The notes beneath the pieces are model-generated. The model ran no database searches, was not told the origin of the DNA, and worked only from the letters and a program-made list of their open reading frames with translations. This document shows, in pieces, positions 1-37,527 of a stretch of 37,527 nucleotides of DNA. Made by a program: the position numbers and the translations under genes. Numbering within the stretch: position 1 is the first letter of the stretch; every line of letters begins with the position of its first letter. This stretch comes from a virus, in the IMG/VR virus record IMGVR_UViG_3300002835_000494, positions 1 through 37,527 of that record. One strand, given 5' to 3'.

Positions 1-141
1 ATAATATCCACTCACCACATTTGAAATGAATGTGTTGGTGGTCCATCTGGTGTTAGCAGCATCATAAACGTATTGGGCACCTGTCGATGCGTAAACGTAT
101 ACCTGCTTATCTACTGGTGATGACGGAAAATTTAATGGCAT
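1..141 (-). CDS. Tail-fibre-like protein, N-terminal part only (cut by left window edge)
   Basis: The frame opens with ATG at 141 and stays open for 47 codons to the window edge, so the 3' part is missing. The product begins MPLNFPSSPVDKQVYVYAST and continues with QYVYDAANTRW. This is the same N-terminal module that opens the fibre proteins starting at 5711 (MALTFPSSPVDGQLY) and 4272 (MALSFPNSPTDGELY): a hydrophobic strand, a P-S/N-S-P turn, then Y-hydrophobic-Y/W-D-S/A and a Trp. AGGA stands 4 nt before the ATG, and the stop of the preceding gene ends at 157. By analogy it is a virion fibre or adhesin subunit; its tip domain lies outside the window. The module match is seen directly, while the role is inferred. 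Confidence 0.8.
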   Translation of the reverse strand, partial: MPLNFPSSPVDKQVYVYASTGAQYVYDAANTRWTTNTFISNVVSGYY

Positions 142-156
142 AGTATCCTATTTATC

Positions 157-465
157 TTACGGTTTTGGGTATTTATCTTTAACCGCTTGAATGGCGTCTG
201 CCCATGTCGTGGTACCGTTGATCTTGTCCCAATACTGCATATCCATCTGGTCAGCCAGTGATGGATAAGCCTTAGCACGATCTCGCTGATACTGCTTGGC
301 TTCCCATTCGGCCTGTAATCTATCGGCTTCCGCTTCTAACTCTTCCAGTGATGGTTTTGGTTTTGTATTACCTGGTAGCCAGTCAAGACCGTCATATGAG
401 TCGCCGCTAAGAACCCACTGTGCATCTTGATATAGTGATGCTAATGCTTTTGTTAAGTCTTTCAT
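157..465 (-). CDS. Small tail-fibre assembly/chaperone-like protein (102 aa)
   Basis: This is a small, acidic, Trp/Tyr-rich soluble protein with a helical centre (residues about 38-65, rich in Glu/Ala/Gln). Its C-terminal segment reads YPSLADQMDMQYWDKINGTT and ends in VKDKYPKP. The Y-P-S-(L/I)-A-(D/E)-Q pattern followed by an amphipathic helix is familiar from small proteins encoded beside tail-fibre genes in many phages, where they are usually called fibre assembly or putative chaperones. Its neighbour at 475-804 has the same length and layout and the same KYPKP ending, so the two look like diverged duplicates. It follows its neighbour by 9 nt and precedes a fibre gene. No signal peptide or membrane segment is visible. 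Function is inferred from family resemblance and position. Confidence 0.65.
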   Translation of the reverse strand: MKDLTKALASLYQDAQWVLSGDSYDGLDWLPGNTKPKPSLEELEAEADRLQAEWEAKQYQRDRAKAYPSLADQMDMQYWDKINGTTTWADAIQAVKDKYPKP

Positions 466-474
466 AATTTCCTC

Positions 475-804
475 TTATGGCTTTGGATATTTTGCTTTAA
501 CAGCCAGACAAGCATCAATGTATGCTTGTACCTGTGCCTGATCATCTTTAACAATTCCGTCAATATAATCTCTAATATCTGGATACTCATTCGCTCTTAG
601 TCTGGCATACTCATAAGAGTACCACAAATCACTAAGTCTATTCATTTCTTGCTCAATATCAGCATCCGATAGAACATTACCATCATGGAAAGTAACTACA
701 CCTTCAGAACTGATAGCAAACTGAGCACCTGGTTTCAATGATCTAATAGCATTGAACTTTAGATTTCTAATCATCTTTTCGGTTAGGTCATCGATGCTAT
801 ACAT
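475..804 (-). CDS. Small tail-fibre assembly/chaperone-like protein, paralogue (109 aa)
   Basis: The N-terminal half (residues 1-50) is unlike the 157-465 product. The second half has the same architecture: a charged helix with LWYSYEYARLRANEYPDIRDYI, then an acidic spacer, then CLAVKAKYPKP at the extreme C-terminus. The R-A-(K/N)-x-YP core and the V-K-x-KYPKP tail align with the neighbouring gene, so this is a probable tandem paralogue. Its ATG overlaps the stop of the upstream fibre gene as TAATG at 804, suggesting coupled translation with the protein it may help fold. It is cytoplasmic by appearance. The chaperone role is an inference; a structural role cannot be excluded. Confidence 0.6.
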   Translation of the reverse strand: MYSIDDLTEKMIRNLKFNAIRSLKPGAQFAISSEGVVTFHDGNVLSDADIEQEMNRLSDLWYSYEYARLRANEYPDIRDYIDGIVKDDQAQVQAYIDACLAVKAKYPKP

Positions 805-1334
805 TATGTGCCAATCTCCATTACAGTATGCATTTGTGCGTAGTAAGTACCACCGTTACCACCGAAGTGTTGTGCGTTAGAGTTGTTGAAACGTGCCGAA
901 CATCTAAATGTTACTGAAGTTCCAACAGCAATACCTAAAGCGCCGGATGACATATTCATACTGCTAACATAATACTTATCGATAGCGACAGCATTATAAT
1001 TTTCATGTAATGCAGGATATCGAATAACTGTCCAGCTTACTCCGCCGTTTGTCGAATACTTAACACCAAGACCAACACCAAAAGCGGCACTGTTAGTATC
1101 ATCCGAATTAAACTGTGCAGAGATGAAGAATGAACTGTTTGTTCCTCTTGTAGTAAGCTGCACGTCCATCCAAGACATATCCATCTCCGACTGACTACCC
1201 CAAGAACCCCAAGAATAGTTTGCATTGGTGTTTTTGACTTGTAGTATATGACCAGGTATATAAACACCTGAACCAGAACTCTTGGCGTAAATATAATCAA
1301 CGTTTGCTTGGTCTACTCTTAGAATACCTGGCAT
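804..1334 (-). CDS. Small tail-fibre/adhesin-like protein (176 aa)
   Basis: Begins MPGILRVDQANVDYIYAKSS, followed by GVYIPGHILQVKNTN. It is beta-rich, full of Ser/Asn/Gly/Tyr, and ends VMEIGT. The YxPGHIxQVxNT segment matches MYLPGHIIQVVNT in the next gene upstream (1338-1913). The (W/F/M)-E-I-(G/A)-x C-terminus recurs in the products of 1338, 1910, 4272 and 8765, so this belongs to that set. The middle (an S-S-F-F-I-S-A-Q-F strand and a V-G-L-G-V-K-Y-S strand) is diverged. No enzyme motif is visible. Most likely it is a trimeric fibre-tip or decoration subunit. The family call rests on terminal modules rather than the whole sequence. Stop-start coupling (TAATG) links it to the gene that follows. 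Confidence 0.7.
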   Translation of the reverse strand: MPGILRVDQANVDYIYAKSSGSGVYIPGHILQVKNTNANYSWGSWGSQSEMDMSWMDVQLTTRGTNSSFFISAQFNSDDTNSAAFGVGLGVKYSTNGGVSWTVIRYPALHENYNAVAIDKYYVSSMNMSSGALGIAVGTSVTFRCSARFNNSNAQHFGGNGGTYYAQMHTVMEIGT

Positions 1335-1337
1335 ATC

Positions 1338-1913
1338 TTAACCTGCTATCTCGAATAGTGTGATTGAACTTGTTCCTCTTTCATAACTACTACTGGTAGT
1401 GGCATTGACACATCGGTTGGTATACATAGTAAGACTATCGCTACTATTGACCGTTACTTGATATGTTAATGATGAAACTGTTGCCGGAGAATCGTAATAA
1501 TCATAAAAACACGTTTCAGGTGTTGAATCCGCATTCTCTCCAGTATAAGCGATGGCTGCCATATGAATGCCTATAGGTAAAGAACCGGGCTGCGGCGGCT
1601 GTCCTATCAATGTTCCGTTTCTTTTTATATTCCAACATACATTTTGTGTGCTGCCTTGTGAAGAAAACTCTCCGAACCATCTGACAGTCATGTAAATCTT
1701 ACTATTAACGCTTTTGGGTGTTATAGATGCGCTTAGACCTGTAACATCTGTATATGTATTATATGATGCGGGAAGACTTTGAGAGAAAGGATTCTTCAAA
1801 TAAGTATTAACAACCTGAATGATATGTCCAGGTAGATACATAGTGGTGGCAGAAGGAACCGTAATGGTTGTTCCTGTTCTTGCGTCAAGGTTATCGACTT
1901 TTAAGGTACTCAT
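1338..1913 (-). CDS. Small tail-fibre/adhesin-like protein, ITPxS/EIA family (191 aa)
   Basis: The N-terminus MSTLKVDNLDARTGTTITVP is followed by MYLPGHIIQVVNT, a beta-strand pattern typical of phage fibre subunits. Around residues 57-75 it has VTGLSASITPKSVNSKIYMTV, the family hallmark also present in the 1910 product (ITGMSLAITPTSSNSKI) and the C-terminal part of the 4272 product (ITGLSVNITPTSSTSK). It ends SSITLFEIAG. The conserved core probably forms a compact beta-sandwich tip domain that trimerises. The ATG overlaps the stop of the upstream paralogue (ATGA, 4 nt). It would be a virion component, possibly receptor binding. The family link is well supported; the biological role is inferred. 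Confidence 0.75.
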   Translation of the reverse strand: MSTLKVDNLDARTGTTITVPSATTMYLPGHIIQVVNTYLKNPFSQSLPASYNTYTDVTGLSASITPKSVNSKIYMTVRWFGEFSSQGSTQNVCWNIKRNGTLIGQPPQPGSLPIGIHMAAIAYTGENADSTPETCFYDYYDSPATVSSLTYQVTVNSSDSLTMYTNRCVNATTSSSYERGTSSITLFEIAG

Positions 1914-2461
1914 ACACCAATCTCCATTAGTGTGATACTTGAGGCAACTCTGGCATTATATGCGTTGTTTTCATTAGGTCTCATGTAGTTTACGGCAATG
2001 GCATATGATGATGACCAAGGAACAGCAGCCTGTAAGCTATACGTTACAGAACTTGCGGTTGCAGGATTGTCCAGATACATGGCATGACCATAGTTCAAAC
2101 CATAGTCACCCGGACCACCATTACCATAAGCGTGAAACAAAGCCTGTGTTTGATTTCCATATAAATCACCATAGTATATTTTTGTTCCATTTCTATTCAA
2201 ATAGATATCACCATGAGCATAAATTGACCATTTAAGATCGATAACAACCAAAATCTTACTATTTGAAGATGTTGGTGTAATGGCAAGAGACATACCTGTT
2301 ATATCAACCGGTGTGGTTGATGACGTTGACCAGGCATCAGTCTTTACAGTTTGAACTACCTGAACTACGCCACCTGGAGCATACAACTTATGTCCAGTAG
2401 GAACAGTAATACGGTTTGTAGGCGAAACACCTCTAAGGTTTTGAACTGTTAAGGTACTCAT
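1910..2461 (-). CDS. Small tail-fibre/adhesin-like protein, ITPxS/MEIG family (183 aa)
   Basis: Paralogue of the 1338-1913 product. MSTLTVQNLRGVSPTNRITV corresponds to its MSTLKVDNL start, LYAPGGVVQVVQT to MYLPGHIIQVVNT, and DITGMSLAITPTSSNSKILV to the family core. It ends SSITLMEIGV. Between core and end lies a Tyr/Gly/Asn-rich stretch (residues about 95-160, including GDYGLNYGHAMYLDNPATAS) that differs completely from the paralogues and could be the variable receptor-contacting surface. It is joined to both neighbours by ATGA overlaps. A TATAAATA octamer lies about 53 nt upstream, inside the preceding gene. It is likely a trimeric virion fibre tip. Confidence 0.75.
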   Translation of the reverse strand: MSTLTVQNLRGVSPTNRITVPTGHKLYAPGGVVQVVQTVKTDAWSTSSTTPVDITGMSLAITPTSSNSKILVVIDLKWSIYAHGDIYLNRNGTKIYYGDLYGNQTQALFHAYGNGGPGDYGLNYGHAMYLDNPATASSVTYSLQAAVPWSSSYAIAVNYMRPNENNAYNARVASSITLMEIGV

Positions 2462-2931
2462 ATAATCACCCAGCTTGCGTTATTATCCACTGTCACAGTG
2501 ACGTTGTTAGCGATATTTATAGGACCAATACTCATTTCGTTATATGTGTTAGAGATAGTGTAATTACTGGCGATGTTTGGTGTGTTTCTGTAGTTAGGAA
2601 CAGCGGCCAGCGTGACGGTACTTGAAGTATTTATAGCGCCGTCAACGTCCAATTTAGATGTAGGTGAAGTGGTGCCAATACCTACATTACCAGTTGATAT
2701 TATATTTCTAACTGTAAGAGTGTTTGCTACCTTATTATAAACCAAACCAGGTGAACCATTAGAAATTCCAGCATCATTAAACATCACCTGTGTATTAGAT
2801 GATGTGTCAGATAGTTTTGATGTAAGAACAGTCAACCAAGCACCTACAGAGGCATTGTAGTAATAGACAATGCCGTTAAGTGTATATTGCTGTTGATCTA
2901 CTGGGTTAGATGGAAAGTCTAACGATGCCAT
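2458..2931 (-). CDS. Modular tail-fibre-like protein with GIGTTSP module (157 aa)
   Basis: Three modules follow one another. Residues 1-35 form the short fibre N-terminus (MASLDFPSNPVDQQQY, then GIVYYYNASVGAWL), a divergent relative of the MALTFPSSPVDG module. Residues about 75-92 carry GNVGIGTTSPTSKLDVDG, a pattern common in phage tail fibres, where it often sits in beta-helical shafts or before a tip or chaperone domain. The last 28 residues are a C-terminal module, MSIGPINIANNVTVTVD ending WVII. That module recurs in the products of 8520, 10766 and the giant fibre. The upstream stop is 3 nt before the ATG, and its own stop overlaps the next ATG. No catalytic motif is visible. Probably a compact fibre tip. 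Confidence 0.75.
   Translation of the reverse strand: MASLDFPSNPVDQQQYTLNGIVYYYNASVGAWLTVLTSKLSDTSSNTQVMFNDAGISNGSPGLVYNKVANTLTVRNIISTGNVGIGTTSPTSKLDVDGAINTSSTVTLAAVPNYRNTPNIASNYTISNTYNEMSIGPINIANNVTVTVDNNASWVII
2514..2521 (-). promoter_or_regulatory. Late-promoter-like octamer before the 183-aa adhesin gene
   Basis: A full TATAAATA match about 53 nt upstream of the ATG at 2461, within codons for Pro-Ile-Asn-Ile of the preceding gene. A second copy stands at 2628-2635 in the same gene. Both could be chance in A/T-rich fibre codons. Confidence 0.25.
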
Positions 2932-2934
2932 TTG

Positions 2935-3207
2935 TTATCCTGTTGGTAGTGTAGTTGCTTCTTCATTACGTTGCGCTGCGGTCTTAACCCAACCATTAGC
3001 AAATGCAGCGGCTACGATTTCATCTTTTGATCCTGGAATACCAAGACCTTGTTCTAAGAACTTTGCTACTGCTATCTGGACGATTTCGTCAATAGCAATA
3101 CGGGCTCTTTCATGTGCGGCATTCTGAATCCATTCATTAACGTCGGCAGCGGCATACTCCATAGCCTTGGTTTCTGTTTCAGTGTAAGTAATTGTGTAAG
3201 TTGTCAT
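2935..3207 (-). CDS. Conserved small phage protein of unknown function (90 aa)
   Basis: MTTYTITYTETETKAMEYAA is followed by a long amphipathic helical stretch (VNEWIQNAAHERARIAIDEI, then VQIAVAKFLEQG), then IPGSKDEIVAAAF. It has no signal peptide, membrane segment or metal site. I recall similar small helical proteins beside tail-fibre genes in marine myoviruses, but I know no assigned function. Its composition (charged, alanine-rich, helical) contrasts with the Ser/Asn/Gly-rich beta proteins on either side. That suggests an assembly factor or accessory protein rather than an adhesin; this is only inference. Its ATG is preceded by AAAGGA with good spacing. Confidence 0.65.
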   Translation of the reverse strand: MTTYTITYTETETKAMEYAAADVNEWIQNAAHERARIAIDEIVQIAVAKFLEQGLGIPGSKDEIVAAAFANGWVKTAAQRNEEATTLPTG

Positions 3208-3219
3208 GTTTGTTTCCTT

Positions 3220-4272
3220 TTAGCCTAATAGATATCCTTGAAACCAATTGTGCATTCCTGATGCATTTAATGTAGTTGAACCACTACCACCAGGTCTAAC
3301 ATCAACTGTGTCGCCGGCACTAAGATAGATTATGTGTGTGATCTTGGCTTGTTTGTGTCCAGTCCAGTTACCTGAATAACCACCGTATATATCAGGATTT
3401 GCTCCATTAATCCACAATCTAATGTCTGCAATGGCGGTACTACTCTGCGTTAGAAAACATACATCGAACCAATATAGACCTGCAATCGGTGCGGTAAATT
3501 TATATGTTGATGTATTGAAATGTCCGCCATTATTGGTTACCGACGTTCCAAAAGCGATGACTGTACCATCGTTGTAAGTGGTTCCTTCTGACCATGAGGG
3601 TCTCATTTTAAAATATGGTTGATATGGTTTAGTAACACGACCAGACCCATCGATCTTCATTCTGTTTAGGTTTTCAGTGTAGAAGTTATGACTTCCATTT
3701 CCTGTACCCTGATAGGCATGATACTGCATATCAGCGGATGGACCAACACCAATGCTATAGATATCAATTGGTGAGTTGTCATAAAACACCAGCTTCATCT
3801 TGTCAGCGGTGTTTGAACTTGCTCCACCAGCACCAGGATAATCATTAGCAAATCTGATTTTAAGAGGATTTACAACTTGTCCTGTCTGTCCAATAATAGT
3901 TGTATTGCCACTGACAGTCAGACTACCAGCAAACGTTCCACTCGTATTCTGCAAAGCTGTATTTGCTCTACCGTATGCAGCATTGGCAGTATTGAACACC
4001 AAACCAGCCGTCTGGTCAGCCGGATTTGCTTCAACCCATTGACTGGAGTTGCCGTCGTTATAATAGACGAACAGACGACCGTAATCCTGACTCCACCACA
4101 ACTGTCCAACTACAGGAGAACCAGGCTGCGTAGATGACACAGTGATTGTCTGTGTGAATGTTGACGTTGACTTCCAGACAGTATTAGCAGAATCCCACAC
4201 CCAGCGATTGCCAGATGTGGTGTCTGTGTAAAGTTCTCCGTCAGTAGGTGAGTTAGGAAATGATAGTGCCAT
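3220..4272 (-). CDS. Tail-fibre-like protein with C-terminal C1q/TNF-like tip (350 aa)
   Basis: The chosen start is the ATG at 4272, which overlaps the upstream stop as TAATG and gives MALSFPNSPTDGELY like its paralogue. An ATG six codons earlier would add MGDSTV, which is only the tail of the upstream gene read in another frame. Modules in order: N-terminal P-N-S-P module; PGSPVVGQLWWSQDYGRLFV with QWVEANP (about 47-82); NTANAAYGRANTALQNTSGT linker plus SGNTTIIG; a fibre domain containing DGSGR; then residues about 215-350 resembling the C1q/TNF fold. That last domain is marked by YKFTAPIAGLYWFDV, LWINGANPD and LSAGDTVDV before a hydrophobic terminal strand (F-Q-G-Y-L-L-G). C1q folds are compact trimers, which suits a fibre tip that binds a surface ligand. 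Ligand unknown. Confidence 0.8.
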   Translation of the reverse strand: MALSFPNSPTDGELYTDTTSGNRWVWDSANTVWKSTSTFTQTITVSSTQPGSPVVGQLWWSQDYGRLFVYYNDGNSSQWVEANPADQTAGLVFNTANAAYGRANTALQNTSGTFAGSLTVSGNTTIIGQTGQVVNPLKIRFANDYPGAGGASSNTADKMKLVFYDNSPIDIYSIGVGPSADMQYHAYQGTGNGSHNFYTENLNRMKIDGSGRVTKPYQPYFKMRPSWSEGTTYNDGTVIAFGTSVTNNGGHFNTSTYKFTAPIAGLYWFDVCFLTQSSTAIADIRLWINGANPDIYGGYSGNWTGHKQAKITHIIYLSAGDTVDVRPGGSGSTTLNASGMHNWFQGYLLG

Positions 4273-5711
4273 TACTGTGCTATCTCCCATACAGTAATTG
4301 ATGATGCGCTTCTACCGTGATATGTTGATCCACTGTCTGCATTGTTAGGGCTGCCATTCATGTTGAACGCAGGAGATTGAACTCTTACTTGTACCTTATA
4401 TGTCACCGTAGAAGTTGTTCCGGGAGATTCTAATCCGGAACAACCGAATCCTCCTGGAGAATGATCAGCATTAAATGCCAGTCCGTTAATAACCATAGCA
4501 ACTTTTTCTCTGCTACCACTACTATTACCGTTGATGTTTAGTGCATCTGATCCGTTGGCCAAAACTCTAATACTACATGCGTAGTCAAGGTTATATGCAC
4601 TGGTAGTTGCTCTACCGAACGAAACCATAACAAAAACTTTACTTGTTGATGATGTGGGTGTTATGTTGACTGATAAACCAGTGATGTCTACCCATGATGT
4701 AGATGTTGTGCTAAAAAAGTCTCCGTTTCTAGCAGACACCACCTGTAGAATTGAACCAGCAGGCATAGAACCCTTAGTAATACCACGAGAAGCAACATCT
4801 AATCTTCCTGTAGGTGATGATGTACCAATACCAACATTACCACCAAGAGGATTCAGTATTAGACTATAAGTTGCTGTAGATGGATTGGAAAATGATGACT
4901 GAATCCATTGTGAAAATGTACCGGGATACTGACCAATAGCAAGAAAGTTTCCTCCTGTGCCACTTAATAGCGTATGAGCATTGGCTGTAATATCGGTGCT
5001 ATTTGGATTACCTTGCGATACTTCAAATCCTATTCTACCTTTACCTACAACATCTAGTTTATACTGTGGAGAATTGGTACCGATACCAAGATCACCAGCA
5101 TTAGTTAGTCGCATACGTTCTGAACCACCGACTTGACTGAAAATCAAATCAGGTGTAGAACTATTAGATGCACCAAGATAATAGTATCCACCAGTTGACG
5201 AATGATATCCAAGACCTAATGCATATACTTCATTATTGGCAATTTGAAACGATCTACCACCGACTACATTAAACTTACCATATGCAGTTGATGTACCCAC
5301 ACCAAATGTACCGGATACAGATAAATTGCCGCCGAACCAAACACCACTTGTGTTAGCAAGAGCAGTATTAGCCTTATTGAAAGCAGGAGCAACCGCCAGA
5401 ATAGAAGCAGCGTTCGCATAACCAGCTACGGTTGAACTATCAAACGAACCAACCGCAGGAACGTTTTCTACCCACTGTCTGGAATCACCATCGTCATATA
5501 GTATGAATGTTCTACCAGTATTGGTGTTGTACCACATAGCACCAGGAGCGACGGAGGCTGATGGTGGTGGTGCGGTACCAACAGTCATACCAACGTTGTT
5601 AGACGCATACTTCCACAACCCCTTACCGGAGTCATAGATGTATCGATTACCAGTTCCGGAATCGATGTATAACTGACCGTCAACTGGTGACGATGGAAAT
5701 GTTAATGCCAT
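4272..5711 (-). CDS. Multi-module tail-fibre-like protein (479 aa)
   Basis: Modules in order: MALTFPSSPVDGQLYIDSGT N-terminus; PGAMWYNTNTGRTFILYDD with RQWVE (about 57-86); APAFNKANTALANTSG linker; LSVSGTFGVGTS; two GIGT modules, LGIGTNSPQYKLDVVG (about 205-220) and VGIGTSSPTGRLDVA (about 290-305); then the ITPxS family tip from about residue 318 (AGSILQVVSARNG, DITGLSVNITPTSSTSK) ending SSITVWEIAQ. It therefore looks like the stand-alone 1338/1910 proteins fused to a longer shaft. Neighbours share the first modules (3220) or the last (1338, 1910, 8765), so domain shuffling is evident. A putative tail-assembly chaperone gene lies immediately upstream. Virion fibre with a probable receptor-binding end. 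Confidence 0.8.
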   Translation of the reverse strand: MALTFPSSPVDGQLYIDSGTGNRYIYDSGKGLWKYASNNVGMTVGTAPPPSASVAPGAMWYNTNTGRTFILYDDGDSRQWVENVPAVGSFDSSTVAGYANAASILAVAPAFNKANTALANTSGVWFGGNLSVSGTFGVGTSTAYGKFNVVGGRSFQIANNEVYALGLGYHSSTGGYYYLGASNSSTPDLIFSQVGGSERMRLTNAGDLGIGTNSPQYKLDVVGKGRIGFEVSQGNPNSTDITANAHTLLSGTGGNFLAIGQYPGTFSQWIQSSFSNPSTATYSLILNPLGGNVGIGTSSPTGRLDVASRGITKGSMPAGSILQVVSARNGDFFSTTSTSWVDITGLSVNITPTSSTSKVFVMVSFGRATTSAYNLDYACSIRVLANGSDALNINGNSSGSREKVAMVINGLAFNADHSPGGFGCSGLESPGTTSTVTYKVQVRVQSPAFNMNGSPNNADSGSTYHGRSASSITVWEIAQ

Positions 5712-5712
5712 T

Positions 5713-6087
5713 TTATCCCTTTAGATAGTCGGGCCAAACTGCTTCAATCTCTTCCACTGTAGTTGCATTAAGTAACTCAGGTAGTTTGGTAACGTCTCTT
5801 AGTAGCTGCTTCTTAGTAGCAATCTCGGTAGCCTTGGCTGTGTCCTGTGTTTCCAAGGCTCTAAAGTAATCTGCATCCAGCTTGGTCATGAGAGGTGATC
5901 TTGCTTCTCTCATACGACGCTTCCAGACCTCTTTGGCCTTTTCAACATCGATGACAACAATCTGGTTATGGTTCTCGTCCTCTGACAAGGCCCATGCGTC
6001 ACTGAAATAACGGTTCTGTGGGAATGAATACTGTGCGGTATCAAGGGTCTGACCGTCAACCACTACATATGTTTTAACTTCTGACAT
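5713..6087 (-). CDS. Putative tail-fibre assembly chaperone (124 aa)
   Basis: A short beta-rich N-terminus (MSEVKTYVVVDGQTLDTAQY) precedes a charged helical body: VWKRRMREARSPLMTKLDA, then ADYFRALETQDTAKATEIA, then LLRDVTKLPELLNATTVEE and IWP. The order W-K-x-x-(R/K)-(R/M)-x-x-(A/R), a break, a D-A/L-D-x-x-(F/W)-x-x-A helix, then L-R-D-(V/L)-(T/P)-x-L-P resembles the phage tail assembly chaperone (APC) family that accompanies fibre genes in many phages. It is cytoplasmic and sits 1 nt upstream of the 479-aa fibre gene. AGAGGA precedes the ATG, and an AATAAATA octamer lies just before that. The call is from remembered family pattern without a search. Confidence 0.65.
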   Translation of the reverse strand: MSEVKTYVVVDGQTLDTAQYSFPQNRYFSDAWALSEDENHNQIVVIDVEKAKEVWKRRMREARSPLMTKLDADYFRALETQDTAKATEIATKKQLLRDVTKLPELLNATTVEEIEAVWPDYLKG

Positions 6088-6106
6088 TATGCTAATCCTC
6101 TTGATC

Positions 6107-6114
6107 TATTTATT
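6107..6114 (-). promoter_or_regulatory. Late-promoter-like octamer (AATAAATA) before the assembly chaperone gene
   Basis: One mismatch from TATAAATA, overlapping the endonuclease stop codon (TGG-TAA-TAAATAG) and about 20 nt before the chaperone start at 6087, with AGAGGA between. It resembles the 18325 and 29212 arrangements. Confidence 0.3.
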
Positions 6115-6619
6115 ACCATCGGGCAAACTCACCGTGATACTTTATGGCAGCTTGCTTATATGCATCATGCGCTTGCTCTGCCGTTTCGAAGTATCCCAAA
6201 TAAATTCTCTTATTAAAGACTGTAATCTCGGAAGTATATGGTTTCTTTAGCTTTTGCTTAGATTTAAAAACGCCTTTATAACCACACGAGTTGACTCTTG
6301 AGACCGAGTTCCTGGCGTTTTCAAACTGCGTAGCCAATCTTAGATTGTCTTTTCTATTGTTAGAACGATCACCATCAATGTGATCAACAATCTTGTCAGG
6401 CCATATACCATTATGTAAAAAGTATGCTATTTGATGAGCGTGACAGTTGTGCTTATTGACTTTACCTCTTCGATATCCGTCAATCTCCGCTCCGAAAAGA
6501 CTGCCCATAACGGCTCGGTTACTTCTCGTCACCTTCCATATAACTTTACCATCCTCAACAATAAATGATTGTTCGATTAATGATAATGTTTCGTCACTTG
6601 GTTTATTAACTTTTTTCAT
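6113..6619 (-). CDS. HNH homing endonuclease with C-terminal AP2 DNA-binding domain (168 aa)
   Basis: A DNA-cutting, free-standing homing endonuclease by family resemblance. The HNH_3-type motif spans residues about 55-103: NCHAHQIAYFLHNG, then KIVDHIDGDRSNNRKDNLRL, then ATQFENARN, with His-58, His-78/Asp-80 and Asn-88 region residues matching the usual H-N-N arrangement. Residues about 110-168 are an AP2-type domain (YKGVFKSKQKLKKPYTSEIT, then RIYLGYFETAEQAHDAYKQA, ending GEFARW). The start at 6619 overlaps the preceding stop (ATGA); a start five codons earlier is possible. A TATAAATA octamer about 80 nt upstream could drive it. It interrupts the structural operon and is most likely a mobile passenger. 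No intron boundary is evident. Confidence 0.88.
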   Translation of the reverse strand: MKKVNKPSDETLSLIEQSFIVEDGKVIWKVTRSNRAVMGSLFGAEIDGYRRGKVNKHNCHAHQIAYFLHNGIWPDKIVDHIDGDRSNNRKDNLRLATQFENARNSVSRVNSCGYKGVFKSKQKLKKPYTSEITVFNKRIYLGYFETAEQAHDAYKQAAIKYHGEFARW

Positions 6620-7122
6620 GCAAGACGCCAGCAATCTCTATAAGTATTGTCTTGTGGTAACTGATCCCTCTTGACAATACGGAACATTTGTCTATTGTAT
6701 TTATATTTAGGATGCCATACTCTGGCTGGCATGTCCTTCATGATTAGGTACTCAATAGCCTCTTCTTCTGTCATAGGACCAATAGGCTTTGACATTAGAT
6801 ATTCTTTGTAGTCAAGAACCTTCTCCGAAACGATCCGCTTCTCCAGTCTGATTTGCTGGGACTCTAAGAAGGTGGTTTCGATCTTCTCACCATCTTCGGT
6901 TTCCAGTTCTAATTTCATATTGTGGTGATCTTCGATTGACGGAAGAATACCACCGTTAAGGGCGCAAGCCATCCATTCTGGTGATGCTACCATTTCCTTG
7001 ACTGGCGCATCTGGTTCGGCTGGATCTTCGAACACAACCACATAGTTTGGCTGCTTTGGTTCGAGGTTCTCGGCTGCCCATTGCAGTCTTGTGAACATAT
7101 CTACATTACTAAGATCAATCAT
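6616..7122 (-). CDS. Conserved phage protein of unknown function, possibly fibre-associated (168 aa)
   Basis: I do not recognise this family with certainty. An acidic soluble protein: MIDLSNVDMFTRLQWAAENL, a hydrophobic strand NYVVVFEDP, a charged central part, then the helix MTEEEAIEYLIMKDMPARVW and the basic C-terminus RQMFRIVKRDQLPQDNTYRD ending CWRLA. The ending resembles the (I/L)-P-x-(D/N)-(R/N)-T-(F/Y)-R-(N/D)-x-W motif seen near the end of small proteins encoded beside phage tail fibres, so a fibre-assembly role is a guess. The start at 7122 is preferred over the ATG at 7128 because AAGGA is then 6 nt upstream rather than abutting. Its stop overlaps the homing endonuclease start. Confidence 0.6.
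   Translation of the reverse strand: MIDLSNVDMFTRLQWAAENLEPKQPNYVVVFEDPAEPDAPVKEMVASPEWMACALNGGILPSIEDHHNMKLELETEDGEKIETTFLESQQIRLEKRIVSEKVLDYKEYLMSKPIGPMTEEEAIEYLIMKDMPARVWHPKYKYNRQMFRIVKRDQLPQDNTYRDCWRLA
6698..6705 (-). promoter_or_regulatory. Late-promoter-like octamer inside gene upstream of the homing endonuclease
   Basis: TATAAATA lies within codons for Tyr-Lys-Tyr of the 168-aa protein, about 80 nt before the HNH-AP2 start. T4 homing endonuclease genes are often under late promoters, so this is a reasonable candidate, but it could equally be codon choice. Confidence 0.35.
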
Positions 7123-7131
7123 TGTCATTCC

Positions 7132-7701
7132 TTATTCATAGAAACAGCTTAAAGTTCCTGCATCGAAAGTATCGCCTGTGAAAACACGAAGCTGTGTTAG
7201 TGTTCCACTTAATGATTTTGAAAATCCAAATGTTCCTGTGTGAGCACCGTCGCTGCGACCATAAACTCCATTTACCACCCATAAGTTAGTAGAAGAACTG
7301 ATAAGAGTAACGATTGCTGTTCCGTGAGTGGAAGCACCTGCTGATGCTGTATAAACTATTTGTGCGTATGCCGTTGGATTTAATCCACCTGGCGATGATC
7401 CACTAACAATAGATGATATCGAACCAGAATAACCAGTGGTTTCAATACCAGAAGCTGTGCCCAATCTTATAGCAACGTCATTTGTGCCGCTGGTACTCAT
7501 AGAAGAAAAACCAATTGTAATACGTCTAACCCATGAAGGTATATTAGTAAAGTCGATATTCTGACCACTGACTGATACAGGAGAAAAACTAACCAAAGTG
7601 CCAACTCTCGCAATACCATTCGTAGGCGTCTGCGGATCCACAATCGTCGCTGTGTTAGATGCTGTAAGTGTGCCGAGTCCGGCTGCTCTAATGGTTGACA
7701 T
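7132..7701 (-). CDS. Small tail-fibre/adhesin-like protein, DFTGIP/DTFDAG family (189 aa)
   Basis: After a short N-terminus (MSTIRAAGLGTLTASNTATI) comes the family core: VSVSGQNIDFTNIPSWVRRI, TIGFSSMSTSG, and a final strand pair LTQLRVFTGDTFDAGTLSCFYE near the C-terminus. The same signature (DFTGIPVGVKRITVVFNGIS and GADTFDAGSVNVLYE) closes the product of 9412-9933. I recall this C-terminal domain from many phage fibre or tip proteins. The Gly/Ser/Thr-rich centre differs between the two and may hold the variable binding loops. Virion-associated adhesin or tip is the likely role. SD-like AAGGA is near the end and serves the following gene. Confidence 0.75.
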   Translation of the reverse strand: MSTIRAAGLGTLTASNTATIVDPQTPTNGIARVGTLVSFSPVSVSGQNIDFTNIPSWVRRITIGFSSMSTSGTNDVAIRLGTASGIETTGYSGSISSIVSGSSPGGLNPTAYAQIVYTASAGASTHGTAIVTLISSSTNLWVVNGVYGRSDGAHTGTFGFSKSLSGTLTQLRVFTGDTFDAGTLSCFYE

Positions 7702-7710
7702 AATCTATCC

Positions 7711-8112
7711 TTATCTGAAAACGGCTGTGCAAATTGTGGGTAGATCATACCAGCTACCTGCCCAACCATAGCAACCCACGCTTAAACTGGTTGATAATAC
7801 TCCATTTGTAAAATGAATGGCGTTTTGTGTTCCATTACCATTTCCTGCGCCGTCATCTTTACAAGTTAATTGACCCGAAGCGAAACTGTCGTTCATAGCA
7901 TTTGTAAAGTTGGTAGAAAACTGACCTGTGCCATTATCAGTTAGGCTACTGACATTGAAACTAGCATTAACTGTCGCTGTTCCAGTACCGTTAAAGTTAC
8001 ACCAACTTTTAGCAACACCATATACAACCTGTGGTCCAGTAACAGATGGTCTACTCTGTCCTGTAGTCTCTCCTGTTTTCCATGTAAAGTTGTCTGCTTT
8101 GATGTTTGACAT
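7711..8112 (-). CDS. Small tail-fibre/adhesin-like protein, W-x-N-(F/Y)-N-G family (133 aa)
   Basis: One of four paralogues within 3 kb (the others are at 8122, 9944 and 10352). N-terminus MSNIKADNFTWKTGETTGQS; family core from about residue 35: AKSWCNFNGTGTATVNASFN, VSSLTDNGTGQFSTNFTNAM. The C-terminal part is variable and Gly/Trp/Cys-containing (VGCYGWAGSW), ending TAVFR. The core reads as a beta-sandwich domain starting at W-x-N-(F/Y)-N-G and running through (N/S)-V-S-S-(L/V)-T-x-x-G-T-G. It is known to me as a common phage fibre end domain without a named ligand. It lies 9 nt after its paralogue's stop. Likely a trimeric tip. Confidence 0.75.
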   Translation of the reverse strand: MSNIKADNFTWKTGETTGQSRPSVTGPQVVYGVAKSWCNFNGTGTATVNASFNVSSLTDNGTGQFSTNFTNAMNDSFASGQLTCKDDGAGNGNGTQNAIHFTNGVLSTSLSVGCYGWAGSWYDLPTICTAVFR

Positions 8113-8121
8113 ATTTTACCC

Positions 8122-8520
8122 TTAACCAACTAATAAGGTGTGAACTAGAGTATAATTATAGAATTGGATATTACCTGATGAAAGGCCATATCCTGAATAA
8201 AAACGATAAGATGATGTTGCTAATATATATGGATGTGCGCCTCCATCATCATCTGCTAGGTTACTACTGGTATCACCTACTGACGATCCTATACAATAAT
8301 TGCTATTAGACACAGAAGTTGTTAGATTGTTTGTATAATCTCCGGTACCGTTTCTGGTAACAGAAGAAACATTAAAACTTCCATTAACTATTGGAGTAAG
8401 GCCGTTATAGTTACACCACGCTTTGGTTAGCTGACCAATCTCTGTGCCGCTGGTGTTTCTGAATACCGTGGGTGTCGATTGTTCTGACTGTAGAACGTCT
8501 GCTTTTACTGTGCCTGCCAT
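8122..8520 (-). CDS. Small tail-fibre/adhesin-like protein, W-x-N-(F/Y)-N-G family (132 aa)
   Basis: The start at ATG 8520 is chosen because it overlaps the upstream stop as TAATG and yields MAGTVKADVLQSEQSTPTVF, matching paralogue starts; an ATG five codons earlier is possible. Core: LTKAWCNYNGLTPIVNGSFN, VSSVTRNGTGDYTNNLTTSV. It then diverges: the ending is Ser/Tyr-rich (YRFYSGYGLSSGNIQFYNYT). Compared with the neighbouring family member at 7711, the core is conserved while the last about 50 residues are unrelated, the pattern expected of a scaffold carrying a variable receptor-facing part. Function inferred. Confidence 0.72.
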   Translation of the reverse strand: MAGTVKADVLQSEQSTPTVFRNTSGTEIGQLTKAWCNYNGLTPIVNGSFNVSSVTRNGTGDYTNNLTTSVSNSNYCIGSSVGDTSSNLADDDGGAHPYILATSSYRFYSGYGLSSGNIQFYNYTLVHTLLVG

Positions 8521-8765
8521 TATAGAACCGTCCATGTAGCGCCATTGGCGACTGTCACAGTTCTGTTATTAGCGACTGTGATAGGACCAGGCGTCATAAA
8601 GTTGTATGTATTGCTAACAGTAACATCAACATTGATAGTTGGTGTGCCACCAAAGAATGGTAGAGTTGTTAGTTCAATATCCGATGAAATGCCAGCAGAG
8701 TCTAACGAGATAGCGGCGTTAGGATTAGATGGGTGTTGTAGGTTTACGAGTTTCAGTGTGGACAT
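8520..8765 (-). CDS. Very short fibre-like protein with shared C-terminal module (81 aa)
   Basis: The start at 8765 (TAATG with the upstream stop) gives MSTLKLVNLQHPSNPNAAIS; the longer in-frame start would add MGDCTV, which is the upstream coding end in another frame. The N-terminus resembles the MSTLKVDNL starts of other array members. The C-terminal about 30 residues, YNFMTPGPITVANNRTVTVA ending ATWTVL, are the same module that ends the products of 2458, 10766 and the giant fibre. The protein thus consists of little more than an N-terminal beta segment plus this module. It could be a minimal fibre cap or a trimerisation peptide. No other function is visible. Confidence 0.65.
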   Translation of the reverse strand: MSTLKLVNLQHPSNPNAAISLDSAGISSDIELTTLPFFGGTPTINVDVTVSNTYNFMTPGPITVANNRTVTVANGATWTVL

Positions 8766-9379
8766 TACTGTGCAATCTCCCAAACGGTCATCTGGATTCT
8801 AGCAGATGAACCCGTATAATTATATAAAGCATTACCAGTTCCGTTGATAATTACTGTGCCGGCGTCGATACCACCTCTTACTGAAATAGTATCGGTAGTT
8901 GTTCCCCATGATGCAAAAGAGTTATTAAGAGATAGGCACGACATATTCAGATTGCCAGCAAAATGACTATACAAAGGTGATCCGCTGTTTGCCGCAATAA
9001 AATTACCACCTCTCCATAGAGCAAGCCATACTCTATCACCGCTGTTTGCTTCTTCTGACAATGCAATAGTGCTGGTCTGTACCAGAATTAAACTACTTGC
9101 ACTTAATGGTGTAAAGTTTAGGGAGAAGATTTGAACACCATTAGTAATTGTGGAAGGAGCACCAGCCGTACCACCTGACAAAACGCCATCAAGAGTATTC
9201 ACCTGCACTTGAATGACACAACCCGTAGGCAATGCAGCAGCCGGAATAACTCTGCTGGTAGCACCTGTTGTAATCAGATTGCCATTTTCAGCAGGCGCTT
9301 TAATAGTATATGTTGACGCCGTTGAAGGAACATCAATTGATACTGAACCACCACCTGTAGAGTTTAGCTTAATTGGCAT
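8765..9379 (-). CDS. Small tail-fibre/adhesin-like protein (204 aa)
   Basis: MPIKLNSTGGGSVSIDVPST, then STYTIKAPAENGNLITTG, is a fibre N-terminal pattern (K-L-x-S-x-G-G-x-S-V, followed by a T-x-P-A-x-x-G-x-L-I-T-T-G turn) that I have seen in many phage fibres. From about residue 53 comes LPTGCVIQVQVNTLDG, counterpart of the PGHIIQVVNT strand in the 1338 family; FSLNFTPLSASSLILVQTST parallels the ITPxSxxSKI core. It ends RIQMTVWEIAQ. It is therefore a divergent member of the EI-(A/G) family. Interior loops rich in Asn/Ser/Gly/Trp may contact the receptor. Virion role inferred. Confidence 0.72.
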   Translation of the reverse strand: MPIKLNSTGGGSVSIDVPSTASTYTIKAPAENGNLITTGATSRVIPAAALPTGCVIQVQVNTLDGVLSGGTAGAPSTITNGVQIFSLNFTPLSASSLILVQTSTIALSEEANSGDRVWLALWRGGNFIAANSGSPLYSHFAGNLNMSCLSLNNSFASWGTTTDTISVRGGIDAGTVIINGTGNALYNYTGSSARIQMTVWEIAQ

Positions 9380-9411
9380 ATTCTATCTCTCAAATCTCTT
9401 TGTATTTAGTC

Positions 9412-9933
9412 TTACTCATAGAGAACATTGACTGAACCAGCATCAAACGTATCAGCACCATTTGTAGTCAACCTTAAACGATCAACTGCACCTGATAATG
9501 TAACGCCGCCCGCACCAAAATGTATTCCCTGATAAGACCCGCCTGTAATTGCAACACTACTTTGTGATGTCCAACTGTTGCTTCCCAAAAGGGTTATGAA
9601 CATCGAACCATACAATATATTACCGGCAATACCAGTCCATCCAGCCACTGATGTTACGGGAAACCCCGTAGATATTGTACCACCAGAAGTACTACTGTAT
9701 GCACCATAACCAGAGACACAGCTATAACCACTAGTCTGCAAACTTCCAGACCCAAGTTGAACTTGTATGATAGCCGTTCCGGTTGCCGAAATGCCGTTGA
9801 ATACAACAGTAATTCTCTTAACACCAACAGGAATACCAGTGAAATCGACAGCGGTACCAGAGGCATTCTGTGCCGTCATGCTATTCAGAACACCAGTTGT
9901 AAGTAGATTGTTGCCGTCTAATACGATTGCCAT
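9412..9933 (-). CDS. Small tail-fibre/adhesin-like protein, DFTGIP/DTFDAG family (173 aa)
   Basis: Paralogue of the 7132-7701 product. MAIVLDGNNLLTTGVLNSMT opens the protein, followed by SGTAVDFTGIPVGVKRITVV, FNGISATGTAIIQVQLGSG, then a Gly/Ser/Tyr-rich variable middle (residues about 65-140) and the closing GADTFDAGSVNVLYE. Both family members end with the same strand turn (G-D/A-D-T-F-D-A-G) within a few residues of the C-terminus, so the tip interface is conserved and the middle is free to vary. It is separated by 32 nt from the following gene, with an ACTAAATA octamer in the gap. Likely a trimeric adhesin. Confidence 0.75.
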   Translation of the reverse strand: MAIVLDGNNLLTTGVLNSMTAQNASGTAVDFTGIPVGVKRITVVFNGISATGTAIIQVQLGSGSLQTSGYSCVSGYGAYSSTSGGTISTGFPVTSVAGWTGIAGNILYGSMFITLLGSNSWTSQSSVAITGGSYQGIHFGAGGVTLSGAVDRLRLTTNGADTFDAGSVNVLYE

Positions 9934-9943
9934 TGTCTATTCC

Positions 9944-10342
9944 TTAGTTACCGAATACGTTTGCTGATAAAAACGGACAATCATTTCCCGCCGAGGACAT
10001 ATTGGACGATTGAACTGTAGCTGTGGATACAGTGTTTGTGTTATTTCTACCAGAGGCAAGAGTTACGTTTGTAGTACCGGAAGTCCATTCTGCGGTTGCA
10101 ATCGGCGCATAATTAGCATCCGACATGCTGTTCGTAAAATTCAAAACATAGATACCTGTGCTACTTTTTGTAACACTACTTATATTATAAGATGCTCTAA
10201 CGGCTGGAGTTCCGCCGCCATTGTAGTTTAACCATCCTAAAGAATTAGTCGTCTTACCATTACTCTGTAACTTCACAATACCACTACCATCTGCGGAAGT
10301 GATAAGGCCGTTTGTTGCTTGTGCGTTGATTGTTACTGGCAT
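9944..10342 (-). CDS. Small tail-fibre/adhesin-like protein, W-x-N-(F/Y)-N-G family (132 aa)
   Basis: Third family member. N-terminus MPVTINAQATNGLITSADGS followed by GIVKLQSNGK; core LGWLNYNGGGTPAVRASYNI, SSVTKSSTGIYVLNFTNSMS, DANYAPIATAEW. The middle (about 35-85) matches the 7711, 8122 and 10352 products. The last 45 residues (Thr/Asn/Ser-rich, ending FLSANVFGN) are unlike them. The N-terminal N-x-x-x-x-x-G-L-I-T-S-A-D-G-S-G pattern differs from the paralogues, showing that heads and tails have been exchanged around a constant core. Probable fibre tip; ligand unknown. Confidence 0.75.
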   Translation of the reverse strand: MPVTINAQATNGLITSADGSGIVKLQSNGKTTNSLGWLNYNGGGTPAVRASYNISSVTKSSTGIYVLNFTNSMSDANYAPIATAEWTSGTTNVTLASGRNNTNTVSTATVQSSNMSSAGNDCPFLSANVFGN

Positions 10343-10351
10343 TGTTATCTC

Positions 10352-10756
10352 TTATCTGTGAACCGAGACATGTAAATAGTTGCTGTCTGTGGCTGCATTA
10401 TTACTATCTCTTGTTTCCAAACTTGCCCTTCCTGATGTTTGTGTTCCTGCGGCTGTATCGCCACATCCAGGATAGGCGCCGCCATAATTGTTTGGCTGTG
10501 CGTTAGCGTTTGTTGCATGTTGTGAATCGGTCATTGAAGTTGTAAAAGCGATAAGATAGTAACCAGCAGTTCCTCCACGAGTAACACTGGATACATTGAA
10601 ACTCACTCTTACCGCAACAGAACCTGATACACCGTTAAAGTTTACCCACGACTTACAGATTTGACCTATCTCTACACTGTTACCATCTCTAAAAACAGGA
10701 GCAGTAGCCGCTACTGAACCTTGTACCGTATCGCTATAAATCGTTCCGTATGGCAT
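10352..10756 (-). CDS. Small tail-fibre/adhesin-like protein, W-x-N-(F/Y)-N-G family (134 aa)
   Basis: Fourth family member, starting MPYGTIYSDTVQGSVAATAP and FRDGNSVEIGQICKSW. The segment P-x-F-R-(D/N)-x-x-(S/G)-x-E-I-G-Q-(I/L)-x-K-(S/A)-W is shared closely with the 8122 product (TVFRNTSGTEIGQLTKAW), so those two are the nearest pair. Core: VNFNGVSGSVAVRVSFNVSS, VTRGGTAGYYLIAFTTSMTD. The end (DSNYLHVSVHR) is variable. It lies 9 nt after the stop of the preceding gene, each cassette carrying its own SD-like GGAGA. Likely virion tip protein. Confidence 0.75.
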   Translation of the reverse strand: MPYGTIYSDTVQGSVAATAPVFRDGNSVEIGQICKSWVNFNGVSGSVAVRVSFNVSSVTRGGTAGYYLIAFTTSMTDSQHATNANAQPNNYGGAYPGCGDTAAGTQTSGRASLETRDSNNAATDSNYLHVSVHR

Positions 10757-10765
10757 AATCTCTCC

Positions 10766-11059
10766 TTATAGAACCACAAATTTACTATTAGCTGACACAG
10801 TAATAGACACACCGTTAGGTAGTGTTAAAGGACCTACTGCCAATGCGCTGGTGCTGGCAGGAATTGTATATGATACTGCCAATGTCTGACCATTAGTTCT
10901 AATAGGAAAGTCACTTGACCACTGTGTACCATTATAAGTTTCCAGTGTCTCTAATGTAGTATTAAAGCCTGTTTGCCCCTCGACTGGCGATGCTGGTCTG
11001 GTTGCTGTAGACCAAGTCGGAAATGTCGCACCAGTAGTTCCGTTTAATACGATTGGCAT
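10766..11059 (-). CDS. Short fibre-like protein with shared C-terminal module (97 aa)
   Basis: First small gene after the giant fibre. N-terminus MPIVLNGTTGATFPTWSTAT; then RPASPVEGQTGFNTTLETLE and TYNGTQW, a phage fibre pattern (R-P-x-x-P-x-x-G-x-x-G-(F/Y)-N-T-x-x-x-x-x-E-x-Y-x-G-x-x-W) also found near the end of the giant fibre (RPGTAANGMIRYNTTLNTFE). The C-terminal ALAVGPLTLPNGVSITVSAN ending KFVVL is the module shared with the 2458, 8520 and giant-fibre products. In effect it is a free-standing copy of the giant fibre's last about 90 residues, suggesting duplication of the fibre end. Role inferred as a tip. Confidence 0.72.
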   Translation of the reverse strand: MPIVLNGTTGATFPTWSTATRPASPVEGQTGFNTTLETLETYNGTQWSSDFPIRTNGQTLAVSYTIPASTSALAVGPLTLPNGVSITVSANSKFVVL

Positions 11060-11068
11060 TATCTCTCC

Positions 11069-14000
11069 TTACACCACTGTCCAAGTTGAACCAGTTGGAA
11101 TTGTAATTGTAACACCAGCACCAAGTGTTACAGGACCAGCAGTCATGGCGTTCTTACCACTTGTGATAGCATAATCTGAGGTGATGTTTGCTGTGTTCTC
11201 ATAGAAAGCATCGTCAGAACCACCACCAGTTGCACCACCACCGATAGCACCCCAAGTACCAGCTTTATAACCTTCGAAGGTATTTAGAGTAGTGTTATAA
11301 CGGATCATACCGTTAGCAGCCGTACCGGGTCTTGCTGCGGTTGGTCCGGTTGGAACTGTTAGACTGTTATTGACAGTGAACAGAACGTTACCAGAAACAG
11401 TAAGTGTTCCGTAGTATGTGGTTGTGCTATTGGCTAGTAGTGTGTTAGCATATGAGTAACCAGCATTGGCTACAGCATAAGCGGCATTAGCAGTATTTGA
11501 TACTGGATTGATATAGCCAGTAATGATAGCAGCTTCAATAACCGATGATGATGGATTAGTTTCAACCCATGAACTGGTGTTAGCTGGATCGGTATAGTAG
11601 ATGAACAGCTTACCAAGATCAGAGTTCCACCATAGACGACCAGAAGAAGCACCAGTTGGAGCAGTCTGACCGACATTGGCACCACCAGCATTTGCTCTAT
11701 CATATGCAGCGTTAGCAGTTAGATATGCATTGTTAGCAGTTCTAAATGCAGGCTCAACTTGAGGAGCAACGTTGTTAGCCACAGCAAAAGCAGCATTGGC
11801 AGTATTGAATGCCATGTTTGCTGTATTGTAGCTTGGTGTTACCTGTGGAGCCACATTGTTAGCGGAATCAAAGGCAGCATTAGCATGAATGAAGGCTGCA
11901 TTACTGTTAAAGTATGCCAAGTTAGCTGTGTTATAACTTGGAGCAACCTGAGGTGCTACGTTATTAGCTGAATCAAAGGCAGCGTTGGCAATGTCATAAA
12001 CAGTATTGGTTACTGTCCAGTTAGAGTTGACAGAAGCATAGATTGTATTACCTAAGCTATAAGCAAGGTTAGCGTTCTGATAAACAGGAATGATAAAGCT
12101 GGTATCAATTCCTACCTCTGATGGGAAAGCCTCTACCCACTGTGCCGAATCGGCATCAATGTAGTAAATGTATAGCTTACCACTCTCGGTATCCCACCAC
12201 ATATTACCACCAGCTGGTAGTGAAGGAGCGGTGTTGCTTACCTTGACAGAAGCGGTACCAAGTGGAATGCCATTGATAAGAATGTTAGAAGCGTTGATAG
12301 AACCAACAACGTCAATCTTGTAGTTTGGATCAGTTCTACCGATACCAATGTTAGCACCACCAGCACCGTCTTGAATACGGAGAACTTCATTACCAGCTAA
12401 TGTGCCACCAGTAAAGAATGATAGTGACTTATAAGCGGTAGAGTTAGCGGTACCAATTGCAAGATTGCCGTTTGATGTATAGAGATAACCATCATGGGCA
12501 CCAGCAATGGTGAAACCAGGATTTGCAAATTGAGATGAATTGATACCAAGATCAATATAATCGCTTGTATCATCACCATCATCCGCAGTTGCAACGAAGT
12601 CAGAAGAAGCCTCTGAACCAGCGTTAGCATTACGGATGTTTAGCTGTAGATAAGCGTTCTCTGAACCTTCAGCACTAAAGACCGCACCAGCCAGAGTGGT
12701 GGTTGTAGCACCGTTAGCAATAACAGTGACAGGATACAGTGGATTAGTTGTTCCGATACCAACAAAGCCATACTCGGTGATTGTTAGAATTGGAATGTTA
12801 CCAACACCATGATTGAATAGTGTTAGACTATCGTTAGCACCGACTGAAATACGACCGACACCCTCAACATAATCGACTACGATACCATCAGTGAATGGTC
12901 CTCTGTAATCCCAGCGAGAATAAAAGCCATTGTTGGCGGTAGTAGAACCAGAGATCGTTAGATTACCAGCAAATGTTCCTGTAGTATTGGCAAGAGCATT
13001 GTTAGCCTTACCAAACGCTGCATTAGCTGTATCGTATGCATTATTGGCTGTACCATAAGCTGGTGCAAGAGTATTAGCAGCCGCAAATGCCGCATTAGCT
13101 GTATCATAGGCATTGTTAGCGGTACGATAGCTTGGAGCAATTTGTGGTGCGACATTGTTTGCCGAAGCGAAGGCAGCGTTAGCGGTGTCAAATGCTACGT
13201 TTGCTGTATTGTAAACGATAGAAACATTTGAACGTGTAGCATATGTCTCAGCCGAATATGTATTGGCAGAAGCACCAACAAAATTAGTATAGCTGTTACC
13301 AGCGGCACCGACTTGCTGTGAATATGCATTACCAGCAGCAGCGTATAGTTCAACTAATGTATTAGATGCGATATATGTTGAAACAGACTGTGCGGTGTTG
13401 CCTGAAATACTCCACTGTTCGGATGCTTCGATCCAAAGCAATGCAGCATTGGCGCTCTTGTTACCACGATTGACTTCCAGACCAGCATTATCAACTGGCA
13501 TGACTGACATTGGTAGATCAGCATTGAGTGTAAGGATATTATCGCCAATTTGTAGCTGTTGAGTGTTAGCAAATGTGGTTGTGCCAGAAATGGTAAGATT
13601 ACCAGAGATTCCAACATCACCAGAGATTAGGCCGCCAGTTTTCTTATAGTAAGTGGCATCGGCAAATGTATTAGCGGATGCACCAACAGTCTCGGCATAT
13701 GAGTTACCAGATGCACCAACAGAATTGGTATAGTTGTTTCCAGCAACACCAACCGAATTGGTATAGTTGTTACCAGCAGTTCCAACTGTATTAGCCCATG
13801 CATTAGCACCAACTGCGTTATTAGCGGCCAATACGGAAGCATAGTTATTACCAGCGGTGGTAACTGATAGCATGTAAGCATTGCCAGCAGCACCTACGGA
13901 ATCGGTGTAATTGTTTCCAGCAACACCAACTGTATTAGCCCAGTTATTGGCACCTACAGCATTATTAGCAGCAAGGATTGAGGTGTAAGTATTGACTGAA

Positions 14001-17000
14001 AGACCAACAGCGTCGGTGTAGTTATTGCCAGCAATGCCTACTGTATTAGCCCATGCGTTCGCTGCTACAGCGTTATTAGCTGCAAGGATAGAAGCATAGG
14101 TATTTGATGATAGACCAACATGATTGGTATAGTTGTTACCGGCTGCACCAACGGTATTGGCCCAGTTGTTTGCTCCGATTGCATTGTTAGAAGCAAGAAT
14201 GGAAGCATATGTGTTAACTGATAGACCAACATGATCGGTATAGTTATTGCCAGCGGTTCCAATAGCAGTTGCTAAACTATTTGAGGCTGCTCCAACAGAA
14301 ACAGTATAGTTATTACCCGCTGCGCCTACGGAATCGGTATAGTTGTTACCGGCAATGCCTACAGTATTGGCCCAGTTGTTAGAACCTACGGCATTGTTAG
14401 CCACAAGGATTGATGCATAGGTATTGACAGACAATCCTACATGATCAGTATAGTTATTGCCTGCGATACCTACTGTGTTTGCCCAGTTATTGGCACCAAT
14501 AGCGTTATTTGCTACAAGAATAGAGGTATAGTTATTACCAGCAAGACCAGTAGCATTTGAGTAAGCATTAGCCGCAGCAAAACCTACGTTAGCATTGACA
14601 TAGGCTGCATTAGCCTTATCGAAGGCACTTGAAATTGTATGAATGGCATTAGCACCACCAAGGAATATATTGCTGGTGATTAGATCAGCATTAAGAACGG
14701 CCAGCGTAAAGTTGTTGCCAGCATAGTCAATGTAGTTACCATGAGGTTCTTCACTATACTCTTGGAATAGATAGTATTCTTTGCTGATATGAGAACGATA
14801 TAGACCAGTATGAACGTTAATGCTTGATGCATTGACATAGTTAGCCACAAAACCGATATCGACAAGATCGGTAGCATAGTTGTTAGCAGCAAGATAGATT
14901 AGCGAGTCGCCAACTCTTAGTGTCTGGGAATCATTGAAGAAAACGTTACCAGCAACATAGAGATTTTGATTGATGCTAACATTACCGGTGACAGTGATTT
15001 CACCTGTAATAGTTTGATCAGGATCGTTTAGCTTAACATAAGTTGCATCGGCATATGAATTGGAAGAATTGACCATGAAGCCAGCATAGCTATTAGCTGA
15101 CATACCAACTGTGTTAGCCCATGTATTTGCACCGATTGACAAAGCATTAGCATTAGCGTATGCTGCGTTTGCCAGTGTGTAAGAAGCATTAACAGTTGCA
15201 TATACTAAGTTCTGGACTTCCCAATTGGAATTTGTGGAAGCATAAACAGTATTGGTTAGGTCATAGATAGCGTTCTGGACAACCCAGTTAGAGTTACTGG
15301 AAGCATATACAGTATTGGTAAGATCATAAAGAGCATTTTGAACTGCCCAGTTAGAATTACCGGAAGCATAAGCGGCATTAGTCAAATCATAGTTTGCATT
15401 TGCCATAACATAGTTGGCATTTACAGTAGCGTAAACTAGATTTTGAACTGCCCAGTTAGAGTTAGCTGAGGCATATACTGTATTGGTTAGATCATAAACG
15501 GCATTCTGGACGGTCCAATTAGAATTGACCGAAGCATATACGGCATTAGTGGTGTCATAAGCCGCATTGAGTGTGGTATATCCAGCGTTAGCCATATCAT
15601 AGTTGGCATTGACGGTGGCATATACAAGATTTTGGACAGTCCAATTAGAATTAGCGGAATCATATGCTGCATTGACAGTGGCATATACTGCATTGCTCAA
15701 CTCGTAGTTGGCATTTGCCATTGTGTAGTTAGAATTTAGTGTATCATATGCAGCGTTGCTTAACTCATAGTTGGCATTTGCCATTGTGTAGTTAGCGTTA
15801 ACCGTAGCATATACTAAGTTCTGGACGGTCCAGTTAGAATTGATTGATGCATATGCGGAATTGGTAAATGCATAGTCGGCGTTAACGGTAGCATATGCAG
15901 CATTAAGCGTTGCATATGCCGCATTACCCATTACATAACTGCTATTGACAGTAGCGTAGACTAGATTTTGAACTGTCCAGTTAGAATTAGAAGATGCATA
16001 TACAGCATTAACAGTATCATAAGCAGAGTTGAGGGCAACATAGGCTGCATTGCCCATAACGTAGTTGGCATTAACTGTTGCGTAGACAAGGTTCTGGACA
16101 ACCCAATTAGAATTTGCTGATGCGTATACCGCATTGATAGTATCCTGTGCTGAACCAAGATCGGTATTAGAAGCGATGTAGGTTGTGATGGTCTGTGCTA
16201 CGTTTCCAGAGATTGACCACTTTTCAGCGGATTCATCCCAGAGTAGAGCAGCATTGGCTTTTAGACCACGATTGATTTCGATACCAGCATCTTCCAGAGG
16301 AACAGCGTTGAGAGGAAGATCGGCATTGAGGGTGATGATGTTATCGCCAACCTGTAGCTGTCTAGTATTAGCGTATGTAACTTCACCGACAATGAATAGA
16401 TTGCCAGTAATTCCAATATCACTTGAGATTAGCTGGAGCGATGGAGATGATAGCTTAACATATGTGGCATCTGTGTAAGCATTGGCAGAGTTTGCCATAT
16501 AGCCAGCATAGGAATTAGCTGACAATCCAACAAGATTAGACCAGTTGTTTGCTCCAATAGCTAGTGAGTTAGCATTGGCATAAGCTGCATTAGCTAAGGT
16601 ATAGGAAGCATTTACTGTTGCATAAACAAGATTTTGAACGGTCCAATTTGAGTTTGCGGAAGCGTAAACGGCATTAGTTGTATCAAAGGCAGCGTTTAGA
16701 GCCTCGTATGAGGCATTGCCCATGACATAGCTGCTATTGACAGTTGCATAAACAAGATTTTGGACTGTCCAATTGCTGTTGGATGATGCGTAAACTGTAT
16801 TGGTTAGATCGTAAAGAGCGTTCTGAACCTGCCAGTTAGAATTAGATGATGCGTAGGCTGCGTTGATTGTATGATAGGCAGCGTTGCCCATAACATAGGC
16901 AGCATTAGTGGTTGCATATAGGGTATTCTGGACTGCCCAGTTAGAATTAGCGGAATCATATGCAGCATTGGCTGTATTAAAGGCAGAGTTCAATGCTGTA

Positions 17001-17956
17001 TAAGAAGCATTGGACATAGTGTAATCTGCGTTTACAGTTGCATAGATTACATTCTGTATATCCCAGTTTGAATTTGATGAGGCGTAAACAGCATTTACGG
17101 TGTCATATGCAGCATTAAGAGCAACATAACCAGCGTTGCCCATGACATAGTTACTATTGACTGTGGCATAGACAAGGTTCTGCACTTCCCAATTGGAATT
17201 TGCGGAAGCATAGATTGTATTTGCTAATTGATAGACAGCGTTCTGGACAACCCAGTTAGAGTTTGAGGAGTCATAAACAGAATTGGCTGTAGAATAGAGG
17301 GCATTCTGTACCGCCCAATTTGAATTGGAGGTATCGTAAACAGTGTTAGCAACTGTATAGAGAGCGTTCTGGACTTCCCAGTTTGAGTTGGCTGTAGCAT
17401 ATACGGCATTGACAGTATCGTAGGCTGAGTTAAGAGCAACATAAGCTGCGTTACTCATTACATAATCAGCGTTTACGGTAGCATAAACGAGGTTCTGGAC
17501 TGTCCAGTTGGAATTGATAGATGCGTAGGCTGCATTAACGGTGCTATAAGCTGCATTAAGTGTAATGTAGCCAGCATTAGACATAACATAGTTAGAGTTT
17601 ACAGTAGCGTAAACGAGATTTTGAACTGACCAATTAGAGTTTGCAGAAGCATAGACAGCGTTAACTGTTGCGTATGCGGCATTTAGCGTCACATAACCGG
17701 CATTAGACATCGTATAGTTGGCGTTAACCGTGGCATAAACCAGGTTCTGGACTGCCCAATTGGAATTAGATGATGCATAGGAATAGTTTGCTACGTTAGC
17801 AGCACCATTCGCATGATACCAGATTGGAATAAGGTCAGTAGCTAATGCTACACCAGCCATTGAACCAGAACCACCGTTGGTGATCTGGATTCTGTTTTTA
17901 GATGTTGTGGTGACGTTTACTTTGTTATCACCGCCGGTTGTGATTTTGATTGACAT
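11069..17956 (-). CDS. Giant repeat-rich tail fibre (2295 aa)
   Basis: A long fibre. Residues 1-50: unique N-terminus (MSIKITTGGDNKVNVTTTSK), probably the attachment end. About 55-470 and 595-925: uninterrupted heptads of the form N-x-x-(Y/W)-x-x-x, for example NLVYATV, NANYVMS, NSNWTVQ, with about 22 NSNW units overall. About 500-595, 980-1095 and 1437-1525: beta domains; the first and third are near-duplicates (QLQVGDNIITLNADLP and QLQIGDNILTLNADLP, both followed by ANAALLW and WSISGN). About 1120-1437: 11- and 15-residue repeats (VGIAGNNYTDH type). From about 1525: NNVAPQ/TANNAYDTANAAF linkers, GIGTTNP and GIGRTDP modules, two LWW/MWW-type modules, and a final GPVTLGAGVTITIP...WTVV module. 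Probably a homotrimeric coiled-coil shaft with a beta tip. The frame is intact throughout. Confidence 0.88.
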   Translation of the reverse strand: MSIKITTGGDNKVNVTTTSKNRIQITNGGSGSMAGVALATDLIPIWYHANGAANVANYSYASSNSNWAVQNLVYATVNANYTMSNAGYVTLNAAYATVNAVYASANSNWSVQNLVYATVNSNYVMSNAGYITLNAAYSTVNAAYASINSNWTVQNLVYATVNADYVMSNAAYVALNSAYDTVNAVYATANSNWEVQNALYTVANTVYDTSNSNWAVQNALYSTANSVYDSSNSNWVVQNAVYQLANTIYASANSNWEVQNLVYATVNSNYVMGNAGYVALNAAYDTVNAVYASSNSNWDIQNVIYATVNADYTMSNASYTALNSAFNTANAAYDSANSNWAVQNTLYATTNAAYVMGNAAYHTINAAYASSNSNWQVQNALYDLTNTVYASSNSNWTVQNLVYATVNSSYVMGNASYEALNAAFDTTNAVYASANSNWTVQNLVYATVNASYTLANAAYANANSLAIGANNWSNLVGLSANSYAGYMANSANAYTDATYVKLSSPSLQLISSDIGITGNLFIVGEVTYANTRQLQVGDNIITLNADLPLNAVPLEDAGIEINRGLKANAALLWDESAEKWSISGNVAQTITTYIASNTDLGSAQDTINAVYASANSNWVVQNLVYATVNANYVMGNAAYVALNSAYDTVNAVYASSNSNWTVQNLVYATVNSSYVMGNAAYATLNAAYATVNADYAFTNSAYASINSNWTVQNLVYATVNANYTMANANYELSNAAYDTLNSNYTMANANYELSNAVYATVNAAYDSANSNWTVQNLVYATVNANYDMANAGYTTLNAAYDTTNAVYASVNSNWTVQNAVYDLTNTVYASANSNWAVQNLVYATVNANYVMANANYDLTNAAYASGNSNWAVQNALYDLTNTVYASSNSNWVVQNAIYDLTNTVYASTNSNWEVQNLVYATVNASYTLANAAYANANALSIGANTWANTVGMSANSYAGFMVNSSNSYADATYVKLNDPDQTITGEITVTGNVSINQNLYVAGNVFFNDSQTLRVGDSLIYLAANNYATDLVDIGFVANYVNASSINVHTGLYRSHISKEYYLFQEYSEEPHGNYIDYAGNNFTLAVLNADLITSNIFLGGANAIHTISSAFDKANAAYVNANVGFAAANAYSNATGLAGNNYTSILVANNAIGANNWANTVGIAGNNYTDHVGLSVNTYASILVANNAVGSNNWANTVGIAGNNYTDSVGAAGNNYTVSVGAASNSLATAIGTAGNNYTDHVGLSVNTYASILASNNAIGANNWANTVGAAGNNYTNHVGLSSNTYASILAANNAVAANAWANTVGIAGNNYTDAVGLSVNTYTSILAANNAVGANNWANTVGVAGNNYTDSVGAAGNAYMLSVTTAGNNYASVLAANNAVGANAWANTVGTAGNNYTNSVGVAGNNYTNSVGASGNSYAETVGASANTFADATYYKKTGGLISGDVGISGNLTISGTTTFANTQQLQIGDNILTLNADLPMSVMPVDNAGLEVNRGNKSANAALLWIEASEQWSISGNTAQSVSTYIASNTLVELYAAAGNAYSQQVGAAGNSYTNFVGASANTYSAETYATRSNVSIVYNTANVAFDTANAAFASANNVAPQIAPSYRTANNAYDTANAAFAAANTLAPAYGTANNAYDTANAAFGKANNALANTTGTFAGNLTISGSTTANNGFYSRWDYRGPFTDGIVVDYVEGVGRISVGANDSLTLFNHGVGNIPILTITEYGFVGIGTTNPLYPVTVIANGATTTTLAGAVFSAEGSENAYLQLNIRNANAGSEASSDFVATADDGDDTSDYIDLGINSSQFANPGFTIAGAHDGYLYTSNGNLAIGTANSTAYKSLSFFTGGTLAGNEVLRIQDGAGGANIGIGRTDPNYKIDVVGSINASNILINGIPLGTASVKVSNTAPSLPAGGNMWWDTESGKLYIYYIDADSAQWVEAFPSEVGIDTSFIIPVYQNANLAYSLGNTIYASVNSNWTVTNTVYDIANAAFDSANNVAPQVAPSYNTANLAYFNSNAAFIHANAAFDSANNVAPQVTPSYNTANMAFNTANAAFAVANNVAPQVEPAFRTANNAYLTANAAYDRANAGGANVGQTAPTGASSGRLWWNSDLGKLFIYYTDPANTSSWVETNPSSSVIEAAIITGYINPVSNTANAAYAVANAGYSYANTLLANSTTTYYGTLTVSGNVLFTVNNSLTVPTGPTAARPGTAANGMIRYNTTLNTFEGYKAGTWGAIGGGATGGGSDDAFYENTANITSDYAITSGKNAMTAGPVTLGAGVTITIPTGSTWTVV
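13640..14600 (-). repeat. Hendecad/pentadecad repeat tract of the giant fibre
   Basis: 33-nt units encode 11-residue repeats (VGIAGNNYTDH, VGLSVNTYASI, VGAAGNNYTVS) alternating with 45-nt units encoding 15 residues (LVANNAVGSNNWANT). Periods of 11 and 15 residues suit coiled coils with less supercoil than heptads. Confidence 0.85.
15180..17800 (-). repeat. Heptad repeat tract of the giant fibre (N-x-x-Y/W-x-x-x)
   Basis: About 21-nt units encode heptads with Asn first and Tyr/Trp fourth, interrupted only by a beta domain at about 16170-16450. Super-units such as NSNWxVQ-NLVYATV-NxxYxMx-NAxYxxL-NAAYxxV recur. The protein period is nearly exact while the DNA copies differ at most synonymous positions. 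Confidence 0.9.
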
Positions 17957-17959
17957 AGC

Positions 17960-18298
17960 TTACTTTGTTACCGATGGTGTTACGTATATAACTCCTTCAA
18001 TAAGTCTGGTCACCGTTTGTGTGGTGTCAGTAACTTTAACATCAAACAGGTAAGAACCTGCACGTAGATTTGCAGTATTAGACGAGTTCATTGTAAGAAG
18101 AAACTCGCCGTTTGCGGGATCATATACCGAAGCTGATAGATATGCGTATGCGTTAGGAGATACTAACGATCTTCTTAGTGCGCTACTAACAGTATAACCT
18201 AAAACATTCTGAGGAAGATTTGTATTGTCATCATTGAGGTTAATGGTAGTGGAGAAATCGCTCCCTTGGTCAATGTAAAGTTCTACGTATTCGGCCAT
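17960..18298 (-). CDS. Small BppU-N-like/Ig-like structural protein (112 aa)
   Basis: MAEYVELYIDQGSDFSTTIN is followed by LGYTVSSALRRS, SVYDPANGEFLLTMNSSNTA, LRAGSYLFDVKVTD, TRLIEGVIYVTPSVT. This is the order of strands in the small proteins related to the N-terminal domain of phage baseplate upper protein BppU: I-x-(Q/K)-G-(S/T)-D-(F/W), L-x-G-x-x-(V/A), D-P-x-(N/T)-G, L-x-A-G-x-Y-x-(F/Y)-(D/E)-(V/I), G-x-(I/V)-x-V-x-P-x-(V/I)-T. Such proteins usually anchor fibres. Its place directly before the giant fibre (3 nt gap), behind the best late-promoter match in the window, supports a connector role. The fold call is from memory; the connector role is inference. Confidence 0.7.
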   Translation of the reverse strand: MAEYVELYIDQGSDFSTTINLNDDNTNLPQNVLGYTVSSALRRSLVSPNAYAYLSASVYDPANGEFLLTMNSSNTANLRAGSYLFDVKVTDTTQTVTRLIEGVIYVTPSVTK

Positions 18299-18324
18299 CG
18301 AGTCTCTTTCTTTGTTTAACTACC

Positions 18325-18332
18325 TATTTATA
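18325..18332 (-). promoter_or_regulatory. T4-type late promoter (TATAAATA)
   Basis: In the 35-nt gap between the 177-aa gene and the BppU-like gene, the minus strand reads TAA-ATATAAATAGG, a full match to the T4 late promoter octamer, just after the stop codon. It is about 27 nt before the ATG at 18298, leaving room for a leader carrying AAGAAAGAGA. This would give the connector-like gene and the giant fibre their own late transcript. It is the best-placed octamer in the window. Confidence 0.65.
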
Positions 18333-18333
18333 T

Positions 18334-18867
18334 TTATCTTTTGAGCAGTTCCGAAAACTCTTGTATGAATGATGGATCTTTTTCAGATAGAACCTTTAAG
18401 GAATCAACCAGATTGGTGACAGTATCATATGCTTTTAGAAGTTCGGTTTCTTCGGTTTTCTGTATTGCCTCTGCCGATGCAGCCTGTTCTGCGATCATGG
18501 CATTCTTTAGGTCTTTAATGTCCTCAACCGTGAATGCCTTGGTATCTCCAACCAAATCTCTAAGGTTTCTCATCTTGGTATCGATATTTGGATCTTTGAT
18601 TTCTTCATGGATCTTCAACCAATCAACAGGAGCATTGATCATAATTCTCTTTTCAACTTCTTCTGTAGATGGAGTTGGTGTATCATACAAGGTCATTAGA
18701 ACGTCGGTTCTTGTAGCAACAGGATAACCGTCTGCATTTAGCTTAACAGAACCATCTTCGTTAAATGATGATGCCAGATCCATTTCAGTCAACTTGTCGG
18801 TGAAATAGCGAATTACTACACCGTGTGATTCCGGATCAATCTTAATGATGCGATATTGAATGTTCAT
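18334..18867 (-). CDS. Unknown phage protein, helical C-terminus (177 aa)
   Basis: Not recognised. MNIQYRIIKIDPESHGVVIR and YFTDKLTEMDLAS form a beta-rich start; GYPVATRTDVLMTLYDTPTP follows; then a helical, acidic C-terminal half (residues about 95-177) containing VEDIKDLKNAMIAEQAASAE and AYDTVTNLVDSLKVLSEKDP, which may form a coiled coil. No membrane segment or catalytic motif is visible. It sits between the Gly-rich protein and the connector-like protein, so a fibre-assembly or structural accessory role is plausible but unproven. AAGAGGAACAAATG gives it a strong ribosome binding site. Confidence 0.6.
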   Translation of the reverse strand: MNIQYRIIKIDPESHGVVIRYFTDKLTEMDLASSFNEDGSVKLNADGYPVATRTDVLMTLYDTPTPSTEEVEKRIMINAPVDWLKIHEEIKDPNIDTKMRNLRDLVGDTKAFTVEDIKDLKNAMIAEQAASAEAIQKTEETELLKAYDTVTNLVDSLKVLSEKDPSFIQEFSELLKR

Positions 18868-18876
18868 TTGTTCCTC

Positions 18877-20040
18877 TTAAGCAACTGGGCCCGATACATG
18901 GGTGTTGTTGATGTAATTGATGTATGTATTACCTGTGATAGCATTACCTTGAGAGCCTTGGGCTCCTGTATCACCTGTGGCGCCTTGAGCACCAGTTGAA
19001 CCTGTGGCTCCAGTTGCTCCAGTAGCACCAAAAGCACCGGCGCCGCCACCTGGACCACCGCCAGCACCACCGTGGTTACCTGCACCGTGACCTGAACCAC
19101 CATGACCGCCAGCAGCATTATAAGCGCCGCCTGCGCCACCATGACCACCATGAACGTGTGCGTGGTGTTGGTTACCGCCATAGTGTCCGCCACCTGGACC
19201 GCCGCCGGCGCCGCCGTGATTAGCACCGTGACCTGCACCATCGCCGCCAGGAGCACCATGACCACCAGTACCTGTACCACCGCCACCACCGCCGCCACCT
19301 GCGTGGACGTTAGCACCGTGGGCGTGCTGAACACCATAAGCACCAGTGTTATAATGCTGTCCGTAGCCGTGAGCACCACCGCCACCGCCGCCGCCTCCGC
19401 CGCCACCGTTTCCTCCGTGACCACCTGCGCCGCCGGCGCCACCGTCACCACCATCACCACCAGTGCCGCCGTCACCACCATCACCGCCTGTACCACCGAC
19501 AATAGCATTTTTGTTGTTAAGAACGATAGCAACACCTGTAGCAGCGTCGGCTACGAATGATGTACCACCAGTACCTCCTGTAGCACCTGTGCCGCCTTTG
19601 GCTCCCGTGCCACCAGTGCCGCCTGTAACACCTGTACCGCCGGTACCACCTGTACCACCGCCACCACCATGGTTGCCTGTATTAGTATGACTAGCGCCGT
19701 GACCACCGTGACCACCAGAGCCATTACTACCTGTAGTTCCTTGGCCGCCTGTAGTTCCTGTAGAACCTTTGGATCCTGTAGAGCCTGTAGAGCCTTTATT
19801 ACCTTTTGAACCTGTAATAGTAGAATTGTTCTCAATATAGATCCATGTACCAGGAGTCCATGATGAATTTGTTCTGAAAGCTGGAGTCGTTGGTGTTGAA
19901 GCTGAAACAGCAGCATTAACAAAGCAAAGAACATTTAATGGATATGATGGACTACTTACAGAAGAATATAGATCAACGTCACTTGTGTTTGCGCTGATTA
20001 TAACTACCTTAGTTGGTCTAACAATCGGTGCTAGAAACAT
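18877..20040 (-). CDS. Glycine/histidine-rich collagen-like tail protein (387 aa)
   Basis: Residues 1-75 are an ordinary beta-rich domain (VVIISANTSDVDLYSSVSSP ending WIYIENNSTITG). About 76-106 are collagen-like G-x-x triplets (GSKGNKGSTGSTGSKGSTG). From about 107 to 345 it is largely glycine with Thr, Asp, His, Asn and Ala; one non-repetitive insert (SFVADAATGVAIVLNNKNAI) interrupts it near residue 165. A second collagen-like run (GATGATGATGSTGAQGATGD) precedes the C-terminus NTYINYINNTHVSGPVA. Gly-rich blocks of this sort form polyglycine-II bundles in tail-fibre adhesins such as phage S16 gp38; the N-terminal domain before a Gly-rich stretch also fits fibre proteins I recall. Three H-x-H motifs are present (residues about 237 and 290-296). 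Probably a fibre or adhesin. Confidence 0.78.
   Translation of the reverse strand: MFLAPIVRPTKVVIISANTSDVDLYSSVSSPSYPLNVLCFVNAAVSASTPTTPAFRTNSSWTPGTWIYIENNSTITGSKGNKGSTGSTGSKGSTGTTGGQGTTGSNGSGGHGGHGASHTNTGNHGGGGGTGGTGGTGVTGGTGGTGAKGGTGATGGTGGTSFVADAATGVAIVLNNKNAIVGGTGGDGGDGGTGGDGGDGGAGGAGGHGGNGGGGGGGGGGGAHGYGQHYNTGAYGVQHAHGANVHAGGGGGGGGTGTGGHGAPGGDGAGHGANHGGAGGGPGGGHYGGNQHHAHVHGGHGGAGGAYNAAGGHGGSGHGAGNHGGAGGGPGGGAGAFGATGATGATGSTGAQGATGDTGAQGSQGNAITGNTYINYINNTHVSGPVA
18990..19820 (-). repeat. Glycine-codon repeat tract with collagen-like ends
   Basis: Simple GGN-rich coding repeats in the 387-aa protein. The plus strand shows long runs of cca/ccg/cct triplets, making this visibly the most G+C-rich stretch of the window. 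Antisense open frames rich in Pro or Thr/Ala arise from this composition and are not genes. Confidence 0.85.
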
Positions 20041-20046
20041 ATATTA

Positions 20047-20853
20047 TTACCTCACATCTGGTAGGTATGAACCGTATAGATTTGTACCGTCACATACGAA
20101 TGAGAACAAATCACGACGATTTGCTGTGGAGGTGAGAGTTGGTGCAACACCAGCAGGCCATTTGAATACGGAGTTCCAAGTTAGTGATCTGCCACCTGAA
20201 CCATCTTGTACCACATGGAGTATATATGTACCAATTTTGAGATTGGTCGGTGCAGCCATTGTTCTAGAACCACCTAGTGTAACTGTAGCAACTGAACCAA
20301 GAGAAACGTCCCAGTTAATTGTCGAACCGTCGGTTAGTGTTTGGTTGGCAATGTTAGCATCAATTGTAACGGTGCCGGTGAATGTTGGACTAATCTTAGT
20401 GGCATATGTAGCAATTGAATATGTATTTACGGCATTTGACCATGCATTAGCTGACGCACCAACTGTGTTTGACCATGAGTTAGCAGAACGTGATACAGTA
20501 TTTGACCAACCATTTGACGCCAGACCTACGGCATTTGACCATGCGTTAGCAGAAGCAACCGAAATCTGTGCATTGCTGTTAGCAGCAGTCACATAAGATA
20601 TAGCAAGTCCATGAACTGTATTAACAACTAGAGCCGAAGCAACGTTTCCAGAAGCGGAATCATTGACCGATGAAGATGTTAGAATGTTGATAGTAAGATT
20701 ACTTGATCTAGAAGCGAATGATGGAATAGATACTGTATTAGCATTTGATGTATTACAGAAAATCAACTTGTCGTTTAGAGCAACAACGGTTGAGTTTGTG
20801 ACTGTTCTCCAATAATCAAATGTATCTGTGAGTGCGACGTTTGCTAATGCCAT
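20047..20853 (-). CDS. Tail-fibre protein with hendecad repeats (268 aa)
   Basis: A beta-rich N-terminal half (MALANVALTDTFDYWRTVTN, VVALNDKLIFCN, VNTVHGLAISYVTAANSNAQ) leads into four consecutive 11-residue repeats at about 99-142: SANAWSNAVGL, ASNGWSNTVSR, SANSWSNTVGA, SANAWSNAVNT. These match the GANNWANTVG repeats of the giant fibre. Then comes TFTGTVTIDANIANQTLTDG and a C-terminal fibre domain with LGGSRTMAAPTNLKIGTYIL, HVVQDGSGGRSLTW, FSFVCDGTNLYGSYL. The last domain (G-G-x-R-T-(M/L)-x-x-P-x-N, Q-D-x-x-G-x-x-x-(L/V)-x-W) is common in phage fibres. Probably a short trimeric fibre. Confidence 0.78.
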   Translation of the reverse strand: MALANVALTDTFDYWRTVTNSTVVALNDKLIFCNTSNANTVSIPSFASRSSNLTINILTSSSVNDSASGNVASALVVNTVHGLAISYVTAANSNAQISVASANAWSNAVGLASNGWSNTVSRSANSWSNTVGASANAWSNAVNTYSIATYATKISPTFTGTVTIDANIANQTLTDGSTINWDVSLGSVATVTLGGSRTMAAPTNLKIGTYILHVVQDGSGGRSLTWNSVFKWPAGVAPTLTSTANRRDLFSFVCDGTNLYGSYLPDVR

Positions 20854-20854
20854 C

Positions 20855-21082
20855 TTATCTTCTCGCTAATCCTTTAAGTAAATCTTTGATCTCGTTGATA
20901 TCAGTTTTCAACTCGTTTATCTGTTCTTGTATCTTGTCTACCGCCTGCTCTTTTCTTTTGCGTTTCTTATAAGCGGCTAGAGCATCGTTATCTTTATTTA
21001 TAAGAAATCCTTCAGCGGTCCTATAGATTCCTGGTCTGTCGGTTCTTTTATCTGGTTCTCGAATCTCTGTCACTTCCTGCAT
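20855..21082 (-). CDS. Small coiled-coil protein of unknown function (75 aa)
   Basis: Residues 18-36 read GIYRTAEGFLINKDNDALAA, followed by a basic stretch YKKRKRKE and a heptad-patterned helix KIQEQINELKTDINEIKDLL to the end. I have seen the G-I-Y-(R/K)-T-x-E-G-F-L-I-N-K-D pattern in small proteins beside structural genes of marine T4-like phages, without assigned function. It starts 35 nt inside the 3' end of the preceding gene in another frame; the only Met in the protein is the first. Basic patch plus coiled coil would suit a small assembly or connector subunit. Function unknown. Confidence 0.6.
   Translation of the reverse strand: MQEVTEIREPDKRTDRPGIYRTAEGFLINKDNDALAAYKKRKRKEQAVDKIQEQINELKTDINEIKDLLKGLARR
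20995..21002 (-). promoter_or_regulatory. Late-promoter-like octamer inside the 75-aa gene
   Basis: A full TATAAATA match about 140 nt before the hendecad fibre gene (start 20853). It encodes Ile-Asn-Lys within a conserved-looking motif, so coding constraint may explain it. Confidence 0.3.
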
Positions 21083-21839
21083 TTCTTTCTGTTATGAGAT
21101 TTAGTATAACGTTACGTTCGTTCTCTGGTGTAAGTTCTTCCTCAATATCGGTACATCCGTGTACCTCGATGAGTTTAGAAACGATATCCAACCATAACTC
21201 GGCAGTTTCTCTATCATAGCCTATCAAGGTTATAATTCTTCTACCGAGTTTCTTTAGTATTGATGGTGGAGCCACCGTGCAACCTAATAGAACATGATGA
21301 TCGGTAACGGTTACTGGGTAATCAAAACCAAGACCAAGTAATGGCTTTCTGGTGACTACCGTGTGACCATACAATCTAATACACTCATAGATGTAAGCAT
21401 TACCATAAACTTTACAGTTATCATAGATTTCAGCATTGTTACATACAATGGCATTGTCATAGATTTCAGCGTTCTCATATATCTGGGCATTGTTCATGAC
21501 CCTGGCATTACCATATACTTTACTGAAACCACTTACTCTGGCATTGTCTCTAATCGAGGCACTATCATATACCATGGCATCACCATAAACTCTTGAACCA
21601 AGGCATACTGTAGCATTACCGAATACGGAAGCACCATCATTGATGATAGAACTACCGCTTACTTGAGCATTTTCAAAAACTCTGGCATATGGACCGACAT
21701 AGCAAGTATCATCAACCGAAGCTGTGTTGGCCACCCAGCCACCACCACGAGGGTGGCGGTGTGCTGGTACTGGTCCGTTTCCAAAGTCATATTCTTCTAC
21801 TTCACTAAAGTCATTTTGTAGATCAAATTCAATTTCCAT
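21048..21839 (-). CDS. Left-handed beta-helix (hexapeptide-repeat) protein (263 aa)
   Basis: Residues about 37-160 are a near-perfect run of about 20 hexapeptides with hydrophobic i and small i-2 positions: ASVDDT, ARVFEN, AQVSGS, ASVFGN, SRVYGD, ARVSGF, SKVYGN, ARVMNN, AEIYDN, CKVYGN, AYIYEC. This predicts a left-handed parallel beta-helix of six to seven coils, related to YdcK-like phage and bacterial hexapeptide proteins. The acyltransferase catalytic His loop cannot be identified with confidence. The N-terminus is acidic with PVPAHRHPRGGGWVAN; residues about 165-263 are a globular helical tail (GRRIITLIGYDRETAELWLD, HGCTDIEEELTPENE). It may be a structural shaft or a sugar-modifying enzyme. 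AAGGTG lies before the start. Confidence 0.75.
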   Translation of the reverse strand: MEIEFDLQNDFSEVEEYDFGNGPVPAHRHPRGGGWVANTASVDDTCYVGPYARVFENAQVSGSSIINDGASVFGNATVCLGSRVYGDAMVYDSASIRDNARVSGFSKVYGNARVMNNAQIYENAEIYDNAIVCNNAEIYDNCKVYGNAYIYECIRLYGHTVVTRKPLLGLGFDYPVTVTDHHVLLGCTVAPPSILKKLGRRIITLIGYDRETAELWLDIVSKLIEVHGCTDIEEELTPENERNVILNLITERNAGSDRDSRTR

Positions 21840-21847
21840 TATTCACC

Positions 21848-24800
21848 TTATATCTGTAGTGCAATTGCTCTCAAGTCACCAACACGAGGATAAACCGCTG
21901 TGTTGTTCTGTGTATTGACAATACCAATCTTGACAGCGAAATACTTATAACCTGTGAACTTAACGCCAGCAGAGTTAGTGTATTCAACCTCACCATTGGT
22001 GCCTGTCAAGTTAGCAGTAGCAAAGCCGTATGTATATTCCTTGAAGTCATTTCTGAAAGCAAGTGATGAATAGACATCGCCTGAGGTTCTTGATAGTTCG
22101 ATCCATGGTGCATTTTCAAATAGTGTGGAATCTTCACGATGTAGGATCTTGATCCAAACCTTAACATCTGTGTTTGGTGGACGATATGCAGTTAGAACTA
22201 CCTGGATATCTTCTGCGTCCTGACCTTCCGCAAGTGTAACAGTTCTGGAGATGTATCTATTAATTAGTTCACCACCAGAAGCGGCTGTTTCACCACCAGA
22301 GTTGGCAGTAATGACGTTATCAAGATAGATTGTGTGTGTTCTACCCATATCTAGGACAGGTGAAACACCAGTCTTGCCAGATAGGAATGTTGCTCTAACT
22401 TGATTTGATCTAGCACCACCAAGGACGGCTGTTTCATTGCTCTTAGAATGTAGAGCCTGTTCGGCATCATAGTAGTATGTTTCTGATGGCTGAACGGAAA
22501 CGTAAGAACCTTCTACGCTGGTGTTTGAGTAAGAACGCATCTGGAACTTTAGGTCAGTGTCTTTGAATGACATTGTGCCTGGCTCAAATGAGATAGCAGA
22601 GTATCTATAGTTCTTAACTTCACCGATTACGGCATTGTAATCTGGGTTGGTGATGCTAAAGATATAGTCATTGGCACTAAAGTTACCGTCAGAGTTGGTC
22701 AACTGTGCGATGCTGTAAGTGATAGCAGCATTTGTGGTTGGACCATCAACATAGTAGTTTAGAACACCACGGCCATATGAAACAGAGGTAACGTTAGCTG
22801 AAATGCCACGATAGACATTGTTAGCAGCATAGACGTTAATTGTTTCACCAACGGAGTATCCAGTGTTAGACATTGAATAGGTTGAGCCGTTGATTGCAGA
22901 TACGGAAGAGTTTGCAAGAGATGTTACACCCTTTAGAATATCTGTAGTCTGAATTGTTCCGTTTGATGATAGAACAAGTTTAGCACCAGTGGTGAATACA
23001 TCACCCTGTCTTGGCTTGAGGCTCTTTGTTCTGCTTGATAGTAGCAGATTTTCAACAGGCTTGTTACCAAGAATAGCTTCACCTTCTGTATTAACAGCAA
23101 AGTTTGCTCTATAGAACTTACAAGTTAGATCAACGTCGGCAATGATATCCCAGTTGATGTTATTGTTAGTCTGGAAGAATGTACCAGTATTACGACGGTT
23201 GTTAAACTGACCCTTGCCATTAAGATCGGTCTGACCCAACTTGGCAGTCCAGAAATATGTATCTGGGTTACCATCGACAGGGTGAATGATAAAGGCATAC
23301 ATTGTATTGTGATACAAGAAGATTGGTGCCTTAAACTTAACGTTTAGAGGATTAGTCTTACCATCTGTAGAGATTGGAATCTGTGTAACATCTTCGTACC
23401 AAACCTCTGAGAATGGTACCTGGTTGCGGGTGATTGTACCACCAGCGGTCATTTCACGGATTTCAAACCAAATACCCTTGTCTCTGATACGAGAAACGAA
23501 AACATCAACAGAGGTCAGGAACATGCCTTCTTCACCATCGGGTGCCAGTGACAAGAATGAGTAAGCGGAACAATGCTTACCTCTTGGTGGAGGTGGTGGT
23601 GGAGCGGCAATATCTTGGAATGCGTTGCTGCTATATGTTTCTTCAATTTCCTTATCGTAGTAATCGATATGTCTTGATGAATAGATTGTTTTCTGTTTTG
23701 TTACTGCGGTGCCAGAAGCAAAGAAGAATGAACGACCACCAGTTGATAGATCGTCAGATGCACCAAGCGGTGAAACCGATGCTTCATTGACTGGTACGAA
23801 TGTATCTGCAATAACCAAAGCACGACTACCTGTGCGGAATTTCTTCTCTGGTGGTAGACGCAACTGGAAGTATAGAGTGCCATTTTCGTCAGTAACAAGA
23901 TCAGAACCTTCGGCAGACCATGGACCTTCTGGTAGTGTATTCTCAACACCATCAGTAATAGCGGTATACTGATCTGAGGTGATTGGTCTTGAATAAGCTG
24001 ACATTGGCTCATTGTCAAAGAATGACCAAACCTTGGTGAATGGCTTCATTGAGGTACATGCTACAGTAATAACCTGTGGACGAATGTAAGGAACCACCTC
24101 TGTATTGATGATCTTATATCCGCTTTCGGCACTTTGTGTCTGGTCAGACATCCAGTGTTCTGTACCGGTACGGACATTGTTATAGATGGTTTCAATAGAA
24201 ACACCACGACCATTACCTGGTGGGTTTAGAGAGTTAGCAACGTCTCTGGCTTCGTCGTATGTTCTATAGAGATTGCCGTAGTTATAGGCGCTTCTATTTG
24301 AACCGTTACCTGTGTAAACACGGTAACCAACAACATACTTGTTCCAAGCATTCCATTCGGTGCTGGTTAGAACGGATTGGTTAGTTAGAACGTTTGTCTG
24401 TGTCCAGGTGCCGAGATTGATTTGCTCGTCTGGTGCGGTTGTAACGTCAACCCAAACGTCCTGCTCTGGGAACAATCTAACCTGACCAACGAATAGCCAG
24501 TCACGGCGTTCGACGTTACGATCAGAGGTTACCCATGACTGATTCCATAGAAGTTCTTCGGAATATGTTAGTGTAACAAGGTCATCATTCTTGACGGTGT
24601 TTGTGCCACTGACATAATCATAGCCGAATGAACTCATGGTGTATAGTGGTCGAAGAACCTTTTCTTCTGGATCCACACAGATATGATGATCATTATTATA
24701 TGTGGCTGCTAGTGACTGATCACGGAAGGAATCTGTAAAGATACCATTCTTAAATCTGTCAAGACCATTATCATCAAGAATTAGCAGGTCATTAGCTGCC

Positions 24801-27800
24801 TTCTCCAAGATTGACAATGATGTATAGTATTCAAGATTGACAATACGCTGCTTAAGTGTACCAATGTCACGCATGGTAAATCTGGCGTTTGACATCTTCT
24901 TGGTTGATGTTGCTAGATCGGAGCGATTGATTGATGCTGCATAAGCGGGTGACAATGATGGATACGGAACAATATTAAGAACCGCAATTGTCATTGTACC
25001 AGGTATGCTATCTGGTGTAAGTGGGAAGTTACTTGGAATACCAGTGATTACTTGCCAGTTTTTGTCCTTATCAACTACGAGCAAGTCCTTACGACCGAGA
25101 TAGGTTGTATAGTCATAAGTAATCTGGCTTGAAGATGCTGGTATTCTCAAACCATTTGTTGAGTTCTGATATGCATAAGACTTGGTTGGGTTTTCAGTAC
25201 CAGAAGCTGGTGTTGTGGTATCTGTTGCTGAATTTGTCTTAACTGGTCTAAAGTCGAGATAGTTACGGAGATTAAACTCTTTACCGCTAACTGGTGACTT
25301 ATAGACTGGAACATTTTCAGTTCTGATATTTGTGGCAGAATTGAATAGTGCATCATCATCTTCAATTGGATATGAGTCAATTGAGAAGTAACCAGCACGA
25401 GATGTAAAGTTTGGTTCAAAGTAATCAAGTTCGACCAATAGTCTATCGGATGATGTTAGACCAATACCAGTTGGTGTAATAGTACCATGATCATAGTAGC
25501 TATCACGCTGACCGTTATCAACCTTGAATAGAGATGTAACGTCTGTGCCAGCGGTGTTAGATGCTGGATAAGAACCAGAACCAAGTCTAATGCTCTTAAC
25601 TTGATAGACATCAGAGAAACCAAGATCGTATGGACCAGTGGTGCCTGCGGTGTTACAGTTAATTCTTACGTAACGACCAGCTTTCTTCTGCTTCTCAAGT
25701 TCCTTAGCAGATGTTCTAGCCATCTTATATGTAAGAGTAGCGTTTAGTGTAGATGGGAATACTTCTTTAAGGTCAAATGTTAGAGCGCCAGAAACACCAG
25801 AGGTTGCTGTGACAGTTCTGGTTGCACCAGCGGCTGAACCCTTGCCGGTCATATCAACGATATCACCAACCTTGTATGCCTTAAAGTAAGTGTTACCTGA
25901 AAGACCTGTTGGTAGACCACCAACAACTGACAATGATGTGTCGTTAGTGATAGATGAAATGTAATAAGTTCTGGTATTACCAGCAAACTCTAGCTTGTCA
26001 CCAACATTCAATCTGGTAAATGCTGTACCAACACCGTTTAGTGCGGATGTACCAGCAGTACCATTAACAGTACCTGACATGGTGATATTGGCAGCGGTGT
26101 CTAGTGTTAGTAATAGTTCCGTTTTCTGAGTTGATGATAGTGAACCTGTTCCGTATGGAAGAGTTTCGTATGTGCTACCATCAGAATAAGTGAATGTACC
26201 ATTAGCTGCAATTGGAGAAATGGTAGCAGTCTTGTTGAAATAGAATGTGGTTGCATTAACAGCGGAGTCATCAATGTCTCTAACACTCTTAACATATTCG
26301 TCACCAACATAGTAAAGCATCTGAGAATTGTTGACATCAGTTAGAACGGCGCTACCAGATTCCAATACAACGTCTGCATAACCATCAGCGGCGGGACTGT
26401 CATAGTAAACGCTTCTTACATTGGAGAAGCTATTGCTTCCCAACATATTAATGTCCATTAGGAATAGATTGTATTGTCCGCTATAACCAGGAATACCAGT
26501 TGAGTATTCGATAGATGCTACGTTAGCAGTACCGATAACCTTACCGGTTGGTGTGGTGGCACCTGACCATAGATTGTTAGCAATACGATCCTGAACTGTA
26601 TCATATAGCTTGATAGGTGCACCCTTGTCTAGTGTCCATGAGCCAACAAAGTCATTGACTGTGACATATGAACCTAGTGTAGCGGAAGCAATCTGTTCTC
26701 TATATTCGGAAGTAGCAAGACCTTTTTCGATCTGTAGTTCTGCGGTATCAAGATTGTTGATTTCATAACCTTGAACATAACCAAGACCAGCAGATACGCC
26801 GACGAATAGTAGACTGTTATTACCATTGGCATAACGACCAAAGTTAGAACCTGTATCATCATGCTCTCTAAGCTGAACATCTAGACCACGGACAACATAG
26901 TCACCAGACTGGTCATATAGACGCTTGGCCATTTCATCTTGAATGATGTTATACTGTGAACGTTCAAAGTATGACTTAACAACACCATTCTCAATGCTAA
27001 ACAATTCTACGAAGTCAGGAGCACCGATTGGATCATCATATGTTCTAACAGTTAGAGTTGGTGTTAGCTTTAGACGATCAGCACCAGGTGCGGCATAGTT
27101 AGATGCCTCTAGAGCAGGATCAAGTAGTGAGGTGTCCTGTGAGGCGTTAATGATATCTTCCGAAACAAAGAAACCAACCTTACAAGACGGATTTGGATTA
27201 TATCTATCGAGAATAACTGACTGGGTTGGGAATGAAATGAAGTGGTTCTTAGCAAAGAAAACACCTTCATCAATCTTAAATCTTGAACCAAAGCCTGTAG
27301 CACCAGTGTCAAGGACAACTAGTGTCTTAGTTACACCATTAACATTGGCAGATAGTGTTTCACCAGAGGTAAAGATTTTCTGAATGTTATTTGAACTTGA
27401 TGTGGTCTTATACTTAACGTATAGTGTCTTGGTGTTTGAACTTGACTGTGAACCAGATAGAACATCAACAACCGCAGCGGTAATGTTTGATGTAGCGCCG
27501 ATAACATCAACACCACTAAAGTCACTGATAGTAACGCTAGTGTTAGATGCGTCAAAGTCTTTAACCTTAACGTAACGAATGCCTGAACCTGTATTTGCAC
27601 CACCATGTGTCTCAAGGGTAAACCCACCTGGGATGACAATAGAACCTTCTTTAAATACGTGCTTGCCGAAACGATTGATCTGTTCCTGAAGGGTAGACTG
27701 AATTTGTGTTAGTTCACGAGCCTGAACCGCATAGCCTGGCTTGAATAAGATTCTATAATAGTTACTGTCAATTGTATAGTCGTCATAGTAAGGTGTAACA

Positions 27801-27844
27801 TTGAAGTCAGTTGTCAACGAATTGTTGGCCTTATTATAAGTCAT
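21848..27844 (-). CDS. Giant DUF4815-type virion structural protein (1998 aa)
   Basis: The N-terminus NVTPYYDDYTIDSNYYRILF, then KPGYAVQARELTQIQSTLQE and QINRFGKHVFKEGS (residues about 15-70), is the hallmark of DUF4815 proteins of T4-like marine phages: Y-x-R-(I/V)-L-F-(K/R)-P-G-x-A-V-Q-A-R-E-L-T-Q. A long beta-rich body follows, with a proline run APPPPPPRGK at about 1412-1421 marking a hinge. After it comes a domain with SFLSLAPDGEEGMFLTSVDV, FVSRI and YHNTMYAFIIHPVDGN; the C-terminus ends AVYPRVGDLRAIALQI. It occupies the T4 gp9-gp12 position after gp8. Probably the large peripheral baseplate or fibre-base protein. The frame is intact; specific function is not established. Confidence 0.85.
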   Translation of the reverse strand: MTYNKANNSLTTDFNVTPYYDDYTIDSNYYRILFKPGYAVQARELTQIQSTLQEQINRFGKHVFKEGSIVIPGGFTLETHGGANTGSGIRYVKVKDFDASNTSVTISDFSGVDVIGATSNITAAVVDVLSGSQSSSNTKTLYVKYKTTSSSNNIQKIFTSGETLSANVNGVTKTLVVLDTGATGFGSRFKIDEGVFFAKNHFISFPTQSVILDRYNPNPSCKVGFFVSEDIINASQDTSLLDPALEASNYAAPGADRLKLTPTLTVRTYDDPIGAPDFVELFSIENGVVKSYFERSQYNIIQDEMAKRLYDQSGDYVVRGLDVQLREHDDTGSNFGRYANGNNSLLFVGVSAGLGYVQGYEINNLDTAELQIEKGLATSEYREQIASATLGSYVTVNDFVGSWTLDKGAPIKLYDTVQDRIANNLWSGATTPTGKVIGTANVASIEYSTGIPGYSGQYNLFLMDINMLGSNSFSNVRSVYYDSPAADGYADVVLESGSAVLTDVNNSQMLYYVGDEYVKSVRDIDDSAVNATTFYFNKTATISPIAANGTFTYSDGSTYETLPYGTGSLSSTQKTELLLTLDTAANITMSGTVNGTAGTSALNGVGTAFTRLNVGDKLEFAGNTRTYYISSITNDTSLSVVGGLPTGLSGNTYFKAYKVGDIVDMTGKGSAAGATRTVTATSGVSGALTFDLKEVFPSTLNATLTYKMARTSAKELEKQKKAGRYVRINCNTAGTTGPYDLGFSDVYQVKSIRLGSGSYPASNTAGTDVTSLFKVDNGQRDSYYDHGTITPTGIGLTSSDRLLVELDYFEPNFTSRAGYFSIDSYPIEDDDALFNSATNIRTENVPVYKSPVSGKEFNLRNYLDFRPVKTNSATDTTTPASGTENPTKSYAYQNSTNGLRIPASSSQITYDYTTYLGRKDLLVVDKDKNWQVITGIPSNFPLTPDSIPGTMTIAVLNIVPYPSLSPAYAASINRSDLATSTKKMSNARFTMRDIGTLKQRIVNLEYYTSLSILEKAANDLLILDDNGLDRFKNGIFTDSFRDQSLAATYNNDHHICVDPEEKVLRPLYTMSSFGYDYVSGTNTVKNDDLVTLTYSEELLWNQSWVTSDRNVERRDWLFVGQVRLFPEQDVWVDVTTAPDEQINLGTWTQTNVLTNQSVLTSTEWNAWNKYVVGYRVYTGNGSNRSAYNYGNLYRTYDEARDVANSLNPPGNGRGVSIETIYNNVRTGTEHWMSDQTQSAESGYKIINTEVVPYIRPQVITVACTSMKPFTKVWSFFDNEPMSAYSRPITSDQYTAITDGVENTLPEGPWSAEGSDLVTDENGTLYFQLRLPPEKKFRTGSRALVIADTFVPVNEASVSPLGASDDLSTGGRSFFFASGTAVTKQKTIYSSRHIDYYDKEIEETYSSNAFQDIAAPPPPPPRGKHCSAYSFLSLAPDGEEGMFLTSVDVFVSRIRDKGIWFEIREMTAGGTITRNQVPFSEVWYEDVTQIPISTDGKTNPLNVKFKAPIFLYHNTMYAFIIHPVDGNPDTYFWTAKLGQTDLNGKGQFNNRRNTGTFFQTNNNINWDIIADVDLTCKFYRANFAVNTEGEAILGNKPVENLLLSSRTKSLKPRQGDVFTTGAKLVLSSNGTIQTTDILKGVTSLANSSVSAINGSTYSMSNTGYSVGETINVYAANNVYRGISANVTSVSYGRGVLNYYVDGPTTNAAITYSIAQLTNSDGNFSANDYIFSITNPDYNAVIGEVKNYRYSAISFEPGTMSFKDTDLKFQMRSYSNTSVEGSYVSVQPSETYYYDAEQALHSKSNETAVLGGARSNQVRATFLSGKTGVSPVLDMGRTHTIYLDNVITANSGGETAASGGELINRYISRTVTLAEGQDAEDIQVVLTAYRPPNTDVKVWIKILHREDSTLFENAPWIELSRTSGDVYSSLAFRNDFKEYTYGFATANLTGTNGEVEYTNSAGVKFTGYKYFAVKIGIVNTQNNTAVYPRVGDLRAIALQI

Positions 27845-27859
27845 TTTTATGTTTTCCCT

Positions 27860-29185
27860 TTAGAAATTCAGAACAATTTTGTAATCTTCGGCTTGATCAT
27901 CTGCTCGTTCAATAGCAGTCATGTTATCTGTATATAGTAAATTTCCTGAACGAGGTTTAAGAGTTGGATTGGTAATAGCAGCAACGAAGCGGGCTGCGGT
28001 TGTATTAGCACCAATCAACAAGTCTTTAGTTGGTGTTCCGTTTGTGTTTGATAGCTTGATGACGTTATTACCTGAATCCCATTCTACCACGTATCCAGTA
28101 AAGAATGATGACTGCAATGAAGAACCCTGGTATACCCATTCATCCTCAACATACTCAACAGAGGTACCATTGAGTGATAGAACGGTCAACTGTGATACCG
28201 CTGGTGCGGATGATACGGTTGTTGTACCATATAGTTGCGGATCTTCAATAAGTGATATCTGTCTATAGTCGTTATGTGTGGTTAGAACACCACCTTCAGT
28301 ATCTCTGATTTGAATGTTGGTGATAAGATAGCTTCCACCCAATTCGGTTAATGGATCAGAACAATGTCCACCCTGAGGACTGATAATTGCTCTGGCGGTA
28401 GCACCGCTGCCGTAAGATGATGAGATGGCTACGTTAGCAAAAGTATAGCCATAACCTAGATTATCGACAACAATTGATTGCACCGTATTAGAAGCTGTAT
28501 TTAGAACAGCAAAAGCATTAGCATATAGACCATCACCTGTGATAGAAACGGCAACGTCATTGGCTGAATAGTTAGAACCACCGTCTGTTACCTTGATAAC
28601 GTGAATAGCACCATCAATAGCGTTCTCTTGTACCAACCATTGCTGGCTGTTATCATTCTCGGTAATAGTTCTAACAGGAATGAATGACTGTGTTAAGAAG
28701 CGTAGCTTTTCTTCTGCACTCAAGGTATATACGTATTTCCAGATATAACCATCGGCGGTCTGGAAGTGAGTGGTTGTAACTAGAATGTTTGGCATAACTG
28801 TAGAAGCGGCGCCATTGTTATTTGATAGGCACTTGAATACGTTATGCTCTGAGGTGATAACATAAAAGTTATAGTTCGAATCGTGTAGTTCTAGAGAATC
28901 AATTAGATCGTCATATTCATCATAGACAACACCAGATACCCAGTTAATACGAGGTATGGCATGTCTAATATTGTTGCCAGTAATTCTCTTGGCACCAATC
29001 ATATTCTTCCAAATGTCATTGTTGTTTTTGGTCGAGGTGTTTGCTTGTGGTGGAGCAGCATCGTTTGCCCAAGCACCTGCCCTACCAAAAGTTAGGTAGA
29101 CGTTTGATGATGATGGTTCTGATACGGATTCTTTGACCTGCTTGGCAACAAAGATATCAAGGTTTTTAGAACGTGATGACGACAA
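27860..29185 (-). CDS. gp8: Baseplate wedge subunit gp8-like (441 aa, TTG start)
   Basis: A subunit of the T4-type baseplate wedge that joins gp6 and gp7. Family signatures: YNFYVITSEHNVFKCLSNNN followed by GAAST (about 105-128) and FQTADGYIWKYVYTLSAEEK (about 140-160), corresponding to the Y-(Y/F)-V-x-T-x-x-x-N-V-Y-K-C-L-x-N-N-x-G and T-x-D-G-Y-x-W-K-Y-(M/V)-Y segments of gp8. About 195-268 is an insert of GG-x-x-Y repeats (VTDGGSNYSANDVAVSITGD). No ATG/GTG exists upstream in frame; TTG at 29185 follows AGAAGGA at 7 nt and a stop lies 7 codons earlier. A TATAAATA octamer overlaps the preceding stop. gp8 identity is well supported. Confidence 0.88.
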   Translation of the reverse strand: MSSSRSKNLDIFVAKQVKESVSEPSSSNVYLTFGRAGAWANDAAPPQANTSTKNNNDIWKNMIGAKRITGNNIRHAIPRINWVSGVVYDEYDDLIDSLELHDSNYNFYVITSEHNVFKCLSNNNGAASTVMPNILVTTTHFQTADGYIWKYVYTLSAEEKLRFLTQSFIPVRTITENDNSQQWLVQENAIDGAIHVIKVTDGGSNYSANDVAVSITGDGLYANAFAVLNTASNTVQSIVVDNLGYGYTFANVAISSSYGSGATARAIISPQGGHCSDPLTELGGSYLITNIQIRDTEGGVLTTHNDYRQISLIEDPQLYGTTTVSSAPAVSQLTVLSLNGTSVEYVEDEWVYQGSSLQSSFFTGYVVEWDSGNNVIKLSNTNGTPTKDLLIGANTTAARFVAAITNPTLKPRSGNLLYTDNMTAIERADDQAEDYKIVLNF

Positions 29186-29210
29186 AGGTTGATCCTTCTC
29201 TAATTATCTA

Positions 29211-32200
29211 TTATTTATATGGCGAAACCAAAGCCATACCTTCCATAATTGAACCTGAAACAATACCCAATCCAGAGTGAGCAACCGCATTGATGGTGTC
29301 TTTATGACGAATTACCGCACCAGTTACCTCATTTACGGTGTTAGGTATAAACACTTGTGATCCATATACTGCCGCTGAATTGACGATACTATCGTTGGCT
29401 GTGTAATGTATATTATATGTGTTGGTGCTATAAATGTCTCTGACCATATAGATTCCGTTTGCTAGGTCTGTAGCGGTAGCAAAGAACTCTACATGGACAT
29501 TATCATTGGCTGAATAACCACTGGATGATTTAAGTGTGGTGAATACAATGTTTGAATAGTTGTTTGTCTGATACCATACACGGACAGTGCTGTTACCAGT
29601 CGCTGGCTTAGCCACATTGAAGCTGAATGTATTGGTACCAGTCTTAACTGGGTTATAGACACCATTGACTGTGTTAGCCTGGTCACCGTTAGTGAAGGCA
29701 ATATAAACTGAATTGCTGTTAGCGAACGGATGATTGACAATGATAATCTTAGACTTCTTCTGATATACACGAGCAGTTGAGCCACTAAAGAGAACATTGG
29801 CAGCAGAAACATTGAATGAGTTAGCATCCTGTACCGATGTTACGGTGTAATATCCGTTATCTGTATTGGCTGTGTCACCACCGAGTAGAAGAATGTAAGC
29901 CTGATCACCTACGCTAAAGCCATGGTTTTCGGCAGATACGATGACCTTCTTGCTGATTAGATTAGCAACACCAGCGCCATCATCTGCGGTTGTCATATCA
30001 GGATGTAGGACATTAAAGGTGTTGGCATTCTTAACCGAACGTACCTGATAGTAACCATTGGCTAGAGAAACGTCAGTGGTCTGGAACTGGATATAGACAT
30101 TCTCGTTAACCGATGGTCTGCTATAAGGCAGTGTAAGCATAACATCTGGATTATAGATGCGAACATTACCTACGTTACCTGTTACAGTTTCGGTTAGTGG
30201 GTTATTAACAGTAAAGTGTGTTAGATTAGATGATACAACGGTATAGTTTGTATTACCTAGATTGGCCCATGCGTTTGTCTGGAAGTGCATGAATACATAA
30301 TCGTTCTCGGCAAATGGGTGATTATAGTAAGCGATAACGATTGTGTTATTCTGTGCAGCATAACTTGCCAAATGATTTGATGTATTGACGCTAAATGAAC
30401 CGGCGACAAATTCCGCATTGGCTGTACCAGTTACCACATTAGGTTCAAATACACCAGGTGTATAGCCCTGCACCTGATACATTGTCTTGAATGGTAGAAC
30501 CACTGGTTGAGTATTAGCCAGTGAAATTTGAATATTGGTATTTGTTAGTGTTTCATTATCGAATGTGAGGTCATACTCACCAAATAGCTTGGTGCCGGCT
30601 GGATGTGTTAGATCCTTAATGGCAGTTCTATACTTATTGATGGTTTCATCAACCCTAACAACGTATGAGAACTCTTGATAGTAATCTCTATCTTCTAGGA
30701 AGTTATAGCCAGACAAATGACCGTCATCGTTGATATAACGACCTGGATAGGAGAACGCACCTGTAACAACTGATAGTGTAGCGTTAGCTGTTCCGTCGCC
30801 TAGTGTGTCTAGTCTTAGAGTTGGATTATCTGTATAGCCGTAACCACCACTAATGACGGTCATTGCCTGAATAGTACCGATGTTAGAAACAGACTGAATA
30901 ATTTCTTCGTTCTTACCGATAACGGCTGTGACCATAACGTTAGCACCAGAACCTGTTCCTGATACGACATTGGCGAATGGTAGATTTAATGAATCATATC
31001 CAGAACCACCGATGATCTGACCAGGCATTTGCTCAAAGCGAACCTCGGTGATCATACCATTGGCTGCTACGTTGGTGACGTTAGCAATAGCACCAGAACC
31101 AGAAGAACCTTGTGGGTTGATAAACTCAATAGTATCACCAGCGGTATAACCTAGACCGCCAGAAACAATCTGCATCTTACCAAGAATACCCATCTTGGTG
31201 ATGGTAGAGTTGGCTGAGATAGCGATGGTGATTGGTGGAATGTAATTATTACCACCATTTGTGATTGATAGAGAGTATGCTGGTCCGCAGTTAGCATAGA
31301 CAAAGTATGACATAGAATTGGCGAAGCCAGCGGCGTCATTAGCTGGGTCGATAATAGATGATTTTAGATTTGAATATGTGGCATTACCGATAGCTGTATT
31401 AGCTTCAAGATTAATAGTTGACCACATAACATTGTATGAATTTGGATGATAGAATCCGGAATCATCAACGTCGGCTACTAGACCAGCAGCACCAGAACCA
31501 GAGCCGAAGATCAATAGAGGATCATCAACTTTAAAGCCAGCACCACCTTTAACGATACCAGCGGCCTGAATAGTTCCTTTAGAAACGGTTGAAATGATAA
31601 TCTGAGCACCAGAACCTGTGTTACTGGTGATAGGTACTGTGGTGCCTTCTGTATAGCCTTGACCACCAGCAACAATCTGTACCGCTGTAATAATACCAGA
31701 GAATAGGTTAGCCGTTAGATACTTATCTTCACCTTCTTCGGTAAAGAATGTTGTGATTTCTTCGGCGTTCAAGAACTCTTTATAGAGGCTTGATAGCTTC
31801 AATTCATAGATTAGCTGACCCTTATCAAAGTAAGTGTCGACCTTTTCTACAATAGCCGTGGCGTTTGATGTTAGACCTTTGATGGAGGTATTAGCAAAGT
31901 TGACGGCAGCTATACTATTTGATACGTTATTGACCTTGACATCTCTTACTCTAAGAGACTTCTCAATAAACCACTTACCATCAGAGGCACGTAGAATGTC
32001 CTGCTTTGGATAATAGAAAGAGGCCTCTTTGTTGAGCAATGCCTGAATAATAAAACGAGCAGACTTTTCTGAACCAGAAGAAAGATAAAACTCTCTGGCG
32101 TGTTTAAGTATGTTTACTCTATCAGCTAGAACCTTATCAGGAATATAAGCGATGAAACTATCATACATCTTTTGAAGGAATGAAAGATAGTCGTAATCGT

Positions 32201-32432
32201 CTCTGATGTTACTGTCATTGGTATGTTCATCTAGAACGTGTTCATATAGCTGATCAATGTCCAGGTTACGAAGCATGTTCTTGGAAAGGTAAAGTGTTTC
32301 ACCTTCCTGCTCCATTTGCTTATAGTAGTATTCTAGAAATTTGATAAACGTTTCATGTTCTTCTCTGACAAAGGCAGGAAGCTGTCCAGAAATAAGTAAT
32401 GATGTTTTGTTATTTGATGCTGATTGAGTCAT
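29211..32432 (-). CDS. Large baseplate wedge protein in gp7 position (1073 aa)
   Basis: N-terminal about 200 residues are helical: SLLISGQLPAFVREEHETFI, FLEYYYKQMEQEGETLY, FLQKMYDSFIAYIPDKVLAD, ILKHAREFYLSSGSEKSARF, an arrangement found in the gp7-position structural protein of marine T4-like phages. About 245-560: repeated beta units of the type (V/I)-x-x-GG-x-G-Y (VAGGQGYTEG, VSGGLGYTAG, ISGGYGYTDN). About 695-1030: five tandem units of about 80 residues each built as H-x-F-x-x-x-(D/N)-x-V-x-(I/M)-x-F ... N-G-x-Y-x-V ... N-(T/S)-F-N-V. Size (T4 gp7 is about 1030 aa) and order gp6-this-gp8 support a wedge role. Direct homology to T4 gp7 is not verified. Confidence 0.75.
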   Translation of the reverse strand: MTQSASNNKTSLLISGQLPAFVREEHETFIKFLEYYYKQMEQEGETLYLSKNMLRNLDIDQLYEHVLDEHTNDSNIRDDYDYLSFLQKMYDSFIAYIPDKVLADRVNILKHAREFYLSSGSEKSARFIIQALLNKEASFYYPKQDILRASDGKWFIEKSLRVRDVKVNNVSNSIAAVNFANTSIKGLTSNATAIVEKVDTYFDKGQLIYELKLSSLYKEFLNAEEITTFFTEEGEDKYLTANLFSGIITAVQIVAGGQGYTEGTTVPITSNTGSGAQIIISTVSKGTIQAAGIVKGGAGFKVDDPLLIFGSGSGAAGLVADVDDSGFYHPNSYNVMWSTINLEANTAIGNATYSNLKSSIIDPANDAAGFANSMSYFVYANCGPAYSLSITNGGNNYIPPITIAISANSTITKMGILGKMQIVSGGLGYTAGDTIEFINPQGSSGSGAIANVTNVAANGMITEVRFEQMPGQIIGGSGYDSLNLPFANVVSGTGSGANVMVTAVIGKNEEIIQSVSNIGTIQAMTVISGGYGYTDNPTLRLDTLGDGTANATLSVVTGAFSYPGRYINDDGHLSGYNFLEDRDYYQEFSYVVRVDETINKYRTAIKDLTHPAGTKLFGEYDLTFDNETLTNTNIQISLANTQPVVLPFKTMYQVQGYTPGVFEPNVVTGTANAEFVAGSFSVNTSNHLASYAAQNNTIVIAYYNHPFAENDYVFMHFQTNAWANLGNTNYTVVSSNLTHFTVNNPLTETVTGNVGNVRIYNPDVMLTLPYSRPSVNENVYIQFQTTDVSLANGYYQVRSVKNANTFNVLHPDMTTADDGAGVANLISKKVIVSAENHGFSVGDQAYILLLGGDTANTDNGYYTVTSVQDANSFNVSAANVLFSGSTARVYQKKSKIIIVNHPFANSNSVYIAFTNGDQANTVNGVYNPVKTGTNTFSFNVAKPATGNSTVRVWYQTNNYSNIVFTTLKSSSGYSANDNVHVEFFATATDLANGIYMVRDIYSTNTYNIHYTANDSIVNSAAVYGSQVFIPNTVNEVTGAVIRHKDTINAVAHSGLGIVSGSIMEGMALVSPYK
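29212..29219 (-). promoter_or_regulatory. T4-type late promoter (TATAAATA) overlapping a stop codon
   Basis: The minus strand reads CCATATAAATAATAG: the octamer supplies the last sense codons and the TAA stop of the gp7-position gene. It is about 27 nt before the gp8 TTG start, with AGAAGGA between. Overlap with coding sequence means it could be coincidental, but its position mirrors the 18325 octamer. Confidence 0.55.
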
Positions 32433-32436
32433 TAAA

Positions 32437-34518
32437 TTACTTTTCTGCTACTATTTCTAACTGGACAGTCTGAACGTTGTTTTCATCCATGGTCAATATT
32501 CTGTTTCTCAAAGGTATGATGATTTCAGAACCAGAAACGACATTGAATGTGAGAACATCGGTATCATAGTAATCGTTAGCCACAATGGCGCTAGGCTGAA
32601 TGGCGTTAATGACGATCAATCCTGTGTCATAGTCAATAGTACCAGCATCGGAACTTACGATGTTCTTATTACCTAGATCATCATAGTAATATGTTCTTAG
32701 TGTTCCGTTTCTTGCTTCTAGAACGGCCTTAGCTGTAGCTTCTACACCACCATCTGGATCGGTGATGGTGACAATAGCACGAGAGTAATTGATACCCTTA
32801 TTTGTAACGGTGATTGAGTTTACCTTGCCATTAACGATTGTAGCCTCGGCAGTGGCACCAGTACCGTCACCTGTGATAGTGACATAGGTTGATGTTGTGT
32901 AATCTCTACCTGGTGTAATCAACTCAATGGAGTCAACACCTGTGAATGAATTTGGTACTTCTTCATAGAATACGTTACGAGAGATAAGGCTGCTATCTAG
33001 AACGGTAATCTGTGGGAAAGAGTATAGCTTATCGGTAAATGTACCTCTTTCAATAGTGGTCTTAAAGTCGTAATAATATTTTCTTTGCTGGGCCTTATCG
33101 ATCTTCTGACGGCTCTGTAGATAAATTCTAAGATCAGAACCAGTGATTGAACTGTCGGCCTTTTCAATATATGACTGTAGCTTTGACTTCTTAAAGGTTG
33201 AACGATAGGTATTCAACTCGGCATCCGCATAGTCATAGGCGGCCTGCTTAACGAGATTCAATATTTCCGTTGATGCCTTAGTGGTCAATGATGGGTTGTA
33301 ATAGACCTTACCACGAACAGTCACGAAGATATATTCTGGGTCAACGATTACTGGTGTAACCGTGATGACGTTTCTTTCAGCGACCAGATTATTCTTGATA
33401 TTCTCTTTTTCAAGGTTTGTTAGTGTATAATAACCTTTAGTCTTAAGAGAGATATAAACTTTTCCGTAAACTGGTGGGTCGTTCTCCTCACCACCCCAGA
33501 TAGAAACGGCGTCAATATTTGGATAGTCTTTAGTGATTAGTGTTTCATAATCACGGACTGTAACGCAGCGGTTCTGGGCTGTATAATACTGTGGGGCTCT
33601 TAGTCTGATACGGTCAATATCTTCCTTATCTGAACCACCTGATGAACTCTCTACAGTGGTAACTCTAACATTACCAGTAAAAGCTGAGGCGATTGGTTCG
33701 ATAAAGTTAAACTTAGATACGGCATTACCATCTGTGCCTTGTGTATCAACATAAGTGGCAATAACGATATTACCGACCTTTGGACGATAACCAAGAACAT
33801 TGTCACCAAACTGAATGGTATAGTTTAGGTTCTCGTTTTCTTCCACAAAGTAGATACGGCTATTGGCTGTAACCTCGGTGATATCAGTAGAAAGAATATA
33901 TTCTTCTGTATGTGAGTTAGCTGATGATTCCTGCACCGTGATGGTTAGAGTATGTGTATCGATATTGGCTGATGGTAATTCGAAACGAGCAGTCTTATTA
34001 TTAGCAGACATAGAAAACTGCTGGGTGATTACCTCACCTTGAATGATACGGACATTTGGTAGATAGTATGAACCATTTGACTTATGTGCGGTATTAGCAT
34101 TGACTGTGACGAAAGGATAGTTGGTGCCTTCGATATCAGCACCAAGTAGTCTGGTATACTTGTCAATGGTGATATAGTCGATTGTCTGGCTTTCCGTTGA
34201 TGTTGGTGTAATGCGAACATTCACCTTGGCAGCGGCAGCATGTTTAGAGGTTGGCACATAGTTGATCAACTTGGCCTGTGATAGAATATTCTGACGAACC
34301 TGTGCGGTGTCAAGGAATGCCTCGTTAGCCACCATATTCAGATAGTATGAATTGTAATAGGTGTTATAAGCCAAAATGTCCAATAGAACAGAAAGACCAG
34401 AACCCTCAAAGTTATAGTCGGTGAACTCTGACTGGCTATTAAGATAGGTCTTTAGATTGTTTCTGATAGAGTTAAAGTCTAACTCCGAAACTCTGAGGGT
34501 TGTATTTGCTCTTGACAT
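32437..34518 (-). CDS. gp6: Baseplate wedge subunit gp6-like (693 aa)
   Basis: gp6 forms the inner ring connecting baseplate wedges. The N-terminus contains LNSQSEFTDYNFEGSGLSVL, LDILAYNTYYNSYYLNMVAN and EAFLDTAQVRQN, the classic gp6/baseplate-J signature in which F-x-G-S-x-L-x-x-L-x-x-x-L-A-Y-N precedes a Tyr-rich helix. Central residues include SSGGSDKEDIDRIRLRAPQY, FTVRDYETLITKDYPNIDAV-like text (CVTVRDYETLITKDYPNIDA), matching gp6 family J-like core. About 529-600 carries GG/PG-x-x-Y repeats (ITPGRDYTTSTYVTITGDGT) resembling those of the gp8 and gp7-position proteins. Length close to T4 gp6 (660 aa). Stop and next start are 4 nt apart. Confidence 0.93.
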   Translation of the reverse strand: MSRANTTLRVSELDFNSIRNNLKTYLNSQSEFTDYNFEGSGLSVLLDILAYNTYYNSYYLNMVANEAFLDTAQVRQNILSQAKLINYVPTSKHAAAAKVNVRITPTSTESQTIDYITIDKYTRLLGADIEGTNYPFVTVNANTAHKSNGSYYLPNVRIIQGEVITQQFSMSANNKTARFELPSANIDTHTLTITVQESSANSHTEEYILSTDITEVTANSRIYFVEENENLNYTIQFGDNVLGYRPKVGNIVIATYVDTQGTDGNAVSKFNFIEPIASAFTGNVRVTTVESSSGGSDKEDIDRIRLRAPQYYTAQNRCVTVRDYETLITKDYPNIDAVSIWGGEENDPPVYGKVYISLKTKGYYTLTNLEKENIKNNLVAERNVITVTPVIVDPEYIFVTVRGKVYYNPSLTTKASTEILNLVKQAAYDYADAELNTYRSTFKKSKLQSYIEKADSSITGSDLRIYLQSRQKIDKAQQRKYYYDFKTTIERGTFTDKLYSFPQITVLDSSLISRNVFYEEVPNSFTGVDSIELITPGRDYTTSTYVTITGDGTGATAEATIVNGKVNSITVTNKGINYSRAIVTITDPDGGVEATAKAVLEARNGTLRTYYYDDLGNKNIVSSDAGTIDYDTGLIVINAIQPSAIVANDYYDTDVLTFNVVSGSEIIIPLRNRILTMDENNVQTVQLEIVAEK

Positions 34519-34523
34519 TGCTT

Positions 34524-34928
34524 TTAACGAATCCTCTCAAGGAATAGATTGAAGGTAGCAGGTGTTTCTGTATTGACCACGATATATTGGACTTCTACAC
34601 CAAAGCCATTGTTATCATAATCGACCGTAACTGTAACTTTGATTAGTCTTGCTCTAGGCTCGAAATTATTTATTAGACGAATAATGGCATCTTCAATAAG
34701 TGCCGCTGTCATAACATCTACGTTATCGAACAGCAATCTTGTTACATCCGAACCTATGCTGGATTTAAATGGTCTCTCGTAAAAGTTGGTAAAGATAAGA
34801 TTGCGGATGGATCTTTTGACCGCATCCGTTCCCTTCTTTTTGTTAATATCACCAGTGATTGGATTGATTTGAAAATCCAAATCAAGATCAGAATAGTCTG
34901 GCTGTCTGCTGATGTTAATCTGTGCCAT
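34524..34928 (-). CDS. gp25: Baseplate wedge subunit gp25-like (134 aa)
   Basis: A small wedge protein that nucleates the tail sheath, related to GPW/gp25 family proteins of phages and type VI secretion (TssE). The signature is complete: TDAVKRSIRNLIFTNFYERP, FKSSIGSDVTRLLFDN, then AIIRLINNFEPRARLIKVTV with the E-P-R motif at about residues 91-93. The length matches T4 gp25 (132 aa). It is flanked by the gp5-like and gp6 genes, a common order in T4-like marine phages. AAAGGA lies 5 nt before the ATG, and a TATAAATG octamer sits in the short upstream gap. Confidence 0.95.
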   Translation of the reverse strand: MAQINISRQPDYSDLDLDFQINPITGDINKKKGTDAVKRSIRNLIFTNFYERPFKSSIGSDVTRLLFDNVDVMTAALIEDAIIRLINNFEPRARLIKVTVTVDYDNNGFGVEVQYIVVNTETPATFNLFLERIR

Positions 34929-34941
34929 TTTAGTCCTTTAG

Positions 34942-34949
34942 CATTTATA
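34942..34949 (-). promoter_or_regulatory. Late-promoter-like octamer (TATAAATG)
   Basis: One mismatch from TATAAATA, in the 25-nt gap between the gp5-like stop and the gp25 start, followed by AAAGGA. Noncoding position supports it; the mismatch at the last base and short spacing to the ATG (about 13 nt) weaken it. Confidence 0.4.
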
Positions 34950-34953
34950 TTAT

Positions 34954-36192
34954 TTATGCCCAGTTATCCGCTTCGCTTCTGCCTGCTGGTCTATCTGGTG
35001 CATGAACACCACGAGATGTACCAGTTTTTTCTTCTGGATCAGTGAATGAACCAAAGTCAAATGGTATCTGTAGACTAATAGCGGACATAGCCTGTGAAAT
35101 GCCACCATTAAGATTGAGTGCCGTAGGTCCATCAACGTTAGTAATACTATCACCTTTGACATTAACAGTGGCACCAGTAACGTGTGAGGTTGTGGCACCG
35201 TGGAGACTTGCTCTACCACCAGAACGAAGGTCAAGATCGGTGCCTGTGGTGACCTCGGCGCTTTGTGTAGCGGTTACACTATAATTAAGTCCACGAGTTT
35301 TAACACCGCCTGCCGTTGCTGACATTTCAATATTACCTGCGGCAGCCTCGTGACCAATATCACCTTGAGTAGCGGTCACTTTATAGTTGCCGCTTTCTGT
35401 GGTGTGGTTCATATCTTCTTTTGATTTGAACTCCATCTTACCTTGTTTGGTTCTCATACGAATATTACCGTCAGAACCATCGGCAGTCACATTGACCGAG
35501 CCGTCTTTGGTAGATGAATAGAAACCACCCTTTTCGATGTTACTGGTAATATCACCTTCATTAACAGCCATATTAATACCAGCCGCACCACCAATATGAA
35601 CCTGATCGGACTGTGAAGCAAATGTGGATGAACCTTTAGAGACATAAGCAATAGCACCACGGGCGATCTTGGCGGATGAACCCATTAGCTTTTTATTCTC
35701 GTTACGGGCCTGTGTATCAATATTACCAAGAATTTGTCTGTTATGGTTTCTGGCAGTTAGATTAAAATTACCTAATACGGTGAGGTTATAATCCTTCTGG
35801 CAGGTGACGTTATAATCGCCATATACACGGAATGAGGCATCACCTTTGACTGTGATATCTTGAGCACCAGATATGGTAACTCTATTCTCACCAAAAGTAA
35901 TCTCATATTTACCGTTATGTGCGGTGACATGCATAGAACCGTCTGGTGCCATCTGAATAGCGGTACCAGAACGGTGCTGTAGAGTAACAGTCTCACCGCC
36001 TTTGGTATCATCTAACTGTAGCGTATGACCTGATCTAGTCTTCCATGAGAAGTAATCAGGATATGAACCAGCGGTCTTGGCTTTACGAGCGTCAGACTTG
36101 TGAGGTTGCTTCCACTTCTTAGGTGATTGCTTCTTTGGTTCTTCATTAAATGAAACACCAGCATCTATATTAGAACCGTCTGTATTACTCAT
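34954..36192 (-). CDS. gp5-like baseplate central spike, beta-helix without lysozyme (412 aa)
   Basis: The tail needle. After a basic, disordered N-terminus (EEPKKQSPKKWKQPHKSDAR) come AGSYPDYFSWKTRSGHTLQL and DDTKGGETVTLQHRSGTAI, the start of a gp5-C/VgrG-like spike domain. About 60 to 345 is a run of short beta-strands with D-I-x-(V/I)-x-G-(D/N) spacing: ITVKGDASF, YNVTCQKDYNLTVLGNFNLT, VNVKGDSITNV. This predicts a trimeric triangular beta-helix as in T4 gp5 C-terminal. The C-terminus GVHAPDRPAGRSEADNW is proline/charged. No lysozyme catalytic triad or OB-fold is visible, so cell-wall lysis must be supplied elsewhere if at all. Adjacent to gp25. Confidence 0.8.
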   Translation of the reverse strand: MSNTDGSNIDAGVSFNEEPKKQSPKKWKQPHKSDARKAKTAGSYPDYFSWKTRSGHTLQLDDTKGGETVTLQHRSGTAIQMAPDGSMHVTAHNGKYEITFGENRVTISGAQDITVKGDASFRVYGDYNVTCQKDYNLTVLGNFNLTARNHNRQILGNIDTQARNENKKLMGSSAKIARGAIAYVSKGSSTFASQSDQVHIGGAAGINMAVNEGDITSNIEKGGFYSSTKDGSVNVTADGSDGNIRMRTKQGKMEFKSKEDMNHTTESGNYKVTATQGDIGHEAAAGNIEMSATAGGVKTRGLNYSVTATQSAEVTTGTDLDLRSGGRASLHGATTSHVTGATVNVKGDSITNVDGPTALNLNGGISQAMSAISLQIPFDFGSFTDPEEKTGTSRGVHAPDRPAGRSEADNWA

Positions 36193-36201
36193 TTGTTCCT
36201 C

Positions 36202-37527
36202 TTACATTGTGCCTACGGTAAAATTACCTTGACCAACAGCATCGCCATTAGTTTCAAGATCATCCTTTTTCAATAGACTCTTATCAACTGGATTACCACC
36301 TTTAACGGTCTTTTCCACAATCTGTGACATATTCTGAGTGTCACCAGATGTATTTAATTTCTCGTGCATTTTCTTGGCATCGTTTTCTTGTTCTCGTGTC
36401 ATACGCTTCCACAATTCTTTCATTGTACCAGCGGCTTCACCAAACATATTCTGGCTCATACCCTGTGCCAGACCTTCAATCTGACCTAATAGACCTTGAG
36501 CCTGACCGATAACCTGACCAGCATCGGTTGTTCCGCCTTTAGAACCACCAGATGGAATACCAGAGGCACCTGTAGTTGCTGGGTCAATAAAGCCTAAGCT
36601 GGCACCTGTAGCGTTCACCGAATAGAAAACGTCGGTCGTGCTATTACCATCGAAGAAACCTAGAGCAGGAGAACCAGTATTACTGGTCATAGTATTGGCA
36701 AATTCCATCTCGGCATTTGCATCTTCATAGCCATAAGTAATAACGACATTACCATTAACATCGATTTTCTGTAATGCTACGCCCCAGGCAGTCTCGATCT
36801 CATTAATTACTGGCTCAATTTTGTCCTGTCCAAATAGATCGGTGTCCCACTGTAGACGATTAAGAACATACATCAACTCGCTTAGTGAGGTGACCTGACT
36901 TAGTAATTCTTGTGCGTTCTTAAGATATGTGTCCTCATGAACCACATCACCAGTCATAAAGGCTACACCGTCATTAGCCTCATATCCTTGCAATAATAGA
37001 GAAAGAGAATTGACGGCTGACTTCATTGGTGTAGTCAAGCCTTCCATAATAGTATAGAGAGGTGTATCTGGTGGAGCCTCGGTAGCAAATATAATATTAT
37101 CACCTAGACCGCCACCGTAACCAGCACCACCCGCACCCGTATTGGCACCTGGAGGTGTATATGCCTGGCCTGGCTGGGCACCAGATAATAGAGAAGAACC
37201 AGCACCAAAGCCACCTGCACCACCACCGCCACCTTTATTACCAGCCAGACCTTGTATCATCTGGCCAAGTGACATGACCTGACCCATCATTTGCTGCATT
37301 TGCTGGATACCGACCATTCCGTCATTGGTCTGTTTAGCAGTCGGTACGTTGGTGATTTCAGGTAATCTAAAACCAGCCATATCAAATAAGGCACCGTGAA
37401 TAGGTAATCCTTCTAGCAGATCAAGCGAATGTTGCTGTCCTTTTTCCTTAATCTTACGGATTTTAACGCCATTCTCCTCGACCTCTTGAATGTCGGGTGC
37501 TACATTGACATCTCTGGTCGTTTGAGT
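36202..37527 (-). CDS. Gly-rich structural protein, 5' part outside window (at least 441 aa)
   Basis: A Met at 37380 (MAGFRLPEITNVPTAKQTND) could be taken as the start, but the frame stays open to the window edge. The extra 49 codons look coding (VNVAPDIQEVEENGVKIRKI, then HSLDLLEGLPIHGALFD), and no ribosome site precedes 37380, so the gene very likely begins beyond the window. After that Met: MGQVMSLGQMIQGLAGNKGG, a Gly-rich linker of about 50 residues, then YTIMEGLTTPMKSAVNSLSL, a domain rich in helices (LSQVTSLSELMYVLNRLQWD), VVITYGYEDANAEME, and an acidic-basic C-terminus ending GQGNFTVGTM. I do not recognise the family. Its place before the needle suggests a baseplate hub or wedge component. 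Confidence 0.7.
   Translation of the reverse strand, partial: TQTTRDVNVAPDIQEVEENGVKIRKIKEKGQQHSLDLLEGLPIHGALFDMAGFRLPEITNVPTAKQTNDGMVGIQQMQQMMGQVMSLGQMIQGLAGNKGGGGGAGGFGAGSSLLSGAQPGQAYTPPGANTGAGGAGYGGGLGDNIIFATEAPPDTPLYTIMEGLTTPMKSAVNSLSLLLQGYEANDGVAFMTGDVVHEDTYLKNAQELLSQVTSLSELMYVLNRLQWDTDLFGQDKIEPVINEIETAWGVALQKIDVNGNVVITYGYEDANAEMEFANTMTSNTGSPALGFFDGNSTTDVFYSVNATGASLGFIDPATTGASGIPSGGSKGGTTDAGQVIGQAQGLLGQIEGLAQGMSQNMFGEAAGTMKELWKRMTREQENDAKKMHEKLNTSGDTQNMSQIVEKTVKGGNPVDKSLLKKDDLETNGDAVGQGNFTVGTM

Follow-up and report, generated by a model that had tools for sequence, protein, structure and literature searches.

The question raised by this locus is whether a long row of very short genes behind a single giant fiber encodes working adhesins or spare parts for that fiber, and what rule, if any, governs how their modules are combined.

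An array of short genes at a hypervariable site

The window, a 37,527-nucleotide stretch of DNA from a freshwater-type virus infecting bacteria, carries 21 minus-strand genes at positions 1-11059, spaced by -4 to +32 nucleotides and lying directly downstream of a giant repeat fiber (Table 1; genes are named below by their lower coordinate). The row of coupled short genes described in the sequence-only reading is indeed there, with TAATG overlaps at 475, 3220, 8122, and 8520, ATGA overlaps at 1338, 1910, and 6113, and gaps of 9-12 nucleotides at most other junctions. Genes 3220, 8520, and 8122 are better begun at 4272, 8765, and 8520, respectively, which creates TAATG overlaps that are kept in related loci. 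Gene 1 is cut by the window edge, and its family ends the array, before the neck genes.

The array occupies the hypervariable site that T4-like aquatic phages carry between VrlC and the neck genes, termed the "host recognition cluster" and known from pelagimyophages and cyanomyophages, where it is rich in tail fibers (PMC7029224). A VrlC-like gene lies upstream, neck-type genes follow the array in 3 related loci (L012, L051, and L068; Ad2 in L012, phrog_211, 8e-39), and the region between is hypervariable and rich in fiber genes.

Adhesin-like proteins are encoded by 16 of the 21 genes and share modules with pairwise E-values of 1e-4 to 1e-24. The view of the array as fiber genes holds for these 16; it fails for 157, 475, 2935, 6616, 6113, and perhaps 5713. 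Genes 157 and 475 are chaperone-like, and 5713 may be. Among these KYPKP-type chaperone-like proteins, a single divergent member of the set matched a Pfam family (Phage_tail_APC). Gene 6113, a homing endonuclease, is a separate insertion that is missing from related arrays, and L051, L052, and L018 show a clean endonuclease-free junction (6628|6097 in window coordinates). Gene 2935 keeps its place among the C-block fibers, is 79-100% identical over aligned parts in relatives with a dN/dS of 0.00-0.20, and has a homologue adjoining a TNF-head gene in phage DC33. A gp57A-like identity for it was a guess from size and position that we dropped, with no informative family in Pfam, PHROG, or NCBIfam. 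Upstream of the giant fiber, the match of gene 17960 to PF23926 (1.9e-4) lies under the family cut-off.

Table 1. Features of the array and its surroundings (L numbers denote related loci; letter-number codes denote N-terminal addresses).
Feature	Coordinates	Strand	Remarks
Conserved fiber-like gene (260 aa), start only	1..147	-	PSSPVD start; end resembles 20047-20853
Chaperone-like protein	157..465	-	phrog_9114 family
Chaperone-like protein	475..804	-	phrog_9114 family
Address D3 + divergent TNF-like head	804..1334	-	Module match, address comparison
Address D2 + TNF-like head	1338..1913	-	D2 head type on address D3 in L051, L068
Address D1 + TNF-like lectin-fold head (predicted)	1910..2461	-	AlphaFold model m3507e9e0e1b0
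Address C4 + GIGTxSP and GP-end head	2458..2931	-	Module match, address comparison
Conserved 90-aa protein, candidate fiber assembly factor	2935..3207	-	Among C-block fibers in mapped arrays
Address C2 fiber	3220..4272	-	LWW module, C1q head
Address C1 fiber	4272..5711	-	LWW module, two GIGTxSP repeats, TNF/ITP head
Tail-fiber-assembly-like protein	5713..6087	-	phrog_20196; weak tail fiber assembly matches
HNH_3 + AP2 homing endonuclease	6113..6634	-	E 8e-16
Conserved protein, 168-170 aa, role unassigned	6616..7128	-	56-100% in relatives
Address B5 + DFTGIP head	7132..7701	-	Module match, address comparison
Address B4 + WxNYNG head	7711..8112	-	Module match, address comparison
Address B3 + WxNYNG head	8122..8520	-	L052 gene at B3 position: A2-type head
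Address B2 + GP-end head	8520..8765	-	C1q heads on B2 in L015, L019, L070
Address B1 + TNF/ITP-class head	8765..9379	-	C1q or other heads on B1 elsewhere
Address A4 + DFTGIP head	9412..9933	-	Module match, address comparison
Address A3 + WxNYNG head	9944..10342	-	AlphaFold model m72d940b6bec7
Address A2 + WxNYNG head	10352..10756	-	phrog_11355 tail fiber; head replaced in L033, L051, L052
Address A1 + GP-end head, 97 aa	10766..11059	-	72% in L033, 100% in L051
Giant fiber, 2,295 aa	11069..17956	-	NAxY/NSNW repeat shaft, LWW module twice, GP...WTVV end
LtfC-like (L-shaped fiber assembly family), candidate fiber attachment factor	17960..18298	-	phrog_3304, 1.4e-17; directly upstream of giant fiber
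Large VrlC-like baseplate protein, marking the fixed island boundary	21848..27844	-	phrog_358; synteny with HTVC008M

A small vocabulary of shared modules

Direct phmmer comparison of the window's proteins with each other bore out the claim that they draw on a small common vocabulary, and this sharing is far above chance. The PSSPVD module links gene 1 to 4272 (7e-9), 3220 (6e-9), and 2458 (2e-5), and the LWW module links 3220 to 4272 (1e-24) and to two places in the giant fiber (2e-12). The ITP core connects 1338 with 1910 (3e-15), 1910 with the C-terminus of 4272 (1e-14), and 804 with 1338 (2e-5), while 8765 joins this group by profile only (1e-26 to 1e-30). Genes 7711, 8122, 9944, and 10352 share the WxN(F/Y)NG core (5e-9 to 8e-16), 7132 and 9412 form a DFTGIP pair (8e-17), and the GP...W-V end is common to 2458 and 8520 (3e-15), 10766 and the giant fiber (4e-7), and 2458 and 10766 (2e-6).

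The ITP family is predicted to adopt a TNF-like lectin fold: the model of the gene 1910 product (pLDDT 89.7) is a TNF-like jelly-roll (probability 1.00, TMt up to 0.77, rmsd 2.7) resembling the lectins PLTL (TMt 0.77) and BC2L-C, and the ITP/TNF head matches the C-terminal domain of the solved 18-chain protein 9efk orf22 (E 6e-36). The C1q head of 3220 was recognized at 1.7e-10. Other heads are predicted to be tail-fiber or tailspike-end domains. For the WxNYNG domain, sequence searches of the PDB gave nothing convincing, and the fold of the 9944 model gave weak tailspike-end matches with no PDB match below 0.001.

Ordered addresses carry replaceable heads

Identity to related loci was scored per block of 20 amino acids, with gene-by-gene mapping covering the loci other than L020-L026 and most of L072-L141, which share modules. 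Each variable array gene keeps a position-specific N-terminal "address" of about 20-45 amino acids, and the C-terminal head is replaced. Against L051, successive blocks of 8765 are 100, 55, and then 15-45% identical and those of 7132 are 100, 95, and then 20-70% identical; 3220 stays at 85-100% over 100 amino acids before dropping to 20-60%. In L033 and L052, the pattern is similar for most of the variable genes. Address order within blocks is concordant across arrays by 64:1, which none of 2,000 shuffles reached. The head class itself switches on addresses B1, B2, C1, and C4, whereas on A2, B3-B5, and D1-D3 a single class was seen each time, with members that are still highly divergent. The original picture of freely combined cassettes needs tightening: heads alone move, and N-termini stay fixed to ordered positions.

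Gene-sized replacements between flanks that are 95-100% identical were seen in L033, L012, and L051, and at 9944 full DNA identity with L033 resumes at the stop codon. L012 has swapped an internal cassette of the C1 fiber (4842-5077) between the two GIGTxSP repeats. Heads also travel between positions, as in L051 (13617-14189, a D3 address with a D2 head) and L052 (2700-3101, a B3/A2-like N-terminus with an A2 head). Loss of half of the array is also seen among related contigs, and L013 has long shaft-bearing forms with the same ends, including the C2 fiber. The expectation that single cassettes are gained, lost, or swapped between conserved flanks therefore stands, since relatives differ by exchange and by presence or absence instead of carrying identical arrays. 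While the tips change, the C-terminal 411 amino acids of the giant fiber remain 85-100% identical in the nearest relatives.

The array genes appear to be expressed. Most have Shine-Dalgarno-like sites and translational coupling, and the late-promoter-like motif NATAAATA occurs 12:0 on the coding strand. Testable array genes are under purifying selection, with dN/dS mostly <0.4 where dS is measurable (for several heads it is either saturated or has no defined value) and about 0.03 over the testable part of 5713.

Probable mini-fibers on a branched adhesin, and the alternatives

The explanation that we favor, with a probability of roughly 0.7, is that the array encodes expressed mini-fibers for a multi-head, branched adhesin whose diversity arises from phages undergoing ordinary homologous recombination with one another. 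Several putative receptor-binding proteins with conserved N-terminal and variable C-terminal parts fit such an adhesin. Each mini-fiber, probably a trimer, would combine its short address with a receptor-binding head, mostly of TNF/C1q-like lectin or tail-fiber/tailspike-end type. Because both the sequence and the order of the addresses are conserved, each protein probably has its own docking place, on an adhesin that may also include the giant fiber and the LtfC-like factor, and the dedicated chaperone-like proteins would help assembly. Heads could then be swapped on fixed addresses between co-infecting phages through homology in conserved N-termini, internal repeats, and neighboring genes, and each replacement may shift the host surface glycans that are bound. 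Virion location, docking partners, trimerization, glycan receptors, and the effect on host range are what we infer here. The addresses are modeled with low-to-moderate confidence and could be shaft starts instead of docking peptides. Judged from sequence, co-display of mini-fibers is likely. A bolder version is tentative at best: that one virion shows at least 15 different small lectin-type heads, with the N-terminal peptides acting as a docking code that allows heads to be exchanged without disturbing assembly.

T4-like baseplates offer few fiber sites, which would suit a rather improbable alternative in which each virion mounts only some of the mini-fibers, either because their expression differs or because they compete for a small number of sites. 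The array also contains internal TATAAATA motifs (6705 and 2635/2521) that could split transcription, but distinct and ordered addresses are easier to reconcile with separate sites than with rivalry for a single one. Less probable still is that some members of the set are capsid or tail decorations instead of host-recognition tips; a weak match (E 0.024) links the DFTGIP family to the phage cement protein 7eel, against which stand the fiber-island location, tail-fiber PHROG matches, head replacement, and TNF/C1q folds.

Least probable of all is the proposal that the tips are a silent or semi-silent reservoir donating to the end of the giant fiber, as in a shufflon or by gene conversion: LWW, GIGTxSP, and GP-end modules are common to both, but most of the genes are well started, the testable ones are under purifying selection, the giant-fiber end is stable, the longest exact repeats are 20 nucleotides between array and giant fiber and 14 within the array, and the 172-kb relative G001 (possibly an incomplete record) shows no reverse transcriptase, resolvase, or integrase. 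We likewise rejected a diversity-generating retroelement (no reverse transcriptase in that relative), a shufflon or invertible fiber (no site-specific recombinase there and no crossover repeats), and recombination onto the giant fiber (no DNA identity blocks shared with the array).

Comparison with known systems

Host recognition clusters occupy the same site; their description in PMC7029224 does not present them as ordered address/head arrays, and they also hold glycosyltransferases, of which none was seen in this window. Metaviromic islands of marine phages carry a C1q gene near the tail fiber with a conserved N-terminal and a hypervariable C1q part, besides XkdW-like and fiber assembly genes (PMC3909814). 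These are single C1q genes, whereas here about 16 genes combine ordered addresses with several head folds.

The earlier statement that no characterized system has so many free-standing tips must be tempered, since the modeled hyperbranched complex of phiKp24 includes fourteen putative depolymerases (PMC9700779) and short arrays built from the same families occur in two phages. Downstream of gp17, PSSP7_037-041 of Prochlorococcus phage P-SSP7 comprise four free-standing TNF/ITP-head genes and one KYPKP-type chaperone-like protein, adjoining a fiber with a GP end. The N-termini resemble B1 and B2 in order, though each weakly (shuffle p 0.007-0.05), and P-SSP7 differs in having four tips, one head class, and a T7-like virion. 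Methylophilales phage Melnitz (192-196) has C1q, GP-end, and two TNF-head genes beside a chaperone-like neighbor. Its N-termini resemble D1 and D2 in order, more strongly than in P-SSP7 (0/300 shuffles for D2), but its array has fewer tips and follows neck and sheath-stabilizer genes.

Like this array with its putative docking addresses, Ackermannviridae TSP1-4 (PMC11414711), phiKp24, and the branched LtfA/LtfB/LtfC fibers of T5-like phage DT57C (PMC4728585, PMC10713586) pair conserved N-terminal docking parts with variable C-terminal receptor parts. The proposed docking part of LtfB, its first 45 amino acids, is a precedent for short N-terminal docking (PMC4728585). Ackermannviridae and phiKp24 instead rely on large Gp10-like domains and on tailspikes whose heads are enzymatic, in contrast to addresses of 20-45 amino acids and small lectin-type heads here; general PHROG and Pfam scans of the array proteins named no Gp10-like or XD docking domains.

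Implications

What is new here is that fixed, position-specific, ordered addresses with exchangeable heads are the rule of the array. A hypervariable island of hypothetical proteins thereby gains a readable grammar of ordered addresses and swappable heads, and the predicted lectin-type heads hint at the class of receptor. Since the addresses are short and few, they can be tested as docking peptides, which makes the tracking of host-surface change by abundant aquatic phages testable as well. With such an array, the virus could alter or broaden the range of bacterial surfaces that it grips, and if co-display is true, the adhesin would rank among the most multivalent known in phages.

Genomic location and gene content of the array

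All long genes of the 37.5-kb window lie on the minus strand, and their downstream order runs from baseplate genes over a VrlC-like gene and several fibre-related genes to a giant fibre, which is followed by 21 tightly packed genes up to the window edge. Related contigs that extend past this edge (L012, L051, and L068) show a conserved, fibre-like gene of 260 aa as the last of the array and neck-type genes beyond it. Since VrlC and neck genes by definition bound the host recognition cluster of pelagimyophages and cyanomyophages (PMC7029224), the island itself is already known. The closest cultured relatives by gp6 comparison are cyanomyophages, Methylophilales phage Melnitz, and Pelagibacter phages Mosig and HTVC008M; a freshwater habitat is our own guess, based on the records to which the window is related. 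Upstream of the giant fibre, 18877-20040 encodes a 387-aa, very Gly/His-rich protein (GG[T/H]GG runs) without a Pfam family that resembles collagen-like or polyglycine adhesins by composition only.

Features in and around the array
Feature	Position	Strand	Evidence or remark
gp25-like baseplate gene	34524	minus	
gp6-like baseplate gene	32437	minus	
Wedge baseplate gene	27860	minus	
VrlC-like protein, 1,998 aa	21848-27844	minus	
Hexapeptide/YdcK-type beta-solenoid repeat protein	21048-21839		Pfam 1.3e-9; adjoins VrlC
LtfC-like fibre assembly family protein	17960-18298	minus	phrog_3304 1.4e-17; Pfam match below cut-off; directly upstream of giant fibre
Giant repeat fibre, 2,295 aa	11069-17956	minus	
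HNH_3 + AP2 homing endonuclease	6113-6634	minus	inserted in array
Conserved 90-aa protein	2935		outside adhesin-like set

Using gene calls from a simple in-house predictor, we count 16 adhesin-like genes in the array (named here by their lower coordinate), besides chaperone-like genes (157, 475, and possibly 5713) and a non-adhesin gene of unassigned function (6616). The sequence-only reading had described families of small fibre genes with shared modules, and direct pairwise phmmer between window proteins confirmed all of them, with 8765 placed in the ITP family by profile only. The homing endonuclease is a passenger, because it is cleanly missing from related arrays: L051, L018, and L052 have an empty junction at its site. 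Another gene of this kind (HNH/NUMOD3) lies between neck genes (L012:7541-8206), and at the array end of another contig (L067:11350-12545) two additional small genes (196 and 198 aa, 'YPKRPGQIIEYL') have another unassigned head family.

Conserved addresses and exchangeable heads

When same-position genes were compared by 20-aa blocks, most variable genes had a conserved N-terminus and a replaced C-terminal head. In 8765 against L051, identity falls from 100 and 55% to 15-45%; in 7132, it falls from 100 and 95% to 20-70%, and in 3220, from 85-100% over the first 100 aa to 20-60%. These short N-termini, which we call addresses, generally find their closest match in the address at the same position. 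Within four address blocks (A-D), their order agrees with the window in 64/65 pairs from 17 arrays or array parts, a value reached by 0/2000 shuffles. Because all loci compared are contigs from metagenomes, several of them drawn from one sample or from related samples, such counts do not represent independent events. The order of the blocks relative to one another varies by lineage (D-B-C in L015 and L019; A-B only in L052). Heads have also moved between addresses, as in one L051 gene with an 804-type address and a 1338-type head and one L052 gene with a B3/A2-like N-terminus (8122/10352) and a 10352-type head. Head fold class switches on addresses B1, B2, C1, and C4 (8765, 8520, 4272, and 2458); at most other addresses, a single class was seen. 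In L013, the same ends surround long repeat shafts in proteins of 934 and 1,266 aa, and the small genes therefore look like complete shaftless fibres rather than broken-off tips.

Exchange of cassettes between conserved flanks, as anticipated from the sequence-only reading, was seen in L033, L012, and L051; differences between near-identical relatives are replacements inside the array. L033, with a giant fibre protein about 98% identical, has other head versions in 10766, 10352, and 9944; complete DNA identity resumes at the stop codon of 9944. Over positions 1-4842, L012 reaches 99.7% identity; it differs in an internal piece of 4272 located between its two GIGTxSP repeats. In L051, the genes stand in the same order, with replaced pieces between stretches of 95-99% DNA identity, and in L052 the 5713 homologue directly abuts the neck genes, so that half of the array is missing. 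Assembly chimeras are unlikely as the sole cause because L016 and L051 variants recur in contigs from other samples (L017 and L018).

Predicted head folds

Two array proteins were modeled as monomers with AlphaFold. The model of 1910 (pLDDT 89.7, from a 45-sequence alignment) matches the Pgp3 TNF-like domain, the TNF-like lectin PLTL with bound blood-group sugar (TMt 0.77), and the BC2L-C N-terminal lectin; by sequence, the ITP family corresponds to the C-terminal domain of 9efk orf22, a solved 18-chain protein (E 6e-36). This predicted TNF-like lectin assignment appears to be new within the papers and databases searched. The 3220 head is C1q, and the model of a WxNYNG protein (pLDDT 76) weakly matches phiAB6 and Pam1 tailspike ends. 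In both models, confidence is lower over the first 20 residues than in the head, as may be expected for a part folding only in assembly; this is compatible with docking without proving it.

Expression and the reservoir question

A silent reservoir of tips, shufflon, or retroelement system is unlikely: Most array genes are preceded by a Shine-Dalgarno-like site or overlap the preceding gene, dN/dS is mostly <0.4 where dS is estimable (heads with 66-72% identity included; for several others, divergence is too high), exact repeats do not exceed 14 nt within the array or 20 nt between array and giant fibre, and no reverse transcriptase, resolvase, or integrase was found in a 172-kb, possibly incomplete relative. 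The late-promoter-like motif NATAAATA is found at 12 places on the coding strand and nowhere on the opposite strand. The C-terminal (M/W)-E-I-(A/G) codons of TNF-like heads (ATGGAGATT, TGGGAGAT) can double as the Shine-Dalgarno site of the next overlapping gene (starts at 1338, 475, 3220, and 8520).

A proposed model of position-specific docking

The best reading is an array of co-displayed mini-fibres, each of which would dock at its own position through its address; we infer their place on the virion, trimer formation, docking partners, receptors, and effect on host range. In T5-like branched fibres, the first 45 aa of LtfB are its proposed docking part for LtfA (PMC4728585), which is held by an LtfC ring (PMC10713586). 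The LtfC-like neighbour of the giant fibre (88% conserved in L069) as well as the LWW module shared by 3220 and 4272, which matches the C-terminal part of the same family (phrog_3304), may tie the array to LtfC-type docking, as a lead and no demonstration. Multi-RBP assembly has precedents in the TSP complexes of Ackermannviridae (PMC11414711) and in phiKp24, modelled with fourteen depolymerases (PMC9700779).

The same families form smaller arrays in P-SSP7 (four TNF-head genes and one chaperone-like gene) and Melnitz, with N-termini that resemble B and D addresses, weakly to clearly, in the same order. Besides the island, hypervariable fibre/C1q genes with conserved N-terminal parts (PMC3909814; PMC7468147) and modular fibres generally are already known; new within the papers and databases searched are about sixteen adhesin genes ordered by conserved short addresses with exchangeable heads.

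Follow-up and report, generated by a model that had tools for sequence, protein, structure and literature searches.

The motif AWVNFNGTGTVAIRASFNVSSITDNGTGDYTVNF is often present in the fibres of marine phages and was also obtained as a consensus in this analysis. In T-even phages, the gp38 adhesin reportedly uses conserved motifs as crossover sites at which hypervariable recognition segments are exchanged. Among pelagimyophages and cyanomyophages, the host recognition cluster (HRC) has been described as a hypervariable fibre island downstream of VrlC in T4-like phages (PMC7029224). Metaviromic islands (PMC3909814) and flexible phage gene modules (PMC7468147) are reported to have C-termini more variable than N-termini. 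In the branched tailspike complex of the Ackermannviridae, conserved N-terminal docking domains are described as setting the place of each protein, with variable C-termini recognising receptors, and the N-terminal conservation allows acquisition of whole genes (PMC11414711).

The locus considered here lies in a 37,527-nt stretch of virus DNA, IMGVR_UViG_3300002835_000494 (hereafter the window), which carries four related genes at 7711-10756. We consider it probable that they encode tail-fibre tips, with a putative role in receptor binding, that are exchanged by recombination. Modular tail-fibre exchange is already known, and the present arrangement, several short tip genes each with a tag for its slot, is a variant of it; the literature searched yielded no account of such tags on tips of this family.

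Gene order in the tail-fibre cluster

Slot 1 (10352-10756; 134 aa), slot 2 (9944-10342; 132 aa), slot 3 (8122-8520; 132 aa from an internal ATG, or 137 aa from an alternative start ATG at 8535) and slot 4 (7711-8112; 133 aa) all lie on the minus strand, as do the neighbours whose spans are given in this section. The phrog_11355 profile ('tail fiber protein', 131 positions) matches 4/4 of these genes (E 1e-13 to 4e-19; 1.9e-13, 4.4e-19, 1.2e-13 and 1.9e-17 for slots 1 to 4) and 95/95 aligned relatives. By profile match, the four are assigned to phrog_11355, whose tail-fibre function is given by annotation only. The only Pfam match was a sub-threshold one to DUF281 for slot 4 (E 0.022); the other three proteins had none. 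A sequence search against solved structures gave nothing meaningful (2 matches, at E 0.9 and above), and, with E values up to 1 admitted, none of the PHROG matches to the four genes carried a gp38 label. In named phages, DNA similarity consisted of short matches in 2 records, and the protein search gave partial matches in 11 records. Cultured phages that carry the family include Nitrincola phage 1M3-16 (gene M316_0113) and Octadecabacter virus DB2 (gene 12).

Downstream of a VrlC homologue (21848-27844; phrog_358; T4-like baseplate), a landmark of the host-recognition cluster, the four genes lie in what gene order and homology indicate to be the tail-fibre cluster of a T4-like myophage. Residues 1-515 of this homologue are 36.6% identical to VrlC of Pelagibacter phage HTVC008M (tblastn). 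Tail-fibre families follow downstream, among them a repetitive fibre-like gene immediately upstream of the array (11069-17956; 2295 aa); baseplate genes are present, and the contig terminates within the fibre region. Not all of these phages carry the array: phrog_11355 was not found in a 172-kb relative of L099, and the array is missing from L096 and L097 as well.

The sequence-only reading had described the four genes as non-contiguous, with other families interleaved. This is so, but they form two adjacent pairs, 10352 with 9944 and 8122 with 7711, separated by genes 9412, 8765 and 8520. Duplication is best supported as that of a block comprising a short gene, two core genes and a 9412-type gene, from which the four copies would derive. 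The first block is headed by a short gene (10766-11059; 97 aa, 100% amino-acid identity in the near relative L086) and ends in the 9412-type fibre gene (9412-9933). The second is headed by another short gene (8520-8765; 81 aa, 98.8% amino-acid identity in L086) and ends in a paralogue of 9412 (7132-7701). The 9412/7132 pair fits a block duplication well (Smith-Waterman 215, shuffle maximum 89); the similarity of the C-terminal half of 10766 to 8520 is weak and within the shuffle range (56 against a maximum of 68).

Core, predicted tip fold and slot tags

The proposal that the four products share a core of about 50 residues was borne out. The core spans about 48 residues and is well above chance, the six protein pairs scoring 109-158 by Smith-Waterman against maxima of 73-84 in 1000 shuffles each. 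It occupies aa 35-82 of slot 1 (10511-10654) and, in the alignment of the four proteins, aa 35-79 of slot 2 (10106-10240), aa 33-76 of slot 3 (8293-8424) and aa 35-78 of slot 4 (7879-8010), with invariant residues that include W, N, N-G, S, N-x-S-S, T and T-G. This constancy holds at the protein level only: at synonymous sites the paralogues are close to saturation or past it (dS from 1.76 to infinite). In a 95-row alignment (93 rows picked from 120 non-redundant ORFs, plus window-clade relatives), the slot-1 core has a mean of 3.12 bits, and it is followed by a hypervariable segment (aa 83-123; 0.93 bits) and a conserved last strand (aa 124-134; 1.93 bits), together at 10355-10510. The C-terminal parts, earlier called largely different, are indeed variable, but an Asp (97% of the 95 members) and the last strand, usually ending in F-R, are kept across the family. 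A weaker T-T-S-x-x-R anchor lies midway through the C-terminal part of the same 95 members.

Structural modelling predicts that the core and C-terminal part form one beta-sandwich tip bearing the hypervariable segment, with the core as its first half. The phiAB6 tailspike C-terminal domain is the best VIA match both of the slot-1 AlphaFold model (pLDDT 85.6; Z 8.2, rmsd 2.5, 84 aligned) and of the slot-4 model (Z 9.0, rmsd 2.9, 89 aligned; next other VIA entry Z 5.6), the latter being weaker (pLDDT 71.8), with its first two strands not formed. These Z values of 8-9 are barely over the level that VIA calls common, and the best Foldseek PDB E-value is just 0.016. For slot 1, Helix pomatia agglutinin (Z 5.7) and SLL-2 (Z 5.9) tie with tailspikes; neither is listed for slot 4, and H-type lectin is not among the best 25 of 31 Pfam families listed for the 95 members.

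The N-terminal parts follow a different pattern. A segment said to be common to only 8122 and 10352 was recovered, these two being 43% identical over the N part against 13-16% for the other pairs; its P-x-F-R motif reads P-V-F-R in 10352, but P-T-V-F-R in 8122. Across 4 phages, the slot-1 genes are 51-86% identical in their tag (aa 1-34; 10655-10756), which is also found in L082 (E 6.6e-18), and the slot-2 genes are 64-94% identical in theirs (aa 1-34; 10241-10342). The slot-3 tag (aa 1-32; 8425-8520) and slot-4 tag (aa 1-34; 8011-8112) are 44-73% and 57-74% identical, respectively, among the corresponding genes of 3 phages. Slot-3 tags are 34-54% identical to slot-1 tags, and that of L087, just 44-47% like other slot-3 tags, is as close to slot-1 tags. 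The slot-2 tag also occurs on non-core proteins of L119 and L048, and in L119 it is fused to a 9412-type domain.

A slot permutation test was run on 14 proteins from 4 distinct phages of the window clade, with L095 supplying slots 1 and 2 only; L092 and L093 (near-identical to the window) and L082 (slot-1 and slot-2 tags) were left out. Identity in the N part was 68.1% within a slot (18 pairs) and 19.9% between slots (54 pairs; P = 0.0004), compared with 43.6 and 44.7 for the core (P = 0.71) and 17.3 and 15.8 for the C part (P = 0.25). Because the N part tracks slot while the core and C part do not, we read the two ends as non-equivalent, the N-terminus being a slot tag and core plus C one tip unit. 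A constant core with both ends exchanged was accordingly rejected for the N-terminus. The slot-3 protein of L087 resembles 10352 in its core (81%) and C part (67%), with only 46% identity in the N part; a 10352-type core and C part thus sits in another slot. In AU tests on core plus C, slot 3 was the only slot whose monophyly was rejected at 0.05 (p 0.026; p 0.069, 0.22 and 0.061 for slots 1, 2 and 4), and the tree-based evidence of exchange is weak.

In the wider family, pair statistics covered the 152 of 168 unique members with the W motif; core identity in these statistics is inflated because loci were found through core patterns. C-terminal segment identity is 20.9%, against 19.0% when shuffled, with a median of 24-28% in every N-identity bin. 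This includes the 80-100% bin, in which C identity reached at least 40% in only 4 of 69 pairs. Conversely, L020 and L070 are 91% identical in the core and 92% in the C part, yet 32% in the N part. Among 44 pairs chosen for C identity under 35%, and not mutually independent, 29 have their breakpoint where the core ends on its 3' side, between codons +38 and +44 counted from W. Over the 137-300 nt that follow the stop, identity returns to at least 85% in 12 pairs and is below 85% in the other 32.

A recurrent breakpoint at codon +41 to +44 after W, as seen in much of the family, would also be expected from the crossover site of a dedicated diversity device, whether a recombinase-driven shufflon switching C-terminal cassettes or reverse-transcriptase mutagenesis by a DGR. 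Such a device is, however, extremely unlikely here. Reverse transcriptase (PF00078) and serine recombinase (PF00239) were each found in 0/6 records, which are fragments, the recombinase search being limited to the serine type; positive controls matched in 3 and 10 of 14 genomes, respectively. Every family ORF of the window is a complete gene, silent cassettes for C-termini were not observed there, and replaced C-termini lie near shuffled identity and are not mutated copies.

Comparison with a near relative

Between L086 and the window, genes 9412 (173 codons) and 4272 (479 codons) show zero differences, while the four tip genes have dS of 1.3-3.2 and dN of 0.53-0.69; 8765 and 7132, too, differ almost to saturation at synonymous positions. 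DNA identity follows a square wave, at about 90-100% over 9412, most of 8520, 10766, 6616 and 5713, and at about 30-65% in most swapped stretches. With several neighbours unchanged or almost unchanged and the four genes approaching synonymous saturation, the difference in the four is allelic replacement and not fast drift. A trait of metaviromic islands, diverged alleles in an otherwise near-identical phage, is present in this pair. Some neighbours are intermediate (8520, dS 0.39; 2935, dS 0.77), which indicates that exchange is not confined to the tips.

In L086, replacement covers codons 6-133 of slot 1, nearly the entire gene, and runs from codon 35 to the stop in slot 2 and from codon 30 to the stop in slot 3. 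The starts in slots 2 and 3 lie just before the core W, and in all three genes the replaced stretch ends at the stop or within two codons of it; for slot 4, the three-segment fit was degenerate and gave no usable breakpoints. Gene 7132 is replaced from about codon 64. Gene 8765 (8765-9379, minus strand) has a conserved start and a replaced remainder, DNA identity to L086 falling from 100% to 39%; its first 52 residues are 66% identical in L086 and L087, and the remainder is without match. Breakpoints at the core edges, for which a search had been proposed, were therefore found on both sides, before W in these alleles and at the 3' edge in the wider-family pairs. Per-site dN/dS, proposed alongside, was abandoned as uninterpretable because dS is saturated both between the window paralogues and, within the array, between the window and L086.

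An alternative without exchange is that the genes were duplicated and their ends then diversified by rapid point mutation, while purifying selection held the core. This would fit a strongly conserved core beside C segments near shuffled identity, and fast evolution is conceivable for a domain engaged in an arms race. It is nevertheless extremely improbable as the explanation, given the high dS of the four genes against none in 9412 and 4272, and the finding of one core and C type in two slots and another in two N contexts. For the difference from L086, fast divergence is refuted as the principal cause; over longer times it may contribute. From the earlier proposal of duplication followed by end swapping or fast divergence, swapping stands, but neither fast divergence from L086 nor symmetry of the ends does.

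A free-standing HNH homing endonuclease gene (6113-6634) is present in the window and absent at the same place in L086 and L087. Free-standing phage endonucleases have been reported to cut at a distance of hundreds or thousands of bp from the gene that encodes them, with co-conversion (PMC2988022), and this one might have cut the locus of a co-infecting phage and co-converted the flanking genes. We regard this as very unlikely, as identity between the window and L086 is 98-100% right next to the insertion and complete at 4272, and swapped stretches alternate with unswapped genes, a pattern that a single tract would not yield.

The four proteins might instead be decoration, chaperone or capping subunits of a fibre, varying with their fibre partner and not with host receptors. 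They are short, without a long shaft, and adjoin the 2295-aa fibre-like gene, and beyond this only the PHROG label 'tail' is informative. However, the 2295-aa product is 97% identical to its L086 counterpart over the last 1406 residues while the four tips differ, so the tips do not co-vary with it. The same domain also forms the C-terminus of longer proteins in other phages (for example 371, 397 and 454 aa), and its fold matches tailspike C-terminal domains. This alternative is unlikely, although less so than the others.

Proposed mechanism and comparison with known systems

In the receptor-binding tip model that we favour, each protein would consist of a slot-specific N-terminal tag of about 34 residues and a beta-sandwich tip of about 100 residues, in which the core supplies the conserved half and is followed by a hypervariable segment and then by a last strand that is again conserved. 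The tag may fix the docking place of each protein in the tail, and the hypervariable segment of the exposed tip would bind a receptor on the host surface. Co-infecting phages would recombine homologously, with crossovers in conserved stretches such as the tag, the core or the gene boundary. Tips could thereby be swapped one slot at a time, shifting specificity while assembly is kept.

A more tentative extension, possible but not one we would expect to hold in full, is combinatorial receptor display, in which a short peptide address for each slot docks one tip in a set position and a phage displays four or more different tips of the family simultaneously. Address and tip being separate modules, tips would pass freely from slot to slot and from phage to phage. 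The L119 fusion suggests that such an address system accepts even unrelated tip folds. The model yields a testable rule, namely that a short N-terminal stretch specifies the place of a receptor protein and about 100 residues specify what is bound. If true, slot tags would reveal tip number per uncultured phage and exchange frequency from metagenomes alone, and the conserved core would be a handle for collecting natural variants of a single tip fold by the thousand.

The principle would be the same as that reported for T-even gp38, with the difference that the four genes represent another beta-sandwich family, present in several copies per phage. From phrog_11355 there is no difference, the four genes being members of it with a function by annotation. 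The window resembles the HRC in having a VrlC homologue followed by fibre genes; the HRC is described as a whole island (PMC7029224), whereas slot-specific tags on one shared tip domain in four short genes are features of the window. Relative to metaviromic islands and flexible gene modules as described (PMC3909814, PMC7468147), what distinguishes the window is that four paralogues of the same family swap independently at fixed slots, and, in its clade, that one tip type occurs in two slots. The docking domains (XD, TD and anchor) and tailspikes of the Ackermannviridae are large (PMC11414711), in contrast to tags of about 34 residues on proteins of about 133 residues in the window, where a docking role is putative.

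Gene order and family membership

The 37,527-base window is an entire IMG/VR viral contig. Its baseplate wedge genes, a homologue of VrlC and numerous tail-fibre families identify it as the stretch of a T4-like myophage that runs from the baseplate to the fibres. In protein comparisons, the VrlC homologue has its closest named relatives in Ochrobactrum phage vB_OspM_OC (41.6%), Caulobacter phage Cr30 and Pelagibacter phage HTVC008M. Transcription on the (-) strand runs through 10352, 9944, 9412, 8765, 8520, 8122, 7711 and 7132, genes being named by their lower coordinate. Four of them, 10352..10756, 9944..10342, 8122..8520 and 7711..8112, numbered slots 1 to 4 in this order, encode tip proteins, each composed of an N-terminal tag, a core and a C-terminal part, the last two forming the tip. 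As the sequence-only reading had stated, these genes are not all contiguous, with 9412, 8765 and 8520 lying between 9944 and 8122. The 8122 reading frame opens at 8535 and overlaps the end of 8520; the start that fits the family is the ATG further in, at 8520. The (-) strand gene at 11069-17956 encodes a 2295-residue product with degenerate N-A-x-Y / S-N-W-x-V-Q-N repeats and shows many internal DNA self-matches in relatives.

The kinship that the same reading proposed for the four proteins is borne out by pairwise alignment scores of 109-158, against shuffle maxima of 73-84. Each of them hits phrog_11355 (tail fiber protein) and also the central part of phrog_3484. A pattern search of viral contigs matched 384 stretches, 289 of which encode a relative, and 80 loci were retained from these. 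By the profile, 24 loci hold one family member, 31 two, 17 three and seven at least four; one locus holds none. Since 61 of 91 neighbouring member pairs are adjacent on one strand and many loci hold several members, short tandem arrays are typical of the family.

The four copies likely arose by duplication of a block consisting of a short gene, two core genes and a 9412-type gene. Genes 9412 and 7132, each of which comes after a core pair, are clearly paralogous (score 215 against a shuffle maximum of 89), and the slot 1 and slot 3 tags are related (34-54%); both observations fit such a duplication. The similarity of the short genes 10766 and 8520 is no better than the shuffle range and the slot 2 and slot 4 tags are unrelated (8-21%), which keeps the block model at likely.

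Replacement of alleles between syntenic phages

Three syntenic variants were compared with the window: L086 (contig 3300042482_000005), L087 (3300048694_000038) and L095 (3300042540_000112), which covers slots 1 and 2 only; both L092 and L093 are almost identical to the window. DNA identity to L086 follows a square wave along the array. It is 97-100% through 10766, drops at 10352, stands at 100% through 9412, drops in 8765, reaches about 90-95% in 8520, drops in 8122, 7711 and 7132, and is back at 98-100% from 6616 on. Differences are absent from 9412 (173 codons) and 4272 (479 codons); 5713 has two synonymous differences, and 6616 four synonymous and two nonsynonymous. The four tip genes have dS of 1.3-3.2 and dN of 0.53-0.69, and this synonymous saturation beside identical genes means that alleles of a distant phage have taken their place. 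As 8520 (dS 0.39) and 2935 (dS 0.77) are intermediate rather than identical, the entire region is a mosaic.

Other genes in the cluster also vary. The first approximately 50 residues of 8765-9379 (-) recur in six relatives (L086, L087, L097, L099, L100 and L101), and the remainder is replaced; the window's version of it resembles, below threshold, the C-terminal domain of Chlamydia Pgp3 (PF05475, E 1.9e-4). The further fibre genes 3220-4290, 2458-2931, 1910-2461 and 1338-1913 (-) show a conserved start with a variable remainder, or whole-gene divergence, relative to L086, L096 and L097. In L096 (3300046786_000097) and L097 (3300046786_000069) the array from 10766 to 5713 is absent altogether and the fibre gene directly precedes genes like 2458, 1910, 1338 and 4272, so whole fibre-gene cassettes are replaced too. 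A free-standing HNH endonuclease gene at 6113-6634 (-) (phrog_99, E 1.2e-51) lies between 6616 and 5713; neither L086 nor L087 has it at that position. Where 6616 ends (R-L-A-stop), the window's final three sense codons and stop show synonymous differences from the empty site of L086, as though the element came with a gene end of its own.

Breakpoints and the slot rule

The exchanged ends of the sequence-only reading were examined by a breakpoint check against L086. The replaced stretch spans codons 6-133 in 10352; it starts at codon 35 in 9944 and at codon 30 in 8122, reaching the stop in both; the fit for 7711 gave no usable boundaries, and the breakpoints rest on the other three genes. Tag and core thus separate in the window clade. 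In the wider family, 44 overlapping, non-independent pairs were selected to combine N-part DNA identity of at least 80% with C-part identity under 35%. The best change point lies between codons +38 and +44 after the core W in 29 pairs, between -5 and +1 in five (four of which pair up the window, L047/L095 and L086) and at other places in ten. Because constraint also ends at +42, break position by itself is no proof of crossover there. Near-identical flanks on both sides, unlike position alone, do prove crossover; beyond the stop, identity is again at least 85% in 12 of the 44 pairs. In 10,340 between-locus pairs the identity of the C part shows no relation to that of the N part (median 24-28% in each bin), and C-part identity differs little from the shuffled level (20.9 vs 19.0).

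Tags follow the slot. Among 14 proteins from four phages, with slots permuted within phages, N-part identity is 68.1% in the same slot and 19.9% across different slots in different phages (P = 0.0004), whereas core (43.6 vs 44.7, P = 0.71) and C part (17.3 vs 15.8, P = 0.25) show no such difference. Each slot forms one side of a branch in the N tree, with starred support for slot 2 only; none of the four does so in the core+C tree, where slot monophyly fails the AU test at 0.05 for slot 3 only. One direct example of a tip that sits in a different slot is the slot 3 protein of L087, its core and C part being 81% and 67% identical to those of window slot 1 (10352); its tag is not decisive, being nearly equally close to slot 1 (46%) and window slot 3 (47%). 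The more distant L082 carries slot-1 and slot-2 tags in the same order behind a similar fibre end, and in L119 and L048 slot-2-like tags sit on proteins that lack the core.

Predicted tip fold and known parallels

Over a 95-row alignment (10352 numbering), mean information per residue rises from 1.71 bits in residues 1-34 to 3.12 in the core (35-82), falls to 0.93 over residues 83-123 and recovers to 1.93 in the final 11. The C-terminal part is thus hypervariable up to a conserved Asp and the last strand, which close it. The AlphaFold model of 10352 is a beta-sandwich (pLDDT 85.6) in which the core supplies the first four strands, while the rest of this one domain is made up by the hypervariable segment and the last strand; the poorer model of 7711 (pLDDT 71.8) has later strands as in 10352. 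The best VIA-align 2 match among solved structures is the phiAB6 tailspike C-terminal domain (Z 8.2 for 10352, 9.0 for 7711), followed for both models by other tailspike or fibre ends; H-type lectins are among the matches of 10352 (Z 5.6-5.9). Foldseek returned no PDB match under E 0.001 and 65 matches among viral predicted structures, several of them named tail fibres. These models suggest, with moderate confidence, a tailspike- or fibre-tip fold.

On the best reading, each tip protein would be docked at its own place by its tag, and its tip would bind the host surface; recombination between phages would swap tips while the tags keep assembly intact. The T-even adhesin locus reportedly shows a pattern of the same evolutionary kind. 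The array is a real and clean instance of tip exchange, of an ordinary kind. The evolutionary pattern is known from metaviromic islands (PMC3909814) and flexible phage gene modules (PMC7468147). The form of the array is unusual: four short genes with one tip fold and one address per slot. The branched tailspike complex of Ackermannviridae offers the closest mechanistic parallel to this putatively docking tag and binding tip: conserved N-terminal domains hold that complex together and variable C-termini recognise polysaccharides (PMC11414711).
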